Shown: positions 1 through 64,000 of the stretch, piece by piece
Position numbering within the stretch: position 1 is the stretch's first letter
How the letters are laid out: each line of letters starts with the position of its first letter
NCBI RefSeq assembly: GCF_030644365.1
Contig: NZ_CP130058.1
Coordinates: 186,001-250,000 of the forward strand
DNA from: Schaalia sp. HMT-172
GTDB lineage: Bacteria > Actinomycetota > Actinomycetes > Actinomycetales > Actinomycetaceae
Reading direction: 5' to 3'
DNA length: 64,000 nt
Program-made: the position numbers and the translations under genes
The notes under the pieces: generated by a model
What the model was told of the DNA's origin: nothing
Databases searched by the model: none
Seen by the model: only the letters and a program-made list of their open reading frames with translations

Positions 1-132
1 GCGCGAAAACGCCGCCCAGCGGGCGATTGGCACCGAGAGCGCGACCGAGAGCGCGATCGCCGGCAGGGCGATCCACAGGTGCTCGGCGGTCAGCTCGCCG
101 ATCAGCGCCAGGTTCGAGGACAGCCAGCTCAT
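1..132 (-). CDS. ABC transporter permease, osmoprotectant (OpuCB/ProW) type, N-terminal fragment
   Basis: This is the first 44 codons of a membrane protein that runs off the left edge. The start reads MSWLSSNLALIGELTAEHLW and leads into a hydrophobic segment (IALPAIALSVALSVPIARW). That arrangement is typical of the short permeases of glycine-betaine/carnitine/choline (OpuC) importers. Its ATG overlaps the stop of the ATP-binding gene as ATGA, so the two are translationally coupled. The assignment comes from this position and the N-terminal layout; too little is present to define the substrate. Confidence 0.7.
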   Translation of the reverse strand, partial: MSWLSSNLALIGELTAEHLWIALPAIALSVALSVPIARWAAFSR

Positions 133-1019
133 AGGCGCACTCCGGCGGGATCGGCACCTCCGCGCGGCGCGGGCGAGGGAGCCGTGGCCTCGTCCCCTCC
201 CTGCTCACGCGTGCCCTGCGTGAGCGTGCCCACCGGGGTTCCCGCCTCGTCCACGACCAGGCCGTGGGAGCCCGTCACGCGCACCGGGCGCGCCGCGCGC
301 GAGGCCCCCACGAAGTCGGCGACGAACGCGCAGGCCGGGGAGGTGAGCAGATCGAGCGGGCGACCCGCCTGCTCGATGTGCCCGCCCGTGGAGAGGACGG
401 CGACCTGGTCGCCCAGGGTGAAGGCCTCGTCCACGTCGTGCGTCACGAACAGGATCGTCGTACCCAGCGAGCGCTGAATCTCCTTCAATTCCCGCTGCAG
501 ATCCGCGCGCACGAGCGGGTCGAGCGCCCCGAAAGGCTCATCCATCAGCAGGATGTCCGCGCGGTTCGCCAGCGCCCGCGCGACCCCCACGCGCTGACGC
601 TGCCCGCCCGACAACTCGGAGGGGTAGCGATCAGCCATCTGCGTGTCCAGGCCCACCAGACCCAGGAGCTCGAGGGCGCGCTCGCGGGACTCCTTCTTGC
701 CGGCACCCTCCAGGCGCGGCACGGTCGCGACGTTGTCCGCGACCGTGCGGTGCGGGAACAGGCCGCCTTCCTGCAGGACGTAGCCGATCGAGCGGCGCAG
801 GCGCACCGGGTCCTCGTCCGCGACGTTGGCGCCGCGCACGAAGACCGCGCCCGAGGTCGGGGTGACCATCGCGTTCACCATGCGCATGAGGGTCGTCTTT
901 CCGCAGCCCGAGGTTCCCAGGAGGACCGTCGTCGAGCCGCGCTCGACGTGGAGGGAAAAGTCCTCGACGGCCCTCGTTCCGCCCGGGTAGGTCTTCGAGA
1001 CGTGGTCGAAGCGGATCAT
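129..1019 (-). CDS. ABC transporter ATP-binding protein, osmoprotectant (OpuCA/ProV) type
   Basis: This is the ATPase of an osmoprotectant importer. It begins MIRFDHVSKTYPGGTRAVED and has Walker A GTSGCGKTT, the Q-loop region VLQEGGLFPH, the ABC signature LSGGQRQRVGVARAL, Walker B ILLMDEPFGALDP and the switch histidine THDVDEA. After about residue 235 there is a short tail; I do not see a clear pair of CBS domains, unlike many ProV proteins. The start at 1019 is preferred over a frame extension to 1037. It has a GGAAGGGG ribosome site and its ATG overlaps the stop of the MarR gene (ATGA). Gene order MarR-ATPase-permease suggests an osmotically or ligand-controlled operon. The substrate (glycine betaine, carnitine or choline) is inferred from the family. 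Confidence 0.85.
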   Translation of the reverse strand: MIRFDHVSKTYPGGTRAVEDFSLHVERGSTTVLLGTSGCGKTTLMRMVNAMVTPTSGAVFVRGANVADEDPVRLRRSIGYVLQEGGLFPHRTVADNVATVPRLEGAGKKESRERALELLGLVGLDTQMADRYPSELSGGQRQRVGVARALANRADILLMDEPFGALDPLVRADLQRELKEIQRSLGTTILFVTHDVDEAFTLGDQVAVLSTGGHIEQAGRPLDLLTSPACAFVADFVGASRAARPVRVTGSHGLVVDEAGTPVGTLTQGTREQGGDEATAPSPAPRGGADPAGVRL

Positions 1020-1486
1020 GCGCGCCCCTTCCCGCATCCCTGCACGTTTCCTGCAGTTGGGTCCGCGGCCTCGTCAATGAGGGCGAGCGCGTGGGCGAGG
1101 TGTTCGCGCTGGCCCGGGGAGAGGGGTGCGAGGAGTCGTTCCTGCTCGGCGGTGACGATGGCCTCGGCGCTGGCGAGGTGGGTCATGCCCGTGTCGGTGA
1201 CCGTCAGGATCGTGGCGCGGCGGTCGTGCTCGCACGGCGTCCGATGGAGCAGGCCGACGCGGTGCAGGCGGTCGACCAGGCGTGAGGCGGCACCCAACGT
1301 GATGCCCTGGCTCGCGGCCACCTCCTGGATGCGGCAGGCGGGGGTGTCGCGCACGGTGCGCAGGACCAGGAAACGGCCCAGTGACAGGGGGTTGTTCGCC
1401 TTGCAGAGCGCGGATTCAACCGCGTTCCAGGCGCGTAGTTCTGCACTCACGAGGGCAGAAAACAGCGATGATGCATCCGTTGCCAT
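1016..1486 (-). CDS. MarR-family transcriptional regulator
   Basis: This is a 156-residue winged-helix repressor. The helix-turn-helix lies around ITLGAASRLVDRLHRVGLL, followed by the wing HRTPCEHDRRATILTVTDTG, both typical of MarR. The C-terminal half is helical and would dimerise. It is the first gene of the operon that continues into the ABC ATPase and permease (ATGA overlap at 1016-1019), so it probably controls osmoprotectant uptake. In Gram-positives such importers are often governed by MarR/GbsR-type regulators. The ATG at 1486 is preferred; a GTG at 1495 would add three residues. Neither has a good Shine-Dalgarno, so the mRNA may be nearly leaderless. Confidence 0.85.
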   Translation of the reverse strand: MATDASSLFSALVSAELRAWNAVESALCKANNPLSLGRFLVLRTVRDTPACRIQEVAASQGITLGAASRLVDRLHRVGLLHRTPCEHDRRATILTVTDTGMTHLASAEAIVTAEQERLLAPLSPGQREHLAHALALIDEAADPTAGNVQGCGKGRA

Positions 1487-1753
1487 GGTCGACACATTAC
1501 GTGGAAATAAGTGATATGTATAGTGAGTGTGAGGGGAGACTCGTTGATGCTTTCGCGAAATCGGTTGCTACTGTGTGCTCGTCGAAAGGCTCTCGAACCG
1601 TGTGTGGGGTGTGGTTGGCGGGCCCCCGTGCGGTGCTACAGTGCGTGGTGTCGGCGACTGACAGCGTCGTGCCCCTCGCTTCGTGCACGGGGGTCCCAGT
1701 GGCGGGTGAGTTTTCTTGGTGCGTCACGCGTCTATCAATGAGGAGTGCCAACG
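1487..1753. promoter_or_regulatory. divergent intergenic region, MarR operon / K+ channel
   Basis: This 267-bp gap lies between the leftward MarR-ABC operon and the rightward channel gene. The part next to marR is unusually A+T-rich for the window (ACGTGGAAATAAGTGATATG near 1499-1518, followed by TATAGT). It is the likely place for a promoter and a MarR operator. No clear 16-20-bp palindrome was picked out by eye. AGGAG at 1741-1745 is the ribosome site of the channel gene. Confidence 0.4.
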
Positions 1754-2458
1754 GTGCGACAACGTCTCTGCTCTGCGCTGAACGGCGAAGACGGCGCGGC
1801 ACTGTGGTACGGCCGCATCATGACCGTGCTCATTATCGCCAGCCTCCTTCCCCTGTGTTTCAAGGAATCCAGCCCCATCCTCGAAACGATCGAGTACGCG
1901 TGCGTCCTCGTGTTCATCGTCGACTACCTGGCCCGCTGGGCGACGGCGGACCTGAAGCTACGCAAAGGCGCGTTGTCGTTCCTGATCTACCCCTTCACGC
2001 CGATGGCGATCATCGACCTGGCGTCGATCCTGCCCGTCTTCAACGCCCTCAACGACGCGCTGCGCACGCTGCGAGTCCTGCGTCTGTTCCGTGCGCTGCG
2101 TGCCTTCAAGCTCATCCGCTACTCGAAGAGCGCCTCCGCCATCGCCACCGTGTTCGAGAAGCAAAGGGAGGCGCTGCTCGCCGTCCTCTGCCTGGCGATC
2201 GGCTACATCCTCGTCAGCGCCCTCGTCATCTTCAACGTCGAGCCGAACACCTTCAACACCTTCTTCGACGCCGTCTACTGGGCGGTCGTCTCCCTGACGA
2301 CCGTCGGCTACGGCGACCTCTACCCCACCTCCGACGTGGGGCGCACCATCGCCATGATCTCCTCGCTCATGGGCGTCGCGGTCGTCGCCCTGCCCTCGGG
2401 CATCATCACCGCGGGAATGCTCGACGAGCTGCGCGGCGATGGAGACGCCAGCGACTGA
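1754..2458 (+). CDS. voltage-gated potassium channel (Kv/KvAP-like six-TM ion channel)
   Basis: This is a single-subunit tetrameric K+ channel of the plasma membrane. It has six hydrophobic segments. The S4 voltage sensor carries regularly spaced arginines (LRTLRVLRLFRALRAFKLIR). The pore ends in the selectivity filter TTVGYGD, followed by S6 (SSLMGVAVVALPSGIITAGM). The cytoplasmic C-tail is very short, with no RCK domain. The frame is open from a GTG at 1745, but AGGAG at 1741-1745 sits directly on that codon. The GTG at 1754 has proper 8-nt spacing and is taken as the start. The gene is monocistronic and is followed by a convergent repeat element. The channel probably sets membrane potential or K+ balance; gating properties cannot be read from the sequence. 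Confidence 0.88.
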   Translation: MRQRLCSALNGEDGAALWYGRIMTVLIIASLLPLCFKESSPILETIEYACVLVFIVDYLARWATADLKLRKGALSFLIYPFTPMAIIDLASILPVFNALNDALRTLRVLRLFRALRAFKLIRYSKSASAIATVFEKQREALLAVLCLAIGYILVSALVIFNVEPNTFNTFFDAVYWAVVSLTTVGYGDLYPTSDVGRTIAMISSLMGVAVVALPSGIITAGMLDELRGDGDASD

Positions 2459-2510
2459 TCTGCAGGGGCTTTTGTTGCCTCATGCATCCTTACGGCCGCT
2501 GCTCTCACTC

Positions 2511-2634
2511 TGAAAAGTCGCACGTAATTCTCACTCGGTCACTTTGTAGGTGCGCCTAAAAACGTTGGAATTCCGGGCATTGCGCTGACGGGGGTCGTGG
2601 CGCGCCGGGGGAATTACGTGCGAAATTATGGGGA
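2511..2634. repeat. family-A palindromic element, copy A1
   Basis: The left arm GTCGCACGTAATT (2517-2529) is mirrored by the right arm AATTACGTGCGA (2612-2623), which is followed by ATTATGGGG. The interior carries CGTTGGAATT, as in copies A2, A3 and A5. This is the most diverged copy in its interior. It lies between the convergent ends of the K+ channel and uracil permease genes. Confidence 0.75.
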
Positions 2635-2636
2635 CG

Positions 2637-2702
2637 GACGAGGCCGGGGCCCAGCCACGCTCCCACCGTGCGGTGAGAAAGCGACCAGGCCCCGGCCTCG
2701 TC
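2637..2702. terminator. bidirectional hairpin built from an inverted pair of the 12-mer ACGAGGCCGGGG
   Basis: GACGAGGCCGGGGCC (2637-2651) pairs perfectly with GGCCCCGGCCTCGTC (2688-2702), giving a 15-bp stem with a 36-nt loop. It lies 15 nt beyond the uracil permease stop and downstream of the channel gene. It has no T tract, so termination is inferred from position and stem strength. Confidence 0.6.
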
Positions 2703-2717
2703 AATGAAAGCGCCAGA

Positions 2718-4091
2718 TCAGGCGTCAGCCTGCGGCGCGGGGGAGCGGTGGCGCTTCGAGTACGCCTCGCCCTCCAGCTCCGAACCCGACGGCGCCGACG
2801 CGGGCGACGCCGCCTCCAGGTTCGTGCCGCGCAGCTTCGAAATCAGGCGCATGCCGTGGTAGATCGCCAGCGCCGAGGCGGTGCCCAGCGCGATGCCCTC
2901 GAAGGACATGTCACCGATCTTCCACGTGAAGTTCGCGATCGCGACGATCAGGGCCACCGCGGCGGTGTTCAGGTTCACCGGGTTGGAGAAATCCACGCGG
3001 TTCTGCACCCAGATACGCACGCCCAGCATACCGATCATGCCGTACAGGACCGTGCCCGCACCACCGAGGACGCCCGGGGGAATCGTCGCAATCAGCGCGC
3101 CGAACTTCGGCAACATCGACAGAACCAAGGCAACACCAGCCGCGATCAGGTACGCGGCCGTCGAATACACGCGGGTCGCCGCCATCACGCCAATGTTCTC
3201 CGCGTAGGTCGTCGTACCCGAGCCGCCGCCGCTGCCAGCCAGCATCGTAGACAGGCCGTCCGCCATGAGCGCACGGCCCGTCAGGTCATCCATATTCTCG
3301 CCCGTCATCGCGGACACCGACTTCACGTGGCCGACGTTCTCGGCGACCAGGATGAACACGACCGGCAGGAAAAGGCCCAGGGTCGACGGGGCGAAGCTCG
3401 GGGCCTGGAACTCGGGGAAGCCGATCCAGGCAGCCTTGCTCACGGTCGAGAAATCAACCTGGCCCTGGATAATCGCGGCCACGTAGCCGATCAGCACACC
3501 GATAAGGATCGAGAGGCGGCCCAGGATACCCTTGAAGAGAACCGTCACGAGGCAGATCGACACGATCGTCACGACAGCAGTGATCGGGCCTTCCTTCACC
3601 CAGTTCCACGCGGCGGGCGCCAGGTTCAGGCCGATGAGAGCCACGATCGCGCCCGTCACCACGGGCGGCATGACCGCGTCAATCCAGCGCACGCCCGCGA
3701 AGTGAACGATCAGGCCGACGAGAGCAAGCGTCGCACCCGTCGCAATGATGCCGCCGAGCGCGTAGGAGGACCCCATGGACGCCGACACCGCGGTAATCGG
3801 GGCGATCAGGGCGAACGAGGAACCCAGGTACGAGGGCAGACGGCCCGCCGTGATCAGGAAGAACAGCAGGGTGCCGATCGCAGTGAAAAAAAGCGTTGTT
3901 GACGGGGGGAAACCCGTCAACAACGGAACAAGGAACGTCGCACCAAACATTGCGACCACGTGCTGGGCGCCAATGCCGATAGTGCGCGGCCACGACAGCC
4001 GCTCGCCCGGGAGGACGACGTCGCCAGGATTAATGGATGTGCCGTTACCGTGAAGCTTCCAACGGAACAGCGAGGTCTTCGTTTCGCTCAT
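2718..4091 (-). CDS. uraA: uracil/xanthine permease, NCS2 (UraA) family
   Basis: This is an inner-membrane nucleobase-proton symporter of 457 residues with about 14 hydrophobic segments. Family landmarks are AQHVVAMFGATFLVPLLTG near the N-terminus, LPSYLGSSFALIAP (TM3 half-helix) and, later, GLFLPVVFILVAENVGHVKS with the conserved glutamate of the nucleobase site. GSGGGSGTTTYAENIGVMAA is the TM10 signature. The frame extends upstream to 4265, but homologous sequence begins at MSETKTSLFRWKLHGNG (4091). The gene is alone, divergent from the next gene and followed by a strong hairpin. Uracil phosphoribosyltransferase, its usual functional partner, lies at 13.3 kb. Uracil is the likeliest substrate; xanthine or another base is possible. 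Confidence 0.88.
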   Translation of the reverse strand: MSETKTSLFRWKLHGNGTSINPGDVVLPGERLSWPRTIGIGAQHVVAMFGATFLVPLLTGFPPSTTLFFTAIGTLLFFLITAGRLPSYLGSSFALIAPITAVSASMGSSYALGGIIATGATLALVGLIVHFAGVRWIDAVMPPVVTGAIVALIGLNLAPAAWNWVKEGPITAVVTIVSICLVTVLFKGILGRLSILIGVLIGYVAAIIQGQVDFSTVSKAAWIGFPEFQAPSFAPSTLGLFLPVVFILVAENVGHVKSVSAMTGENMDDLTGRALMADGLSTMLAGSGGGSGTTTYAENIGVMAATRVYSTAAYLIAAGVALVLSMLPKFGALIATIPPGVLGGAGTVLYGMIGMLGVRIWVQNRVDFSNPVNLNTAAVALIVAIANFTWKIGDMSFEGIALGTASALAIYHGMRLISKLRGTNLEAASPASAPSGSELEGEAYSKRHRSPAPQADA

Positions 4092-4249
4092 AAGCGTACA
4101 AATCCGATCAGTTGATGGGCGGGATGGCCGTACCGGTCGGAACAACAGGGTAGCGCGTTCCGGCCAAGTCCCGCGGCATTTGATACCGAAAAACCCAGTC
4201 CCCACGCAAAGTGTGGTGGACGCCCCTTTCAATATGCGATAGTGGACGC

Positions 4250-4729
4250 ATGAGCGCACCGGCACCCTACCCCTCCGCGCCCGGCGGAACGCCCCCGGCA
4301 GTGGCCACCCCGGCCTCGTCGCCCAGTCTTGCCGAGGCCGTCGCCCCCTACCCGGGAGCCGGCACCGGATTCCCCTACGCGTCGCGCGGCGTCGATGACC
4401 GCTACGGGTACGCTCCCGCCAACCCCGCTGCCGTTGGCTTTGCCGCCCCGCACTTCCCCGGGACTGAATACGTCAACATGGGTGAAGTCTTCGCCGACGG
4501 CGGCTACACCTCCCCCAAGCCCGTCACCAACCCCATGGCGAAGACCGCCCTGTGGGTCAGCGTCTTCGCGATCTTCGGGCTGCCCCTCATCGTCGGCGCG
4601 GTCCTCGCCGTCATTGCCCTGGTGGAGGCACAAAAACTCCCCGATCGGATCGGCCAACACGAGGCCATCGCAGCCCTCATCTACGACGGCATCATCGCCT
4701 TCGTGTGGACCACGATCTCCGTCCTGTAG
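4250..4729 (+). CDS. small two-TM membrane protein with Pro/Ala-rich N-terminus (DUF4190-like)
   Basis: This 159-residue protein has about 95 disordered Pro/Ala/Ser/Tyr-rich residues and no signal peptide, then NPMAKTALWVSVFAIFGLPL as the first membrane helix. A short loop (EAQKLPDRIGQHEAIAAL) follows, then a second helix (GIIAFVWTTISVL) that ends the protein. This layout matches actinobacterial DUF4190-type proteins of unknown function. The frame is open from 4211, but the ATG at 4250 starts the compositionally consistent region. It is monocistronic. I do not know its role; a membrane-associated scaffold is a guess only. Confidence 0.7.
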   Translation: MSAPAPYPSAPGGTPPAVATPASSPSLAEAVAPYPGAGTGFPYASRGVDDRYGYAPANPAAVGFAAPHFPGTEYVNMGEVFADGGYTSPKPVTNPMAKTALWVSVFAIFGLPLIVGAVLAVIALVEAQKLPDRIGQHEAIAALIYDGIIAFVWTTISVL

Positions 4730-4810
4730 ACGAGGCTGTGACCGGCTCCATTGGCTTGGATTGGCGCTGCGAGCCGTTTATTGCTTATGATTGTCCGGCA
4801 CGATGTGCAC

Positions 4811-4898
4811 GGAGGATTCGCCTAGTGGCCTATGGCGCACGCTTGGAAAGCGTGTTGGGTGCAAGCCCTCGGGGGTTCGAATCCCCCATCCTCCGCCA
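4811..4898 (+). tRNA. tRNA-Ser (anticodon GGA)
   Basis: The acceptor stem GGAGGAT/ATCCTCC (7 bp) is followed by discriminator G and an encoded CCA. The anticodon stem CACGC/GCGTG holds the loop TTGGAAA, so the anticodon is GGA. A long class-II variable arm (around TTGGGTGCAAGCCCTCG) and the T-arm GGGGGTTCGAATCCCCC confirm a serine tRNA. Confidence 0.97.
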
Positions 4899-4902
4899 CC
4901 GG

Positions 4903-4934
4903 ACCCCGGGACCGCTTCAGGTTCCGGGGTTTTC
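4903..4934 (+). terminator. intrinsic terminator of tRNA-Ser
   Basis: ACCCCGGGACC (4903-4913) pairs with GGTTCCGGGGT (4920-4930) as an 11-bp stem including one G-T pair. The loop is GCTTCA and it runs directly into TTTTCTT. Confidence 0.9.
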
Positions 4935-4974
4935 TTGAACCTAGGGAGCTCGCTCGGGGTGCAAGCCGGGGGTT

Positions 4975-5108
4975 AGGGTTATAGGACAAAACGTGTTGGT
5001 TTTGTAGCGACTTTTCGGCTTGTTAGTGCGGGTAAGTCGGTATTGAAGTTGGTGGGAGCCAACTTGAGGGTTATAGGACAAAACGTGTTGGTTTTGTAGC
5101 GACTTTTC
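4975..5108. repeat. pair of exact 42-bp direct repeats
   Basis: Positions 4975-5016 and 5067-5108 are identical over 42 bp, starting AGGGTTATAGGACAAAACG and ending GCGACTTTTC. A shorter relative beginning GGGTTATAGGACATTTCATG occurs near 5130. The reverse-complement core (ACGTGTCCTATGA) appears again near 5779. No coding function is apparent. Confidence 0.8.
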
Positions 5109-5340
5109 ATCATATTGATGCGGGAAGCTCGGGTTATAGGACATTTCATGTTGCTGGAAGGGTGACTTTTTGGCTTTCTGGCGCGGGAAAGTCGGTGTTT
5201 TAGTTGGCGGCGTGTGCCTCGTTCCTGCGAATGCTGCATCACGGGCCTGAGTGTGGCTGCCGCGTGATCGGGTGAAAGGGTGCCGCGGCCTGGCCCTTGC
5301 GCTCATGGGTGCCGCAACCTGACTCTGTTCGGGTAATGGT

Positions 5341-5418
5341 GGGGGGTTTTGCAGCCTTAGAAGTCTCGCCACGGCGTGTCGCCGGCGTGTCGCGCCTCTA
5401 TTGGTGCAATTCCCCCCG
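5341..5418 (-). repeat. solo family-B structured repeat (inverted orientation)
   Basis: On the minus strand it reads GGGGGGAATTGCACC at the start, the doubled 11-mer GCGACACGCCG in the centre, and GGCTGCAAAACCCCCC at the end. This is the same architecture as the six copies at 18.1-20.5 kb, with several arm substitutions. Confidence 0.75.
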
Positions 5419-5889
5419 TTTGCTGGCGGCGAGGTTGTGGTTCGGGGCGGCGAGGTTGTGGTTCGGGGCGGTGAGGTCGCGGTTTGGGGCGGTGAGGCGC
5501 CCAAAGTGCAGACCACCTCGGCGACAAACGCCAACAATGGGGTGTTGTGGCTGAGGTGGTCTGCGATACGGGCACAACGGCGCCTGGCCTCGCGTGGAGC
5601 TCGCACGAGAACCCGCTATTGCGAGCGCTGACCCGCACTATCGCACGTAAACCCGCTATTCCGTGTCTGGGCGGGGCTGCCCACGCTCGTATTAGTGGGC
5701 CCACGTGCGCATTAGCGGGCCCCAGACAGTGCGAAGGGTGTGTCAACGGACAGGAAGCGCTAACCCCACCACATACAACGTGTCCTATGACCCTGTGTCG
5801 CCGCGACCAACACGAGGTCGTTGCTGCTGTGCGCCCCGGCCTTCCTGGCCCCGCCCTGGTCGCCCCGCTTGGCGCCGGCTTGGTCGCCC

Positions 5890-5948
5890 TTAGGCGCCGG
5901 TCCCGGCCTCGTCCCCCTTAGACGCCGGCCCCGGCCTCGTCCCCCTTA
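5890..5948. repeat. 28-bp tandem repeat carrying the dispersed 12-mer
   Basis: TTA-GCGCC-type units recur with a 28-bp period at about 5890, 5918 and 5946. Two contain CCCGGCCTCGTC and one of these is the exact 12-mer (5929-5940). The third unit supplies the TAA stop of the YbaK gene. Confidence 0.7.
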
Positions 5949-6521
5949 GACGCCGACGGGGACGCCGAGCCCCTCGACGACCTCCGCGCCCGGGAGTGCC
6001 GCGAGGACCTCGCCGGTCACGAAAAGCTTCGAGCGGCGCAGCCCCGACCCGATGCAGCTCCAGCCCACCGCGCACGCCGAGTCGACCAGCAGACGCCACG
6101 AACCGGGCACGCCCACCGGCGTGATGCCGCCGTACTCCATGCCCGACGCTTCGACCGCGCGCTCCTGCGGCCAGAAACTCGCCTTGCGCACGTCGAGGAG
6201 CTTCTTCACGACGTGGTTCACGTCCGCGTTCGTCGTCGCGCGCACGACGCAGGCGGCGATCCGCTCCTCTCCGGCGCGCTTGCCCGCCACCAGGATGCAA
6301 TTCGACGACAGGGCCAAGTCCATGCCGAACTCGTGCGTCATTGTTTCCGTGTCCGCGAACCGCGGGTCGATCTCCACCACGAGGGCGGACGAGGCCGTGG
6401 CAACCCCGCGCTCAGCCAGTGCGGCGAGTGCGGCGGCGACCGGCTCCGCAAGAAGATCCAGGTGTTCCAAGGCGGGCTCCGGCTCGAGCGAACCGGCGCC
6501 GGGAATGATGATGTCGCTCAT
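5946..6521 (-). CDS. YbaK/EbsC-family aminoacyl-tRNA deacylase
   Basis: This 191-residue cytoplasmic protein is of the type that hydrolyses mischarged tRNAs in trans (Cys-tRNA-Pro, Ala-tRNA-Pro or similar). Family landmarks are VVRATTNADVNHVVKKLLDVRKASF, with the lysines that line the active site. The glycine-rich YGGITPVGVP loop is the YbaK signature. Then come LLVDSACAVGWSCIGSGLRRSKLFVTGEVL, matching the C-terminal sheet. Its stop lies in a 28-bp tandem repeat. It is a single-gene unit divergent from the SRP RNA. Which aminoacyl-tRNA it edits cannot be read from sequence. Confidence 0.88.
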   Translation of the reverse strand: MSDIIIPGAGSLEPEPALEHLDLLAEPVAAALAALAERGVATASSALVVEIDPRFADTETMTHEFGMDLALSSNCILVAGKRAGEERIAACVVRATTNADVNHVVKKLLDVRKASFWPQERAVEASGMEYGGITPVGVPGSWRLLVDSACAVGWSCIGSGLRRSKLFVTGEVLAALPGAEVVEGLGVPVGV

Positions 6522-6671
6522 GCGTCCAGCGTAGGCCCGTTGCTCGCTAGATGGCGGTGGTGGCCATGGTACAAGCCTCTGTGACGGCGCACGTCGCCCG
6601 CGGCTGGTCCTGTTGTCGGCATGAGTGCGACTGGCGCGGCTGCGCGCGGGGGTGGAAAACGTGTATGCTGG

Positions 6672-6765
6672 GAGCCGGTCCTCCGCGTGACGGTATCATC
6701 CGAACCTCCCCAGGGCAGGAATGCAGCAAGGATAAGGGTGCGCTGCCGGGTGCGCGGAGGATCTT
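6672..6765 (+). ncRNA. ffs: signal recognition particle RNA, small (4.5S) type
   Basis: The apical domain shows the universally conserved SRP54-binding core CCAGGGCAGGAATGCAGCAA (around 6709-6729). The long-stem arms TCCTCCGCG (6679-6687) and CGCGGAGGA (6753-6761) pair. The length and the absence of an Alu domain fit the short bacterial 4.5S class seen in Actinobacteria. Ends are estimated to within a few nucleotides. A hairpin followed by T-rich sequence lies at 6813. Confidence 0.92.
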
Positions 6766-6812
6766 CGTATATGTCGCTCGATTCTGGTCGACTGCAGGAC
6801 GCGCATTTACCG

Positions 6813-6840
6813 TGTGGTTCAAGCCACATCGTTTGGTTTT
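6813..6840 (+). terminator. probable terminator after the SRP RNA
   Basis: TGTGG (6813-6817) pairs with CCACA (6824-6828), followed by TCGTTTGGTTTT. The stem is short but the downstream T-rich tract fits an intrinsic terminator. Confidence 0.5.
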
Positions 6841-6887
6841 GCATCTCGATGAGAAGCGTGTAAGCTTGTTCCCAGCCAAACGGCACA

Positions 6888-6960
6888 GCGCCCGTAGCTC
6901 AATGGATAGAGCATCTGATTACGGTTCAGAAGGTTGGGGGTTCGAGTCCCTTCGGGCGCG
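6888..6960 (+). tRNA. tRNA-Arg (anticodon ACG)
   Basis: The acceptor is GCGCCCG/CGGGCGC with discriminator G. The anticodon stem CTGA/TCAG closes the loop TTACGGT, giving anticodon ACG, whose A34 would be the inosine substrate of TadA (encoded at 14.1 kb). The T-arm contains GGTTCGAGTCC. CCA is not encoded. Confidence 0.96.
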
Positions 6961-7010
6961 CAGCGGCCCCCCTCGGTGCGATCCACCGGTGGGGGTTCTG
7001 CATTTGTGAA

Positions 7011-7036
7011 AAGCACTCCTTCGGGAGTGCTTTTTT
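7011..7036 (+). terminator. intrinsic terminator downstream of tRNA-Arg
   Basis: AAGCACTCC-TTCG-GGAGTGCTT forms a 9-bp stem with a stable TTCG tetraloop, followed by TTTT. It lies 50 nt after the tRNA. Confidence 0.93.
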
Positions 7037-7096
7037 CATGCCCGCCGAGGCGCCGACGAGGCCAGACGAGTTCGACGCCTCACGCGTCCACGCAGC

Positions 7097-8011
7097 TCAC
7101 GCGCTCGGCGGCGTCACCACCCACGGCTCGGTCGACAAGGAACGCAGCCCCTCAATCCCCAGGGCCTCCGCGATATCTGAGGCGCAACGCGCCCCGGGCA
7201 CACCAAGAGATGCCCCGATAAACGAAACGACGTCCGCCGTGGACCAGCCCAGGCCTCGTAAATCGGCGAGCGTGACCGCGCCGTCGCGCTTGGCCAGGCG
7301 CGCACCGGACGGCGCGAGAGCGAGCGGCACGTGCGCGTACGTCGGCTCTGGCGCCCCGAGCAGGTGTGCGAGCTGAGCCTGCGCGGGCGCCTGCGAGAGC
7401 AGGTCGAATCCGCGCACGACCTGGTCGACCCCCTGGTAGGCGTCGTCGACGACCGCCGCTAGGTTGTAGGCGGGCACCCCGTCCGCGCGGCGCACGACGA
7501 AATGGTCGACGGGCCCGGTGTAGGAACCGTGCAGCTCGTCGAACACGGTCCACTCGGGTGAGGGCGCGGCCAGACGCAGCGCAGGTTCGCGCCCGAGCGC
7601 CGCCAGTGACGCACGTTTGGCGGCGCGCTCTGACTCGCTGAGCGTCAGGCACGTGCCCGGGTAGTGGCCGGGCGGCACGTGGGGCGCGGAGGCGGCCTCG
7701 CGGATGTCACGACGCGTGCAGTAGCACTCGAAGATGAGGCCTCGCGCGGCCAGCGACGCCAGCGCCTCCTCGTGTGCGTCGGCCCGCGCGGTCTGGATGA
7801 GAGGCTCGCCGTCCCAATCCACGCCGATCGCTTCCAGGTCCTCGAGCTGGCGCTGGGCGGACCCGGCACGCTCCCGGTCGATGTCCTCGATGCGCAGGAC
7901 GAAACGCCGCCCGGTTGTGCGCGCCCACGCCCATGCGAGGATCGCGGTGCGCAGGTTACCCAGGTGGAAGTCGCCCGTGGGGGAGGGTGCGAACCGTCCA
8001 GTATTCGTCAT
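7097..8011 (-). CDS. gluQ: glutamyl-Q tRNA(Asp) synthetase
   Basis: This 304-residue paralogue of the GluRS catalytic half attaches glutamate to queuosine-34 of tRNA-Asp. It starts RFAPSPTGDFHLGNLRTAIL, with HLGN as the HIGH-type motif. It has zinc-site cysteines ECYCTRRD with the later HYPGTC, the LRIEDIDRER motif, the pocket VRRADGVPAYNLAAVVDDAYQ and the KMSKS-like RLAKRDGAV. It has no anticodon-binding domain, and its length is normal for GluQ-RS rather than GluRS. It is transcribed divergently from the fluoride channel pair. Confidence 0.93.
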   Translation of the reverse strand: MTNTGRFAPSPTGDFHLGNLRTAILAWAWARTTGRRFVLRIEDIDRERAGSAQRQLEDLEAIGVDWDGEPLIQTARADAHEEALASLAARGLIFECYCTRRDIREAASAPHVPPGHYPGTCLTLSESERAAKRASLAALGREPALRLAAPSPEWTVFDELHGSYTGPVDHFVVRRADGVPAYNLAAVVDDAYQGVDQVVRGFDLLSQAPAQAQLAHLLGAPEPTYAHVPLALAPSGARLAKRDGAVTLADLRGLGWSTADVVSFIGASLGVPGARCASDIAEALGIEGLRSLSTEPWVVTPPSA

Positions 8012-8092
8012 GAGCCCAGTGTACGAGCCTGTGGCCTGCTCGCCGCTGTGCCTTGCCCGGGTGCGCGGTGCGGTGGGCGTACAGTGGTGTGC

Positions 8093-8551
8093 ATGACGAG
8101 TTTTCGGGTGCCCGACTGGTTGGCGGTCTTCGTGGGCGGTGTCGCGGGCACGGCGGCGCGCGCGGGGCTTGATGAGGTCGCGAAGGCGTCCCCCGTGCGA
8201 GGCCTCTTCCTGTCCTGGTCGACGCTGACGGTCAATATCGTGGGCGCTTTCGCGCTGGGGGCGCTGGCCGCGTGGGTGGCGGGGCGCCTCGCGCGCGGCG
8301 TGGGCGATGCGACGTCATTGAAGACTTTGAAGCTTCTGGTCGGCACGGGTTTCGCGGGCGCGTTCACGACGTATGGGACGTACATCGTCGCGTCTGTGGG
8401 CTACGTGTCGCTCAATGGAATCGCCGAGGCCGTCTCGCAGTCCCTCGGTCTCCTGGCCCTGGGTGCGGCGTCGGCGTGGGTTGGCGTGCGCGTGGGGGAG
8501 TGGTTGTGCGGCCCCTCGGGCGCGCGGCCTGTCAGCGGCGAGGAGGGGTGA
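8093..8551 (+). CDS. crcB: fluoride channel subunit FluC/CrcB, first copy
   Basis: This four-TM fluoride exporter subunit has 152 residues. It carries the family motif GTGFAGAFTTYGTY (the Phe-box and TM3 break) and the WSTLTVNIVGAFALG segment with the conserved Asn. The ATG at 8093 begins MTSFRVPDWLAVFVGG; the frame is open further upstream but only through the divergent gluQ region. It overlaps or abuts the second copy, so both are made from one mRNA. In Gram-positive bacteria, paired FluC genes usually encode an antiparallel heterodimer. No fluoride riboswitch is recognisable in the 80-bp leader. Confidence 0.92.
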   Translation: MTSFRVPDWLAVFVGGVAGTAARAGLDEVAKASPVRGLFLSWSTLTVNIVGAFALGALAAWVAGRLARGVGDATSLKTLKLLVGTGFAGAFTTYGTYIVASVGYVSLNGIAEAVSQSLGLLALGAASAWVGVRVGEWLCGPSGARPVSGEEG

Positions 8552-8553
8552 GC

Positions 8554-8922
8554 GTGAGCGTGTCAACCTTCCTGTTCGTTGCCCTGGCCGGCGGTGTGGG
8601 CGCGTGCGCGCGCTTCTGGCTGGACCGCGGGATTCAGCGCGCCCTGTCCTCATGGGGCGACCCGGCGGGAGCGAAGCTCGGCATCCTGGTCGTTAACGTG
8701 ATCGGTTGTTTTCTGGCGGGCGCGGCCACTCAGCTTGTGCCCGCTCACCTGATGCCGATCGTGTCGACGGGGTTCCTGGGTGGCTTTACGACGTTCTCGA
8801 CGGCTCTCGTGGATGCGGTGACCCTGTGGGCGGACGGGTTTCGGGGGCGTTCGCTGGTTCTCGCGCTGGGCACGTGGGCGGTGTCCTGGGGTGCGGCGGT
8901 CGTGGGCATCGCCGTCGCGTGA
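8554..8922 (+). CDS. crcB: fluoride channel subunit FluC/CrcB, second copy
   Basis: This 122-residue four-TM protein has the fluoride-channel motif STGFLGGFTTFSTA and the conserved LVVNVIGCFLAG segment. Three in-frame GTGs (8548, 8554, 8560) could start it. AGGAGG at 8541-8546 gives best spacing (7 nt) to 8554. The first copy ends at 8551, so the pair is tightly coupled. The two proteins share the channel signature but differ in surface loops and charge, consistent with one member inserting in the opposite orientation to form a heterodimer (inference from the family). Confidence 0.92.
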   Translation: MSVSTFLFVALAGGVGACARFWLDRGIQRALSSWGDPAGAKLGILVVNVIGCFLAGAATQLVPAHLMPIVSTGFLGGFTTFSTALVDAVTLWADGFRGRSLVLALGTWAVSWGAAVVGIAVA

Positions 8923-9001
8923 GCCTCGTCGGGGCGTTCTGGGCTCTGCTTGATCTGGCGCTTGTTATCAGCCGCGTGTGATCTGAGCGCAGGCCTGGCC
9001 T

Positions 9002-9145
9002 GCGCTTATCTTTACCCAAAAATGTCGCATGCAATTCCCTCGCGGTTATTTCATGATTTGAATTGTGATCGTTGGAATTGCAACGTTTTCTCGGGCCCTA
9101 AGAAAAGTGAGGGTACCCAAATTGCATGCGACTTTTGGGGAGGGG
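9002..9145. repeat. family-A palindromic element, copy A2
   Basis: The left arm GTCGCATGCAATT (9024-9036) and right arm AATTGCATGCGAC (9120-9132) are exact reverse complements. With flanking CCCAAAAAT and TTTTGGGG the terminal repeats reach about 21 bp. The interior contains the small hairpin CGTTG-GAATTG-CAACG. The whole 144 bp is duplicated exactly 211 bp downstream. Confidence 0.9.
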
Positions 9146-9212
9146 TGAGGCCGGGAGGTGAGGGCGACGAGGCCGGGGGTCGAGGGGCGGGGCCGGATGT
9201 TCGCACAGACCC

Positions 9213-9356
9213 GCGCTTATCTTTACCCAAAAATGTCGCATGCAATTCCCTCGCGGTTATTTCATGATTTGAATTGTGATCGTTGGAATTGCAACGTTTT
9301 CTCGGGCCCTAAGAAAAGTGAGGGTACCCAAATTGCATGCGACTTTTGGGGAGGGG
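9213..9356. repeat. family-A palindromic element, copy A3 (identical to A2)
   Basis: This is base-for-base identical to 9002-9145 by inspection. The arms are at 9235-9247 and 9331-9343. Identity ends at the first base after GGAGGGG, where T in A2 is replaced by C. The duplication is therefore recent or maintained by gene conversion. Confidence 0.9.
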
Positions 9357-9564
9357 CGAGGGCGACGAGGCCGGGGCCGGGGCCAGGGAGCGAGGGGCGA
9401 CGGGGACGAGGCCGGGGGGCCGGGCTCGCGTCGCTCGCCGCGGCGACAGCTCCGATGAGGGTTTAGCCACGATACGGTGTTTTGTAACAGCATGCCGAGC
9501 GCTCCCGCGCGCCGCCCCCATATGCTGATTGTGCGGGCCGAACGGCCCAGTAACGGAGAAACTC

Positions 9565-10593
9565 ATGATTGACCTCACCGGGGTGTCCAAGGTCTACCCC
9601 GTGAAAAACGGCGGCCAAGTGGTCGCACTCGATGGGGTGAACCTGCACGTTGACCGCGGATCGATCCACGGCATCGTCGGTCGATCCGGCGCGGGCAAGT
9701 CCACCCTCATCCGGTGTCTGACCGCCCTCGAGAAGCCCACCGAGGGAAGCATCGTCGTTGACGGCCTCGATCTGGCGACCCTCTCGGGCGCGCGACTGCG
9801 CGCCGCGCGCCGCCACATCGGCATGGTCTTCCAGGCGGCGAACCTCCTCGACGCTCGCACGGCGGCCGAGAACATCGGCTACCCGCTCAAGCTGGCGGGC
9901 GTCCCCGCCGCGAAGCGTCGCGCGCGCGTGGACGAACTGCTCGAACTCGTCGGCCTCACCGGACGCGGAGACTCCTACCCGTCCCAGCTCTCCGGCGGCC
10001 AGCGTCAACGCGTCGGCATCGCCCGAGCGCTGGCGGACAACCCTGGCGTGCTCCTGTGCGACGAGCCCACGAGCGCGCTCGACACCGAGTCGACTGCCCA
10101 GATCCTCTCGCTGCTGCGCCTCGTCCGTGACGTCTCGGGAGTCACCGTCGTCATCATCACCCACGAGATGTCTGTCGTCCGCGAGATCTGCGACTCTGTG
10201 ACCCTCCTCGGCCACGGCCAGGTCCTCCAGACCGGAACCCTCGAAGAGGTCGTCGCCGACCCGGCCACGCCTCTCGCCCGCGAGCTGGTCCCCATGCCCG
10301 TCGTCGACTCGATCCCGTCTCTGTCCTCCCAGGAACGATCCTACGGGCCCGGCGCGGATGCGGGCGTCGTCCTCCTCGACGTCGTCTTCACCTCGCACCC
10401 CGGCGTCCCCACGGGCGCGACCGTGCTGCGCCTGGCCTCGTCCATGGGCGCCGATGTCACCGCGGGAACCTTCGAATCTCTCGGCAGCGTGCAGGTTGGC
10501 CGACTGGCCCTGACCGTCCCCGCCTACCACGCTGACAAGATCATCGAGCAGCTGCGCAAGAACAACGTCCACGCGGAAGTGAGGGACCAATGA
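9565..10593 (+). CDS. metN: methionine ABC importer, ATP-binding subunit
   Basis: This 342-residue ATPase has Walker A GRSGAGKST, signature LSGGQRQRVGIARAL, Walker B VLLCDEPTSALD and H-loop ITHEMSVV. The C-terminal ~90 residues (VVLLDVVFTSHPGVPTGATV onward) form the NIL/ACT-like domain typical of MetN, where methionine binds and inhibits transport. The start MIDLTGVSKVYPVKNGG at 9565 is preceded by CGGAGAA; the frame is open from 9529 but that adds unrelated residues. It overlaps metI by ATGA. It powers uptake of L- or D-methionine. Confidence 0.95.
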   Translation: MIDLTGVSKVYPVKNGGQVVALDGVNLHVDRGSIHGIVGRSGAGKSTLIRCLTALEKPTEGSIVVDGLDLATLSGARLRAARRHIGMVFQAANLLDARTAAENIGYPLKLAGVPAAKRRARVDELLELVGLTGRGDSYPSQLSGGQRQRVGIARALADNPGVLLCDEPTSALDTESTAQILSLLRLVRDVSGVTVVIITHEMSVVREICDSVTLLGHGQVLQTGTLEEVVADPATPLARELVPMPVVDSIPSLSSQERSYGPGADAGVVLLDVVFTSHPGVPTGATVLRLASSMGADVTAGTFESLGSVQVGRLALTVPAYHADKIIEQLRKNNVHAEVRDQ

Positions 10594-11327
10594 CCACCGC
10601 CTACCTCGCCGCTGCGAGCGCCGCAGGGCTGCTCGCGCCCACGGGCAAGGGCGACCCCACGTGGCTCGATAACCCCGCCCTCACCCAGAAGTTCGTTCCC
10701 GCGATCTTCGAGACCCTTATGATGACGGGCCTGTCCACCGTTTTCGCGGTCGTCATCGGAACGCTGCTGGGCCTCGTGCTGGTCCAGACCGGCAAGGGCG
10801 GCCTCACCCCCAACAAGGGCGTGTACCAGGCCGTCTCCTTCGTCGTCAACATCGTGCGCTCCCTGCCCTTCATCATCGGCATCATCATGCTGATCCCGGT
10901 CACCAAGATGATCGTCGGCAAGTCCACGGGCTCGCTGGCCACCGTCGTGCCGCTCGTCATCCTGTCCGCGCCGTTCTTTGCGCGCCTCGTGGAGACGAAC
11001 CTCCTGGCCGTCGACCCGGGCAAGGTTGAGGCCGCCCAGATGATGGGCGCCTCCAACCGCCAGATCCGTTGGGGAGTCCTCATCCGCGAGGCCATGCCCG
11101 CCCTTGTCCAGTCGATCACGACCCTGGCGATCACGCTGATCGGCTACTCCGCGATGGCGGGCGCCGTCGGCGGCGGTGGCCTGGGCCAGATGGCCATCAA
11201 CTACGGCTACAACCGCTGGCAGGACGACGTCATGATTTCGACCGTCGTCGCCATCATCATCATCGTCCAGGTTATCCAGCTGATCGGCGACCTCATCTCG
11301 CGGGCGGTCGACCACCGCTCGCGCTGA
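10590..11327 (+). CDS. metI: methionine ABC importer, permease subunit
   Basis: This 245-residue membrane protein has about five TM helices. The EAA-type coupling motif lies around VEAAQMMGASNRQIRWGVLIREAMPA. The family tail is GYSAMAGAVGGGGLGQMAINYGYNRWQDDVM. The N-terminus (MTTAYLAAASAAGLLAPTGK) is somewhat longer than usual. Its ATG overlaps the metN stop. It forms the transmembrane channel with MetN, and the downstream lipoprotein delivers methionine to it. Confidence 0.94.
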   Translation: MTTAYLAAASAAGLLAPTGKGDPTWLDNPALTQKFVPAIFETLMMTGLSTVFAVVIGTLLGLVLVQTGKGGLTPNKGVYQAVSFVVNIVRSLPFIIGIIMLIPVTKMIVGKSTGSLATVVPLVILSAPFFARLVETNLLAVDPGKVEAAQMMGASNRQIRWGVLIREAMPALVQSITTLAITLIGYSAMAGAVGGGGLGQMAINYGYNRWQDDVMISTVVAIIIIVQVIQLIGDLISRAVDHRSR

Positions 11328-11409
11328 GGCGCACGCAAACACCCTTGTCCACCCGAGGCCACCCTGGCCTCGTCCCATCCCATCGACGACCATAGAAAAG
11401 AGAAACATC

Positions 11410-12243
11410 ATGCGTCATCGCTCCTTCGCGGCCCTCGCGCTGGCCGCCGTTGCCTCCCTCGGCCTGGCGGCCTGCGGCGGCGGCTCCACCTCCTCCGATG
11501 CGTCCGGGTCCTCCGCCGACGTCGTCACCCTGACCGTGGGCGCGACCCCCTCGCCCCACGCCAAGATCCTCACCTACATCAACGACAACCTGGCCGCGGA
11601 CGCGGGTATCAAGATCAAGATCGTGGAGTACACCGACTACGTTCAGCCCAACACGGCGCTCAACGACGGTGAGCTCGACGCCAATTTCTTCCAGACCGTC
11701 CCCTACCTGGAGAACGCTGAGAAGCAGGCTGGGTATGATTTCGAGGCCGGCGCGGGCATCCACCTCGAGCCCCTCGGCGTCTTCTCCAACAAGCATAAGT
11801 CCCTCGACGAGCTGCCCAACGGCGGCACGATCGGTATCATCTCCGACACCTCCAACCAGGAGCGCGCGCTGCGCCTGCTGGCCACCCAGGGCCTTGTGTC
11901 CATCCCCGAGGGTGAGGGCGACGTCAACGTCAACACCGTCACGAAGCTGAAGGACTTCAGCTTCAACGAGGTCGAGGGTCCGCAGCTGGTCCGTTCGCTC
12001 GAGGACTTCGACTACGCGGTCATCAACGGTAACTTCGCCCAGGAGGGCGGCCTGAGCCTGAGCGGCGACGCCCTGGTCGTCGAGTCCCCGGTCGACAATC
12101 CGGCCGTGAACGTCCTTGTGTGGAAGGCTGGCTCCGACAAGGCCGCCGCTATCGCGAAGCTCGAGGAACTCCTGCACTCCGATCAGGTGAAGCAGTACAT
12201 CGAGTCGACCTGGTCGGATGGCTCGGTCATCCCGGCGTTCTGA
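11410..12243 (+). CDS. metQ: methionine-binding lipoprotein
   Basis: This 277-residue substrate-binding protein has a lipoprotein signal ending LAAC (lipobox, cysteine near residue 21). A Ser/Asp-rich spacer follows, then the NlpA/MetQ core. Landmarks are LTVGATPSPHAKIL, VEYTDYVQPNTALNDGELDANFFQ, and ALRLLATQGLVSI with PQLVRSLEDFDYAVINGN. It is third in the metNIQ operon, 82 bp after metI, with the leader GAAAAGAGAAACATC. The last few codons plus stop are partly duplicated just downstream (12261-12297). Confidence 0.95.
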   Translation: MRHRSFAALALAAVASLGLAACGGGSTSSDASGSSADVVTLTVGATPSPHAKILTYINDNLAADAGIKIKIVEYTDYVQPNTALNDGELDANFFQTVPYLENAEKQAGYDFEAGAGIHLEPLGVFSNKHKSLDELPNGGTIGIISDTSNQERALRLLATQGLVSIPEGEGDVNVNTVTKLKDFSFNEVEGPQLVRSLEDFDYAVINGNFAQEGGLSLSGDALVVESPVDNPAVNVLVWKAGSDKAAAIAKLEELLHSDQVKQYIESTWSDGSVIPAF

Positions 12244-12297
12244 CCGGCGAAGCCGGAGCGCGGTCATCCCGGCGTTCTGATCGACGAGGCCGGGGCG
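12224..12297. repeat. 37-bp tandem duplication of the metQ 3' end
   Basis: Unit 1 (12224-12260) includes the metQ stop. Unit 2 (12261-12297) repeats it with four differences. The differences convert GCGAAGCCGGAG into the exact dispersed 12-mer ACGAGGCCGGGG (12284-12295). Confidence 0.8.
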
Positions 12298-12418
12298 CGG
12301 TCGGGCGGGCGTGAGCGACGCCGGGCCCTGAGATCGTGTCCGCGGGCCCCGAGATCGTGTCCGCGCGCCCTGCGCCGCGTATCGCGCAGCGCGCTGGGCC
12401 GCTTGAATGAGCACAGAC

Positions 12419-12455
12419 GGGTGGGCCCCGGAACCATGGGTTCCGGGGCCCACCC
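12419..12455. terminator. bidirectional hairpin between metQ and yagU
   Basis: GGGTGGGCCCCGGAACC (12419-12435) pairs perfectly with GGTTCCGGGGCCCACCC (12439-12455) over 17 bp with an ATG loop. It sits between convergent genes. It has no strong T tract. Confidence 0.75.
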
Positions 12456-12478
12456 TTATACCGCCGAAACGGTTGTCA

Positions 12479-13033
12479 TCAGTTGGTGCGGGCCTCGAGC
12501 GGGAACTCGGCGTCCGGCTCGTGGGTGATGCGGTTGCGCATGTCGCGGCGGAAGACTTCGATGACCCACAGCCAGATGATGTGGCCGAAGAACTCGGAGA
12601 AGTGTTCCGCGAAGGGCTGGTTCCAGGGTGCCGGGACGGTGCCCATGAGCGGCATGAGGACGACGTGGAAGGCCACGTAGACGACGATGCCGAAGGCGGC
12701 GCCTTGCCAGAGCTTGATCTGGGGGAAGCGTTCGGCGAGGACGCAGTAGATGACCGCGAAGGCGATCGAGAATGAGAAGTGAACGATGAAGGACACCCAG
12801 GGGAGACCCTCGTTACCGTTGAAGGTGTAGGACAGGTGGGTGACGCTCTCGGGGATGCCCATCTGCTGGAGCAGTTCCTGCGGCGGGTTCGTCGCGTTGC
12901 GTTCGGGCGTGCGCGGGGGCAACGGCACCTCCCATCCGAACTTCACGATCGCGGAGACGATGCCTCCGAGAACACCTGCGAGTGCTGCGACGCCATAGCG
13001 GCGACGCTTGGGATTGGTCTGAATCAGTGCCAT
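12479..13033 (-). CDS. yagU: YagU-family inner-membrane protein (DUF1440)
   Basis: This 184-residue protein is closely similar along its length to Escherichia coli YagU as I recall it. Matches include RRRYGVAALAGVLGGIVSAIVKFGWEVPLPPR at the start, ERFPQIKLWQGAAFG centrally, and SEFFGHIIWLWVIEVFRRDMRNRITHEPD at the end. Four to five TM segments are predicted. YagU contributes to acid resistance in E. coli; the molecular activity is unknown. The gene is monocistronic, convergent with metQ and upstream of an A+T-rich 230-bp gap. Confidence 0.88.
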   Translation of the reverse strand: MALIQTNPKRRRYGVAALAGVLGGIVSAIVKFGWEVPLPPRTPERNATNPPQELLQQMGIPESVTHLSYTFNGNEGLPWVSFIVHFSFSIAFAVIYCVLAERFPQIKLWQGAAFGIVVYVAFHVVLMPLMGTVPAPWNQPFAEHFSEFFGHIIWLWVIEVFRRDMRNRITHEPDAEFPLEARTN

Positions 13034-13176
13034 GTGTCAAGCATCTGACGTGATTGTTCAAATTTCGAGGTTTGTGCACAGTAAGCGTTCAAGGTCACAT
13101 TCGCGCGCGACCTGCGAGGAAGCCCGAAAAATAGCCAATTCGGTCAATTATCGCGGTTTATTTACTCGGACAGTAT

Positions 13177-13214
13177 CCGGGTGGGGGAAGGACCTGAGTC
13201 CTTCCCCCACCCGG
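13177..13214. terminator. perfect 17-bp hairpin downstream of upp
   Basis: CCGGGTGGGGGAAGGAC (13177-13193) pairs with GTCCTTCCCCCACCCGG (13198-13214) around a CTGA loop. It lies 50 bp beyond the upp stop and has no T tract on either strand. Confidence 0.7.
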
Positions 13215-13263
13215 AGTCGTTAGTCAGCGCGCCGCCCCGTGAGAAGGGCGCGCGCGAAGCGAA

Positions 13264-13902
13264 TCAGTCGACGATGCCGTACAGGCGGTCGCCTGCGTCG
13301 CCCAGGCCCGGCACGATGTATGACTTCTCGTTGAGACACTCATCGACGGCGGCGACGACGACATTCACGTCGGCGCGATCGCCGATCGCGGCCTCGAGCG
13401 TCGACACACCCTCGGGGGCAGCCAGGATGCACACGCACGTCACGTCCTTGGCGCCTCGCTCAAACAGATAGTTCGTCGCGGCGACCATGGTATGGCCCGT
13501 GGCCAGCATCGGATCCAGGACGAAGCACTGACGACCCGACAGGTCGTCGGGCAGGCGGTTCGCGTAGGTCTCGATCTCCAGGGTGTCGTCGTCGCGGCGC
13601 ATTCCCAGGAAGCCGACCTCGGCGGTGGGAAGCAGGCGGGTCATGCCCTCGAGCATGCCCAGGCCGGCGCGCAGCACGGGCACGACGATCGGGCGCGGCT
13701 CGGAAAGCGTGAGCCCCACGGTCGGCGCGACCGGAGTCTCGATGGAGGTTTCGGACACGGCGACCTCGCGGGTCGCCTCGTAGGCGAGCAGAGTGACCAG
13801 TTCGTCAACGAGCTGGCGGAACGTCGCCGATGGCGTCTGACGATCGCGCAGGACAGTGAGCTTGTGGGCGATCAGGGGGTGATTAGCTACGTGGAGGCGC
13901 AT
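13264..13902 (-). CDS. upp: uracil phosphoribosyltransferase
   Basis: This 212-residue enzyme makes UMP from uracil and PRPP. It starts [20 protein letters not shown]. The flexible substrate loop is [14 protein letters not shown]. The PRPP-binding motif is [15 protein letters not shown] and the uracil-site tail is [16 protein letters not shown]. Length is normal. It is divergent from tadA, and the UraA-type permease at 2.7 kb would supply its substrate. Confidence 0.97.
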
Positions 13903-14114
13903 GCTTATAGGCTACCCCCTACGCGCGGGGCTATGCACCCCGGTATGTGGGACGAGGCTGTGGTTGCGTCCGCGTGCAGGTGTCGGAGGGAGGGAGGTGA
14001 CCTCGTGATTCGGGAGCGCGAGGTGACAAACACAGTCACCACACGAACCACACACGTATCCACCCGTTTCAGTTACCCCATTGCTGGTTTGGCCGGTAAG
14101 CTAGAGGGGTGACA

Positions 14115-15344
14115 GTGAATGAGCAGTATCGCGAGGCTATGGGCAAAGCCCTGTTCCTCGCTAACCGCGCCCGCGAGACGGGAGACGTCCCCGTCGGAGC
14201 CGTCGTCGTCGACGCCGACGGCCACATCATCGGCCGAGGATGGAACTGCCGCGAGGCCGACCACGATCCCACAGGTCACGCTGAAATCATCGCCCTGCGC
14301 GAAGCCAGTCGGGCCCTCGGCACCTGGCGCCTCAGTGACTGCACGCTCATCGTCACCCTCGAACCCTGCACCATGTGCGCCGGAGCAATCCTCGCCTCGC
14401 GCATCGACCGCGTCGTCTTCGGCGCCTGGGACCCCAAGGCCGGAGCCGCCGGATCCCTGCGCGACGTCCTACGCGACGCGCGCATGCCCCACCCCACAGA
14501 GGTCATCGGCGGCGTCCTCGCCCAGGAAGCCGCCATGCAGCTGCGCTCCTTCTTCCTCGGTCGCCGCGGCGCCGACGAAATGCCCGTCGTCGCCGCCCCC
14601 GTCCACGAGCCCGCCGACCTGCCCTCCCCGGCACCCGCCCGCGAACGCCACGACGCCGAGCCTGCCCAGGCCTCGTACCCCGAGCCCGCCGACCTGCCCG
14701 CCCGCGAACGCCACGACGCCGAGCCAGCCCAGGCCTCGTACCCCGAGCCTGCTGCCCCCATCCCCGCCCCGCCCGCCGAGGACACCCACCCCCACCCGGC
14801 CACGCCCCTGCCTCGCCGAGCCGGACGCCCCTTCTCACAGCGCGTCTCCGGCAACGCCGACAACCCCGCCGACATCCCCGCCGGCGAAACGGTGCCCCCC
14901 GCCTCGCAGCCGCCCTACCGCAGTGCCGCCCCCGTCATGCCCGCCGTCTCCCCCGACACCACGCGCGGCCCCGTCACCAAATCCGTCCCCCAAATCCGCC
15001 CCGTGCACGTGCGCCCCACCGCCACCGTGCCCGCCGGAATCTACACGCCAGCCCAGCCTAAGCGTCCCGCCCTCCAGCCGCTCAGCGACACCGTCACCCC
15101 GCCGCCCGCCCCCGAACCCGCCCCGCAGATCATCGACGCCCCGGTGCCCCCCGTTTTCCCCCAGCGAGCCAAACAGCGCACCACCGCGCGCCCGCAGCGC
15201 CCGCTCCCGCAGGCCTTCGAACCCGAACCCGCGCGCCGCGTCGACTACGAACTCTCCCCGCGCCAGTTCAGCGACGTCGACCCCATCACCTCCGGCATCC
15301 GCGTGCGCCGCTCCGGGCGACGCCGCGGCAACGCACGCCACTAA
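14115..15344 (+). CDS. tadA: tRNA adenosine(34) deaminase with a ~250-residue disordered C-terminal extension
   Basis: Residues 1-155 are a canonical TadA, which converts A34 to inosine in tRNA-Arg(ACG), a tRNA encoded at 6.9 kb. The catalytic zinc site is HAEIIALREA and PCTMCAGAILASRI; VVFGAWDPKAGAAGS follows. The remaining ~250 residues are Pro/Ala/Arg-rich and apparently disordered. They contain a duplicated block (ARERHDAEPAQASYPEPADL type), and the last 20 residues are very basic (GIRVRRSGRRRGNARH). Normal TadA is ~150-170 residues. GTG at 14115 has GAGG 7 nt upstream; GTG at 14109 is too close. The stop lies 1 nt before the moaB ATG. Confidence 0.88.
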   Translation: MNEQYREAMGKALFLANRARETGDVPVGAVVVDADGHIIGRGWNCREADHDPTGHAEIIALREASRALGTWRLSDCTLIVTLEPCTMCAGAILASRIDRVVFGAWDPKAGAAGSLRDVLRDARMPHPTEVIGGVLAQEAAMQLRSFFLGRRGADEMPVVAAPVHEPADLPSPAPARERHDAEPAQASYPEPADLPARERHDAEPAQASYPEPAAPIPAPPAEDTHPHPATPLPRRAGRPFSQRVSGNADNPADIPAGETVPPASQPPYRSAAPVMPAVSPDTTRGPVTKSVPQIRPVHVRPTATVPAGIYTPAQPKRPALQPLSDTVTPPPAPEPAPQIIDAPVPPVFPQRAKQRTTARPQRPLPQAFEPEPARRVDYELSPRQFSDVDPITSGIRVRRSGRRRGNARH

Positions 15345-15345
15345 C

Positions 15346-15837
15346 ATGATCCCCGCGCGCGTCATCACCGTCTCCGACCGGTGCTCCGCAGGCCTCGCCG
15401 AGGACCTCTCCGGCCCCCTCGCCGCCCGCCTCCTCGCCGAGCACAGCATCGAAGCCTCCGTGGTGGTCGTCCCCGACGAGGTCGACGCCATCCGCGCCGC
15501 GATCATCGCCGCCGTGGAGGACGGCGCCCGTCTCGTCTTCACGACCGGCGGCACCGGCCTCGCGCCCCGCGACGTCACCCCCGAGGCCACCGAGCCTCTC
15601 CTCGCCACCCGCATCGACGGCCTCGCCAACGCGATCCGACGCCGCGGCGAAGAAAAAATCGCCTCCGCCGCCCTGTCGCGAGGCCTCGTCGGCGTCACCG
15701 CACGATCCCCCGAGGGCGCCCTCGTCGTCAACGCGCCCGGCTCGCGCGGCGGCGTCACCGACGCTGTGGCCGTCATCGGCCCACTCGTCGCCCACATCAT
15801 CGACCAGCTCGCCGGCGGCGACCACCCGCGCGCCTAA
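15346..15837 (+). CDS. moaB: molybdopterin adenylyltransferase-type protein MoaB/Mog
   Basis: This 163-residue protein has the MoCF-binding fold that adenylylates molybdopterin before metal insertion. Motifs are RVITVSDRCSAGLAEDLSG at the N-terminus, FTTGGTGLAPRDVTPEAT (MPT-binding loop) and VVNAPGSRGGVTDAVAVIGP. It is translationally coupled to tadA (TAACATG) and convergent with moaC. A second, more divergent member is at 37.3 kb. In bacteria with both, one may be the active adenylyltransferase and the other accessory. Confidence 0.93.
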   Translation: MIPARVITVSDRCSAGLAEDLSGPLAARLLAEHSIEASVVVVPDEVDAIRAAIIAAVEDGARLVFTTGGTGLAPRDVTPEATEPLLATRIDGLANAIRRRGEEKIASAALSRGLVGVTARSPEGALVVNAPGSRGGVTDAVAVIGPLVAHIIDQLAGGDHPRA

Positions 15838-16034
15838 GCGCAACCCTCCCGCGTGCATATCCGCGCGGGCGCGAGTGCGCGCGAACGAGCCCTTGTGCAC
15901 GGGTTCGCTCCCGGGCGCCCCCTCACACGAGGCGACCGCTCGGCGACCGCCCGGCTTCCGCTCGGCGAGCGCGAACACCCCGGGCGACCCAAGCCTCGTC
16001 GGCGAGCGCCGCCTCGTCGGTCAGAGCCCTGCGA

Positions 16035-16508
16035 TCAGTCCTCCGGGCGCACCCAGTCGCCGCTGCGCCCACCCGACTTTGCGACAATCTTCGCCTCGGT
16101 GATACGAGCCGAGCGATCCACGCCCTTCACCATGTCGACAATCGCCAAGGCCGCCACCGTCACCGACGTCAACGCCTCCATCTCCACGCCCGTCCGATCC
16201 GCCGTGCGCACCGTCGCGCGGATCGCCACGTGATCAACCTCCAGGCCCAGATCCACCTCGCACCCGTGCACGCCGATCGTGTGCGCGAGCGGCAACAGCT
16301 CCGGGACGCGCTTCGCCGCCGCGATACCCGCCACGCGGGCCACCGCCAGCACGTCCCCCTTCGGCACAGTGCCCTCGCGCAAAGCCCGCATGACCTCGGG
16401 CGAACAATCCACGCGACACACGGCGCTCGCCTGGCGAACCGTCGGGCTCTTCGCCGTCACGTCCACCATGTAGGCGGCCCCCTCCTCGTTCAGATGCGTC
16501 AACTTCAC
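16035..16508 (-). CDS. moaC: cyclic pyranopterin monophosphate synthase
   Basis: This 157-residue partner of MoaA in the first step of molybdopterin synthesis has family motifs LTHLNEEGAAYMVDVTAKSP, GNVPKGD-like EGTVPKGDVLAVARVAGI, the catalytic LPLAHTIGVHGCEVDL and EMEALTSVTVAALAIVDMVKG. The frame is open much further upstream, but GTG at 16508 begins VKLTHLNEEG with AAAGGA upstream and gives normal length. It lies 52 bp after moeA in the same direction, so moeA-moaC are likely one transcript. Confidence 0.95.
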   Translation of the reverse strand: MKLTHLNEEGAAYMVDVTAKSPTVRQASAVCRVDCSPEVMRALREGTVPKGDVLAVARVAGIAAAKRVPELLPLAHTIGVHGCEVDLGLEVDHVAIRATVRTADRTGVEMEALTSVTVAALAIVDMVKGVDRSARITEAKIVAKSGGRSGDWVRPED

Positions 16509-16560
16509 GGGAATCCTTTCGTCGAAACGACCTAGTACTAACTGCTGAACGACGCGCCTC

Positions 16561-17886
16561 TCAGCCCACCAGCGCCACGACGGCCAGCTCCTCGCCAGCC
16601 TCAACCGCGCCACGCTCCGGCGCCACCACACCAATGCCCTGCGCCCGCGCCAACGACGCCACCAAATGCGACTTCGACCCCAACGGGTGCACGGGCTCGA
16701 CCCAGCGGACCCCGGCCTCGGGCACGACGGCCTCGCCGCCCCCCAACCCGGCGGCAGCAGAAGAACACGCCCCGGCCTCGTTGACGAAGCGCAGCGGAAT
16801 GAACTGAGTCTTACCCTCCGGCGACTCCCACCCCACGCGCGCCCGCGCAATGACGGCGCTCGGAACGGTCGCACCGCGCTCGGGGAGGACCAGGCCCGAC
16901 ATGACCGCCAGCGCGCCCGCCACGTACATGTGGAACGTCGTGAACACCGACACCGGGTTTCCTGGCAGGCAGATAACCGGAGTCTCACGCCTGTGCGCAC
17001 CCACCGGCGTCGACCCCACTCCCTGTGGACCACCCGGCTGCTGGGCGACATGATGGAAGCCCGCATCCGTGCCAAGCGTCAGCCGCACCACCTCGTAGGC
17101 CCCCGCCGAAATACCGCCCGCGGTGATCACCAGGTCAGCGTCGGGAGCATCGTCGAAGGCTCGGCGCAGCTCCTCCGGTGTGTCACCCGTGCGCAGATGA
17201 GCGACAACCCGCCCGCCCGCCTCCTCCACGAGGCCACGCAGCAGGACCCCGTTCGAGTCCGGGATCTGGCCGCGTTCCAGCTCCTCGCCCGCCCGCCTCA
17301 GCTCTGATCCCGTCGACACCACGATCACGCGAGGGCGCGGCAGGACCGGCAGCATCCCGTGCCCCACGGAGATCGCCGCCGCCAGGGCAGCACCGTCCAG
17401 GAGGCGGCCCGCCTTGAGGATCGGGGACCCCGCCTCGAGGGCCTCGCCCGCGACGCGCACATTCGCGCCGTGCGTCGGGGCCACGCGGACCTGGACCGTG
17501 TCGGGCGCCTGCGCGACGCCGGGCGCATGGTCCGTGTCCTCAACCTTGACGACCGTGTCCGCGCCCTCGGGGAGGGGAGCGCCCGTCATAATGCGCATCG
17601 CCTGGCCGGCCTCAAGGAAGTGCACGCGGGTGTCGCCCGCCGGAATGTCAGCCACGACCGGCAGCGTCCACGGGCCGTCGCCCACCAGGTCCTCGCGGCG
17701 CAGCGCGAAGCCATCCATCGCGGAATTCGTGAACGGCGGCAGCGGGATCAACGAGTGGAGGTCGACAGCCAGGCGGCGCCCCAGGCATTCCTCGGCGGGA
17801 AGCGTCTCGTGCGGGAGAACATGGCTGAGCGCCAGCGCCTCAACGAGGTCGCGGTGCTCCATCGTGGACAGCGTCGGATCGTGCAT
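16561..17886 (-). CDS. moeA: molybdopterin molybdenumtransferase
   Basis: This 441-residue enzyme inserts molybdenum into adenylylated molybdopterin. Landmarks are PLPPFTNSAMDGFALR, IMTGAPLPEGADTVV, RVIVVSTGSEL, DSNGVLLRGLVEEAGG, LVITAGGISAGAYEVV and CLPGNPVSVFTTFHMYV, in the expected order. The open frame runs on to 18333 through a family-B repeat, but real homology starts at MHDPTLSTMEHRDLVEAL (17886). The C-terminal domain has a Gly/Ala-rich insert. It leads the moeA-moaC pair. Confidence 0.95.
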   Translation of the reverse strand: MHDPTLSTMEHRDLVEALALSHVLPHETLPAEECLGRRLAVDLHSLIPLPPFTNSAMDGFALRREDLVGDGPWTLPVVADIPAGDTRVHFLEAGQAMRIMTGAPLPEGADTVVKVEDTDHAPGVAQAPDTVQVRVAPTHGANVRVAGEALEAGSPILKAGRLLDGAALAAAISVGHGMLPVLPRPRVIVVSTGSELRRAGEELERGQIPDSNGVLLRGLVEEAGGRVVAHLRTGDTPEELRRAFDDAPDADLVITAGGISAGAYEVVRLTLGTDAGFHHVAQQPGGPQGVGSTPVGAHRRETPVICLPGNPVSVFTTFHMYVAGALAVMSGLVLPERGATVPSAVIARARVGWESPEGKTQFIPLRFVNEAGACSSAAAGLGGGEAVVPEAGVRWVEPVHPLGSKSHLVASLARAQGIGVVAPERGAVEAGEELAVVALVG

Positions 17887-18239
17887 GCCACCAGTGTAGG
17901 GGTGTGGGCCCTTGTTGGTTGGCCGTGTGTGGGCGGGTGGGGAGGGTGGGCCATCGCTGGTGGGTCGGGGGCGCAGGGTGCGTTGTTGCCGGCGTTGGCG
18001 GCCGGGTGGGCCGGGCGCGGCCTGGTGATCCGTCGCTGGTGGCGGGCGCGGGGCGTGGTTGCCGCGGGCGAATGGGGGGAATTGCAGCATTAGGGGTGCG
18101 ACACGCCGGCGACACGCCGTAGCGATGCGTCTAGTGGTGCAAAACCCCTGTTGAGTGGGCCGGTGAGCGGTTGCTGGTTGGGCAGGCGACCGGGCGTGGC
18201 CGGGCGGGCGAGGCGGACCATCGCTGGTGAGCCGTGGAC
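17887..18239. other. gene-free 353-bp G-rich stretch with family-B copy B1
   Basis: G/T-rich sequence on the plus strand (GTTGGCGGCCGGGTGGGCCG type) matches the spacers of the B-array at 19.6-20.5 kb. It holds element B1 (18074-18148). I see no gene; the open frames here are translations of the repeat. Confidence 0.7.
18074..18148 (+). repeat. family-B structured repeat, copy B1
   Basis: It opens GGGGGGAATTGCAGCATTAG, has the central tandem 11-mer GCGACACGCCG twice, and closes CTAGTGGTGCAAAACCCC. CATTAG and CTAGTG can pair with one G-T wobble. It lies just outside the DUF559 gene on the moeA side, while B2 lies on the other side. Confidence 0.85.
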
Positions 18240-19256
18240 TCACCCGACTCGGGCAGCGAGCGCAGCGCGAATCTGGGCGATGAGCCGAGCTGGATGGTCG
18301 AGGTCGTGCCAGCCGACACGGATGATGTGCCATCCCTCCGCTTCGAGGTGACGCTGCCGCTCGCGCTCGCGGGCGAGTGAAGCGTGAATGCTGCCCGGGT
18401 CGTCTCCGTATTTTGCGCGCCCGTCGAACTCGATGCCGACGCGCTCAGCCAGGAAAGCGCAATCGATGAAGTAGCGGTGCCCATGGGTCCACACCTCGAC
18501 TTGCGTGCGGGCGCCGGTGAGTCCAGCAGCGCACAGCTCGTAGAGCAGCCGCGCCTCGCCGGGGGAGGCGCATCCGGCATCCGCGTGGGTGATGATCCAC
18601 TGCGCCTGCGAACGTCCCCGCGCCCGGTTGCCCAGCTGTTTCAGCTCTTGCTCAAGAAAGAACTTCCAGGCGTCCTCGTTGTCTCGTGATGCTTTCATGT
18701 GGAAGTTGTCGAAACGTGTGCAGGCGTGGGCGTTCATGCACATTTGCGTGAACGCGGCACGACGGTTGCGTGACGTGCGGGCGGCAGTAATCTGTGCGGA
18801 TTCAAGGCTCTCAATGAGGAGTCCGCCCGCGTCGATGGCCTCGGGGAGGCGACGGGCATGCTGGGGCATTACCCTCATCGGAGCGACGGTGTGAGTACCG
18901 ATTGTTACTGCGGGCAGCACAATGGGGTGGCCCGTGGATGACGAGGCAACCGTGATCGGCGGAAGCGCGGGATCGCTGACATAGCCTTGCGCCCACAGCG
19001 CGCATTGTCCGGTAACGATGAGAGCTCGGTGCGTGTGCGCGAGGTGATACATGCGTGCGGCGAGCACGACCTCTGGTAGGTGTTCGACGCCGATGTTTCG
19101 CAGCTTCGCCAGGTCAAGGTAGGTCCTACCCGCAATTTTCACTGCCGTCGGCACCCTCGTCAGACCGTGATGACTCGAGCGAGGGACTCGAATAATTGCA
19201 CGTTCAACAATTCCTAGGATGTAGGGGGCTCCGATGCCCCCATCTTCTGGGCTCAT
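18240..19256 (-). CDS. DUF559/AbiEi-like protein with C-terminal restriction-type nuclease fold
   Basis: This is a 338-residue protein. The C-terminal ~110 residues carry the DUF559 (very-short-patch-repair-like) pattern: FIDCAFLAERVGIEFDGRAKYGDD, then REREHQ-type RERQRHLEAEGWHIIRVGWHDL. The conserved acidic residues are those of PD-(D/E)XK-like folds. The N-terminal half resembles the winged-helix AbiEi-type region found in many actinobacterial DUF559 proteins. It includes TYLDLAKLRNIGVEHLPEVVLAARMYHLAHTHRALIVTG, shown here only as a landmark region near residues 45-85. The gene sits between family-B repeats B1 and B2. Function is unknown; a DNA-processing or defence role is conjecture. Confidence 0.75.
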   Translation of the reverse strand: MSPEDGGIGAPYILGIVERAIIRVPRSSHHGLTRVPTAVKIAGRTYLDLAKLRNIGVEHLPEVVLAARMYHLAHTHRALIVTGQCALWAQGYVSDPALPPITVASSSTGHPIVLPAVTIGTHTVAPMRVMPQHARRLPEAIDAGGLLIESLESAQITAARTSRNRRAAFTQMCMNAHACTRFDNFHMKASRDNEDAWKFFLEQELKQLGNRARGRSQAQWIITHADAGCASPGEARLLYELCAAGLTGARTQVEVWTHGHRYFIDCAFLAERVGIEFDGRAKYGDDPGSIHASLARERERQRHLEAEGWHIIRVGWHDLDHPARLIAQIRAALAARVG

Positions 19257-19519
19257 GTATGAATTCTAGTGCGTTGAGGATCAGTTTGTGACAGTTTGAG
19301 CGAATTGAGTTGGTCTGATTTCGTTTTGACTGAATAGCTGGTGGAGTCCGAAGGCTGCGCCGGTGGTGGCGGGCGACTGACTGGCCCGAGGCCGTGGCCG
19401 GGGAGTGGAGCCGCTGCGCGGGTGGGGCGGCGGCTGGGCGCGGTGGGGCGTCGGATGTGCCTGCCAGGACTGAAGGCGGGGCCGACGGCGGTGTGGCAGT
19501 CGTTCCTTCCCGGGTGAGT

Positions 19520-20490
19520 GGGGGGAATTGCAGCATTAGGGGTGCGACACGCCGGCGACACGCCGTAGCGGTGCGTCTAATGGTGCAAAACCCCCCGTTG
19601 GGCGGCTGAGTGTGGGTCGGTGGGTGAAGTCGCGGTTGGTGGGGGCGCGTTGTGGCTGGGTGTGGTCCGGCGTTGGCGGCCGCGTGGGCCGTGGTTGCCG
19701 CGGGCGAATGGGGGGAATTGCAGCATTAGGGGTGCGACACGCCGGCGACACGCCGTAGCGATGCGTCTAGTGGTGCAAAACCCCCCGTTGGGCGGCTGAG
19801 TGTGGGCCGGCGGGCGAAGTCGCGGTTGGTTGGGGCGCGTTGTGGACGGGTGCGGTCCGTCGTTGGCGGCCGCGTGGGCCGGGCGAGGCCTGGATCGTGG
19901 GCTGTGGAGTGTGGGCCGACGTTGCAACCAGCGGCGGGGTCGGTGGGCCGTGGTTGCCGCGGGCGAATGGGGGGGAATTGCAGCATTAGGGGTGCGACAC
20001 GCCGGCGACACGCCGTAGCGGTGCGTCTAATGGTGCAAAACCCCCCGTTGAGTGGGCTGGTGAGCGGTGGCTGGGCGGGCAGGCGACCGGGCGTGGCCGG
20101 GCGGGTGGGCTGTGGCCAGACGCGTTGTTGCCGGGGGTGGTCCGGCGTTGGCGGCCGGGTGGGCCGGGCGCGGCCTGGTGATCCGTCGCTGGTGGCGGGC
20201 GGGGCCGTGGTTGCCGCGGGTGAGTGGGGGAATTGCAGCATTAGGGGCGCGACACGCCGGCGACACGCCGTAGCGGTGCGTCTAGTGGTGCAAAACCCCC
20301 CGTTGGGTGGCTGGGTGTGGGTCGGTGGGCGAAGTCGCGGTTGGTGGGGGCGCGTTGTGGCTGGGTGTGGTCCGGCGTTGGCGGCCGCGTGGGCCGTGGT
20401 TGCCGCGGGCGAATGGGGGGAATTGCAGCATTAGGGGTGCGACACGCCGGCGACACGCCGTGGCGGTGCGTCTAGTGGTGCAAAACCCCC
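19520..20490 (+). repeat. array of five family-B structured repeats (B2-B6)
   Basis: Copies are at 19520-19596, 19710-19786, 19969-20046, 20226-20301 and 20415-20490, all in the same orientation and nearly identical (about 76 bp). Each has GGGGG / CCCCC ends, TTGCAGCATTAG pairing with CTAATGGTGCAA, and a doubled 11-mer GCGACACGCCG. Spacers are of two related types, one beginning GTTGGGYGGCTG (113-182 bp) and one beginning GTTGAGTGGGCTGG (~179 bp). They end in the shared CCGTGGTTGCCGCGGGYGA. Confidence 0.9.
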
Positions 20491-20613
20491 GTTGAGTGGG
20501 CTGGTGAGCGGTGGCCGGGCGGGTGGGCTGTGGCCAGACGCGTTGTTGCCGGGTGTGGGCGGGGGCGCCCACGCTCGGAATAGGGGGTTTGCGTGGGGAT
20601 AGAGGCCGCGAGG

Positions 20614-20790
20614 CCAGCGATGCCCGGGACTCCAGCAAGGCTAGGGACGCCAGCGATGCCCGGGGCGCCAGCGATGCCCGGGGCGCCAGCGATGCCCGGG
20701 GCGCCAGCGATGCCCGGGGCGCCAGCAAGGCTAGGCACGCCAGCAACGCCGACGACGCCCGCGACGCCAGCAACGCCCGCAGCGCCGCCG
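20614..20790. repeat. 18-bp minisatellite
   Basis: The unit CGCCAGCGATGCCCGGGG repeats four times in a row with little or no change around 20648-20720. It is flanked by variants (CCAGCAAGGCTAGG, CCAGCAACGCC). It lies directly at the 3' end of the alcohol dehydrogenase gene. Read on the minus strand it would give Gly-X-Y triplets (GAPGIA), but no proper gene frame is present. Confidence 0.8.
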
Positions 20791-20793
20791 GCG

Positions 20794-21834
20794 TCAGAGG
20801 GTGAGCATGACCTTCGTGGCGCGGCGCTCGTCCATGGCGGCGTAGCCCTCGGCGGCCTGCTCGAGCGGCAGGACCATGTCGAAGACGGCGCCAGGATTGA
20901 TGGTTCCGCTCATGATCAGGTTGATCATGGTCGGCAGGTACTTGCGCACGGCGGCCGGCCCGCCGAACATGTGTACCTCGGCGGCGAACATGCGGCTCAT
21001 ATCCAGGGAGACGCCGTGCGGAACCCCCACGAAAGACAGGTGTCCGCCGGGGCGCACGCAGTCGAGCGCCTGGTTGAAAGCCACCTCGTTGCCCACTGCT
21101 TCGACGACGCCGTCGGCCCCCAGGCCGCCGGTCAGTTCCTTAATGCGTGCAACGCCCTCCTCGCCGCGCTCTTCGACGATGTCGGTCGCCCCGAACTCAA
21201 GAGCCAGCGCCTGCCGATCCGCGTGGCGCGACATCGCGATGATGCGGGATGCGCCCAGCTGGCGGGCGCCGATGATCGCGCCCAGGCCCACGGCCCCGTC
21301 GCCCACGATGACGATAGTTGTGCCGGGACCAGCCCCGGCCTCGTCGGCGGCGAACCAGCCGGTGCCGAGCACGTCAGAGGCTGCCAGGAGCGAGGGGAGC
21401 TGTTCGCGCGTGGGCGTGCCGGGGGTCTTCACGAGCGTGCCGTCCGCGAGGGCAATGCGCGCGTATTCGGCCTGGGTGCCGCCGGCGCGCATGCCGACAA
21501 AGGGGTCGCCCTGGGCGGCCGCGGTCGCGCAACGCGAGGGGTAGCCGGCGCGGCAGACAGAGCATTCGCCGCAGGAGATACAGAAGGAGCCGACGACGAA
21601 ATCGCCGGGGCGCACGGTCGTGACGGCCTCGCCCACCTCGACGACGGTGCCGACGTACTCGTGGCCCATGCGCTGCTCGTGGACGGGCTCCATGCCGCGG
21701 TAGGGCCACAGGTCAGAGCCGCAGATGCAGGTGGCCGCCAGCTTGATGATGGCGTCCGTGGGTTCCAGGATGGTCGGCATCGGCACGTCTTCGACGGTGA
21801 CGTTGCCGGGTTCGTGCATGACGACGGCGCGCAT
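20794..21834 (-). CDS. zinc-dependent alcohol dehydrogenase (MDR family)
   Basis: This 346-residue NAD(P)-dependent oxidoreductase has catalytic zinc residues CICGSDLWPYRG and MGHEYVGTV. The structural zinc site is the four-cysteine loop CISCGECSVCRAGYPSRC. The Rossmann motif is VIVGDGAVGLGAIIGARQLGASRI. The C-terminal sequence is that of threonine-dehydrogenase/Tdh-like MDR proteins. It starts MRAVVMHEPGNVTVEDVP. It stands alone, followed by a minisatellite. Substrate cannot be predicted; a general aldehyde/alcohol role is most likely. Confidence 0.9.
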   Translation of the reverse strand: MRAVVMHEPGNVTVEDVPMPTILEPTDAIIKLAATCICGSDLWPYRGMEPVHEQRMGHEYVGTVVEVGEAVTTVRPGDFVVGSFCISCGECSVCRAGYPSRCATAAAQGDPFVGMRAGGTQAEYARIALADGTLVKTPGTPTREQLPSLLAASDVLGTGWFAADEAGAGPGTTIVIVGDGAVGLGAIIGARQLGASRIIAMSRHADRQALALEFGATDIVEERGEEGVARIKELTGGLGADGVVEAVGNEVAFNQALDCVRPGGHLSFVGVPHGVSLDMSRMFAAEVHMFGGPAAVRKYLPTMINLIMSGTINPGAVFDMVLPLEQAAEGYAAMDERRATKVMLTL

Positions 21835-22007
21835 GGTGCTCCTCGCTCGGGTGGCTCTCGTGTACTCACGCTATCCCGGTGTTGCTTCTCGCGTCAGCGC
21901 TGTCCACTGTAGCCTTTCTCTCAGGCGACGAGGCCGGGGCGCGGTTGCGGGGTGCTCGCACGTATTTCGAGGGGCGAAGACCGGGTATAAAGCGGTAGGG
22001 TGTCGCC

Positions 22008-23072
22008 ATGTCTGTCGAGTTCGTATCCGCCGCGCAGGCGGCGCAGGGGGTGGCGTGTGAGGCGCCGCTGCGGCTCGTCGACACCTTCGGGCGTGTAGCC
22101 CGCGACCTGCGCGTTTCTCTGACGGATCGCTGCAACCTGCGCTGCTCGTACTGTATGCCCCCCGAGGGCCTGGACTGGCTGCCCACCGAGGACACGTTGA
22201 CGGACCAGGAGGTCGTGCGCCTCGTGCGCGTCGGCGTCGAGCGGCTGGGGATTCGGCAGGTTCGCTTCACGGGTGGTGAGCCGCTCCTGCGCCGAGGCCT
22301 CGAGGGGATTATTGCCGAGTGTGCCCAGCTGCGCACCGACGAAGGAAAGAAGCCGGACCTGGCCCTGACGACGAATGCGCTGGGTTTGGCCAAGCGCGCC
22401 CAGGGCCTGAGGGATGCGGGCCTGGATCGCGTCAACATTTCGCTGGATTCCCTGGATGCCGAGCACTACGCGGCGATTACGCGCCGAGACCGCCTGGGAG
22501 ATGTGCTTGAGGGCATCGAAGCGGCCGCGCGCGCGGGCCTGACCCCGATCAAGGTCAACACCCTGGTGCTGCGCGGCATGAACGAGGCCGACCTGCCCGA
22601 CCTGGTCGACTACTGCCTGGATCGGGGGATCGAGCTGCGCGTCATCGAGCAGATGCCGATTGGGCCGGCGGACACCTGGGATCGTCAGAATATCCTGACG
22701 GCCGACGAGATCCTGCACATCATGGGCACCCGCCACACGTTGACCCCCGCGCAGCGAGAGGACCCGCATTCCCCGGCGGGTCGGTGGATTGTGGACGGAG
22801 ATCCGACCAAGAGGCTCGGAGTTATCGCCTCAGTGTCCGACCCCTTCTGCGGGGCGTGCGACCGCACCCGCCTGACCTCGGACGGAATGGTGCGATCCTG
22901 CCTGTTTTCCACGGAGGAGACCTCGCTGCGGGATCTGCTGCGCGGGGGTGGTTCCGATGCGCAGATTGCCGCGCGATGGGCCGACGCGATGTGGGCGAAG
23001 CCGGCCGCGCACGGCCTCAACATCGACGCTTTCGCGCGCCCGTCGCGCACGATGAGTCGTATTGGTGGGTAA
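22008..23072 (+). CDS. moaA: GTP 3',8-cyclase, molybdenum cofactor biosynthesis
   Basis: This 354-residue radical-SAM enzyme starts molybdopterin synthesis. The SAM-cluster motif is CNLRCSYC. The SAM-binding segment is VRFTGGEPLLRRG. The second 4Fe-4S cluster ligands are in FCGACDRTRLTSDGMVRSCLF. The essential C-terminal double glycine is RTMSRIGG. It is the first gene of the rightward molybdenum/nitrate block, 226 bp before narK. The leader is short and I see no Moco riboswitch. Confidence 0.97.
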   Translation: MSVEFVSAAQAAQGVACEAPLRLVDTFGRVARDLRVSLTDRCNLRCSYCMPPEGLDWLPTEDTLTDQEVVRLVRVGVERLGIRQVRFTGGEPLLRRGLEGIIAECAQLRTDEGKKPDLALTTNALGLAKRAQGLRDAGLDRVNISLDSLDAEHYAAITRRDRLGDVLEGIEAAARAGLTPIKVNTLVLRGMNEADLPDLVDYCLDRGIELRVIEQMPIGPADTWDRQNILTADEILHIMGTRHTLTPAQREDPHSPAGRWIVDGDPTKRLGVIASVSDPFCGACDRTRLTSDGMVRSCLFSTEETSLRDLLRGGGSDAQIAARWADAMWAKPAAHGLNIDAFARPSRTMSRIGG

Positions 23073-23087
23073 CTCCCCGCTAATTTC

Positions 23088-23110
23088 GTAACGTCGATGT
23101 TTTGTAACGG
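23088..23110. promoter_or_regulatory. candidate regulator site upstream of narK (paired GTAACG motifs)
   Basis: CGTAACGTCG and TTTTGTAACGG occur 16 bp apart in the moaA-narK gap. TTTTGTAAC-like sequences recur upstream of the MoaD-fusion regulator (31721) and of metN (9480). This is a candidate operator only, based on recurrence. Confidence 0.35.
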
Positions 23111-23297
23111 CGGTCGATAGCGGCGTTGACATCCTCCCCTCCGTGCTCGACACCCCTATTTTTCCTTGTTGTACCAAGGGTGATGCACGTCCTAAAAAGA
23201 TGGTGTGACGGAGGTAATTTGCCTTGGTAGCCTCCGTGTTAAAGAACGTCCGGCGTGCGCCCGCGCCCGGATGCCCCCTTCACGGATGAGGAGAGCC

Positions 23298-24650
23298 ATG
23301 AGCGCGACCGAACCCGCGGCCAAGAAGAGCCGCTACCTGCTCACTGACTGGAACCCCAACGACGAGTCCAAGTGGGACTCGAAGCTCGCGTGGCGCACGC
23401 TGTGGATCACGACCTACTCGCTGATCCTGGCCTTCTGCGTGTGGTTCCTGCCCAGCGCGATCGCGCCGAAGCTGACGCTTCTCGGCTTCGATCTGAACAA
23501 GTCGCAGCTGTACTGGCTGACCGCCCTCCCCGGCCTGGCCGCCGGCATCCTGCGCCTCATCTACATGTTCCTGCCCCCGCTCATCGGCACCCGCAAGCTC
23601 GTGGGCATCACCTCCCTGCTGTGCATCATCCCCATGGTCGGCTGGTTCTTCGCGGTCCAGGACAAGACGACCCCCTACTGGGTCCTGCTGACCCTCGCCT
23701 TCATGTGTGGCATCGGCGGCGGCGCGTTCTCCGGCTACATGTCCTCCACCGGCTACTTCTTCCCCAAGCGCCTAGCCGGGACGGCCCTCGGCCTGCAGGG
23801 CGGCATCGGCAACCTCGGCATGTCTGTCATCCAGCTGGTCGGCCCCATCCTCATGGGCTTCGGCCTCTTCGGCATGACCTGGCTGGCCCCGCAGACGCAG
23901 GTGAAAGGTGACCACGTCGGTGAGAGCATCTGGGTCTACAACGCCGCGGAGTTCTTCATTCCGTGGTGCCTCGTTGCCGCGATCCTCGCCTTCATCTGGC
24001 TGCGCGACGTGCCCGTCAAGGCCAACATCAAGCAGCAGCTGGACATCTTCTCCAACCCCAACACCTGGTACATGACCATCCTCTACGTCATGACCTTCGG
24101 CCTCTTCTCCGGCTTCTCCGCCGTCTTCGGCCTGCTCATCAACAACCAGTTCGGCCGCGAGTCCACCGTCGGCCTGCCCGTCCTGGGTGCGACCTTCGCC
24201 TTCCTCGGTCCTCTCATCGGCTCGATCATCCGCATGTCCTGGGGCATCTTCTGCGACCGCATGGGCGGCGCCATCTGGACCTTCATCTCCGGCGTCGGCA
24301 TGGCGATCACCCTGGGCGGCATCGCCTGGGTCCTGTACAACCCCACCGGTTGGACCGACTTCTACATCTTCATGGCGCTCATGCTCACCATGTTCCTGTT
24401 CTCCGGCTTCGGCAACGCCGGCACCTTCAAGCAGATGCCGATGATCATGCCGGCCCGCCAGGCCGGCGGCGCCATCGGCTTCACCTCCGCCATCGCATCC
24501 CTCGGCCCCTTCCTCGTCGGCGTCGCCCTCTCCGCGGTCGGCACCGGCGGCGCCTGGGCCTTCTTCCTCGGATGCGCCATCTTCTGCGCCCTGTGCGCGG
24601 TCCTGTGCTGGGTCATGTACGCGCGCAAGAACGCCCCGTTCCCCGGCTGA
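23298..24650 (+). CDS. narK: nitrate/nitrite transporter, MFS (NarK) family
   Basis: This 450-residue 12-TM transporter brings nitrate in and/or exports nitrite in exchange. NarK signatures are PGLAAGILRLIYMF with a substrate-site arginine, and the glycine-rich GIGGGAFSGYMSSTGYFFPKR. In the second half are the nitrate signature SGFGNAGTFKQMPMIMP and RQAGGAIGFTSAIASLG. MSATEPAAKKSRYLL at 23298 has GAGGAG upstream and is preferred to an open extension from 23205. It is followed 68 bp later by narG and is presumably co-transcribed. Confidence 0.95.
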   Translation: MSATEPAAKKSRYLLTDWNPNDESKWDSKLAWRTLWITTYSLILAFCVWFLPSAIAPKLTLLGFDLNKSQLYWLTALPGLAAGILRLIYMFLPPLIGTRKLVGITSLLCIIPMVGWFFAVQDKTTPYWVLLTLAFMCGIGGGAFSGYMSSTGYFFPKRLAGTALGLQGGIGNLGMSVIQLVGPILMGFGLFGMTWLAPQTQVKGDHVGESIWVYNAAEFFIPWCLVAAILAFIWLRDVPVKANIKQQLDIFSNPNTWYMTILYVMTFGLFSGFSAVFGLLINNQFGRESTVGLPVLGATFAFLGPLIGSIIRMSWGIFCDRMGGAIWTFISGVGMAITLGGIAWVLYNPTGWTDFYIFMALMLTMFLFSGFGNAGTFKQMPMIMPARQAGGAIGFTSAIASLGPFLVGVALSAVGTGGAWAFFLGCAIFCALCAVLCWVMYARKNAPFPG

Positions 24651-24718
24651 TCCACCCGGCACTGCGTGGTGCCAGCGGACCTGCCACTGCCTCGTCAATC
24701 GACTCTTAGGAGCACCCC

Positions 24719-27700
24719 ATGACGAATCTCGAATCCGATATGACCTTCCCGACCTACGACGGCGAGGTCAAGCCCGCGACCGGTGCGACCCTGTTCGCGC
24801 TCGGCTCGTGGCTGCGTCGCGGCAAGGCGTCTGCCGACGCGCGCCAGCTCTTCCTCGAGGGCGGACGCGACGGCGACTCCTTCTACCGCGACCGCTGGAG
24901 CTACGACAAGATCGTGCGCTCCACCCATGGCGTGAACTGCACGGGCTCGTGCTCGTGGAAGATCTTCGTCAAGGACGGCGTCATCACCTGGGAAACCCAG
25001 CAGACTGACTACCCGACTACCGGCGCGGACATGCCCGAGTACGAGCCCCGCGGCTGCCCGCGTGGCGCGGCGTTCTCGTGGTACGAGTACTCGCCGACCC
25101 GTATCAAGTACCCCTACGTGCGCGGCGTCCTGCTCGACATGTTCCGCGAGGCCAAGAAGCGCCTCGGGGATCCCGTCGACGCGTGGGCCGCGGTTGTCGA
25201 GGACCCGGAGAAGGCTCGCGCCTACAAGTCGCAGCGTGGCCGCGGCGGCATGGTCCGCGTGTCCTGGGAAGAGGCGATGGAGATCGTCGCCGCCGCCTAC
25301 GTGCACACGATCAAGCAGTACGGCCCCGACCGTATCGCCGGCTTCTCGGTCATCCCCGCCATGTCGATGATCTCCTACGGTGCGGGCGCCCGCTTCCACG
25401 AACTCATCGGCGGCACGATGCTGTCCTTCTATGACTGGTACGCGGACCTGCCCCCGGCCTCGCCGCAGGTCTTCGGCGACCAGACCGACGTGCCCGAGGC
25501 CGGCGACTGGTTCAACTCGCAGTACCTCATCATGTGGGGCACGAACCTGCCGCTGACCCGTACCCCCGACGCTCACTTCATGGCCGAGGCCCGATACCAC
25601 GGCCAGAAGGTCGTCGTCGTGTCCCCGGACTTCGCGGACAACACGAAGTTCGCGGACGACTGGTTGCGCGTCCAGCCCGGCACGGACGGCGCCCTGGCCC
25701 AGTCCATGGGCCACGTCATCCTCAAGGAATTCCACGTCGGCAAGCGCGAGCCCATGTTCCTGGACTACATGACGCGCTACACCGACTCCCCGTTCCTGGT
25801 GGAGATTAACGAGGTCGGCGAGGGCGCCCACGAGGGCATCGCCCCGACGACCCTGGTCCCGGGCAAGTTCCTGACGGCCGCGAAGATGCCCGCGGGCACG
25901 ACGACGCGCACCGAGAACAACGAGTTCCGTCCCCTCGTTATCGAGGCCGACGGCACGGTCAAGGACCCGGGCGGCACGCTCGCCGATCGCTTCGGTGAGG
26001 AGGGCGCCGGGCACTGGAACCTCAACCTGGACGGCGTCGAGCCCGTCATGTCCATCATGGACACCGACGAGTGGGAAGCCGTCGAGATCGCCCTGCCGCG
26101 CTTCGACCTGCCCGCGGCCCCCGGCCAGGCATCGGTCGGCGGCGGCTACGTGAAGCGCGGCGTGCCCGCGCGCCGCGTCAACGGCCGCCTCGTGACGACG
26201 GTGTACGACATCATGCTGGCCCACTACGCGGTTGAGCGCGAGGGTCTGCCGGGCCAGTGGCCCACCGACTACATGGACGCCTCCACGCCGGGCACCCCCG
26301 CGTGGCAGGAGGAGTTCACGTCGGTTCCCGCGGCCGCAGCCATCAAGATCGGCCGCGAGTTCGCGCAGAACGCGGTCGAAACCGAGGGCCGTTCCATGAT
26401 CCTCATGGGCGCCGGCACGAACCACTACTACCACTCCGACCAGATGTACCGGACGTTCCTGGCGCTCACGGAAATGTGTGGTACCCAGGGCCGCAACGGT
26501 GGCGGCTGGGCCCACTACGTGGGTCAGGAGAAGGTCCGCCCGATCATGGGTTGGGGCTCCTTCACCTTCGCCCTGGACTGGGCGCGCCCGCCGCGTCAGA
26601 TGATCTCCACCGGCTGGTACTACATGACCACCGACCAGTGGCGCTACGACGGGGCCGCGGCCTCGGCCATGGCGAATCCGATCAAGTCCTCGCACCTGGA
26701 CGGCAAGCAGCTGGTCGACACCCTCGTCGAGTCGGTTCAGCGCGGCTGGATGCCCTGCTACCCGACGTTCTCCAAGGGCTCGACCCAGCTGGGTCGCGAG
26801 GCCGCCGAGGCCGGCATGGCACCCGCGCAGTACGTGTCCCAGGAGCTGCGCGAGGGTCGCCTCCAGTTCGCGATCGAGGACCCGGACGCCCACCACAACG
26901 TTCCGAAGATCCTCGCGAACTGGCGTACCAACCTGCTCGGCTCCTCCGCGAAGGGCACTGAGTTCTTCCTGCGTCACATGCTGGGCACCGGAAACGAGGT
27001 CAACGCGCAGGAGCTGGAAGAGGGCAACCGCCCCGCGTCCGTCAACTGGCGCGACGCCCACCCCGGTAAGCTCGACCTCATGTGGGTCGCGGACTTCCGC
27101 AACACCTCGACGACGCTGCACTCTGACGTCGTGCTGCCCGCCGCCACGTGGTACGAGAAGCACGACCTGTCCTCCACGGACATGCACCCCTTCATGCACT
27201 GCTTCGACGAGGCCGTGAACCCGCCGTGGGAGGCGCGCACCGACTTCGAGGTGTTCCAGACCCTGGCTCGCCTCGTCGGCCGCATGGCCCCCGGTCACCT
27301 GGACACCCAGACGGACGTCGTGGCGGTCCCGCTGGGGCACGACTCCCCGGACGCCATGACCATGGCGAGCGGCGTCGTTCCCGAGCAGACGTGGACGCCC
27401 GGCAAGACCATGCCGAAGCTGGTCCCGATCGAGCGCGACTACACGCAGGTCGGCTACAAGTTCGACCGCATGGGTCCGCTCCTGCCCAAGGCCGGCCTGG
27501 CCTCCAAGGGCGTGGCGTACAACGTGCAGGAGGCCTACGAGCAGCTCGGCGACCTCAACGGCCGCGCCCCCATGGACGGCAACGCCGGAGAGGGCATGCC
27601 GCTGTGCGACACCGCGATCAAGGCGGCGAACATGGCGCTGCGCTTCTCGGGCACCACGAACGGCTCGCTGGCCGTTCAGGGCTTCCGCACGCTGGAAAAG

Positions 27701-28489
27701 CGAGTCGGTAACGAGATGGCGTTCCTGGCCGAAGGTGACGAAGAAAAGAAGATCACCTACCAGGACACCGTCCTGCAGCCGCGCAGCGTCATCACCAGCC
27801 CCGAGTGGTCGGGTTCCGAGCACGGCGGCCGACGCTACAGCGCCTTCGTCCAGAACGTCGAGTGCCGCAAGCCGTGGCACACGCTCACGGGCCGCCCGCA
27901 GTTCTACGTCGACCACGACTGGATGATGGACATGGGCGAGGCCCTGCCGATCTTCCGTCCGCCGCTTGACCTGGCGCACATCTACGGTGAGCGCCCCGTT
28001 GGCGACCACCGTCCCGGTCAGCCGGGTCAGGCCGAGGTCGCGGTGCGTTACCTGACGATCCACAACAAGTGGGCCATCCACTCCCAGTACTACGACAACC
28101 CGTACATGCTGACGCTGGGTCGTGGTGGCCAGACGGTGTGGATGAGCCCGGCCGATGCCGAGAAGATCGGCGTGCGCGACAACGAGTGGATCGAGGCGAA
28201 GAACCGTAACGGCACCGTGTCGGCTCGCGCCGTTGTCTCCCACCGCATCCCGGAGGGCACGGTGTTCATGCACCACGCCCAGGATCGCCAGATCAACACC
28301 CCGCTGAACGAGGGGTCCGGCAAGCGCGGCGGTACGCACAACTCGCTGACGCGAATCTTCATTAAGCCGACCCACCTGGCCGGCGGATACGCGCAGTTCG
28401 CCTACGCGTTCAACTACTACGGTCCCACCGGCAATAACCGCGACGAGGTCACGGTTATCCGCCGCCGCTCCCAGGAGGTGCAGTTCTGA
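24719..28489 (+). CDS. narG: respiratory nitrate reductase, alpha (molybdenum) subunit
   Basis: This is a 1256-residue cytoplasmic-side catalytic subunit carrying Mo-bisMGD and the FS0 4Fe-4S cluster. The cluster ligands are a His and three Cys (THGVNCTGSC, H70, C74, C78, then C113 in RGCPRG), with the NarG-specific histidine and spacing. The molybdenum-ligand aspartate is D239 in SFYDWYADLPP. There is no twin-arginine signal, as is usual for cytoplasm-facing NarG of Gram-positive type. TAGGAG precedes the ATG. TGATG couples it to narH. It uses quinol electrons from NarI via NarH to reduce nitrate to nitrite. Confidence 0.98.
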   Translation: MTNLESDMTFPTYDGEVKPATGATLFALGSWLRRGKASADARQLFLEGGRDGDSFYRDRWSYDKIVRSTHGVNCTGSCSWKIFVKDGVITWETQQTDYPTTGADMPEYEPRGCPRGAAFSWYEYSPTRIKYPYVRGVLLDMFREAKKRLGDPVDAWAAVVEDPEKARAYKSQRGRGGMVRVSWEEAMEIVAAAYVHTIKQYGPDRIAGFSVIPAMSMISYGAGARFHELIGGTMLSFYDWYADLPPASPQVFGDQTDVPEAGDWFNSQYLIMWGTNLPLTRTPDAHFMAEARYHGQKVVVVSPDFADNTKFADDWLRVQPGTDGALAQSMGHVILKEFHVGKREPMFLDYMTRYTDSPFLVEINEVGEGAHEGIAPTTLVPGKFLTAAKMPAGTTTRTENNEFRPLVIEADGTVKDPGGTLADRFGEEGAGHWNLNLDGVEPVMSIMDTDEWEAVEIALPRFDLPAAPGQASVGGGYVKRGVPARRVNGRLVTTVYDIMLAHYAVEREGLPGQWPTDYMDASTPGTPAWQEEFTSVPAAAAIKIGREFAQNAVETEGRSMILMGAGTNHYYHSDQMYRTFLALTEMCGTQGRNGGGWAHYVGQEKVRPIMGWGSFTFALDWARPPRQMISTGWYYMTTDQWRYDGAAASAMANPIKSSHLDGKQLVDTLVESVQRGWMPCYPTFSKGSTQLGREAAEAGMAPAQYVSQELREGRLQFAIEDPDAHHNVPKILANWRTNLLGSSAKGTEFFLRHMLGTGNEVNAQELEEGNRPASVNWRDAHPGKLDLMWVADFRNTSTTLHSDVVLPAATWYEKHDLSSTDMHPFMHCFDEAVNPPWEARTDFEVFQTLARLVGRMAPGHLDTQTDVVAVPLGHDSPDAMTMASGVVPEQTWTPGKTMPKLVPIERDYTQVGYKFDRMGPLLPKAGLASKGVAYNVQEAYEQLGDLNGRAPMDGNAGEGMPLCDTAIKAANMALRFSGTTNGSLAVQGFRTLEKRVGNEMAFLAEGDEEKKITYQDTVLQPRSVITSPEWSGSEHGGRRYSAFVQNVECRKPWHTLTGRPQFYVDHDWMMDMGEALPIFRPPLDLAHIYGERPVGDHRPGQPGQAEVAVRYLTIHNKWAIHSQYYDNPYMLTLGRGGQTVWMSPADAEKIGVRDNEWIEAKNRNGTVSARAVVSHRIPEGTVFMHHAQDRQINTPLNEGSGKRGGTHNSLTRIFIKPTHLAGGYAQFAYAFNYYGPTGNNRDEVTVIRRRSQEVQF

Positions 28490-30039
28490 TGAAGGTCATG
28501 GCTCAGATCGCGATGGTGATGAACCTCGACAAGTGCATCGGCTGCCACACCTGTTCGGTCACCTGTAAGCAGGTGTGGACGAACCGCGAGGGCACCGAGT
28601 ACATCTGGTTCAACAACGTCGAAACCCGTCCCGGCGTGGGCTACCCTCGCGGCTGGGAGGACCAGAAGAAGTGGAAGGGCGGCTGGAAGCGTACCGCCAC
28701 GGGCCGCCTCGTTCCCCGTCAGGGTGGACGCGTCGCCTCGCTCGCGAAGATCTTCGCGAACCCGACGCAGCCGACCATGAAGGACTACTACGAGCCGTGG
28801 ACGTACGAGTACGACAAGCTGCTCCAGGCGCCCGCGAACTCCCGGGCGATCCCGACGGCCCGCGCGAAGTCCACGATCACGGGCGAGCACATCGACAAGC
28901 CCGAGTGGGGCCCGAACTGGGATGATGACCTCGGCGGCTCTATGGAGACCCTGGATCAGGACCCGGTCCTGCACCAGATGAACCTCCAGGTCGCCAAGAC
29001 CATCGAGGACGCGTACATGTTCTACCTGCCTCGCATTTGCGAGCACTGCCTGAACCCGACCTGCGTGTCGGCGTGCCCCTCGGGCGCGATGTACAAGCGC
29101 ACCGAAGACGGCATCGTCCTGGTCGACCAGGATCAGTGCCGAGGCTGGCGCATGTGCGTGTCGGCCTGCCCCTACAAGAAGGTCTACTTCAACCACAACA
29201 CGGGCAAGGCCGAGAAGTGCACGCTGTGCTACCCGCGCCTCGAGGTCGGCCAGCCGACCATCTGCTCGGAGACCTGCGTGGGCCGCCTGCGCTACATGGG
29301 CGTGCTGCTCTACGACGCGGACCGCGTCACCTGGGCCGCCTCCCAGGAGGACGAGCGCGACCTGTACCGCGCCCAGCGCGAGATCCTGCTCGACCCGAAC
29401 GACCCGCAGGTGGTCGCCCAGGCTCAGGCCAACGGCGTTCCCCACTCGTGGATCAAGGCCGCCCAGCAGTCCCCGATCTGGAAGCTCATCACCGAGTACG
29501 AGGTCGCCCTGCCGCTGCACCCCGAGTTCCGCACCCTGCCGATGGTCTGGTACGTGCCGCCGCTGTCCCCGGTCGTCGACCAGGTGACCGCGTCCGGCAG
29601 CGACGGCGAGGACCACAGGGTCCTGCTGTCCGCCATCTCGCAGATGCGCATCCCGCTGGAGTACCTGGCCGGCCTGTTCACGGCCGGGGACACGGCTCCC
29701 GTGGAGCTGGCGCTGCGCCGCCTCGCCGCGATGCGCTCCTACATGCGCGACGTCTTCGTCGACAACCCGACGAACGAGGAGATCCCGGCCTCCGTGGGCA
29801 TGACCCCGGAGAAGGTCAAGGAGATGTACCGACTGCTGTCGATCGCCAAGTACGACGACCGCTTCGTCATCCCGACCGCCCACCCCGAGATGCCGCGCGG
29901 CATCAAGGAGCTTGAGGGCTGCCCGGTGTCCTACGACGTCGAGGCCTTCCACGGACTGGCCCCCGCCACGTCGAACCGCCCGATGGGTGGCTCGTCGCCG
30001 GAGGGACGCCAGATGCTCCCCCTTGAGGTCGTTCGATGA
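28489..30039 (+). CDS. narH: respiratory nitrate reductase, beta (Fe-S) subunit
   Basis: This 516-residue electron-transfer subunit has four cysteine clusters: CIGCHTCSVTC, CEHCLNPTCVSAC, CRGWRMCVSAC and CTLCYP with a later CSETC. In the third, tryptophan replaces one cysteine (CRGW), the hallmark of the 3Fe-4S centre of NarH. The ATG overlaps the narG stop (TGATG) and AGGAGG is 10 nt upstream. The stop overlaps the narJ ATG. It carries electrons from the NarI haems to NarG. Confidence 0.98.
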   Translation: MKVMAQIAMVMNLDKCIGCHTCSVTCKQVWTNREGTEYIWFNNVETRPGVGYPRGWEDQKKWKGGWKRTATGRLVPRQGGRVASLAKIFANPTQPTMKDYYEPWTYEYDKLLQAPANSRAIPTARAKSTITGEHIDKPEWGPNWDDDLGGSMETLDQDPVLHQMNLQVAKTIEDAYMFYLPRICEHCLNPTCVSACPSGAMYKRTEDGIVLVDQDQCRGWRMCVSACPYKKVYFNHNTGKAEKCTLCYPRLEVGQPTICSETCVGRLRYMGVLLYDADRVTWAASQEDERDLYRAQREILLDPNDPQVVAQAQANGVPHSWIKAAQQSPIWKLITEYEVALPLHPEFRTLPMVWYVPPLSPVVDQVTASGSDGEDHRVLLSAISQMRIPLEYLAGLFTAGDTAPVELALRRLAAMRSYMRDVFVDNPTNEEIPASVGMTPEKVKEMYRLLSIAKYDDRFVIPTAHPEMPRGIKELEGCPVSYDVEAFHGLAPATSNRPMGGSSPEGRQMLPLEVVR

Positions 30040-30725
30040 GTACTTTCGTCGGCATTCCGCGTATTCCTGCGGCCGCTCCGGAAACGGAGATGGATCCGCA
30101 GGACGCGCGCGGCGTGCGCATGGCGGTCTCGATCCTCCTGGACTACCCGGGGGATGACTTCGAGACCAAGCTGGACGCGGTCGAGGAGGCTCTGGCGGAC
30201 CTGCCGGAGCCGGCCTCGGCGTCCTTGGCCTCGTTCGTGAGCTACGCTCGCGCCGCGGGCCTGCGCGCCATGCAGACCACCTACGTGGAGACGTTTGACC
30301 AGCGCCGCCGTTGCGCGCTCGGCCTGACGTACTACACGCACGGCGACACCCGCGGCCGCGGCCAGGCCATCCTGGCCTTCAAGGAGGTCCTGCGCCGCGC
30401 CGGTTTCGAGATGGAGCGCGAGGAGCTGCCCGATCACCTGCCGGTGGTCCTGGAGTTCGCCGCCTTCGACGAGACCGGCACGGCCGAGGGCCTGCTGCGC
30501 TCCAACCGCGAGGGCATCGAAGTGATCCGCACGGCGCTGCGCGCCGCGGACTCTCCGTACGCGCCGCTGCTGGACGCGCTGGTCGCGACGCTGCCCGAGC
30601 CGGACGACAAGACCATTGAGGGCTTCCGCAAGCTCATTAGCCAGGGGCCGCCCACCGAGCTGGTGGGCGTGGGCGATCTGTCTGCCACGCCCTTCCCGAC
30701 TTCCGAAACAACGATGGGACGGTAA
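30036..30725 (+). CDS. narJ: nitrate reductase molybdenum cofactor assembly chaperone
   Basis: This 229-residue cytoplasmic chaperone binds apo-NarG and allows cofactor insertion. The NarJ/TorD-fold landmarks are LLDYPGDDFETKL, YVETFDQRRRCALGLTYYTHGDTRGRGQAI and LPDHLPVVLEFAA. The ATG overlaps narH (ATGA). The C-terminus is Ser/Thr/Pro-rich. Its position between narH and narI is the canonical order. Confidence 0.95.
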   Translation: MSTFVGIPRIPAAAPETEMDPQDARGVRMAVSILLDYPGDDFETKLDAVEEALADLPEPASASLASFVSYARAAGLRAMQTTYVETFDQRRRCALGLTYYTHGDTRGRGQAILAFKEVLRRAGFEMEREELPDHLPVVLEFAAFDETGTAEGLLRSNREGIEVIRTALRAADSPYAPLLDALVATLPEPDDKTIEGFRKLISQGPPTELVGVGDLSATPFPTSETTMGR

Positions 30726-30730
30726 CGTTC

Positions 30731-31507
30731 ATGGAATCCGCACTTTTGCATGCCGCGTCAGCACCTGCGACGCAGTCGCTGTCCTTCCTGGACATTGCCC
30801 TGTGGGTGATCCTGCCCTACGTGTCCTTCGCGATCCTCATCGTGGGCCTCGCGTGGCGCTACAAGACCGACCAGTACGGGTGGACGTCTCGTTCCTCGGA
30901 GTGGAATGAGCCGACCATCCTGCGCTGGGCCTCGCCGCTGTTCCACTTCGGCGTCCTCTTCGTGTTCATGGGCCACATCCTCGGCCTCGTGATCCCGAAG
31001 ACGTGGACCGAGGCGGCCGGTGTACCCGAGCACGTCTACCACCTGATGGCGACGATCCCCGGCACGATCGCCGGAATCATGACGATCGTCGGCCTCGCGC
31101 TGCTGATCTACCGCCGCCTGGTGTACAAGTCGGTGCGCGTGGCGACGACCCGCATGGATATCGTCACCTACGTCATGCTGACTATCCCGGTGCTCCTAGG
31201 CGGCGCGGCGACGCTGCTCAACCAGGTGCTCGGTGGACACGGGGGCTACGACTACCGCGAGACGATCTCCGTCTGGTTCCGCTCGATCTTCTATCTCCAC
31301 CCGCAGGCGCACCTGATGGTGGATGTGCCCCTCAGCTTCAAGCTGCACATCATCGCGGGCCTGCTGCTGTTCTGCATCTGGCCGTTCACACGCCTCGTGC
31401 ATGCGGTGAGCGCGCCGGTCGGCTACGTGGCGCGTCCCCCGGTGATCTACCGGTCTCGCGACGAGCGCCGCGAGCATCAGCTGACGCGCGGCGGCATGTC
31501 GGACTGA
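30731..31507 (+). CDS. narI: respiratory nitrate reductase, gamma (cytochrome b) subunit
   Basis: This 258-residue five-TM diheme subunit oxidises quinol. Histidines are in HFGVLFVFMGHILGL and later HPQAHLMVDVPLSFKLHIIAGLLLFCIWPFTRLVH, an arrangement expected for haem bP and bD ligation. It lies 5 bp after narJ with AACGTTC before the ATG. It is the last gene of narKGHJI. A GCCCGCCG/CGGCGGGC inverted repeat (31519-31560) follows, but it has a long loop and no T tract. Confidence 0.96.
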   Translation: MESALLHAASAPATQSLSFLDIALWVILPYVSFAILIVGLAWRYKTDQYGWTSRSSEWNEPTILRWASPLFHFGVLFVFMGHILGLVIPKTWTEAAGVPEHVYHLMATIPGTIAGIMTIVGLALLIYRRLVYKSVRVATTRMDIVTYVMLTIPVLLGGAATLLNQVLGGHGGYDYRETISVWFRSIFYLHPQAHLMVDVPLSFKLHIIAGLLLFCIWPFTRLVHAVSAPVGYVARPPVIYRSRDERREHQLTRGGMSD

Positions 31508-31806
31508 TCGATGGCCGTGCCCGCCGCGGTCCCTTGCTGAGAGGCGAGGCCTCGGCGGGCCGGGTGTCGGCGTGGGGGTGGGCGAAAGCTCGCCCCTCGC
31601 CGTATACCACGGGTCGGGTGTCGTCAGTGAGGTGCGCGCGTGCGGCCGCCCCTCCAAAAGCATCCGCGCAGTGGAATTGACCGTGCGCGCAAAGGCTTGT
31701 GCTGGTTAAAATAACACCGGTTTGTAAGTAACGTAACAAAGCTAATGCCGTTACGGAGACTCTCGTCAAGGGGGTTTCCGCAGATTAAGAGGGAGAGAGG
31801 ACGAAC
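31508..31806. promoter_or_regulatory. narI-to-regulator intergenic region
   Basis: This 299-bp gap has two parts. The first half is G+C-rich, with an inverted repeat possibly ending the nar transcript. The second half is A+T-rich (TTAAAATAACACC, 31706-31718) and carries an imperfect dyad TTTGTAAGTAACGTAACAAA (31721-31740) and GTTACGG (31750-31756). GAGGGAGAGAGG is the ribosome site. It is the likely promoter and autoregulatory region of the regulator-MoaD gene. Confidence 0.45.
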
Positions 31807-32802
31807 ATGACTGACACCTCCCATTCGCGGCCGCTTGCTGAAACGCTTGAGGCGATGGCCGCCCTGACGCCCGCTCAGCACGCTCTGTTGGAGCGCATTT
31901 CGCAGCACGTGACGCCCGTGACCGTGGCCGAGTTGGCCCAGGAGGCCGGCCTGCACGTGTCGAGCGTGCGTGAGACCCTCGAAGGTCTGTTTGCCGTGGG
32001 TCTGGTGGAAAAGCAGCAGCTTCCCTCCTCGGGGCGCGGGCGTCCCGCGCTCGGATACTCGACGACGACCCCCGCCGACCCCTCGTTTGCGGCTCAGATG
32101 CTCCAACAGCTGACCTCGTCGCTGCTGGCATGGCTGCGCGCGGACGCCGCCGACCCGGCCGCGTCGGTGCGTGAGATCGGCGCGCGGTGGGCGGATGCCG
32201 CCCTGGAGACGATGGCCGTGCCGGACCACAGCCACGGGATTGCGCGCCGGGCCATGCGCGACAACTTCAACATCGCGGGACACCTGGGCAAGGTGCGACT
32301 GTTCATGAACGCGATGGGCTTTGCGTCGGTACCCCACGAGTCCGATCAGATGGCCGTCGTCCTGACGGCCTGCCCGTTCACGGAGCCGGGAGCCCCGGAC
32401 GACCTGGCCCTCGAGCTGCGGCGCGGCATCGTCGAGCGTGTCTTCGAGCGCACGGCGACGGGGGTTGCGAGCTGGTCAGTGGAGGTCGATCCGATCAACC
32501 CGTTGCGCCTGACGGTCTTCCTGCGTCCGCTCAACGAGCCGAATCCGAAGCCGCTGTCGACGACGGTGCACTTCTTCGGCGGCGCGGCCGAGGCGGCGGG
32601 CGGTTACATGCGTGAGCTGCCCGCCTCGGAGACGCCCGCGACGCTCGGCGAGCTGGTCGCGCGCCTCGGCGCTGAGAACCCGGAGCTGGATCACATCCTG
32701 GAGGTGTCGAGCTTCCTGGTGAACGAGCGTTCCGCGCGCCTGGAGGCGGAGCTGATGCCCGGCGTGCGCATCGACGTGTTACCGCCCTTCGCCGGCGGGT
32801 GA
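31807..32802 (+). CDS. winged-helix transcriptional regulator fused to a C-terminal MoaD domain
   Basis: This 331-residue protein has three parts. Residues 15-85 form a winged helix (TPAQHALLERISQHVTPVTVAELAQEAGLHVSSVRETL region). Residues ~90-245 resemble the sensor part of ArsR/SufR-like regulators (AMGFASVPHESDQMAVVLTACPF). The C-terminal ~80 residues are a complete MoaD sulfur-carrier domain: STTVHFFGGAAEAAGG start, ATLGELVARLG, and the functional end IDVLPPFAGG with the terminal Gly-Gly that is adenylylated and thiocarboxylated. It is the only MoaD in the window and is followed by moaE and moeB, its expected partners. An internal GTG (in TTVHFF) lacks a ribosome site, so separate MoaD synthesis is not evident. 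Regulation of nar/moa genes is inferred. Confidence 0.85.
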   Translation: MTDTSHSRPLAETLEAMAALTPAQHALLERISQHVTPVTVAELAQEAGLHVSSVRETLEGLFAVGLVEKQQLPSSGRGRPALGYSTTTPADPSFAAQMLQQLTSSLLAWLRADAADPAASVREIGARWADAALETMAVPDHSHGIARRAMRDNFNIAGHLGKVRLFMNAMGFASVPHESDQMAVVLTACPFTEPGAPDDLALELRRGIVERVFERTATGVASWSVEVDPINPLRLTVFLRPLNEPNPKPLSTTVHFFGGAAEAAGGYMRELPASETPATLGELVARLGAENPELDHILEVSSFLVNERSARLEAELMPGVRIDVLPPFAGG

Positions 32803-32902
32803 GATGTCCACAGCATTTGTGCGGGTCGGTCAGGGTTTTCGCAAAATCCTGACCGTTTCCGTTTAAAATGGACGTAAGCATCTCCCGTTCCTGGAGGATC
32901 CC

Positions 32903-33322
32903 ATGTCAGCAGAGATTGCAACAGGTATTACTGACGACCCCCTCGACTCGAGCTCGCTGATCGATAGCGCACGCCGAGATACGTGTGGTGCCGTGGCGTC
33001 GTTCATCGGCGTCGTGCGCAACCACGACGGGGGAGAGAGCGTGGACGCGATCGAGTATTCGTCGCATCCTTCCTCGGCGCAGATATTGCGCGACATCGTC
33101 GCGGAGTTTAAGGATCGTCCCGGGGTGCATCGTATCGTCGCGTGGCACCGGGTGGGCCGCCTGGAGATCGGTGAGGATGCGATGGTGGTGGCGGTTGCCG
33201 CCGAGCATCGCGCACAGGCTTTCCGCGCTGTGGAGGGCATTGTTGAGGACGTGAAGGCGAAGCTCCCGATCTGGAAGAAGCAGGAATTGACTGACGGTTC
33301 GCACAACTGGTCGGGTCTGTGA
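32903..33322 (+). CDS. moaE: molybdopterin synthase catalytic subunit
   Basis: This 139-residue large subunit of MPT synthase has GAVASFIGVVRNHDGGESV (substrate loop), IEYSSHPSSAQ, HRVGRLEIGEDAMVVAVAAEHR and the catalytic-lysine segment VKAKLPIWKKQ. It acts with the thiocarboxylated MoaD, here supplied by the C-terminus of the preceding regulator fusion. CTGGAGGATCC precedes the ATG. It ends 1 nt before moeB begins, so the two are coupled. Confidence 0.96.
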   Translation: MSAEIATGITDDPLDSSSLIDSARRDTCGAVASFIGVVRNHDGGESVDAIEYSSHPSSAQILRDIVAEFKDRPGVHRIVAWHRVGRLEIGEDAMVVAVAAEHRAQAFRAVEGIVEDVKAKLPIWKKQELTDGSHNWSGL

Positions 33323-33323
33323 G

Positions 33324-34148
33324 ATGACGATCGGCGATCCTTATTCGCGTGAGGCGGCCGTCTCGGGCCGCAGCGTGGCGCTCCCGCTGATCAATGCGCC
33401 CGTCCCGTACGAGGCCGGGGATCCTGCGCTGGAGCGTTTCCGTCGCAATTGGCTGGTCTCCGGCATTGGCCAGGCGGGTCAGGCCCGCCTGGCCGCGGCG
33501 CGCGTGCTCGTCGTTGGCGCGGGCGGCCTTGGCTCGCCCGTCCTGCTGTACCTGACGGCTGCGGGCGTCGGGACGATCGGCATCTGCGACTCCGACGTGG
33601 TCGATACGTCGAACCTGCAGCGCCAGCTCCTGCACGGCGAGGCCGACGTGGGGGATCCGAAGCCTGATTCGGCGGTGCGTCACCTGAGCGCCCTCAATTC
33701 CGGCGTGCGCTTCGAGCGATACGGGCACGTGACCCGAGAGTGGCTGGAGGAGCACGGACGCGAGTGGGACCTGATCGTCGAGTGCACGGATAGCTTCGAT
33801 GCGAAGTACCTGGTGGCGGACTATTGCGCGGACTCAGGCGTCCCGTTGGTGTGGGGCACGGTCGTGTCGATGACCTTCCAGGTGAGCGTGTTCTGGTCTG
33901 CGGCGCCGGCCCCCGTGCCTTCGCTGACGTTGCGGAGCCTGCACCCGGTCAAGCCTGCTCCCGGGACGACCCCGGCCTCGCCGGAGGTTGGCGTGCTCGG
34001 TCCCGTGGTCGGTCAGGCGGGCACCGCGATGGCGACGGAGGCCATCAAGCTGCTGGTGGGCTTCGGCGAGCCGTTGATCGGCCGCGTCCTGACGGTGGAC
34101 GCGGCGACGCAGCGCGCCGACGTGCTGACCTTCGCGCCGTGGGACTGA
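33324..34148 (+). CDS. moeB: MoeB/ThiF-family adenylyltransferase (MoaD activation)
   Basis: This 274-residue E1-like enzyme adenylylates the MoaD C-terminus. Motifs are VLVVGAGGLGSPVLLYLTAAGVGTIGICD (nucleotide-binding), DTSNLQRQLLHGEADVG with the catalytic arginine, and LIVECTDSFDAKYLVADYC. Around residue 205, where many homologues have a cysteine before GVLGP, this protein has ASPEVGVLGP. The paired CxxC zinc motifs of E. coli MoeB are also absent. Such zinc-free ThiF members exist, so it is probably still active. It has no rhodanese domain. The mobA-like gene starts within its last codons. Confidence 0.9.
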   Translation: MTIGDPYSREAAVSGRSVALPLINAPVPYEAGDPALERFRRNWLVSGIGQAGQARLAAARVLVVGAGGLGSPVLLYLTAAGVGTIGICDSDVVDTSNLQRQLLHGEADVGDPKPDSAVRHLSALNSGVRFERYGHVTREWLEEHGREWDLIVECTDSFDAKYLVADYCADSGVPLVWGTVVSMTFQVSVFWSAAPAPVPSLTLRSLHPVKPAPGTTPASPEVGVLGPVVGQAGTAMATEAIKLLVGFGEPLIGRVLTVDAATQRADVLTFAPWD

Positions 34149-34777
34149 TCCCCGTGGGCGGGGGAGGGCCGCGCCCCGACCTGGCCGCGATCATCGTGGG
34201 CGGCGGCGGGGGAGAGCGCCTGGGCGGCGTGTCGAAGCCGGACCTCGTGTTCGGCGGCGTGCGCTTGATCGACCGTGTGTGCGGGGCCCTGCTGGAGGCG
34301 TGCGGCGCGGGGTGTGTGGCCGTCGTCCCGCCCGCCGTGCGTGTCCCCGATGGCGTCTTGCGTACCCTGGAGGATCCGCCGGGCGGCGGCCCGCTCGCAG
34401 GGATCGACGCTGGTCTGGCGGCCCTCGGTGCCCCCGCCGACGTGTGGGTCGTTGTCGTGTCGGTGGACTGTCCGGGCATCGTCGACGTCCTGGCGGCGCT
34501 GCTCGACGAGCCGCTGGGCGATCGGTGCGAGGGGCGCATCCTGCGCGGCGGCGTGCCCGAGCCCTTCGATCAGTACCTGATGGGCGTCTATCGCGTCGGT
34601 GCGCTGCGCCGCGTCATCGACGAGGCCGTGGCGCGGCGGGGGAACGTGCGCGGCATGGGGGTGCGGCGGGTGCTGCGCGCCCTCGCGCTCGAGCGGGTGG
34701 ACGTGAGCGCCGACGTGTGCAGGGACGTCGATACGCCCGAGGATGTGGCGTGGTGGGGTGCTCGCCTTTCCTCATGA
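34139..34777 (+). CDS. MobA-like molybdenum cofactor nucleotidyltransferase
   Basis: This 212-residue NTP-transferase-like protein has the sugar-nucleotide-transferase opening LAAIIVGGGGGERLGGVSKPDL (GG...RLGG..KP motif). It also has VVVVSVDCPGIVDVL, where MobA has its metal-binding aspartate, and a C-terminal DVDTPEDV motif. It is most likely MobA, which attaches GMP to molybdopterin to give the MGD form needed by NarG. MobB is not present. GTG at 34139 overlaps moeB by 10 nt; GTG at 34154 is the alternative. Neither has a clear Shine-Dalgarno, suggesting coupled re-initiation. The G-rich loop is longer than usual. Confidence 0.8.
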   Translation: MGLIPVGGGGPRPDLAAIIVGGGGGERLGGVSKPDLVFGGVRLIDRVCGALLEACGAGCVAVVPPAVRVPDGVLRTLEDPPGGGPLAGIDAGLAALGAPADVWVVVVSVDCPGIVDVLAALLDEPLGDRCEGRILRGGVPEPFDQYLMGVYRVGALRRVIDEAVARRGNVRGMGVRRVLRALALERVDVSADVCRDVDTPEDVAWWGARLSS

Positions 34778-34852
34778 TTTGTCGGTAATGCCTTGATGGG
34801 TATAGATTGAAACGGTAAGTGTCTAGTTTCCTCATCCTATCGAGGTGCACGC

Positions 34853-36910
34853 ATGAATCTTCGCCATGGGCTCCTGTGGCAACGGCTCGGACTGACCGTA
34901 TTGTCAGGAATCCTTGTTGCATCTATTGCTCCTGCTACTGCTGCCGCTCCGACAAGCGGTCAGGAATCGCACGGCGACGTCGCATCCGTCGACCTCGACC
35001 TGTCAAGGACGGATGCCGAGGCGGCCGGCCCTACCGCCTCGCAGGATCGCGCGGCCTCGGACGGCGCTGCCGCCTCCGACTCCATCGACGCCGCCGATTC
35101 CGCCGACGGTGCCACGGCCTCGTCCGAGGAGGAGAGCGCCGACGGCGTCGACGCGCAGATCTACACCTTCCCCGGAACGGGCGGCCCCACCCGCATCCAC
35201 GTCCTGACGACCACGGGTTCCGCGGACGCCATCCTGCTCGAATCGCGCGGCGTCTTCGCCATGATCGACGGCGCCGAGGGTGTCGGTGCCCCCGACGGCA
35301 CCGACCCGCGTTACCCCAAGCGCGAGGGAATCGTCGACGCGTCGTTCGGAGACACCGACTGGGTGCTCGGCTACATGGCCAACCACGGCGTCACCTCCTC
35401 CAACCTCGCGTTCTACCTGGGCACCCACGCCCACTCCGACCACATCGACAACGCGGACGAGATCATCAGGAAGTTCCACCCGAAAGTCATTCTCAGCCCC
35501 GAGTACTCCGACGAGTGGATCACGGACAAGTCCCGCCTGTGGGACAACCAGTGGATCTACGACAACATGATGGCGGCCGCGCGATGGGCGCAAGGCGCGT
35601 ACGGCGCGTCGATCGTGCAGAACATCAACGACTACAACACCCACATCACGCTGGGCGACATGGATGTTCAGATCATCCCCACCGACCCCGCCGAAAATTA
35701 CAAGCGGACCGGTGTGCGCGACGCGAACCTCATCGCGTACACCGCGAAGGTGAGCGCCTTCGGGCACTCCGCGTACCTGGCCGCCGACCTCGAAGCTGGC
35801 GGCGGCTACGAGGACCGCATCGCCCCGATCGTCGGCCACGTCGACATGCTCAAAGCTGGTCACCATGGCCTGCCGACCTCGAACACGGAATCATTCCTGA
35901 GCGCCCTGTCCCCATCGGTCATCGTCCAGACGGGTCCCGAATGGTATTCGCCCGATCGGCTCACGGCCTCCGTCGTTGACGGAACGACCGTGTGGGCACC
36001 CATGAATCAACTCTGGTCCTCCGGGCATATCTCGTCACTCATCGCGACCTTCGCGCCGTCGGGCATCTCCTACAACGATATCTCCGGCGCCTCGTGGGGC
36101 CACGAATACGGCGGTCGCACCCCGCGCGCCTGGTGGTTCGCGGGCGGGAGGCCCGCCGCCAAGACCGGCTGGTGGAAGGGTCTCAGCGGTCACTGGTACT
36201 ACTTTGCGGGCAAGCCCTCCGCCGAGGCCTCGGCGTGGATCAATGACGGCGGCCAGTGGTACTGGATGGACGCCACCGGAGCCATGATGACAGGGTGGAT
36301 CTACGACGGTAAGGCCTGGTATTACCTGGATTCCGCCGGGCACCCCTCGGGCAGTGGCTGGAGTTTCATCGACGGCTCGTGGTATTACCTGAGCGGCGGG
36401 CGCGTCGCCCTCGGGTGGCTCTACGACTCCGGCTCCTGGTATTACCTGGACGCGAGAACCGGCGCGATGGCCACCGGATGGACCCAGGTCGATGGTCAGT
36501 GGTATTTCCTGCGTTCCTCGGGTGCGATGGTCACCGGTTGGCTGAACGGCGGGAGCGCCTGGTACTACCTGGGCGGCAGTGGCGCCATGGCCACCGGCTG
36601 GCTCTACGACGGCGGCTCCTGGTACTACCTCGACCCGATGACCGGCGCGATGGCGACCGGCTGGGTGCAGGTGGACGGCAAGTGGTACTACCTGCGGTCC
36701 TCGGGTGCGATGGTCACCGGCTGGCTGAACGGCGGGAGCACCTGGTACTACCTGGACGGCAGCGGTGCCATGGCCACCGGCTGGCTCCTGGATCATGGGG
36801 CTTGGTACTACCTGGGTGACACGGGAGCCATGGTCACCGGCACGCGCGAGGTCGACGGTCGATCCTCCACCTTCGCCTCGTCTGGGCGCTGGGTCGGCTA
36901 CGCCTCCTGA
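34853..36910 (+). CDS. secreted Pce/CbpE-like metallo-beta-lactamase-fold hydrolase with cell-wall-binding repeats
   Basis: This 685-residue exported protein has a signal peptide at residues 1-32 (to ATAAAPTSG) and a Ser/Asp-rich linker to about 100. A metallo-beta-lactamase domain follows (about 105-385) with zinc motif THAHSDH and GHHG. The C-terminal half has about a dozen 20-residue aromatic repeats of the type GWxxxGxxWYYLxxSGAMxTG (choline-binding/CW_binding family). Segments such as FAMIDGAEGVGAPDGTDPRY, KREGI, SRLWDN, VQNI and LGDMDVQI line up with my recollection of pneumococcal Pce (CbpE), a teichoic-acid phosphorylcholine esterase. That suggests phosphorylcholine-bearing cell-wall polymers here (inference). 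It is monocistronic with A+T-rich upstream DNA. Confidence 0.85.
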   Translation: MNLRHGLLWQRLGLTVLSGILVASIAPATAAAPTSGQESHGDVASVDLDLSRTDAEAAGPTASQDRAASDGAAASDSIDAADSADGATASSEEESADGVDAQIYTFPGTGGPTRIHVLTTTGSADAILLESRGVFAMIDGAEGVGAPDGTDPRYPKREGIVDASFGDTDWVLGYMANHGVTSSNLAFYLGTHAHSDHIDNADEIIRKFHPKVILSPEYSDEWITDKSRLWDNQWIYDNMMAAARWAQGAYGASIVQNINDYNTHITLGDMDVQIIPTDPAENYKRTGVRDANLIAYTAKVSAFGHSAYLAADLEAGGGYEDRIAPIVGHVDMLKAGHHGLPTSNTESFLSALSPSVIVQTGPEWYSPDRLTASVVDGTTVWAPMNQLWSSGHISSLIATFAPSGISYNDISGASWGHEYGGRTPRAWWFAGGRPAAKTGWWKGLSGHWYYFAGKPSAEASAWINDGGQWYWMDATGAMMTGWIYDGKAWYYLDSAGHPSGSGWSFIDGSWYYLSGGRVALGWLYDSGSWYYLDARTGAMATGWTQVDGQWYFLRSSGAMVTGWLNGGSAWYYLGGSGAMATGWLYDGGSWYYLDPMTGAMATGWVQVDGKWYYLRSSGAMVTGWLNGGSTWYYLDGSGAMATGWLLDHGAWYYLGDTGAMVTGTREVDGRSSTFASSGRWVGYAS

Positions 36911-36936
36911 CCGAGGAGCCGGCGACCATCCTCACA

Positions 36937-36977
36937 AAGCGCCGCCCGCCGCGTATCGACGCAGGTGGGCGGCGCTT
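36937..36977. terminator. bidirectional hairpin after the Pce-like gene
   Basis: AAGCGCCGCCC (36937-36947) pairs with GGGCGGCGCTT (36967-36977), an 11-bp perfect stem with a 19-nt loop, 27 bp after the stop. A short TT follows. Confidence 0.7.
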
Positions 36978-37164
36978 GTCGGTTGTACTGTGGGGTAACC
37001 ATTCCTGCGCGAAAGGCCTCCCATGACGGCCCCTCGGGCAACCGCTACTACTTCAACGGCTCCGTCTCGGCCGTGGCGTGCGCGGCCTCGTGCTTGACCC
37101 GGCTGAGACCTCGTGTGGCTCCCCACGCCCCTCCGGCATGGTTCCCCACGCGCCTCCGGCATGG

Positions 37165-37297
37165 TTCCCCACAAATGTCGCATGCAATTTCTATGTCAAC
37201 CTTTCAAACTTTGAAATCGCATCGTTGAGATTCTGCGGTTTTCTCGATGCCTTATAAAAGTAAGGTAACCCAAATTGCATGCGACATTATTATGGGG
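37165..37297. repeat. family-A palindromic element, copy A4
   Basis: The left arm GTCGCATGCAATT (37177-37189) matches the right arm AATTGCATGCGAC (37273-37285) exactly. TTCCCCACAAAT precedes and ATTATTATGGGG follows. The interior keeps TTGAAATCGCATCGTTGAG and TAAGGTAACCCAAATT, relatives of A2. A 22-bp tandem repeat (CGCCTCCGGCATGGTTCCCC type) abuts the left end. It lies between convergent genes. Confidence 0.85.
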
Positions 37298-37306
37298 AGG
37301 AGGGGG

Positions 37307-37819
37307 TCAGCGGGGCTCGTCGAGCTGGTGGAAGATTGCGCCCAACAGAGGGGTGACCACCTCGAGAGTGTCGAGCGCGCCGCCGCGCGAACCCGGTGAG
37401 GAGATGATGAGCGCGCCCGAGGAGTCGCGCGCGGTCACGCCGACGACCTCGCGGGACAGGCCTGACAGGGGGGTGTTGGTCAGGCCGTGGGCGCGGATCT
37501 GCTCGGCGATGCCGGGGATTTCGACCTCGATGAGGGAACGGACCACCTCGGGCGCGTAGTTGCCCACGCCGAAGCCCGAGCCGCCCAGGACCAGGACGAA
37601 ACGGGCGCCGGCCTCGAGCGCGTCGCGGATCTCCGTCTCGAGGATGTCGGCGCTTTCGGGAATCGCGGCCATCGTCACCTGGCCCAGGCCCGCCGCGGTC
37701 AACGCGCCGACGCACGCGGGGGTCGCCCGGTCCTCCTTCGTGCCGCGCTGCACGCGGTCCGAATAAGCGATGATGTGGGCGTTGATCTGGCCGAGGTCGT
37801 AGTCGACGGGCTTGGGCAT
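37307..37819 (-). CDS. second MoaB/Mog-like molybdopterin-binding protein
   Basis: This 170-residue protein has the same fold as the 15.3-kb moaB but is divergent. The MPT loop reads VLVLGGSGFGVGNYAPEVV instead of the usual TTGGTG. LSGLSREVVGVTARDSSGALIISSPGSRGG is well conserved. N-terminal NAHIIAYSDRVQRGTKEDRA replaces the usual TVSD segment. It is transcribed toward the Pce-like gene and divergently from modA. It could be the dedicated Mog (adenylyltransferase) or a MoaB-like accessory; the altered loop makes the former less certain. Confidence 0.8.
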   Translation of the reverse strand: MPKPVDYDLGQINAHIIAYSDRVQRGTKEDRATPACVGALTAAGLGQVTMAAIPESADILETEIRDALEAGARFVLVLGGSGFGVGNYAPEVVRSLIEVEIPGIAEQIRAHGLTNTPLSGLSREVVGVTARDSSGALIISSPGSRGGALDTLEVVTPLLGAIFHQLDEPR

Positions 37820-38153
37820 GGGATCCTCCGTGTGTCTGCGGTGAGTACAAATGTGATCCTAGTCCCGCGGGTGCGGGTGCGAGTGGTCAAAGAGGTGAGG
37901 AATTAGTGCTCGCACCATCCGAGGTAAATGCTCGGGTGTGCGTGAGGTGCGCGCCTGGTGGGCGCTCGCCGGTCCCCCTGAAAGCAGCAAGCGCCCATTT
38001 AGTATGGACGTCTCCAGGTTAATTGAGGGGCCTGTTTATCCCAATATGCGGCCGCTTGTGGGCGCTCGCGACATGCTCGCTCCGGCCTGTTGCCCACCGT
38101 CGCTCCTCTTGTTAGATTAAGCACGTTCGATCCCCTCTCAAAAGGAGATGCCC
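37820..38153. promoter_or_regulatory. divergent intergenic region, mog-like / modA
   Basis: This 334-bp gap holds the promoters of both genes. TGGGCGCTCGC occurs twice (near 37958 and 38057), and AGCGCCCA near 37990 is inverted relative to them. A+T-rich GTTAATTGAGG lies at about 38019. No classical ModE palindrome was recognised. AAAGGAG at 38141-38147 is the modA ribosome site. Confidence 0.4.
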
Positions 38154-38951
38154 GTGCGCTCCCTACGCCTCCTCCCCGTCCTGGGCGCCGCCGCCCTTGC
38201 CCTGGCCGCCTGCTCGGGCGGCGCCCCCACCCCCGAGGCCACGGCCTCGTCCGACGATTCCCAGGTGCCCGACCGCGAGATCGTCCTCAACGTCTACGCC
38301 GCCGCCTCCCTGACCGAAACCTTCAGCGAGCTCGAAACCGACTTCGAGGACGCCAACCCCGAGGTCGACGTCCGCATCAACTACGCGGGCTCCCAAGACC
38401 TGGTCACCCAGCTCGGTGAGGGCGCGGACGTCGACGTCCTGGCCACCGCCAACGAATCCACCATGAAGAAGGCTGCCGACGCCTCCCAGGTCGACGAGCA
38501 GACCATCTTCGTTACCAACACCCTGACCCTCATCACGACGCCCGGCAACCCTGCGGGCGTCACCGGCCTCGACTCCTCGCTCGACGGCGTCAAGCTGGTC
38601 ATTTGCGCGCCCGAGGTTCCCTGCGGCAAGCTCACCAAGACCCTGACGGAGAAGCTCGGCGTGACCCTGCACCCCGTCTCCGAGGAGCAGTCCGTCACCG
38701 ACGTGCGCGGCAAGGTCTCCTCCGGCCAGGCCGACGCCGGCATCGTCTACAAGACCGACGCCCTCGCCGAAGGCGACGCCGTCGACACCGTCGCCATCGC
38801 GGGCGCCGACGAGGCCGTCAACAAATACCCGATCGCCCTGGTGAGCGCCTCCACCAAGAAGGAGTACGGCCAAAAGTGGATCGACCTGGTCCTCTCGACC
38901 GAAGGACAGGCCATCCTCGCAGAGGCCGGATTCACGCCCGCCGCGAAGTAA
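38154..38951 (+). CDS. modA: molybdate-binding lipoprotein
   Basis: This 265-residue molybdate/tungstate-binding protein has a lipobox LAAC near residue 19, then VYAAASLTETFSELE with the oxyanion-binding AAASL. SQDLVTQLGEGADVDVLATAN and VLAxx-type TTPGNPAG follow, then the hinge SGQADAGIVYKTDA. An ATG at 38148 abuts AAAGGAG directly; GTG at 38154 has 6-nt spacing and is preferred. It lies 9 bp before the modBC fusion. It supplies molybdate for the cofactor used by NarG. Confidence 0.94.
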   Translation: MRSLRLLPVLGAAALALAACSGGAPTPEATASSDDSQVPDREIVLNVYAAASLTETFSELETDFEDANPEVDVRINYAGSQDLVTQLGEGADVDVLATANESTMKKAADASQVDEQTIFVTNTLTLITTPGNPAGVTGLDSSLDGVKLVICAPEVPCGKLTKTLTEKLGVTLHPVSEEQSVTDVRGKVSSGQADAGIVYKTDALAEGDAVDTVAIAGADEAVNKYPIALVSASTKKEYGQKWIDLVLSTEGQAILAEAGFTPAAK

Positions 38952-38960
38952 CATCGACCC

Positions 38961-41150
38961 GTGACGTCGCGGAAGACACCAGCCGTCAGCCCCCTGCCCA
39001 TCTGGGCGGGGGGCCTCGGCGCGCTCGCCCTGTGCTTCCTGCTCCTGCCCCTCGCCTTCATGCTGGGGCGTGTCAACTGGGCCACCCTGAGCGCCACGCT
39101 CGCCACCGACGAGGCCTCCGCCGCCCTCGCCCTCTCCCTGCGCACCTGCGCCGTGGCCCTCGGCGTTGACCTCGTCCTCGGAGTCCCGGCGGCCCTCCTC
39201 CTCTCCCGCTCGTGGAGGGGCGTGCGCGCCGCCCGCATCCTCGTCGCACTGCCCCTCTCGCTGCCGCCCGTCGTCGCCGGCATCGCACTCCTCGCGGCCT
39301 TCGGCAGGCGCTCGACGTTGGGCGCTCTGCTGAGCGGCGCCGGCCTCGACATCGCGTTCACGACGACCGCGGTCATCATCGCGCAAGTTTTCGTCTCCCT
39401 GCCCTTCCTGATCGTCACCCTCGAATCCGCGCTGCGCTCCCGCGAACAGGGACTCGACGAGATGGCCTCCTCCCTGGGTGCCTCGCCCTCGCGCGTCTTC
39501 TGGCAGATCACCCTGCCCACGGTCCTGCCCGGCCTCGGGCGCGGCGCGGCGCTCGCGCTGGCCCGCTGCCTCGGCGAATTCGGCGCCACCCTGACCTTCG
39601 CGGGCTCCATGCAGGGCGTCACCCGCACGATGCCCCTTCAGATCTACCTGGCCCGCGAGTCCGACGCGGACCTGGCCCTCGCGCTCGGCGTCGTCCTTCT
39701 CGGCGTCGCCGCGCTCGTCGTCGCGCTCACCGAAACACCGTGGGGGCGTGCTGTCTCGTTCCTGCGCGCGCGCCTGTCATCGACGAGGCCGGGGCGCGGC
39801 CCTGCGCCCGGGGTTGCCTTAGGTGCTCGCGCCGCGGGATTAGCGGCGGCTGATCCCGGATGCGGCCTCGACGCCTCGGATGACGATGCTGCGGGCGTGG
39901 CGGGTGCTGCCGTCCACGTTGCCGGGACCGTGACTGAGCGCTGCTGGGCGGCGGACGCGCGGCTGCGCCCAGGCCTCGTGACGGCCGTCGTCGGCCACAA
40001 CGGCGCCGGAAAGTCCACCCTCGCTCAGGTGATCGCCGGGACCCTGCGCGTGGATGGCGGGGCCGTGAGCATCGGGGAGCGAGTCGTCGACGACGCCGCC
40101 ACCTTCGTGCCCGCGCGCAGGCGAAGTGTCGCCATGGTCTCTCAGGCCCCGCGCATCTTCACCCACATGAGCGTGGTTGCCAACGTCGCGTTCCCGTTGC
40201 GCGCGCGCGGCGTCGGGCGAGCTGAGGCCCGGGCCGCGGCTCTCGAGCAGCTGCGGGCCGTGGGCATCGAGGACCTGGCATACCGGCGAGCCTCCGATCT
40301 GTCCGGCGGCCAGGCCGCGCGCGTCGCCATCGCTCGGGCGCTCGTCTTCCGGCCCGAGGTGCTCATTCTCGACGAACCCACGGCTGCCCTCGACGTCGAG
40401 GCGACCGCCCAGGTTTCCGCCGTCCTGCGCCAGCGCCTGATGGGCGCGGGGATCACGACCCTGCTCGTTTCCCACGACATCGCCGAGGTCCTGGCCCTCG
40501 CCTCCCACATGATCGTCATGGGGGAGGGTCGCGTCGTCGAGGAGGGCTCGCCCGCCCGCGTGCTCGCCTCGCCCGCCTCCGTGTTCGCCGCGCGCCTGGC
40601 CGGCCTCAACATCGTCACCGGCCCCGCCGTCGTCCGCCGCGGCCTGGTGGGCGTGCGCGTCGGTGAGGGAGCGCTGTGGGCGGCCGCGGACTCGCCCGAG
40701 AGTGAGACCGAGACCGCGCGTGCTGGCCGTGAAGGCGCTGACGCCGCGCCTGGCGCGGATGCTGGGGGTGCGCCTGGCGGCGGCAGCAGCTCTGGTGTTG
40801 GCGGCGCTGACGCCGCGCCTGGCGCGGATGCTGGCAGCCCCGAACCCCTTCCCGCCAGCCCCGCCGGTGAACCCGCTCGCGTCGCGCTGACCTTCCCGCC
40901 CGAGGCCGTTGCCCTCTCCCGCGAGGAATCCCACGCCTCGCCGCGCAGCGTCCTGCCCGGCGTTGTTGCGGGCGTCGACCTCGACGGCTCCCTCGTGAGC
41001 GTGCGCGTCGCGCTCGCGGGGGGAGTCTCGGTGAGCGCCCGCGTCACCGCCTCCGGGTGGGCCGACCTAGGCCTCGGCGTTGGTGATTCCCTCTGGGTGA
41101 GCGTCAAGGCCACCCAGGTCCGGGCGATTCGCGTCGCGGCGGGCTCGTGA
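38961..41150 (+). CDS. modBC: fused molybdate ABC transporter permease-ATPase (ModB-ModC)
   Basis: This 729-residue single-chain transporter half has residues 1-275 as ModB (five to six TM helices; EAA motif EMASSLGASPSRVFWQITLP). A 50-60-residue Gly/Ala/Arg-rich linker (SSTRPGRGPAPG) follows, then ModC with Walker A GHNGAGKST (~346), signature LSGGQAARVAIARAL (~447) and Walker B VLILDEPTAALD. A duplicated low-complexity insert (GADAAPGADAG twice, 23-codon period) precedes a C-terminal TOBE/Mop domain (VAGVDLDGSLVSVRVALAGG). The linker DNA contains the exact dispersed 12-mer (39783-39794). GTG start, no introns of stop codons, so the fusion is expressed as one protein. Confidence 0.93.
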   Translation: MTSRKTPAVSPLPIWAGGLGALALCFLLLPLAFMLGRVNWATLSATLATDEASAALALSLRTCAVALGVDLVLGVPAALLLSRSWRGVRAARILVALPLSLPPVVAGIALLAAFGRRSTLGALLSGAGLDIAFTTTAVIIAQVFVSLPFLIVTLESALRSREQGLDEMASSLGASPSRVFWQITLPTVLPGLGRGAALALARCLGEFGATLTFAGSMQGVTRTMPLQIYLARESDADLALALGVVLLGVAALVVALTETPWGRAVSFLRARLSSTRPGRGPAPGVALGARAAGLAAADPGCGLDASDDDAAGVAGAAVHVAGTVTERCWAADARLRPGLVTAVVGHNGAGKSTLAQVIAGTLRVDGGAVSIGERVVDDAATFVPARRRSVAMVSQAPRIFTHMSVVANVAFPLRARGVGRAEARAAALEQLRAVGIEDLAYRRASDLSGGQAARVAIARALVFRPEVLILDEPTAALDVEATAQVSAVLRQRLMGAGITTLLVSHDIAEVLALASHMIVMGEGRVVEEGSPARVLASPASVFAARLAGLNIVTGPAVVRRGLVGVRVGEGALWAAADSPESETETARAGREGADAAPGADAGGAPGGGSSSGVGGADAAPGADAGSPEPLPASPAGEPARVALTFPPEAVALSREESHASPRSVLPGVVAGVDLDGSLVSVRVALAGGVSVSARVTASGWADLGLGVGDSLWVSVKATQVRAIRVAAGS

Positions 41151-41196
41151 ACGGCGCGTGTGCCTCAGGCTTGCGGATGCGCGGGGCCTCGTGGCG

Positions 41197-41280
41197 CTGG
41201 TGTGCCGAAGATGCGCGAGGCCATGGCGAGGCCATGGCGAGGCAGGCGGGCAGCGCCGCGCTGGCGAGACGAGGACGGGG
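41197..41280. repeat. left copy of ~83-bp direct repeat flanking the AbiEii-like cassette
   Basis: It reads CTGGTGTGCCGAAGATGCGC and continues through repeated GGCGAGGCCAT units to GCGCTGGCGAGACGAGG. The same sequence with small indels is at 42462-42543. The end shows ACGAGGACGGGG, one base from the 12-mer. Confidence 0.85.
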
Positions 41281-41317
41281 TGGGGCTTCATTCGGAGGAT
41301 GCCGTGCTGTTTTGTGG

Positions 41318-41980
41318 CTAGTCGTTGCGTTTATTGTCGATATCGTCGGCCCAGCTGCTGAAACGTCGTTGAATCGCGTGGAGCTGCGAGGCAGTGATGC
41401 CGTAGGCCGCAACTTGTGTCAGGCTGATGCTGTGTGCTCCGCGCAGACACTCTGTGAAGAATCCTGTGTCGAAGCCTGCGTCGCGTTCCTGAAGGAGCTC
41501 GATGAGGCGCGCATCGCTGATCGTTCCGGTGGAGCGGATCGCATCGACGTCCAGATAGTCGCGTGGGTAGCTTCTGGAGTAAAGCGCACTCAGTTTGTTG
41601 CCGACGGCGTCAGCAAGGTCAAGAACGGGTCCGATGCCGAGGCGTACGGGTGTGTGGGCGCGCCAGTCGATAGCGAGATCAACGCTGAGTGGTGCCCCGT
41701 GTGGTGGGGTGACGGAGAGCTGGGCGAAAGAGGAGCTTGCGCGTTCGACGGTGACGTCGTAGTTGTTGGCAGTGAGGTGCTCAACGAGGTTGACTACTGC
41801 GTTGGGGAACCGCGTGGCGGCTTGCATGACCGTGAAGAGGTCAATGTCGTTGGTGGGGCGCTGTGTCATCCCGTGTTCACGGATCGCGCCCGAGCCGGCG
41901 AGGGCGAAGCCCTCGTCTGCGAGAACCTCGAGTGCGCATGCGATTAGTTGGCGTTGCGTCTGTTGTACAGAGCGAGCCAT
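41318..41980 (-). CDS. AbiEii-like nucleotidyltransferase (candidate toxin or defence enzyme)
   Basis: This 220-residue protein has the minimal nucleotidyltransferase core FALAGSGAIREHGMTQRPTNDIDLFT (GS and DxD metal-binding carboxylates). GNKLSALYSRSYPRDYLDVDAI follows, the hallmark of the AbiEii/DUF1814 toxin superfamily. The preferred ATG at 41980 has GGGAG 6 nt upstream. It lies inside the end of the preceding 118-residue gene (overlap 37 nt), so the two are coupled like a toxin-antitoxin pair. The upstream partner is not a recognisable AbiEi, so function (abortive infection, tRNA modification or other) is inferred from the superfamily only. Confidence 0.8.
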   Translation of the reverse strand: MARSVQQTQRQLIACALEVLADEGFALAGSGAIREHGMTQRPTNDIDLFTVMQAATRFPNAVVNLVEHLTANNYDVTVERASSSFAQLSVTPPHGAPLSVDLAIDWRAHTPVRLGIGPVLDLADAVGNKLSALYSRSYPRDYLDVDAIRSTGTISDARLIELLQERDAGFDTGFFTECLRGAHSISLTQVAAYGITASQLHAIQRRFSSWADDIDNKRND

Positions 41981-42300
41981 TTGTTTCTCCCATGCAGTGC
42001 TTCGAAGCGGTTTTCCCATGCGGCTGTGATCGCTAGGTCAAGGCGCAGTATTGGCCACATGTCGGTGAGGGTGTCGCGGTTGAGGTAGCATCGCTGGTCT
42101 TCCACGCTGCCCTCGCCGATGATGCATTGGTAGACCGTCGTTCGTTCGCCGTCGTCGTCGAGGCTAAACGAGCCATTCCCTGGTGCCCAGCTCAAGCGCA
42201 CGGGGAGGTGCACGGTGCCTGTGGATGGACCCGTGAGCTCATCAAGTGACGCGGGAACACAAAAGGGTTTCGTGTCGCGGTACGTGATACGTCCACTCAT
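41944..42300 (-). CDS. hypothetical protein, partner of the AbiEii-like gene
   Basis: This 118-residue soluble protein begins MSGRITYRDTKPFCVP. It contains VHLPVRLSWAPGNGSFSLDDDGERT and ends ENRFEALHGRNKWLALYNRRNAN. I do not recognise the family, and no helix-turn-helix is obvious. GAGGGGAG lies 4 nt before the ATG. Overlap with the downstream nucleotidyltransferase and location inside a pair of direct repeats suggest a two-gene cassette in which this protein is the antitoxin or a co-factor (inference). Confidence 0.65.
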   Translation of the reverse strand: MSGRITYRDTKPFCVPASLDELTGPSTGTVHLPVRLSWAPGNGSFSLDDDGERTTVYQCIIGEGSVEDQRCYLNRDTLTDMWPILRLDLAITAAWENRFEALHGRNKWLALYNRRNAN

Positions 42301-42755
42301 GTCGCTCCCCTCTCGTGACTGTGATCTGGCGGCTAGCTCGTATGTCTAGCTTAGCGTGCGATGAGGCGGGCTTGTCCGCGAGTTCTTGCCGGGTTGCGCA
42401 TGTGTAGCTACGATTGCGCCGCTCGGTGTTGTTGATGTTCGATGGGGATTTGACGCCGAGGCTGGTGTGTCGAAGATGCGCGAGGCCGTGGCGAGGCAGG
42501 CAGGGCAGGCGGGCAGCGCCGCGCTGGCGAGACGAGGCCGGGGGAGGGTTTTTGCCGAAGGGTTGAATTTTGCAACGCTTCACATGTTGTAATTCTCGTC
42601 GGACGCGTCGTGCGTCTCGCGGTCTGCGTGATGTGTCATACAGGCGATTTTCCCTGGTTCTACGCCGTTTTAGTGCCGCGTGCGAGCAAGGTAAACCATA
42701 CCTTTGACGGGATACGATCCGGGCCTTAAGTTGATGGATGATTCAAGGAGGTCCC
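42301..42755. other. gene-free 455-bp stretch
   Basis: It contains the right copy of the cassette-flanking direct repeat (42462-42543, ending in an exact 12-mer at 42532). An A+T-richer leader of the giant activase gene follows (GGTAAACCATACC near 42690; AAGGAGG at 42745-42751). No gene is seen. Confidence 0.6.
42462..42543. repeat. right copy of ~83-bp direct repeat flanking the AbiEii-like cassette
   Basis: CTGGTGTGTCGAAGATGCGC through GCGCTGGCGAGACGAGG matches 41197-41280, with a changed number of short GGCGAGGC/GGCAGG units. It lies 160 bp upstream of the cassette's first gene. Confidence 0.85.
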
Positions 42756-45700
42756 ATGACAACGCAGCGCGCCAGCGAGCACCGCCGCCCCTATCAGCTC
42801 GGCATCGACGTCGGTTCGACCACGGTCAAGGCCGTCGTCCTGGACGGAAACCGTCGACTCTTCTCCGACTACCGGCGCCACAATGCCGACGTGCGCGCAT
42901 CCCTAGGCGCCCTCCTCGCCGACGTCGAACGTGCCCTGCCCGGCGCCCGCGTCCACGCGGCCATCACCGGCTCCGGCGGCCTGACCACCGCCCGCGCCAT
43001 GGGCATCCCCTTCGTCCAAGAAGTCATCGCCGGCACCGAGGCCACCCAGCGCCTCCACCCCGAGGTCGACGTCGTCATCGAGCTGGGCGGCGAGGACGCC
43101 AAGCTCACCTACCTGCACCCCACCCCCGAGCAGCGCATGAACGGCACCTGCGCGGGCGGCACCGGCGCGTTCATCGACCAGATGGCGACCCTCCTGCACA
43201 CGGACGCCGCGGGCCTGGGCGAAATGGCGACCCGCCACACCCAGCTCTACCCGATCGCCTCGCGCTGCGGCGTCTTCGCCAAGTCCGACATCCAGCCCCT
43301 CATCAACCAGGGCGCCGCCCACGAGGACCTGGCAGCCTCCATCTTCAACGCGGTCGCCACCCAGACCATCGCGGGCCTGGCCTGCGGCCGCCCCATCCGC
43401 GGGACCGTCATGTTCCTCGGCGGCCCCCTGCACTTCCTGCCCGCCCTGCGTGAGGCCTACAAGGCCCTCCTGCCCAAGGCCGACGCCTTCGTCACCCCCG
43501 ACGACGCCCAGCTCTACGTCGCCATCGGCGCGGCCCTCCTCGCCGAGAAGGAGGCCGCCAAGCGGGTGCGCCAGGCAGAGGAGGCGGGCGCCACCTCCGT
43601 CGACACCCGCGGTGACAAGCTCACCACCCTCATGGAGCGCCTCGCTGCCGCCCCCGTGCAGGTCGAATCCCCGCGCATGGACCCCCTCTTCGCCACCCCC
43701 GAGGACCGCGAGGAGTTCGTGGCCCGCCACAGCCTCGACGTGATCCCCAAGGCCAGCCTCGACGAGGCCGAGGGCCGCTGCTGGCTCGGCATCGACGCGG
43801 GCTCCACGACGATCAAGGCCGTCGTCATCGACTCTCAGGACCGCATCGTCTTCACCCACTACGCCTCCAACGAGGGCGACCCCGTGGCCGCGGCCGTCGA
43901 CATCGTGCGCGCCGTGCGAGGCGCCCTCCCCGAGGGCTGCGAGATCGGCCGCTCGTGCGCAACCGGCTACGGCGAGGGCCTGGTCAAGGCCGCCCTCACC
44001 ATGGACGAGGGCGAAATCGAGACGATGGCCCACTACCGCGCCGCCGAATTCATCTGCCCCGGCGTCACCTCCGTCATCGACATCGGCGGCCAGGACATGA
44101 AGTACCTGCGCATCCGCGACCACGCGGTGGACTCCATCTCCGTCAACGAGGCCTGCTCCTCGGGCTGCGGCTCCTTCCTCCAGACCTTCGCGCAGACGAT
44201 GGGAACCGACGTGCGTTCCTTCGCGCGCATGGCCATGGAATCCTCCTCCCCCGTGGATCTGGGCACCCGCTGCACGGTGTTCATGAACTCCTCCGTCAAG
44301 CAGGCGCAGAAGGAAGGCGCGGACGTGCGCGACATCAGCGCCGGCCTGTCCTACTCCGTCGTGCGTAACGCCCTCTACAAGGTCATCAAGCTCAAGGAGC
44401 CCTCGGACCTGGGTGAGCGCGTCGTCGTGCAGGGCGGCACCTTCCTCAACGACTCGGTGCTGCGCGCCTTCGAACTGCTCACCGGTCGCGAGGTCGTGCG
44501 CCCCGACATCGCGGGCCTCATGGGTGCCTACGGCGCCGCCCTGACCGCGCGCATGCACGACACGGGTGAGGGGACCTCGTCCCTGGCCACGATTGAGGCC
44601 CTGGAAGGCTTCAGCGTGGACACGACCCGCAAGACGTGCCGCCTGTGCCAGAACCACTGCCAGATGACCATCTCGACCTTCTCCAACGGCGAGCGCCACG
44701 TGTCGGGCAACCGCTGCGAGCGCGGCGCGTCCCTGGAGCGCGTGCCCAAGAAGTCGGAGCTGCCCAACCTCTACGACTGGAAGTACAAGCGGATCTTCGG
44801 CTACCGCCGCCTCACCGAGAAGAAGGCGTTCCGCGGCGACATTGGCATCCCGCGCGTGCTCGGCATGTACGAGAACTACCCCTTCTGGTTCACGATGCTC
44901 ACCGCGCTGGGCTTCCGCGTCATGATTTCGGGCCGTTCCAACCACGACCTGTTCGAGACCGGCATGGAGTCCATCCCCTCGGAGAACGTGTGCTACCCGG
45001 CCAAGCTCGTCCACGGGCACATCGAGTCCCTGCTGGACAAGGGCATCACGACGATCTTCTACCCCTGCGTCGACTTCGAGCAGAAGCTCACCGAGTCCGA
45101 GAACTCCTACAACTGCCCCATCGTGGCGACCTACCCCGAGGTCATCCGCAACAACATGGAGCGCCTGGCGGAGCCCGGCACCAAGTTCATCAGCCCCTTC
45201 GTCAACTTCGGCAACCGCGACTACCTGCCCGCCCACCTGTCCAAGACCTTCAAGGAATACGGCTACGACATCCCCGTCGAGGAGATGAAGGCCGCCCTCG
45301 ACAAGGCGTGGGAGGAGGACGCCGCCGTCAAGGCCGAGATCCGCGCGAAGGGCGTCGAAACCATCGAGTGGATGCGGGAGCACGGTGTGCGCGGCATCGT
45401 GCTCGCAGGCCGCCCCTACCACCTCGACCCCGAGATCAACCACGGCATCCCCGAGGTCATTGTCGGCCTGGGCATGGCCGTCCTCACCGAGGACTCCATC
45501 ATCGACGCGCGCCTCGAGCGCCCGCTGCGCGTCCTCGACCAGTGGTCCTACCACTCGCGCCTCTACGAGGCCGCCGCCCGCGTCGGCGACGAGCCCGACC
45601 TCGAGATGGTCCAGCTCAACTCCTTCGGCTGCGGCGTCGACGCGATCACCGCCGACCAGGTCCAGGAGATCCTCGAGGGCCGCGGCGACGTGCACACCGT

Positions 45701-47330
45701 CCTCAAAATCGACGAGGTCTCCAACCTGGGCGCCGCCAAGATTCGCCTGCGTTCCCTCGACGCGGCGATCACCGAGCGCGCCTCCCTCACCTCCGCGATG
45801 AACGAGGCCGGGGCCGGCGACGGCGAGAACGGCGCGGATGGAGCGGGACTGGCCCCCGCCTCGTCCGTGGGCCTGGTGTCAGGCTCCGTCGACACGGCCA
45901 CCCTGCGCGACCCCTCGGGGGACGCCGCCCGCGAGGAGGAGGCCGGGCACATCAAGCCGCGCGCGGTCTTCACCGAGGAGATGCGCGAGGCCGGCTACGA
46001 AATCCTCGCCCCCCAGATGTCGCCGATCCACTTCCGTTTCCTCACCCCGCTGTTCGCGACCGCGGGCCTGAAGGTGCGTGTCCTGGAGCATACGAGCCGC
46101 ACCTCCATGGAGGTCGGCCTGAAATACGTCAACAACGACTCGTGCTACCCGGCGATCGTCGTCATCGGCCAGCTTCTCGACGAGTTCATCTCCGGGCGCG
46201 CCGACCCCGACCGTACCGCCGTGGGCATCACGCAGACGGGCGGCATGTGCCGCGCCTCCAACTACGCGGCCCTGCTGCGCAAGGGCCTGCGCGACGCCGG
46301 ATACCCGCAGGTTCCCGTCATCGCCCTGTCCGTCCAGGGCATCGAGGACAACCCCGGCTTCCACCTGGGGATCCCCCACATCCACAAGGCCATCCAGGCC
46401 TTCGTCATCGGCGACGCCATCCAGTCGATGCTGCTGCGCGTGCGCCCCTACGAGGCCACCCCCGGCTCCGCGATGGCGCTGTACCGCACGTGGGACGCCT
46501 ACGTGCAGGAGTGGATCACGTCGGGCCGCGTGGCCGCCCTGGGTGGGCGCGTCTCCTACGGAAAGATCATCCGCGAGTGCGTGCGCGCCTTCGACGCCCT
46601 GCCCCTGCGCGACATCCCGCGCAAGCCGCGCGTCGGCCTGGTCGGCGAGATCCTCGTGAAATTCCATCCCGACGCCAACAACCACGCGGTCGACGTCATC
46701 GAGGCCGAGGGTTGCGAGGCCGAACTGCCCGGCCTCATGCAGTTCTTCCACAACTCCGTGGCCACCGCCGCGTGGGACAAGGAGAACCTGGGTATCGACG
46801 GCAAGCAGCGCTACATCATGCCGATCGTGCTATGGGCGCTCAAGAAGTACGAGAAGCCCGTGCACCGCGCGTTCGCGGCGACGAACGGCAAGTTCGAGCC
46901 GCACCGGCCCATCGAAGAGATGATCGAGCGTTCCCAGGACATCGCGCGCCTGGGCAACCAGGCCGGCGAAGGCTGGTACCTGACCGCCGAAATGGTCGAC
47001 ATGATCGAACACGGCTGCCCGAACATCATCTGCGCCCAGCCGTTCGCGTGCCTGCCCAACCACGTCGTCGGCAAGGGCATGTTCCGGGCGCTGCGCACCC
47101 GCTACCCCGAGGCGAACGTCGTGGCCGTCGACTACGATCCGGGTGCCTCCGAGGTGAACCAGCTCAACCGCATCAAGCTGATGCTCGCCACTGCCCTGCA
47201 GGACCCCCAGGCGCGCGACAGCGAGGTTCTCCAGCTCGTGGACGTCGAAGAGCCGGCGTCGTGCGGCGGGTCGGGCTCGGTCATGCTCGGCATGCCGACC
47301 ATCCCGACGAGGCGCGCCGCCTTCCGCTGA
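42756..47330 (+). CDS. giant 2-hydroxyacyl-CoA dehydratase activase-type protein (double BadF/HgdC ATPase + DUF2229 + HgdB-like)
   Basis: This 1524-residue cytoplasmic protein has two ASKHA activase domains in tandem. Domain 1 is GIDVGSTTVKAVVLDGNRR (residues ~10-265) with CAGGTGAFIDQMA. Domain 2 is GIDAGSTTIKAVVIDSQDR (~347-620) with the cluster loop NEACSSGCGSFLQTFAQ. A cysteine-rich segment CRLCQNHCQMTI follows, then DUF2229/HgdB-like regions (ESIPSENVCYPAKLVHGHIE, NNDSCYPAIVVIGQL, TGGMCRASNYAALLRKG). AAGGAGG precedes ATG 42756. Such proteins occur in many anaerobes. They are thought to drive ATP-dependent low-potential electron transfer, but the physiological substrate is unknown. A Gly/Asp-rich linker near residue 1020 contains the 12-mer (45802). 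Confidence 0.88.
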   Translation: MTTQRASEHRRPYQLGIDVGSTTVKAVVLDGNRRLFSDYRRHNADVRASLGALLADVERALPGARVHAAITGSGGLTTARAMGIPFVQEVIAGTEATQRLHPEVDVVIELGGEDAKLTYLHPTPEQRMNGTCAGGTGAFIDQMATLLHTDAAGLGEMATRHTQLYPIASRCGVFAKSDIQPLINQGAAHEDLAASIFNAVATQTIAGLACGRPIRGTVMFLGGPLHFLPALREAYKALLPKADAFVTPDDAQLYVAIGAALLAEKEAAKRVRQAEEAGATSVDTRGDKLTTLMERLAAAPVQVESPRMDPLFATPEDREEFVARHSLDVIPKASLDEAEGRCWLGIDAGSTTIKAVVIDSQDRIVFTHYASNEGDPVAAAVDIVRAVRGALPEGCEIGRSCATGYGEGLVKAALTMDEGEIETMAHYRAAEFICPGVTSVIDIGGQDMKYLRIRDHAVDSISVNEACSSGCGSFLQTFAQTMGTDVRSFARMAMESSSPVDLGTRCTVFMNSSVKQAQKEGADVRDISAGLSYSVVRNALYKVIKLKEPSDLGERVVVQGGTFLNDSVLRAFELLTGREVVRPDIAGLMGAYGAALTARMHDTGEGTSSLATIEALEGFSVDTTRKTCRLCQNHCQMTISTFSNGERHVSGNRCERGASLERVPKKSELPNLYDWKYKRIFGYRRLTEKKAFRGDIGIPRVLGMYENYPFWFTMLTALGFRVMISGRSNHDLFETGMESIPSENVCYPAKLVHGHIESLLDKGITTIFYPCVDFEQKLTESENSYNCPIVATYPEVIRNNMERLAEPGTKFISPFVNFGNRDYLPAHLSKTFKEYGYDIPVEEMKAALDKAWEEDAAVKAEIRAKGVETIEWMREHGVRGIVLAGRPYHLDPEINHGIPEVIVGLGMAVLTEDSIIDARLERPLRVLDQWSYHSRLYEAAARVGDEPDLEMVQLNSFGCGVDAITADQVQEILEGRGDVHTVLKIDEVSNLGAAKIRLRSLDAAITERASLTSAMNEAGAGDGENGADGAGLAPASSVGLVSGSVDTATLRDPSGDAAREEEAGHIKPRAVFTEEMREAGYEILAPQMSPIHFRFLTPLFATAGLKVRVLEHTSRTSMEVGLKYVNNDSCYPAIVVIGQLLDEFISGRADPDRTAVGITQTGGMCRASNYAALLRKGLRDAGYPQVPVIALSVQGIEDNPGFHLGIPHIHKAIQAFVIGDAIQSMLLRVRPYEATPGSAMALYRTWDAYVQEWITSGRVAALGGRVSYGKIIRECVRAFDALPLRDIPRKPRVGLVGEILVKFHPDANNHAVDVIEAEGCEAELPGLMQFFHNSVATAAWDKENLGIDGKQRYIMPIVLWALKKYEKPVHRAFAATNGKFEPHRPIEEMIERSQDIARLGNQAGEGWYLTAEMVDMIEHGCPNIICAQPFACLPNHVVGKGMFRALRTRYPEANVVAVDYDPGASEVNQLNRIKLMLATALQDPQARDSEVLQLVDVEEPASCGGSGSVMLGMPTIPTRRAAFR

Positions 47331-47349
47331 GCGTTTCGCCTCGCCGCGC

Positions 47350-47380
47350 ACGAGGCCTGGGCTGGGTTCCCGGGCCTCGT
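47350..47380. terminator. hairpin from an imperfect inverted 12-mer pair
   Basis: ACGAGGCCTGGG (47350-47361) pairs with CCCGGGCCTCGT-type sequence ending at 47380, with one mismatch, 20 bp after the giant gene's stop and facing the convergent GH2-like gene. Confidence 0.55.
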
Positions 47381-47476
47381 CGCGCTATGCGGGGCGCCGT
47401 GCGCGCTGCGGGTGCTGCGGGCTGTGCAAGCCGTGCGTGCCCCGGCCGTCGCGGTGCATCGCGAGGCCGACGCGGC

Positions 47477-49087
47477 CTACACCGTCAAGCTTCCGTGCGC
47501 GATCTCAAAGCCCGCCGACGCCCAGCCCGTGCTGTACGACAGACGCACCGAGACCTCGCGCGTGCCCGAGGACGGCCAGGGCACCTCAAGGAAGCCCGTC
47601 TCGCCCGGCGCGACATCCAGGTACGCCGAATACTCCCACGTTTCGTGGCCCTCCTCGACCACGCGGCATAGGAACTCCAGATCCGACGTGGACGTGAACG
47701 TCATGTGGTTGCGTACCGTCACCCCCGAATACGAGGGCGCCACCGTCACCGGCGCGTAGTGCAACTCCTCGCCTCGCACCTTGCGCAGGTCCGGGAAACG
47801 CGCCTGGGAGTACTCCGGGCGCGTCGGATCGAGAGCGTGGGCGGCGCGGACCTCGTCCTCCTCGTCCCCGATCGCCCAGGCGATGATGCTCGGGTGCGCG
47901 CGATCCCGACGGAGCGCGGCCTCGATGGCCTCGTCGCGTGCCACCCCCGGACCGTACAGGTTTGACGCGCAGTCGATGATGTACAGGCCGTACTCGTCGG
48001 CCAGATCCAGGAACCGTGCGTGCCCGGGCGCGTCAGCGATCACGACCGTGTTGACGCCGTGGCGCTTACACCACACGATGTCGTCGAGCATATCCGGGAT
48101 GTTGACGGCCAGGCCCGTGCGCCCGTCGCACTCGTTGCGGGTCACTCCCCGCAGGGCCAGCGCCTTGCCCGCCAGGCTCACCCCCTGGGAGGTCGCCTCA
48201 ACGTCGCGGAAGCCGAGGTCAAGGGAAACCGTGTCCTTGACCCCCTCCTCGTCGCGCAGCGTCACAATCAGCCGGTACAGCGCCGGCTCCTCGGCGCTCC
48301 ACGGGATCACGTCCAGACCCCGCGCGGTCATCACCTCATCAGGAGAAGCGACCGCAGACCACAGCCTCTCATGCGCGTTCTCGTTCACGAGCGCGGCGTG
48401 AACCTCGACACCGCCCGTCGTTTCAACCCGCAGCGTCAGCGCGCCCGCGCGACCATCGTGGGACGCCACCGGCACCACGTCCACGATGTGCGCCGGAGGC
48501 CTGGCCTCCAACGACACCTCGCGGAACAAACCGTGGCAACACATCGGCGAATCCATCAGCAACACGACGAGCGTATGCGAGTGAGTAGGCTGCAACGCGC
48601 CGGTCACGTCGAAGGCCGCAGGAATGAAACCGTCCGCGCAGAAACCAACGAACGTTCCATCAACCCACGCGTAGAGAGGGCCGGAGAAGCCGCCGAAAGT
48701 CAGCGTCATCATCCAGCCGCGCTCAACCGCCTCCTTCAACGGGGCATCGAAGATGAACTCGCGGCGCAGAATCGAGGCGCGCACCAGGTCGGAGGGCTCT
48801 TCGTCGCCGACACGGGAGGCGTCGTCCTCGCGGGCCTGACCCTCATCGCGCATCCACGAGCCGTCCAGCTCGAGGACGCCGGGCACAGACGTCGCGCCGA
48901 AATGCTGATGAGTGGGAGCACGACGAATCAGCTCCGAAGCGGTGCCAGTGGCACCGGTAACCTGCCAGGTGCTCGACAGCATCTGAAGTGGCCTGCGTGA
49001 CCTCCACGTCGCGTGCACCGTCAAGCGGTTCACCGACGTTCCTGGGTCCCGCAGCCAGGTGACGTCCGGTTCCAGGATGTGTCTCAT
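47477..49087 (-). CDS. shortened GH2 (LacZ-like) glycosidase homologue, probably catalytically defective
   Basis: This 536-residue protein is about half of LacZ length. The N-terminal jelly-roll (FGGFSGPLYAWVDGTFVGFCADGF), an immunoglobulin-like middle and the start of the barrel are present. The barrel part is LAGKALALRGVTRNECDGRTG, then FLDLADEYGLYIIDCASNLYG and RRDRAHPSIIAWAIGDEED, equivalent to LacZ RDRNHPSVIIWSLGNES. The acid/base motif GNES reads GDEE, and the adjacent DEANIETHG reads DCASNLYG. The next ~120 residues, which would hold the nucleophile glutamate, are missing; the frame moves directly to the domain-4-like VRNHMTFTSTSDLEF. A non-enzymatic or degenerate role is likely. Upstream is A+T-rich. 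Confidence 0.75.
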   Translation of the reverse strand: MRHILEPDVTWLRDPGTSVNRLTVHATWRSRRPLQMLSSTWQVTGATGTASELIRRAPTHQHFGATSVPGVLELDGSWMRDEGQAREDDASRVGDEEPSDLVRASILRREFIFDAPLKEAVERGWMMTLTFGGFSGPLYAWVDGTFVGFCADGFIPAAFDVTGALQPTHSHTLVVLLMDSPMCCHGLFREVSLEARPPAHIVDVVPVASHDGRAGALTLRVETTGGVEVHAALVNENAHERLWSAVASPDEVMTARGLDVIPWSAEEPALYRLIVTLRDEEGVKDTVSLDLGFRDVEATSQGVSLAGKALALRGVTRNECDGRTGLAVNIPDMLDDIVWCKRHGVNTVVIADAPGHARFLDLADEYGLYIIDCASNLYGPGVARDEAIEAALRRDRAHPSIIAWAIGDEEDEVRAAHALDPTRPEYSQARFPDLRKVRGEELHYAPVTVAPSYSGVTVRNHMTFTSTSDLEFLCRVVEEGHETWEYSAYLDVAPGETGFLEVPWPSSGTREVSVRLSYSTGWASAGFEIAHGSLTV

Positions 49088-49308
49088 GTTATTAAAGTAT
49101 CATTATTCAACTAGTCAGGAAAGCGTCATTTTTGCTGGAATACAGTCAAATATGCCTTGACATGCAGTTAGTTCTCAGCTGTCAAAGACGCTCGGTGTTC
49201 ACATTGTGGGATTTTTGGCCGCCCGAATGGGCACAAGTTCGCGCCCGCCGACAGGCGACGAGCGCATCACGAACCCCGGCCTCGTGGCCCGGGCGAGCGC
49301 ATCACGAA

Positions 49309-49346
49309 CCCCGGCCTCGTTCCTGAGAACAGGAACGAGGCCGGGG
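49309..49346. terminator. perfect 17-bp hairpin from inverted 12-mers, after the OPT gene
   Basis: CCCCGGCCTCGTTCCTG (49309-49325), loop AGAA, CAGGAACGAGGCCGGGG (49330-49346). It lies 18 bp past the OPT transporter stop. Each arm contains an exact 12-mer, and another orphan copy is at 49274. Confidence 0.75.
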
Positions 49347-49363
49347 AAGGTGTGAGGACCGGG

Positions 49364-51388
49364 TCAGCCCTGCACGCTCTGCGCGCCGTCCTGAGCCTTC
49401 GACTCGCGATCCGCGTCGCGCGTGATCTTACGGGCGAAGCCGTAAAGCAGCCACGTCGCGCCCGCGAAGAACACGATGCCCAGCACGTTTGCGACCGGGG
49501 TGAAACCGTCGCCGATGAACGGCAGCGCCAGCGGGGAATCCGACCCCGTCGCGCCCGCGATGCCCGCGTAGACGACGCCGAACAGGGACTCGCCCACGAT
49601 CAGGCCCGTCGCAGCCAGCGTGCCGAAGCGCTTCGCGCGCTCCACGTCCGCCTGCTTGTCAGCCCACCTGTTGTACAGGAAGCCAATCAGGCCGCCGATC
49701 GGGATCAGGATCGTCAGGGACACGGGCAGGTAGATACCCATGCCGACCGCGAGCGGAGGCAGGGCCAGCTTGCCCTTCGAGGCGGGGCGCAGGACCTCGT
49801 CAATGATGATGACGACGACGCCGATCGCCGCGCCGATACCCAGGAGCTTCCAGTCGATGCCGCCGCCGAGCACGCCCTTGGCGAGCGAGGAAATCAACGA
49901 GGCCTGCGGGGCCGCCAGCGCATCCGGGCTGGCACCCGGCGCACCCTGGAAGCCGAAGGAGTTCTGCATGAGCTCCAGGACCGGAGGAATGATCAGCGAA
50001 CCGAAGACGACGCCGATAACCAGGGCGACCTGCTGCTTCCACGGGGTCGCGCCCACCAGCTGGCCGGTCTTGAGGTCCTGCAGGTTATCGTTCGCGATCG
50101 TCGCAATGCAGAACACGATCGCGGACGTGAACAGCGTGTAGGCGATGAGCGCCGTGTTCTCCTCCGTGGTCGAACCGCGGCCGTGCACTGCCAGGATGAC
50201 GACCGCCGTGATGACGACGACCAGCAGGCCCACGCCCGACACGGGCGAGTTCGACGAGCCGATGAGGCCTGCCATGTAACCGCACACCGCCGCGACCAGC
50301 AGGCCTGCGAGCAGGATGAAGAGAACCGACACGGCGATCAGGATGGCCGTGTTGTGCTCGATCTGCGTGCCGCGCATGAACCACCACAGCAGGCCCGCGA
50401 TCGGAATCATGGCCACGAAGATGGAGACGATGACCCACTTGCCGGGAATGTCCTGCTCGGTGCGATCGATCTGGGCGCCGTCTTCCTTGGCGCCGCGCGA
50501 GGCGCGCAGCGACTCGGACATGCCGCGGACGATCGGGCCCATGATCTTGATGAGCGTCCAGATGGCGGCAACCGCCATGACGCCCGCGCCGATGAAGCGC
50601 ACGTCCGACTTGAAGACCGTCGACAGGGCGTCGGTCAGGTCCTTAGCACCCTCCAGCTGGCCGTTTGCGTACAGGGGCAGCAGGACGCCGTAGGAGATGA
50701 GCATGCCGATGAGCATCGCGACGCCCACCGTCATGCCGACCAGGTGGCCCACGCCGATGAGCGCGAGCGACAGGGAGGTGGAGAACATCGTGCCCGTCGA
50801 GCCGATCCTGAAGGCGGCGCCGACCTCGGAGGCCGTCACCTTCAGGTAGCCGAACAGGGCCATCGCCGCCGAGGCCAGGGCGCCCCAGGTGATCGCCAAC
50901 AGGCCGCGCTTGTTGTCCTCGCCGGCCTCCTGGGAGTCGCCGACCTTGAGGATCTCAGCGCCGGCCACGCCCTCGGGGTAGGGCAGGTCCGAGCCCGTCA
51001 CGAGCGCGCGACGCAGGGGGATCGAGTACATGACGCCCAGCGAACCGCCCACCGCGCACACGAACATGGTCTGCCAGTAGGGGAAGCCACTCCACCAGCC
51101 CACGATCACGAGGCCGGGGAGGACGAAGATGACAGCCGACAGCGTGCCCGCCGCCGACGCGATCGTCTGGACGATGTTGTTCTCCTGGACCGTGTGGTCG
51201 CCCCAGAAGCGAAGGACAGCCATCGAGATGACGGCCGCCGGGATCGAGGTCGCGAAGGTCAGGCCGACCTTCAGGCCCAGGTACACGTTCGCGGCCGTGA
51301 ACACCAGCGTAATGATGCCGCCGATGATGATGCCGCGAAGCGTTAGTTCTTTGAGCGACGTTCCTTTAGTCGCACGTGGCGCAGACAC
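49364..51388 (-). CDS. OPT-family oligopeptide transporter
   Basis: This 674-residue integral membrane protein has about 16 hydrophobic segments. It opens ELTLRGIIIGGIITLVFTAANVYLGLKVGLTFATSIPAAVISM, with the OPT signature NVYLGLKVGLT; I quote it as two landmarks near residues 14-56. It also has IVQTIASAAGTLSAVIFVLPGL, SDLPYPEGVAGAEIL and repeated GLL/VV helices. It imports oligopeptides, or possibly metal chelates, with protons. The gene is single, with GAGGACTTTTCGTGTC before the ATG. Substrate is unknown. Confidence 0.9.
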   Translation of the reverse strand: MSAPRATKGTSLKELTLRGIIIGGIITLVFTAANVYLGLKVGLTFATSIPAAVISMAVLRFWGDHTVQENNIVQTIASAAGTLSAVIFVLPGLVIVGWWSGFPYWQTMFVCAVGGSLGVMYSIPLRRALVTGSDLPYPEGVAGAEILKVGDSQEAGEDNKRGLLAITWGALASAAMALFGYLKVTASEVGAAFRIGSTGTMFSTSLSLALIGVGHLVGMTVGVAMLIGMLISYGVLLPLYANGQLEGAKDLTDALSTVFKSDVRFIGAGVMAVAAIWTLIKIMGPIVRGMSESLRASRGAKEDGAQIDRTEQDIPGKWVIVSIFVAMIPIAGLLWWFMRGTQIEHNTAILIAVSVLFILLAGLLVAAVCGYMAGLIGSSNSPVSGVGLLVVVITAVVILAVHGRGSTTEENTALIAYTLFTSAIVFCIATIANDNLQDLKTGQLVGATPWKQQVALVIGVVFGSLIIPPVLELMQNSFGFQGAPGASPDALAAPQASLISSLAKGVLGGGIDWKLLGIGAAIGVVVIIIDEVLRPASKGKLALPPLAVGMGIYLPVSLTILIPIGGLIGFLYNRWADKQADVERAKRFGTLAATGLIVGESLFGVVYAGIAGATGSDSPLALPFIGDGFTPVANVLGIVFFAGATWLLYGFARKITRDADRESKAQDGAQSVQG

Positions 51389-51754
51389 GAAAAGTCCTCT
51401 CGCTGCGTTGAATAGATACCCTGCAAGAGTAGAGCATGTATGCGCGCTCGTGAATGTTATGCGTTTACTTCATCTTGTTTTCAGCCGTTCTCAATGCTGG
51501 GGGGCGGGGCCTGGTCCGGTGACGTGGACCGGGTGCGGGGTTATTAGTTGCAATTAGTGGTGCTTTGACCTTTTGGGTGCCTATTGTTTTACGCTCGTGC
51601 AAGACCGGTCTCGCTCGCTGCAGTTGCGCCCATGTGCGTGCGTGCTTGTTCGTGAGAGCCAGGTCGGCGCGCCGCGGGGTGGTGTGGCCCTGCTCCCAGC
51701 CTGCCCGGTCGATTTGCGTTGCGCGGGGGTCCGTGTAGTAGAGTATCCGGGTAA
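51389..51754. other. gene-free 366-bp stretch upstream of tRNA-Ser
   Basis: Nothing recognisable beyond probable promoters: one leftward for the OPT gene and one rightward for the tRNA (GTAGTAGAGTATCC near 51735). An A+T-richer central part (TTATTAGTTGCAATTAGTGG near 51540) is also present. No gene or repeat family member was found. Confidence 0.5.
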
Positions 51755-51844
51755 GGTAGCGTGTCCGAGCGGCCGAAGGTGCAGCACTCGAAATGCTGTG
51801 TGGTGTCACAGCCACCCTGGGTTCAAATCCCAGCGCTACCGCCA
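51755..51844 (+). tRNA. tRNA-Ser (anticodon CGA)
   Basis: The acceptor is GGTAGCG/CGCTACC with discriminator G and encoded CCA. The anticodon stem CAGCA/TGCTG holds the loop CTCGAAA, so the anticodon is CGA. The long variable arm GTGTGGTGTCACAGCCACCC and T-arm TGGGTTCAAATCCCA confirm a class-II serine tRNA. Confidence 0.97.
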
Positions 51845-51846
51845 CT

Positions 51847-51880
51847 GCCGCCCGGCCCCGATGGGGCCGGGCGGCTTTGT
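51847..51880 (+). terminator. intrinsic terminator of tRNA-Ser(CGA)
   Basis: GCCGCCCGGCCCC (51847-51859) pairs with GGGGCCGGGCGGC (51863-51875) over 13 bp around GAT, then TTTGTT. Confidence 0.92.
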
Positions 51881-51895
51881 TATGCCTGAGTGGTT

Positions 51896-52020
51896 CCCCA
51901 GCAATGTCGCACGTAATTCCCGTGCCTGTATTTTAGGTTTTGAAATTCAATCGTTGGAATTGCAACGTTTGTGGGCTGTCTCGAAAAATGACCGCGTTAA
52001 ATTACGTGCGACTTTTGGAG
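51896..52020. repeat. family-A palindromic element, copy A5
   Basis: The left arm GTCGCACGTAATT (51906-51918) and right arm AATTACGTGCGAC (52000-52012) are exact complements. The outer flanks are TTCCCCAGCAAT and TTTTGGAGGGG. The interior keeps AATCGTTGGAATTGCAACG as in A2/A3. It lies between the tRNA-Ser and the convergent sodA. Confidence 0.88.
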
Positions 52021-52106
52021 GGGTGGTTACCGATGTCACTTTCGGGCACCTCTGTCAGGCCCGCCCCTTCGCAGGCTCAGCCCCTCTGCACCTCCGGGGA
52101 TGCAGG

Positions 52107-52136
52107 AGAGGCGGAACCCCGAAGGGTCCCGCCTCT
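52107..52136. terminator. bidirectional terminator between A5 and sodA
   Basis: AGAGGCGGAACCC (52107-52119) pairs with GGGTCCCGCCTCT (52124-52136), 13 bp with one mismatch and a CGAA-type loop. It lies 59 bp beyond the sodA stop. Confidence 0.7.
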
Positions 52137-52194
52137 GCTGCGTGTAGTTGTGGTGGTCGCGCGACCAGTGCCACGGCCTCGTCACGAAGAACGC

Positions 52195-52878
52195 TTAGTT
52201 CTTCCACCAGCCCTTGACGGTGTCGATGGCCTGCGTGCCCAGGTCGGACAGTGCGGAGTGGGCGTTCACCAGGCCGGAGGACAGGCGGGCGGCCTGGAAG
52301 CGAGACGCGACGTTCTCCCAGTTCACCAGGTTCCACCAGGCCTTGACGTAGTCGGCCTTGACGTTGAGGTAATCCAGGTAGAAGGCGTGCTCCCACATGT
52401 CGATCATGAGCAGCGGCACGGTCGCGACAGGGATGTTGCCCTGCTGGTCGGTCATCTGGTAGGTCACGAGGCGCTTGCCGACAGTGTCCCACGCGAGGAC
52501 GGCCCAGCCGGAACCCTGCAGGCCCAGGGCGGCGGCGGCGAACTGAGCCTGGAAGGACTCAAACGAGTCGAAGAACTCGTCGATGGCGGCGCCGAGCTCG
52601 CCCTCGGGGCGCGAGGCGCCCTCGCCGGTCATGTTCGTCCAGAAGATGGAGTGGTTGGTGTGACCGCCCAGGTTGAAGGCCAGGTTCTTCTCCCACAGGT
52701 TGATCGCGGCGAAGTCGCCGGACTCGCGGGCGGCCGCCAGCTTCTCCAGTGCGGCGTTCGCGCCGGCCACGTAGTTCGCGTGGTGCTTGTCGTGGTGCAG
52801 CTCCATGATGCGTCCGGAGATGTGGGGCTCCAGCGCGGAGTAGTCGTAGGGCAGGTCGGGCAGGGTGTAGACGGTCAT
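52195..52878 (-). CDS. sodA: superoxide dismutase [Mn/Fe]
   Basis: This 227-residue cytoplasmic enzyme converts superoxide to peroxide and oxygen. Metal ligands are in [18 protein letters not shown], and [11 protein letters not shown] (Asp and His). [14 protein letters not shown] has the glutamine-region residues typical of this family. [18 protein letters not shown] at 52878 follows AGGAGGAGCATC; longer frames upstream are not homologous. It is monocistronic. Metal preference (Mn, Fe or cambialistic) cannot be settled from these motifs. Confidence 0.97.
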
Positions 52879-52989
52879 GATGCTCCTCCTGGGCGTCGTC
52901 GTCGTTTGACTGTTGACTCCAAGAGTAGTACTTAAGTCCCGGTTTGCGTAGGGGGTTTGTGTCACCTTTCGCGGATCGCGATCAACGCC

Positions 52990-53036
52990 GAGGCCGGGGC
53001 TGGGGAACGCGATCGCGCATCCTTGGCCCCGGCCTC
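52990..53036. terminator. hairpin from inverted 12-mer cores between DUF808 gene and sodA leader
   Basis: GAGGCCGGGGC (52990-53000) pairs with GCCCCGGCCTC (53026-53036), an 11-bp perfect stem. The loop contains a palindromic GCGATCGC. It lies 17 bp after the DUF808 stop. Confidence 0.65.
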
Positions 53037-53052
53037 GTGAAACGACAGACGA

Positions 53053-54021
53053 TCAGGCCCGAGCGCGCACGCGGCGCACGAGCGCGGAAGCCCCGACGAC
53101 GAGCCACGCGATGACGGCGCCAAGGATGACACCGAAGACGCCGGACAGGAGTGTCTCGACCAGCCAGGTCACGAATCCGCCTGCGCCGGACACCGCGTGC
53201 TCGGCGGCCTCGAGGACGTGGTGGAAGACGGGAACGCCGACCTCGGCGAGGTTCGCGATGACCAGGTGCCCGCCGACCCACAGCATGGCGACCGTGCCGA
53301 CGACGCCGATCACGCTGAAGACGTGCGGCATGACACGCACGATCGTGCGGCCGATGTTGTCGACCGGGCCGGGCCGGTTGTCCTCGGGCTCGAGGGCGCC
53401 GCGCGCCAGGCGGAGGCCGACATCGTCGGCCTTGACCAGCAGGGCGACGAGGCCGTAGACGAAGAATGTCATGAAGAACGCGACCCCGATGAGGACGGCG
53501 ACGCGCATGACGCCGTGCTCATTCGATAGGCCGGCCATGGACACGAGCATGATTTCGGCGCTGAGGATCAGGTCGGTGCGGGTCGCGGAGGACACGATGG
53601 ACTTCTCGAGCTCCTCGGCGCTGGTCGCGCCGGCCTCCTCGTGGTCCTCGTGGTGGCCGGGCAGCCAGCCGAGCTTCTCGAGGACCTTCTCCCCGCCCTC
53701 GAAGCACAGGTACGCGCCGCCCACGACCAGCAGGAACGGCAGGAAGTGGGGGGCGAGCCACGTGAGCAGGAGCGCGATCGGCAGGATGATGAAGAGCTTG
53801 TTGATGAGGGAGCCGCGCGCGATCTTGCCGATGATGGGCAGCTCGCGCGCCGGGCTCAGGCCCGACACGTACTGAGGCGTCACCGCCGTATCGTCGATGA
53901 CGACGCCCACCGCCTTCGAGGAGGCCTTGACGGCGTTCGCCGCGACGTCGTCGATCGACGAGGCCGTGACCTTCGCGAGGGTCGCGATATCGTCGAGCAG
54001 TGCGACAAGTCCACCGGACAT
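53053..54021 (-). CDS. DUF808 (YedI-like) membrane protein
   Basis: This 322-residue inner-membrane protein opens MSGGLVALLDDIATLAKVTASSIDDVAANAVKASSKAVGVVIDDTAVTPQYVSG (family hallmark, residues 1-54). PARELPIIGKIARGSLINKL and several TM helices follow, with the soluble His/Glu-rich loop LPGHHEDHEEAGATSAEE between them. LILSAEIMLVSMAGL matches YedI-type proteins. GAGGAGGAAACCCC precedes the ATG. It is divergent from the methyltransferase gene. The function of the family is unknown. Confidence 0.9.
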   Translation of the reverse strand: MSGGLVALLDDIATLAKVTASSIDDVAANAVKASSKAVGVVIDDTAVTPQYVSGLSPARELPIIGKIARGSLINKLFIILPIALLLTWLAPHFLPFLLVVGGAYLCFEGGEKVLEKLGWLPGHHEDHEEAGATSAEELEKSIVSSATRTDLILSAEIMLVSMAGLSNEHGVMRVAVLIGVAFFMTFFVYGLVALLVKADDVGLRLARGALEPEDNRPGPVDNIGRTIVRVMPHVFSVIGVVGTVAMLWVGGHLVIANLAEVGVPVFHHVLEAAEHAVSGAGGFVTWLVETLLSGVFGVILGAVIAWLVVGASALVRRVRARA

Positions 54022-54100
54022 GGGGTTTCCTCCTCTGAGCTGGGCGTCGGGCTCCTGGTTGGGTACCCGCGCATTGTACGCATGGGGATAGGCTTGAGGC

Positions 54101-55816
54101 ATGACAACTTCCGTACCCGTCCCCGCCCTCGACCGTGACCTCATCGCGCGCCTGCGCTTCGACGTTATCGCGTCGAGCTGGACCATCGACACCTTGGAGG
54201 CGCTGCTGAGCGCCGACACCTTTGCCGCCCTCATGCGCGACTCGCGTCTGCCCGCCCTCGTTGAGCTCGCGGGCGTCGCAGACCCGGCTGCCACCCTCAC
54301 GCGCTTCTTCATTCTCGGCCAGCCCGAGAGGGCGTCGGCCCTCGCCGGGGCGCTCCCGACGCTTGGGGCGCAGGGCCTGGAGACCCTCGGCCTGGCGGCC
54401 GTCATCGACGAGGCCGAGGCCGCCTCCGGCCTCGTCATGCCGCGCGCGTGCGCCAAGCCCACATCAACGTCCGCGCCCACGCGGGAGCGCGCCGAGGCGG
54501 GAGAGGATGGGGAGGCCTCGTCCCGGGAGGCGCCCACCCTGCCGACGATGCGGGACCCCGACGAGGAGGCTTCCGAGCCCGAGGTCGAGCACGACCCCTG
54601 GATGCGCGCGCTCTTCGACCTGCGCCCACACGCGGCCGCGCTGCCGGGCGGGGACCACGACTGGTGGGTGACCTCGGACCTGGGGGAGGCACAGACCGGC
54701 AGGCCGCTGGCCGATGACCACGTGCTCGGCATCGGCGGGGCGACCCTGACGCTCCTGGAGATGACGGTGCGCGATCGGGTTGACTCGGCCCTGGATCTGG
54801 GCTGCGGGTGCGGCATCCAGGCCCTGTACTTGGCGACGCATGCCGACCGCGTGGTGGCGACCGACCTGTCGGCGCGGGCTTGCGCGCTCACCCAGTTCAA
54901 CGCCGCCCTCAACGAGACGGTCATCGACGTGCGCGAGGGGTCCCTCTTCGAGCCGGTCGCCGGTGAGACTTTCGACCTCATCGTCTCCAACCCGCCCTTC
55001 GTGATCACGCCGGACAGCGTGCGCGGGACAGCCGGCCTGCTCGAGTACCGCGACGGCGGCATGGATCGCGACAACCTGATCCGGGCGGTCCTGCGTGAGG
55101 CTCCCACCTACCTGGCGCCCGGGGGCACGCTGCAGATGCTCGCGAACTGGGAGATTCCCGCGAGCCGCAACCCGGACACGCAGTGGTCGTGGCGCGTGGA
55201 TTCTTGGCTCGACGGACTGCCGGTGGACGCGTGGGTGGTCCAGCGCGACGTCCTCGATCCCGCGCGCTACGTGGACATGTGGATCCGTGACTCGGGCGGC
55301 CAGCTGATGGCGCGCGCCGACTACGATCGCGCGTTTACGTCGTGGCTGGTGGATTTCCGTCGCGCGGGCACGGGCGCGATCGGCATGGGTTTCGTGGCGC
55401 TGCGCAGGCTCGACGAGGCCGAGGCCGCCTCGGGTGGGGTTCGCGCCTACGACCTGTCCCTCGATGGGCACGCCCCGCGCGGGCGCGACGTGGCGTGGGC
55501 GCTGGCCTCCCTGCGCGCCCCCGAGCTGTGGGAGGTGGCGCTCACGCGTGCGTCGGATGTGCGCGAGGAGCGCCACTACGTGCCGGGTAGCCCGGATCCG
55601 GAGCTGTTGATCCTGCATCAGGGCGGGGGGCTGGGCCGTTCCGTGCCGGTCTCGTCGGCCGTGTCCGCGGTCGTGGGGGCTTCGGATGGGGAGTTGACGG
55701 TCGGGCAGATCGCGTCGGCCGTCGCGATGCTCACCTCGGTTGAGGTGGAGGATGTACGCGCCGAGGTCGAGGCTCCCCTGCGCGACCTGATCCGCTGGGG
55801 GTTCCTCACCTACTGA
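54101..55816 (+). CDS. class-I SAM-dependent methyltransferase (RsmC/HemK-like, NPPF type)
   Basis: This 571-residue protein has residues 1-200 as a helical N-terminal domain with an acidic disordered insert (~115-165). The methyltransferase core follows: SALDLGCGCGIQALYLATHA (SAM motif I), TDLSARACALTQFNAA (motif II) and the catalytic VSNPPFVITP (motif IV). NPPF is typical of enzymes that methylate exocyclic amines of bases or glutamine. A ~150-residue C-terminal domain ends LRDLIRWGFLTY. Many actinobacteria carry this protein, with substrate unassigned (rRNA guanine is plausible). A near copy of its 3' end and terminator lies at 62.4-62.5 kb. Confidence 0.87.
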   Translation: MTTSVPVPALDRDLIARLRFDVIASSWTIDTLEALLSADTFAALMRDSRLPALVELAGVADPAATLTRFFILGQPERASALAGALPTLGAQGLETLGLAAVIDEAEAASGLVMPRACAKPTSTSAPTRERAEAGEDGEASSREAPTLPTMRDPDEEASEPEVEHDPWMRALFDLRPHAAALPGGDHDWWVTSDLGEAQTGRPLADDHVLGIGGATLTLLEMTVRDRVDSALDLGCGCGIQALYLATHADRVVATDLSARACALTQFNAALNETVIDVREGSLFEPVAGETFDLIVSNPPFVITPDSVRGTAGLLEYRDGGMDRDNLIRAVLREAPTYLAPGGTLQMLANWEIPASRNPDTQWSWRVDSWLDGLPVDAWVVQRDVLDPARYVDMWIRDSGGQLMARADYDRAFTSWLVDFRRAGTGAIGMGFVALRRLDEAEAASGGVRAYDLSLDGHAPRGRDVAWALASLRAPELWEVALTRASDVREERHYVPGSPDPELLILHQGGGLGRSVPVSSAVSAVVGASDGELTVGQIASAVAMLTSVEVEDVRAEVEAPLRDLIRWGFLTY

Positions 55817-55832
55817 GCGCTGTTGCGTGCGG

Positions 55833-55866
55833 GGGCGCCGCGGCCGCGGGGGCGGCCGCGGCGCCC
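55833..55866 (+). terminator. perfect 15-bp hairpin after the methyltransferase
   Basis: GGGCGCCGCGGCCGC (55833-55847) pairs with GCGGCCGCGGCGCCC (55852-55866), loop GGGG, 17 nt after the stop. No T tract follows. Confidence 0.75.
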
Positions 55867-55997
55867 TGGCTGCATCGGGTGGGCTGTGTGGTGTCGTTTC
55901 GGGCGCGTTGCGAGCGTGGGTGCGGGTGGGCATGAAGTCGGCTCCAGATGTGGGGGCCCTGTGTTAGCCTGGCGCCACACTCACGCGAAGGAGCGAC

Positions 55998-57392
55998 ATG
56001 GACTACGAGCTGGCCTACCGCTACGGTGTCCCCTCGCGCCTGGATGAGGGCGCGGGGCTTGCGCTGGCGACATCGGGAGGGTCCACCCCCGAGGGGGAGG
56101 CGGCGCACCCCTATTTCTTCTCGGGCTTCATGGAGCGCCCCGACGTGGTGGCCGCCGGCCTACTCGCGGTCGCGCGCGTGGCGCGCACCCGCTTTTACGT
56201 GCCGCCCGGCATGGTTCCCACCCCCGGTGGGGGATTGACGCGGATCGGGATGCTCGACCCGGTGGTCACCAGCACGGCGGAGGGCCTGCGCTTTGAGTCT
56301 TTTAGCGTCTGCTGCGGCGTGTACGCGCGGCTCGACGTGCAGGCCTCGGCCCTGGACGCCACTCACTGCGCGGTCGGCGTGACCAACGTGGACGTGAACC
56401 AGCCGCTGCGCGCCGCCCTGGCGTCCCTGCGAGCGGGGGAACCCCTGCACCTGGGCGTGGGCGAGGAGGGGCTGACGGCCACGACCTTGGACGAGGAGGT
56501 CACGGAGGAGAAGGTGCAGCTGTCCTTGCGCTGGCTCAAGGGCTTCGCGGAGACGCAGATGCTCAGCTCTGTGATGATGCCTCTCCACGCGTTGAACGCC
56601 GTGCAGGCCCGCGCGTTCATCCGGGGTCTGCCCAGGTCCAGCGCGACGGGCACGGTCATGTGGGCGGGGCGTGCTGTGCGCGGCCTGCGCCTGGGGACCA
56701 GGCCCGCTCCGGGGGCCGCGTGCGTCGCCGGGCCCGAGCGCCTGCGCGTGTTCGAGCCTCTCCTGCACCTCATGACGTCGCTTGAGGCCTACGGATCTCA
56801 CGTGGACGCGGGCAGCGAGCCGGTCGCCTCCCTGTGGGTTGCCTGCCTGCCCGGCGCGCGCCTGAGCGTGGGGCTCAGCCCCGCCAAGTCCCGCGGCTTT
56901 TCCGGGGAGGGCGCGGTCCTGGCCTCCCTGGGGGATCCGCGCGTCGAGGAGGACGCGGACATGCTCTCCGCCCTGCTCTCCTTCGAGCCGCGCATCGATA
57001 CGCGGCTTATGGCCGCCCGCTCCGGCCTGGCCCCCGACCGGGTGGCCGGCGGCCTGGCGCTCCTGGCCTCGAGCGGGCAGGTCGGCTTCGACGTCACCGA
57101 GGGCGCCTACTTCCACCGTCCCCTGCCCGTGCGTGCCGACGCGCTCACCGCCATGCACCCGCGCCTGGCCGGGGCGCGCACGCTCATTGAGCGCGGCGCG
57201 ATCACACGGGAGGAGGGCGCGCGATTCCGCGTGTCGTCGGGTGCGAACCGCTACCGCGTGGAGGTACCTGCCGACCCCTACGCCATCGGCGAGTACCGCT
57301 GCACCTGCCCGTGGTGGATGAAACATAGGGGAGGGCGCGGTCCCTGCAAGCACGTCCTCGCCGTTTCCCTGCTCCTGAAGGAGGAATCGTGA
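55998..57392 (+). CDS. SWIM zinc-finger protein
   Basis: This 464-residue protein has its SWIM motif (CxC ... CxH) at the very end: YRCTCPWWMKHRGGRGPCKHVLAV. The N-terminal ~200 residues look like the beta-rich domain of bacterial SWIM proteins (FYVPPGMVPTPGGGLTRIGM). The middle is helical and may be winged-helix-like (GLAPDRVAGGLALLASSGQVGFDV). It is first of a three-gene operon, GTGA-overlapping the next gene. In other actinobacteria, SWIM proteins are encoded with large HEAT-like proteins and often a MoxR ATPase and VWA protein, here absent. Zinc-dependent nucleic-acid or protein binding is inferred. Confidence 0.85.
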   Translation: MDYELAYRYGVPSRLDEGAGLALATSGGSTPEGEAAHPYFFSGFMERPDVVAAGLLAVARVARTRFYVPPGMVPTPGGGLTRIGMLDPVVTSTAEGLRFESFSVCCGVYARLDVQASALDATHCAVGVTNVDVNQPLRAALASLRAGEPLHLGVGEEGLTATTLDEEVTEEKVQLSLRWLKGFAETQMLSSVMMPLHALNAVQARAFIRGLPRSSATGTVMWAGRAVRGLRLGTRPAPGAACVAGPERLRVFEPLLHLMTSLEAYGSHVDAGSEPVASLWVACLPGARLSVGLSPAKSRGFSGEGAVLASLGDPRVEEDADMLSALLSFEPRIDTRLMAARSGLAPDRVAGGLALLASSGQVGFDVTEGAYFHRPLPVRADALTAMHPRLAGARTLIERGAITREEGARFRVSSGANRYRVEVPADPYAIGEYRCTCPWWMKHRGGRGPCKHVLAVSLLLKEES

Positions 57393-59830
57393 GCACCATC
57401 CGTTGGCTGCCCGACACCCTGGATGAGTGCATGGACTTTTGGAGGCTCCACCTGTGGGTCCGGCAGCACCCGGGCCTGTGGACGCTCGACCAGGTCTACG
57501 CGCGCATGCTGGAAATCAACGACGGCCCGCCCACGGATGCTGACCTGGCCGTGAGCACCCGCCTGTCCGATCCGTGGATGGACGGCATCGGCTTCCTGCG
57601 CCTGGCGGAATTGAAGGGTGACCTGGCCCTCGAGCATGACGAGCGATTCCTGACGGCGCTCATCGGCCTCGAACCCGGGCTGCAGCTGCCCCTCATGCGC
57701 GCCGATCGGGAGCTGCGCGAGGAGCTGGTGTGGGGGATGCTACGCCAGGAGGGTAACCGCGGCGTGTCACTGTCCGCCTCCGACCGTTCTGCCTCCATGG
57801 GCTCGAGGCGGGCGCCCGGCTGGTCGCGCACGCTCGCTGCCTGCGCCGACGAGGGGCTCATCGACCGGGATCGCCTCATCGATGCCCTCCTCGCCATGCT
57901 TGCCGCTGACCTGCCTTCCGCGCGCGCCGGCTGGCATTCGCGGACCCTGCGCCTGCTTGCCATGACCCTGGACGAGGCCGAGGCCCGTCAGGGGGCCCTG
58001 TGCGCCCTCATGTCCTCTCCCGTCGGGCCGACCGTCACCCTGGCGGTCGGGCAGCTGACCGCCCTTTCGAAGGGCGGGCGACTCGACCTGGAGCTCTTTG
58101 CTCGCAGCTGCGAGGGGGCGCTCATGGGGTCGAAGGCGAACGCCCTGCGCGTGCTCGGGGTCCTGCGTGATGGCCTCGGCGCCGTGGAGGGCACGGACCT
58201 CGAACCCCTGCTCGGCGTCGCCCTCTCCTTCCCGGACGCGCAGGTGCAGCGGGCGGCGCTGGGGCTGGCGCGCGATAACGTGACCGCCAGCCTCCTGACG
58301 CGCGAGAGCGTCGCCGCCATCGTGCGTCTGGCCGACCTGGATCCGCTGGTCGTCCCCGAGGCGCGCGAGTTCGTGTCCGTCTGCGCGGTGGGTGACCGGC
58401 CCGGCCCTGGCCTCGTGCCAGAAACCCGGGGCGAGCCGGGTTCCTTCCTGCCGCCTCCCCGCGAGGCGGGCGACCTGGTACCGATGAGCGCCGAGGACGT
58501 GAGCGGGCGGGTCGGCGTCCTGGCCGAGAAGGCGCAGATGGGGCTCGAATACGAGGCGCTGCTCGCGTTCCTCGCCTCTCCAGAGTTCACCCCGGACGCG
58601 CTGGAATCGTTGCGCCCGCTCGTGCGGCACCTGACCACGCGCAGATTTGGGTACGAGCGCATGCTCGGATCTCTCCTGCAGATAGCCCTCGATGGGGGAG
58701 GGGAGGGCGTGGAGAGCCCGCTGGCCGCTGGCACCGCCTGGTTGGAATCGGAAAATATGCCGACCCTTCTGCGAGAGCGCATCATCGAAGTTGTGGGCCT
58801 GGTCGAGTGTGGACGGCGCTACCGTCTCCTGGCCACGCCCACCGACGACCGGGGAGCCGTGAACCCGCTTGTCCTCGTGCACCGCGCCCTGGACAACGGG
58901 GACGCCGCGCCCCTTCCCGCGGACCTCACCCAGGCGCTGCTGCGCGTGGACACCGAGCACCCGGACTGCGCGGCCGCGCTTGCGCTCGTGGAGGAGCGGG
59001 AGGCGGAGCTGCCCGCCGCGGATCGCATCCGCCTCGCGCTCACGGGTGCGGTGCGCAGACGGGCCGAGGGCTACCTGTCCTCCCTCGCCGTTGCGTGGGA
59101 GGGGCACCCCGCCTACGAGTCGCGCAGCGGGAAGCCGAAGGTCGCGCGTGACGGCTCGCCCGTCTACGCGTTCTTTACCCCGCGCGTCGTCGGCGCAGAT
59201 ACGGGCGCGACAGGCCCTGAGCTGGGCGCGCTCGCGGATATTGCGAGCGCCTCGGGTGATTTTACTGCCCACCGATATCTCTACCCCGCGTCGGTGCGTC
59301 ACTTCGCCGTCTGCCTGATCGCCTCGCAGTGGTATGTGCTTGACAGTACGCAGCTGACCGCTGACTGCTATCGGGCCCTGTGTGAGCACGGCGGGCGCTG
59401 GGATTCGCTGTCTGCCCAGCTCCTCGGCCAGGCGATGGGCGAACGCGAGGTCGAGTCGCGCGCGCTCGGCGTCGAGGCCCTGGCCGCCCTGGTGGCGCGC
59501 GGTGACCTCTCCTTCGACCAGGCCGTGGCCGGTTTTGAGGCCGTGGCACACACCGTGAAACTGAACCGGTGGGCGCAGGCGTTCCAGGATCTGGGGAACG
59601 TGGACCCTCGCCTCGCGCTGGACCTGGCGCTCGCGCTGCTCCCCGGGATTGAGCGCGGGCGCACGGGCATCGGGCAGCTGCTGGGCGTCGTCACCGCGCA
59701 GTACGCGCGGGCGCAGGCTGAGGGGTGGGCGCCGCCGCTCGGCGAGGATCTCGTCGGCTGGCTTGGCCTTTTCCGAGGCTCCTCACAGGCCGCCAAGTAT
59801 GCGCGCACGCTGAAGGAGATGAGCCAATGA
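57389..59830 (+). CDS. large HEAT-like protein, middle gene of SWIM module
   Basis: This 813-residue soluble, helix-rich protein has no enzymatic motif I recognise. Repeated amphipathic helical pairs (LLGVALSFPDAQVQRAALGLARD, LVRLADLDPLVVPEAREFV-type) suggest HEAT/ARM repeats. A non-helical part near residue 590 (YAFFTPRVVGAD) and a C-terminal solenoid (ALGVEALAALVARGDLSFDQAVAGF) resemble DUF6493/DUF7824-type proteins that accompany SWIM proteins. GTG overlaps the SWIM stop with AAGGAGG upstream. ATGA overlaps the next gene. It is presumably a scaffold acting with both neighbours. Confidence 0.75.
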   Translation: MSTIRWLPDTLDECMDFWRLHLWVRQHPGLWTLDQVYARMLEINDGPPTDADLAVSTRLSDPWMDGIGFLRLAELKGDLALEHDERFLTALIGLEPGLQLPLMRADRELREELVWGMLRQEGNRGVSLSASDRSASMGSRRAPGWSRTLAACADEGLIDRDRLIDALLAMLAADLPSARAGWHSRTLRLLAMTLDEAEARQGALCALMSSPVGPTVTLAVGQLTALSKGGRLDLELFARSCEGALMGSKANALRVLGVLRDGLGAVEGTDLEPLLGVALSFPDAQVQRAALGLARDNVTASLLTRESVAAIVRLADLDPLVVPEAREFVSVCAVGDRPGPGLVPETRGEPGSFLPPPREAGDLVPMSAEDVSGRVGVLAEKAQMGLEYEALLAFLASPEFTPDALESLRPLVRHLTTRRFGYERMLGSLLQIALDGGGEGVESPLAAGTAWLESENMPTLLRERIIEVVGLVECGRRYRLLATPTDDRGAVNPLVLVHRALDNGDAAPLPADLTQALLRVDTEHPDCAAALALVEEREAELPAADRIRLALTGAVRRRAEGYLSSLAVAWEGHPAYESRSGKPKVARDGSPVYAFFTPRVVGADTGATGPELGALADIASASGDFTAHRYLYPASVRHFAVCLIASQWYVLDSTQLTADCYRALCEHGGRWDSLSAQLLGQAMGEREVESRALGVEALAALVARGDLSFDQAVAGFEAVAHTVKLNRWAQAFQDLGNVDPRLALDLALALLPGIERGRTGIGQLLGVVTAQYARAQAEGWAPPLGEDLVGWLGLFRGSSQAAKYARTLKEMSQ

Positions 59831-62463
59831 GTTCGCCGATGACGCTCCCCGCCCGCAGGGCGGCCCTCAAGCGCCTCCTCGCCTCCGGGGAGAGCGCCAT
59901 CGACGCCTACGAGCGGGTGCTGGAAGGGGCCTCGGAGAAGGATCGGCGCTCCCTGTTCAAGTCCGTGCCCTTCGCTCGCCTCGTCCCGCCAGCCGTCGAG
60001 TGGGAGTGGGACGCGGTCCCAGAGGACACGGTGCGCATGTGCGCGTTCCTGCGCGCCGCCCTGGCTGGGAGCGATGATGCCGGCGACGACTACGGTGCCC
60101 GGTGGTCGGGCCGCCGCGGCGGTGACCCGCGCGAGGGGGCGGACCTGGAGCGTCTGCTCGCCGCCCACAGGCGCGGCGCGGCTGGGCGCAGCGGTGAGTG
60201 GCTCGAGGAGGCCGCCGGGAGCCCCGGCGGCGTTGCCTTCTGGCACACCTACCGCTCCCTCCTGGCCGAGCGTGGAGCGTTCCTCACCTCCGCTCCCTCC
60301 CTGGAGTACTTCGCGCGCAGGATCATTCCCGCGCCCCACCCCACCTCGGATGGGACGCAGCGCTTCTTCGAGGAGAACCCGACCTTCCTGGAGCACGAGT
60401 TCTGGCAGTTTTTCCGCGTCGAGGGCGCCCTGCCGGGCTCTGCCCTCTTCGTGTGGATGTACCGCGAGGACCCCTCCGCGCCCGGCGGCGACTTCGAGCG
60501 CCTGCACAGCCACGACCTGGTCCGCTACATGGCGACGCGCCTCCCGCAGCTGCGACCCCGCATCCTCTCCGAGTGTCTGGCCGCGCAGCGGCGCGACTTT
60601 TCCGCGTACAACGCCCGCGTCTTCTCGCGGGCCTGGGAGGCACTCGAACCGACGCGCGAGGAAAAGGTCGCGGCGGCCTCGGACCTCATCGCCCTGCTCG
60701 GAGCCCAGCCCTCTCCGACGGTGTCCCTGGCCCACAAGGCCCTCCTCGGCCTCGTCGGGGAGCTGTCGGTGGGGCAGGTGGACGTGCTCGTGCGGGGCAG
60801 CGCCCAGGTCCTCGCGCGCTCCGAGAAGAAGCTGCTGCGCGCGCACGTGCGCCTGCTCGCCGCCCTCGTCAAGGCCCATCCCGGCTGCGCGGCCGCCGTC
60901 AGCGACGTCGTGGGTGCCGCCGAGTTCCCCCTCGACCTGCGAGACCGCGCAGCCGCGCTCGTCGCGGCACCCACTGGTTCCGGGGACTCTGACGGTTCCG
61001 GGGACTGTGGGGACGAGGCCGGGGCCGGGCCTGCGGGGGCGGCCGCCCCCGGCGCAACCGCCCGGGGACGTGAACCCGGGGAGGGGGCCCAGGCCTCGTG
61101 GACGTTCCCGGACGCCCCCGCAGCGGACCTGCCGCGCACGTCGCATACCGCCGAGCTGCCCGACGACAATGACGCGGCCGTCGCTGCGTTGCACGCCCTC
61201 TTCGAGGACGCGGCAGCGGGCGCCGCCCTGCCCGCGCTCCTGACGCGCATCAGCGGCGAGGGCATCGAGCTGGCGGAGGCCGACAAGGCGCTGCTCGCCA
61301 GGTACTGGCGCAGCGCCCCCAACTGGAAGGGCGCCAACCAGCTCTCCTACCTGGCCTCGCGGCTCCTGCGCGACGTGGATGTGAAGGACGCGCCCGAGGC
61401 CGGCCACTTCCGCGGCTACCGGCGCAAGGGCAGCGAGTGGGAGCAGCACCGCGGCCCGGTCCGCCTCCTGCACGAGCAGCTGCGCGTCGCATTGGGGGAC
61501 AAGCCCTACGACAAGCCGAACGGTCAGGACATGTACCGCTTCGACCCGATCCTGACCGAGCCGCTGGAACCCATCGAGGCGCAGTGGGAGCGGCAGATCA
61601 TTCGGGCTCCCTATCAAAAGCCTGTGAGCGTCGTGCGCGGCGAGTACACCAAGACGGACGACATGCACGAGACGTGGGTGATCCCCGGGCAAACCCTGGC
61701 CACGGGCGAGGACTCGCTGGCGGGCGCCCTCGCCAACGTCGCGGGGGTGGCTCCCGAGTTCACCGGGCGGCTCCTGGAATCCGGGGACTACCGGTCGAGC
61801 GGCGTCGCCTACGCGTGGGCTGCCTGGGCCCTCCAGCACAACCCGGACATTCTGGCTGCCCACGCGATGCCCGTCCTCCAGGGTGCGTTTGTCAAGTTCC
61901 CGCAGGTGATTGCGCCCTTCGAGGTGGTCGTGCGCGCGCTGGGGGAGGGGTGGCGGGCGCCGGGCGCGCCCACCTACTCGGCCCTGGCGTGGGCGTCCAC
62001 CGCCGCGCAGGCACCCTACCGGGCCATCGCCGCCGAGGCCATCGCGAGCCTCGCCGACACCGGCCGATACGACCCGGCGGCCATGGCTGGTGAGTTCGGC
62101 TACCTGCTGCGCAACGGGTGGTTCGGTCCCGGGCGGGTCGCCCAGACGCTCACCGACTGCGCGTCCATCTCGGCGCTGGCCGGCTACCGCGTCGCCCAGA
62201 CCATCGCCGTCCTGCTTCCGTCACTCGTTGGCATCCGGGGTTCGAATCGTATGGTCGAGGCCCTGGTGGCGCTCGCGGGCGACTACGGCATGAGGGTGTG
62301 CGTGCCTGATGAGCTGCGCCCCAAGATGAAGGGATCGAGCGCTCTCGCTCAGGCGCTGCGGGCGCTCGACGCGCTGCCCCACGCACCCACGCGCCACGCC
62401 CGCGAGGCGGCGGAGGCGCTCGGCGCGGCGTGTGCGCGCCGAGATCGAGGCACCCCTGCGTGA
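59827..62463 (+). CDS. large HEAT-like protein (DUF6493-like), last gene of SWIM module
   Basis: This 878-residue helix-rich protein starts MSSPMTLPARRAALKRLLAS with AAGGAG upstream and overlaps the previous stop (ATGA). The N-terminal region (LEGASEKDRRSLFKSVPFARL) and mid-region solenoid resemble DUF6493 proteins. A ~60-residue Gly/Ala/Pro linker (residues ~385-440) includes the exact 12-mer (61013). YRRKGSEWEQHRGPVRLLHE begins a distinct C-terminal half. The last ~10 residues (CARRDRGTPA) are encoded in the wrong frame of a relic of the methyltransferase 3' end, so the C-terminus was created by a recombination event. Function is unknown. Confidence 0.75.
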   Translation: MSSPMTLPARRAALKRLLASGESAIDAYERVLEGASEKDRRSLFKSVPFARLVPPAVEWEWDAVPEDTVRMCAFLRAALAGSDDAGDDYGARWSGRRGGDPREGADLERLLAAHRRGAAGRSGEWLEEAAGSPGGVAFWHTYRSLLAERGAFLTSAPSLEYFARRIIPAPHPTSDGTQRFFEENPTFLEHEFWQFFRVEGALPGSALFVWMYREDPSAPGGDFERLHSHDLVRYMATRLPQLRPRILSECLAAQRRDFSAYNARVFSRAWEALEPTREEKVAAASDLIALLGAQPSPTVSLAHKALLGLVGELSVGQVDVLVRGSAQVLARSEKKLLRAHVRLLAALVKAHPGCAAAVSDVVGAAEFPLDLRDRAAALVAAPTGSGDSDGSGDCGDEAGAGPAGAAAPGATARGREPGEGAQASWTFPDAPAADLPRTSHTAELPDDNDAAVAALHALFEDAAAGAALPALLTRISGEGIELAEADKALLARYWRSAPNWKGANQLSYLASRLLRDVDVKDAPEAGHFRGYRRKGSEWEQHRGPVRLLHEQLRVALGDKPYDKPNGQDMYRFDPILTEPLEPIEAQWERQIIRAPYQKPVSVVRGEYTKTDDMHETWVIPGQTLATGEDSLAGALANVAGVAPEFTGRLLESGDYRSSGVAYAWAAWALQHNPDILAAHAMPVLQGAFVKFPQVIAPFEVVVRALGEGWRAPGAPTYSALAWASTAAQAPYRAIAAEAIASLADTGRYDPAAMAGEFGYLLRNGWFGPGRVAQTLTDCASISALAGYRVAQTIAVLLPSLVGIRGSNRMVEALVALAGDYGMRVCVPDELRPKMKGSSALAQALRALDALPHAPTRHAREAAEALGAACARRDRGTPA

Positions 62464-62545
62464 CCTGATCCGCTGGGGACTCTTGACGTACTGAGTGGTG
62501 TTGTGTGCGTGGGTGCCGCGGCTGCAGGGGCAGCCGCGGCGCCCG
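62432..62545 (+). pseudogene. relic of the 3' end of the methyltransferase gene with its terminator
   Basis: Reading EIEAPLRDLIRWGLLTY then stop, this matches the methyltransferase C-terminus (EVEAPLRDLIRWGFLTY, 55754-55816). The downstream ~50 bp match too, including the hairpin. About 85% identity by eye over ~114 bp. No start or remainder of the gene exists here; the SWIM module lies between the two copies. Confidence 0.85.
62511..62544 (+). terminator. hairpin after SWIM module (paralogous to 55833-55866)
   Basis: GGGTGCCGCGGCTGC (62511-62525) pairs throughout with GCAGCCGCGGCGCCC (62530-62544) using one G-T pair. Compared with 55833, one C-G pair has become T-A by compensating changes, so the structure is maintained. 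Confidence 0.75.
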
Positions 62546-62602
62546 GCGTCAGGGCGTTGTTACTTGTTGTCGGGGTGGATGCAGTCCGGGCCTCGTGAAT
62601 GT

Positions 62603-62869
62603 TTACTGGCCGTAGTGGAAGCGGCAGGAAATGATCCAGAGGGCTTTGCCGTCGTCGCTGATCTGGTAGATCAGGCGGTGCCGTGAGTCGATCCGGCGTG
62701 ACCAGTACCCCGAGAACTCGTAGCGAAGAGGCTCAGGCTTGCCGATCCCCTCGTTTCCGTTGCGCTGGATGTCCTTGATGAGTGCGTTGATGCGCTTGAG
62801 GGTCTTGCGATCCTCGAACTGCCACCAGACGTAGTCGTTCCAGGCCTCCTCATCCCATGTGATGTGCAT
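62603..62869 (-). CDS. yoeB: YoeB-family toxin (ribosome-dependent mRNA interferase)
   Basis: This 88-residue RelE-superfamily nuclease has the family start MHITWDEEAWNDYVWWQ. It has GKPEPLRYEFSGYWSRRIDSRHRLIY, with the catalytic Glu and Arg. The C-terminal RFHYGQ has the His-Tyr pair needed for A-site mRNA cleavage. All key residues are intact. It lies 2 bp after the antitoxin in the usual yefM-yoeB order. Confidence 0.95.
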   Translation of the reverse strand: MHITWDEEAWNDYVWWQFEDRKTLKRINALIKDIQRNGNEGIGKPEPLRYEFSGYWSRRIDSRHRLIYQISDDGKALWIISCRFHYGQ

Positions 62870-62871
62870 GG

Positions 62872-63135
62872 TCAGTCCTCGTCGAGCTCAATGAGGTCGT
62901 GAACGACGCCCTCGCCAGCGCGGTGACGTGCGATCGATTCGCGCAGGTGGCGGGCGTTCGCGGGGGACTGCATGAGGTAGACGGTCTCCATGAGGGACTC
63001 GTACTCGTCGAGGGCGATGATGACGGCGCTCTCGTGGCCCTGGCGGGTGATGACGATTTCCTCGCGGTCGTTGACGACCTGGTCGAGGACCTCGGCGTAG
63101 CGTGCGCGCGACTCGGTGTAGGTCATGGTTTTCAT
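62872..63135 (-). CDS. yefM: YefM-family antitoxin
   Basis: This 87-residue Phd/YefM antitoxin has the DNA-binding N-terminal domain MKTMTYTESRARYAEVLDQV, then VNDREEIVITRQGHESAVIIALDEYESLMETVYLMQSP (residues ~21-58), and an acidic toxin-binding tail (VVHDLIELDED). The frame extends upstream to 63417, but ATG 63135 has AGAGGAGC upstream and matches family length. It neutralises YoeB and represses the operon. Confidence 0.95.
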   Translation of the reverse strand: MKTMTYTESRARYAEVLDQVVNDREEIVITRQGHESAVIIALDEYESLMETVYLMQSPANARHLRESIARHRAGEGVVHDLIELDED

Positions 63136-63157
63136 GGGGTGCTCCTCTGCTCGCCTA

Positions 63158-63175
63158 TGTACAGAATAGTGTACA
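63158..63175. promoter_or_regulatory. YefM-YoeB operator, two TGTACA boxes
   Basis: TGTACA at 63158-63163 and 63170-63175, centre-to-centre 12 bp, 23 bp upstream of yefM. The E. coli yefM-yoeB operator is known to use TGTACA core hexamers at this same spacing, so autoregulation by the YefM-YoeB complex is likely. Confidence 0.85.
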
Positions 63176-63326
63176 GGAAGTGAGGGTGTGTGTCTCCAGC
63201 CGGATGGTGATGCGCGGGGCAACACCTCCGTGCGGGGGCCGGCTACTGCGGGACTGCTGGCGCGGAACTGATGACGCGGGGTCTGCATCGCGGCGTTCTT
63301 CACCTGGGAGGGAGAAGGCTGTGCGT

Positions 63327-63450
63327 TCTGGATAGGAAATGCCGATCTGGATAGGAAATGCCGATCTGGATAGGAACCGCTGATCTGGATAGGTTGTTTT
63401 CCTATCCGCAACGTCATAACCTATCCAGTTCGTGGTTTCCTATCCACTTC
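63327..63450. repeat. iteron-like cluster, 19-bp period
   Basis: CTGGATAGG begins at 63328, 63347, 63366 and 63385, an exact 19-bp period; the first two units continue AAATGCC. Inverted copies follow: TTTCCTATCC near 63398, CCTATCCAG near 63420 and TTTCCTATCCAC near 63436. Confidence 0.85.
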
Positions 63451-63726
63451 GTGGCCGCCCATGCCCATGCGCGTCCGCACGTGGGCCCGATGATATGCAC
63501 ATGGGCCCTTTCATCCGCACGGGGGGCAGCGCCGCCTACGCGCAGGTTATGGGGTTTACGTGTGTGTCAAGGGGTTAACGTGCAGCCCTTAGTGGCCGCG
63601 GTGGTGAGCTTTCGCTTTCAGGCGGGCGAGGTGGCGTTTCTCTTCAGCTTTCTGCCTCTTCTTCTGCCTGGTTACGGAAGCTCGTTCTCGTGCCGTGCGT
63701 TCGCGTTCCTGTGAGCGGAGGCGTCG

Positions 63727-64000
63727 CTACTGGATGGCCGGCTTGCCGCCGGAGGACAGGGGGGCGCGGCTGCGCGACTGGTTGTCGAGCTCCCGCTCCC
63801 AGGCCGAGGAGCGCTCCCACTTTTGGGGTGACAAGAGACGCAGGTCCCCCATGGACGCGATCGCGTCGAGCAGGAGGAAACGTGGGGCGGGGTAGGGGGC
63901 ATCCCACGGGATGGCGGTCCACAGGCCCTTCGGGCCCAGCAGGAAGGTGCCTCGGTTGCGCTCGTGCAGGTCGTTGGTCGCCTCCTGCGCCTTACCCTCG
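63727..64000 (-). CDS. C-terminal fragment of an unidentified protein (runs off the window)
   Basis: Ninety codons are present, entering from the right edge. Segments include TNDLHERNRGTFLLGPKGLW, AIPWDAPYPAPRFLLLDAI and DLRLLSPQKWERSSAWERE, ending SGGKPAIQ then TAG at 63727-63729. Base usage (G/C in third positions) supports a real gene. I do not recognise the family. After the TAG the same frame continues 45 codons of highly basic, helix-prone sequence without a start codon. Confidence 0.7.
   Translation of the reverse strand, partial: EGKAQEATNDLHERNRGTFLLGPKGLWTAIPWDAPYPAPRFLLLDAIASMGDLRLLSPQKWERSSAWERELDNQSRSRAPLSSGGKPAIQ

Follow-up and report, generated by a model that had tools for sequence, protein, structure and literature searches.

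An ArnR-like regulator with a C-terminal MoaD domain beside the nitrate reductase genes of Schaalia and relatives

Why would the sulfur carrier of molybdenum cofactor synthesis be joined to a DNA-binding protein, and could the joined protein serve in both capacities? The question is raised by a gene at 31807..32802 (forward strand) of the window, the 64,000-nucleotide stretch of Schaalia sp. HMT-172 DNA analyzed here. Comparison of sequences gives good support to a reading in which the product is bifunctional, serving the cell as its MoaD and also as a regulator that binds DNA. The whole of our reading goes further, in that the state of MoaD or its engagement with MoaE or MoeB would stand in place of an iron-sulfur/NO input, and on this we are evenly divided.

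Architecture, neighbors, and spread of the fused gene

The original prediction held that a regulator and a complete MoaD ending in VLPPFAGG share one uninterrupted frame. Domain search with Pfam agreed, as the gene encodes 331 amino acids in a single frame with no internal stop, an ArnR-like regulator followed by MoaD. At the front, a winged-helix DNA-binding domain (residues 16-82, 31852..32052, forward strand) matched HVO_A0114, MarR_2, HTH_IclR, and MarR, all above their cut-offs. The MoaD domain, placed at residues 252-331 (32560..32799, forward strand) from Pfam and Foldseek, carries the VLPPFAGG tail at a free C-terminus; residues 254-331 matched ThiS/MoaD (PF02597) with an E-value of 4.6e-10 and a score of 40.3 bits (cut-off 22.5). 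Counting against our reading, the fused domain scored 24.6 bits with the NCBIfam moaD equivalog TIGR01682, under the cut-off of 66.15. Taken from sequence, a DNA-binding regulator half and MoaD are on one polypeptide.

An AlphaFold2 model from a nine-row alignment (mean pLDDT 83.9) begins with a winged helix and two long helices; an alpha/beta middle domain follows, joined by a linker to a terminal domain that is beta-grasp-like. The two long helices (residues 94-113 and 117-135, 32086..32211, forward strand) probably form a dimerization region, by analogy with the role described for ArnR (PMC12343034). The former sensor domain follows at residues about 148-241 (32248..32529, forward strand). 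Confidence was low in the linker near 242-251, and the last three residues had pLDDT < 50. When the model was searched with Foldseek, the MoaD part resembled molybdopterin synthase small subunits (6jc0_A and 1fm0_D) and the MoaD of a MoeB-MoaD complex (1jwb_D), with target TM scores of 0.83-0.86. The N-terminal part resembled AbfR2, with weaker matches to SmtB and MarR structures, and the middle domain weakly matched the TRAPP subunit 3cue_B (E 1.0e-3, target TM 0.52).

The gene lies within a run of nar and moa genes, all on the forward strand. Upstream are moaA (22008..23072, TIGR02666 above cut-off), a gene of uncertain start at 23205..24650 that we take to be narK, and genes at 24719..31507 that are presumably narG, narH, narJ, and narI, these names coming from translations together with synteny and conserved order rather than from a family-library scan. 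Downstream are moaE (32903-33322, Pfam E 3.3e-33, single copy in the genome), a moeB-like gene for a ThiF-family adenylyltransferase (33324-34148, Pfam, with no rhodanese domain match), and a mobA-like NTP transferase gene of uncertain start (34148..34777, Pfam). In all 16 loci compared, narK, G, H, J, and I were upstream (the narK match being partial in L083) and the fusion was the next gene match past narI. In 14 of the 16, moaE came next within about 100 nt; it was 1.8 and 7.4 kb off in L076 and L077. The tight linkage to nar and moaE, with the moeB-like gene then following, was as predicted.

The gap between the fusion gene and moaE is 100 nt in the window and only 0-13 nt in L079-L082 and L085. 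A predicted hairpin at 32827..32855 (forward strand) was seen in nine aligned loci of the S. odontolytica group, in which two-sided changes affected 3 of the 29 pairs predicted over the entire gap. The hairpin has no long T run and matched no Rfam family, and an Rfam scan of 22000-39000 gave nothing at gathering score. Possibly it is an attenuator or a protein site.

To what extent is this architecture shared? Of 151 genomes of the family, 95 gave some match and 13 matched over essentially the entire protein; a second scan, in which each species was represented by a single genome, gave 17 loci, 16 of them full-length fusions. Nine contigs of the second set equal contigs of the first in length, and merging the sets on that basis left 20 distinct fused copies (the window, L070-L085, L007, L008, and L013), every one a single open frame. 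Hosts include Schaalia odontolytica, S. georgiae, S. cardiffensis, Pauljensenia hongkongensis, Actinobaculum sp., and Peptidiphaga gingivicola, as well as Propionibacterium cyclohexanicum, of another order (48% identity, residues 3-331). Among 394 genomes taken across the class, a full-length match occurred in the window's own genome only. A frameshift separating the domains, which the original prediction had named as a way it could fail, is excluded by the 20 distinct open-frame copies, as is an assembly artifact, and the fused copy is not degenerate in relatives.

In a tree of MoaD domains, the 20 fused domains fell on one side of a branch with support of 99/97, against 10 stand-alone rows. 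In the regulator tree, the 20 fused copies and the S. vaccimaxillae regulator L086 fell together with support of 100/100, against 18 stand-alone rows. (L093, a near-copy of L092, was omitted from the tree and from the cysteine count, and L086 was counted apart.) The simplest reading of these sequences is a single origin of the fusion.

Three observations concern particular hosts. P. cyclohexanicum, a member of another taxonomic order, has the fused nar-moa cassette (L083, 78-11391), probably through transfer. L072 and L074, recorded as Xylanimonas cellulosilytica 352_XCEL and Sanguibacter keddieii 250_SKED, cluster with S. odontolytica in the tree, and these names look wrong. G132, which shares the window's genus code, had no narG, MoaE, MoaD, or regulator match, and the whole module seems to have been lost there.

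The fused domain as the probable MoaD of the cell

The absence of another MoaD, first noted for the window, extends to the genome. Neither Pfam nor a profile built from 15 MoaD domains (E up to 5) found a second MoaD or ThiS in the window's complete genome, one contig of 2,533,704 bases; some of the other fused assemblies are drafts. Pfam alone was insufficient, since it missed the MoaD of G125 and G146, both of which the profile recovered. A hidden second MoaD was thus rejected for the window's genome. With the profile, 17 of the 20 genomes that have the fusion yielded it as their sole MoaD (the window's, eight others of its genus, G067, P. cyclohexanicum, and those of L070, L076, L078, L079, L082, and L084), and extra weak matches were found in G066 and G150 only (E 0.23 and 0.34). 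A second moaD and a second moaE were present in G063, G004, and G039, which we count against our reading. There was one MoaE each in the 10 fused genomes of codes g1 and g10. The tail VLPPF[AS]GG, with its C-terminal Gly-Gly, was found in all 20 fused copies.

If NarG makes nitrite, nitrite production requires molybdenum cofactor. We compared these genomes with published nitrite production: S. odontolytica ATCC 17929 is graded ++++, a strong producer (PMC12168414), and a list of nitrite producers includes isolates under the names A. georgiae and A. hongkongensis (PMC7538880). For all three species, the fusion was the only MoaD found in the genomes that we searched (G085, G102, the source of L077, and G546, the source of L076), the strains being different from those assayed for nitrite. 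Because searches for a second MoaD came up empty and nitrite is formed by species that carry the gene, the fused MoaD most likely works in molybdenum cofactor synthesis.

A carrier could also be supplied if a protease freed MoaD from a precursor, leaving regulator and carrier to act apart. MoaX of M. tuberculosis is reported to require cutting between Gly82 and Ser83 to work (PMC4326299), and the low-confidence linker modeled at 242-251 is consistent with such processing. However, the cut in MoaX frees a Gly-Gly tail, whereas the tail of the fusion is already the C-terminus. Nor is an internal start a general source of free MoaD: counting ATG, GTG, and TTG only, and leaving out L013, an in-frame start was present at window residues 226-256 in 15 of 19 fused copies and absent from four (L071, L072, L074, and L075). 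We consider a processed precursor quite improbable.

The iron-sulfur ligands and the DNA-binding half

ArnR of Corynebacterium glutamicum is described as a [4Fe-4S], NO-responsive repressor of narKGHJI and hmp (PMC12343034). In the same report, the likely ligands are Cys179, Cys193, and Cys223, single Cys-to-Ala variants failed in cluster acquisition or DNA binding, and the sensor domain resembles TRAPPC3. The front part of the fused protein is homologous to ArnR-like three-cysteine regulators. We read the corresponding columns (Cys1, Cys2, and Cys3) in each copy, together with the column three residues after Cys2, which is probably that of a His near the cluster.

No fused copy had all three cysteines. 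Cys2 was lost in 20/20, being Leu in 18 and Phe in 2, and the His column held Arg in all 20 and in L086. Cys3 was lost in 19/20, and Cys1 was kept in 19/20. The window has one of the three, C189, with L202, R205, and L235 in the Cys2, His, and Cys3 columns; L083 keeps two cysteines and L013 none. Among 18 stand-alone relatives from the family (L092 and 17 that were among the best 30 matches of the family search), the full set of three cysteines and the His is retained in 13. The other five keep 2, 2, 1, 0, and 0 cysteines, so ligand loss is not confined to fused copies, which counts against our reading. In the wider class, 125 of the 394 genomes had a regulator match, and all three cysteines and the His were present in 29/29 loci read among the best matches, the window's aside, a figure favored by the profile used (13 family sequences, 12 with all three cysteines).

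Spacing links the three-cysteine relatives to ArnR, which we compared through published residue positions. Cys1 and Cys2 are 14 apart in 10/13, as are Cys179 and Cys193 of ArnR, and Cys2 and Cys3 are 32 apart in 13/13 versus 30 in ArnR. The fused proteins are thus unlikely to hold a cluster of the ArnR type, although other residues could serve as ligands, and since the ligand set is broken in all 20 copies, a change of input is plausible. The trees allow ligand loss to have come either before or after fusion.

One candidate for a new input is a small ligand bound by R205 and R206 independently of MoaD, for example an anion (nitrate, molybdate, or a pterin phosphate). R205-R206-G207 is invariant in the nine-row alignment (A1), and the Arg that fills the His column throughout the fused copies also occurs in L086. 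Since an invariant Arg could instead be structural, we regard this explanation as improbable.

Does the regulator half still act on DNA? Among 7 of the 20 copies, all from the S. odontolytica group and without L013, dN/dS was lowest in the helices behind the winged helix (0.030) and in the winged helix itself (0.054); the sensor domain had 0.136 and MoaD 0.120. These are rough ratios, as dS was about 1. H50, S52-T57, and G76-A81, in the recognition helix and wing, are invariant in nine diverse copies (alignment A1). By these measures, purifying selection on the winged helix is strong. Because of the low winged-helix dN/dS and the invariant recognition-helix and wing residues, the fused protein is likely to bind DNA still, beside nar. 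Decay of the winged helix finds no support in the seven copies.

Its binding sites are less clear. An AT-rich candidate operator, TTTGTAAGTAACGTAACA (31721..31738, forward strand), lies upstream of the fusion gene and is conserved within the S. odontolytica group. A matrix built from seven such sites had no convincing match before narK, near 23088, which counts against our reading. The sole high-scoring match was the own-promoter site itself (37.7), one of the matrix's sources; the next, at 37253 (16.2) and 49085 (11.4), are not before narK. An operator shared by the fusion promoter and narK thus gained no support. Inverted repeats of 7 or more numbered none in 31640-31806 and one in 23060-23260. 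A sigma-70 consensus scan of 31400-33400 found no promoter, which also counts against our reading. A globin search for hmp was empty in 21/21 genomes, fused and not, and likewise in the C. glutamicum control, despite the repression of hmp reported there.

Stand-alone regulators show the family in other settings. Among eight stretches carrying them (L087-L093 and L097), four have nar genes (L087, L088, L092, and L093), with the regulator past narI and moaD a separate gene elsewhere in the cluster. The other four had no nar gene within the 17-20 kb viewed, and in L089-L091 the regulator sits among moa genes. With no nar gene seen in half of the stretches and three regulators among moa genes, nar is not the only setting in which stand-alone members occur.

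Two genomes separate the parts of the module. In S. vaccimaxillae, the L086 gene (9998-10738) encodes a regulator of the fused type that stops where MoaD would start and has Leu, Arg, and Leu in the Cys2, His, and Cys3 columns, with 0/3 cysteines. The genome had no NarG, no MoaE above cut-off, and no MoaD. Thus, the regulator half can persist without MoaD input, a point against our reading. The tree permits either that L086 lost MoaD or that MoaD never joined it: fused copies forming one clade without L086 are allowed (p-AU 0.462), as is L086 inside the Schaalia group (p-AU 0.191). Its neighbors are presumably tadA, upp, and metQ. In the window, the counterparts of these three genes occupy 11.5-14.6 kb, across the moa/nar region from the fusion gene. 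This position and the missing NarG, MoaE, and MoaD suggest loss.

The second genome, G146, has the window's genus code. Its narGHJI (L093, 2093-11436) are 96-98% identical to the window's. The regulator of G146 is a distant one (28%) that stands alone and has three cysteines, and its moaD is a gene apart; this combination suggests that the nar genes were replaced by transfer. Since near-identical narGHJI are paired here with a three-cysteine regulator, the nar genes do not dictate the fused design.

L086 also bears on the explanation that MoaD is a passenger, tethered for co-expression or stoichiometry only and acting independently, with the regulator having another input or none. A fused-type regulator without MoaD, in a genome that gave no NarG, MoaE, or MoaD, speaks for a passenger; the modeled linker is perhaps flexible, and ThiS/MoaD fusions to other partners have been described (PMC1779556 and PMC11237513). 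Against a passenger stand the loss of Cys2 and His from every fused copy, though the tree allows either order of ligand loss and fusion, and the conservation of both domains across distant hosts, one of them from another taxonomic order. We rate the passenger fusion fairly unlikely.

A possible mechanism and its known counterparts

How might MoaD inform a bifunctional regulator? The fused MoaD would be adenylylated by MoeB and thiocarboxylated, and its tail would be inserted into MoaE, so that the domain shifts between MoeB, a sulfur donor, and MoaE. Because MoaD must leave one partner for another, engagement by MoaE or MoeB could alter DNA binding by the regulator dimer. Transcription of nar and moa would then track the assembly of, or demand for, molybdopterin synthase rather than NO. 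We are less sure of this sensing step, which we infer. In its strict form, the proposal is that tail adenylylation, thiocarboxylation, or MoaE occupancy sets the expression of nitrate respiration and that MoaD replaced an iron-sulfur NO sensor in one ancestral lineage; this we regard as possible, if doubtful.

Were the strict form true, one polypeptide would join cofactor supply to expression of the enzyme that needs it. To our knowledge, little is understood, beyond a few model bacteria, of how the synthesis of molybdoenzymes is matched to the supply of their cofactor. If MoaD engagement does control DNA binding, this would be the first regulator known to us that a ubiquitin-like sulfur carrier drives. 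The family provides a natural experiment, with and without the cluster ligand set, and once (L093 versus the window) beside near-identical narGHJI. In tongue coating and plaque, bacteria bearing the fusion count among the chief producers of nitrite (PMC7538880).

Within the literature searched, from which subscription papers were largely outside, the regulator-MoaD fusion was not found in print. No paper had both ArnR and MoaD, none had both "MoaD domain" and "DNA-binding domain," and none concerned such a fusion by its title and the start of its abstract. A 2006 survey of ThiS/MoaD architectures describes fusions to ThiG, MoaE, and sulfite reductase, and HTH is absent from its text, figures aside (PMC1779556). 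Fusions of MoaD with MoaE and MoeB are described in a 2024 survey of archaeal fusions (PMC11237513).

The protein resembles ArnR in the position of its gene after the nar operon, its N-terminal winged helix, its helix region, and the sensor domain behind it, which is C-terminal in ArnR; the TRAPP-like match of that domain in the fusion is weak. Unlike ArnR, fused copies lack Cys2 and His (20/20) and Cys3 (19/20) and end in MoaD. MoaD itself is likewise a ThiS-family beta-grasp protein with a C-terminal Gly-Gly, and moaE and a moeB-like gene adjoin the fusion; however, MoaD is usually free and about 80 amino acids long, whereas here it is the C-terminal domain of a regulator. As in MoaX, the MoaD-MoaE fusion of M. 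tuberculosis (PMC4326299), MoaD is part of a larger polypeptide. In MoaX, MoaD is N-terminal and cleaved, while here it is C-terminal with a free tail, its partner is a regulator, and moaE is a separate gene.

A demand-sensing logic is known from BirA, a cofactor enzyme that doubles as its own repressor. BirA is described as both biotin ligase and repressor of biotin synthesis (PMC4877710 and PMC4861984). Like BirA, the fusion joins a winged helix to a domain of a cofactor pathway, and the logic that we propose for it is one of sensing demand. The enzyme part of BirA is unrelated to MoaD, so that the analogy is one of function and not of homology.
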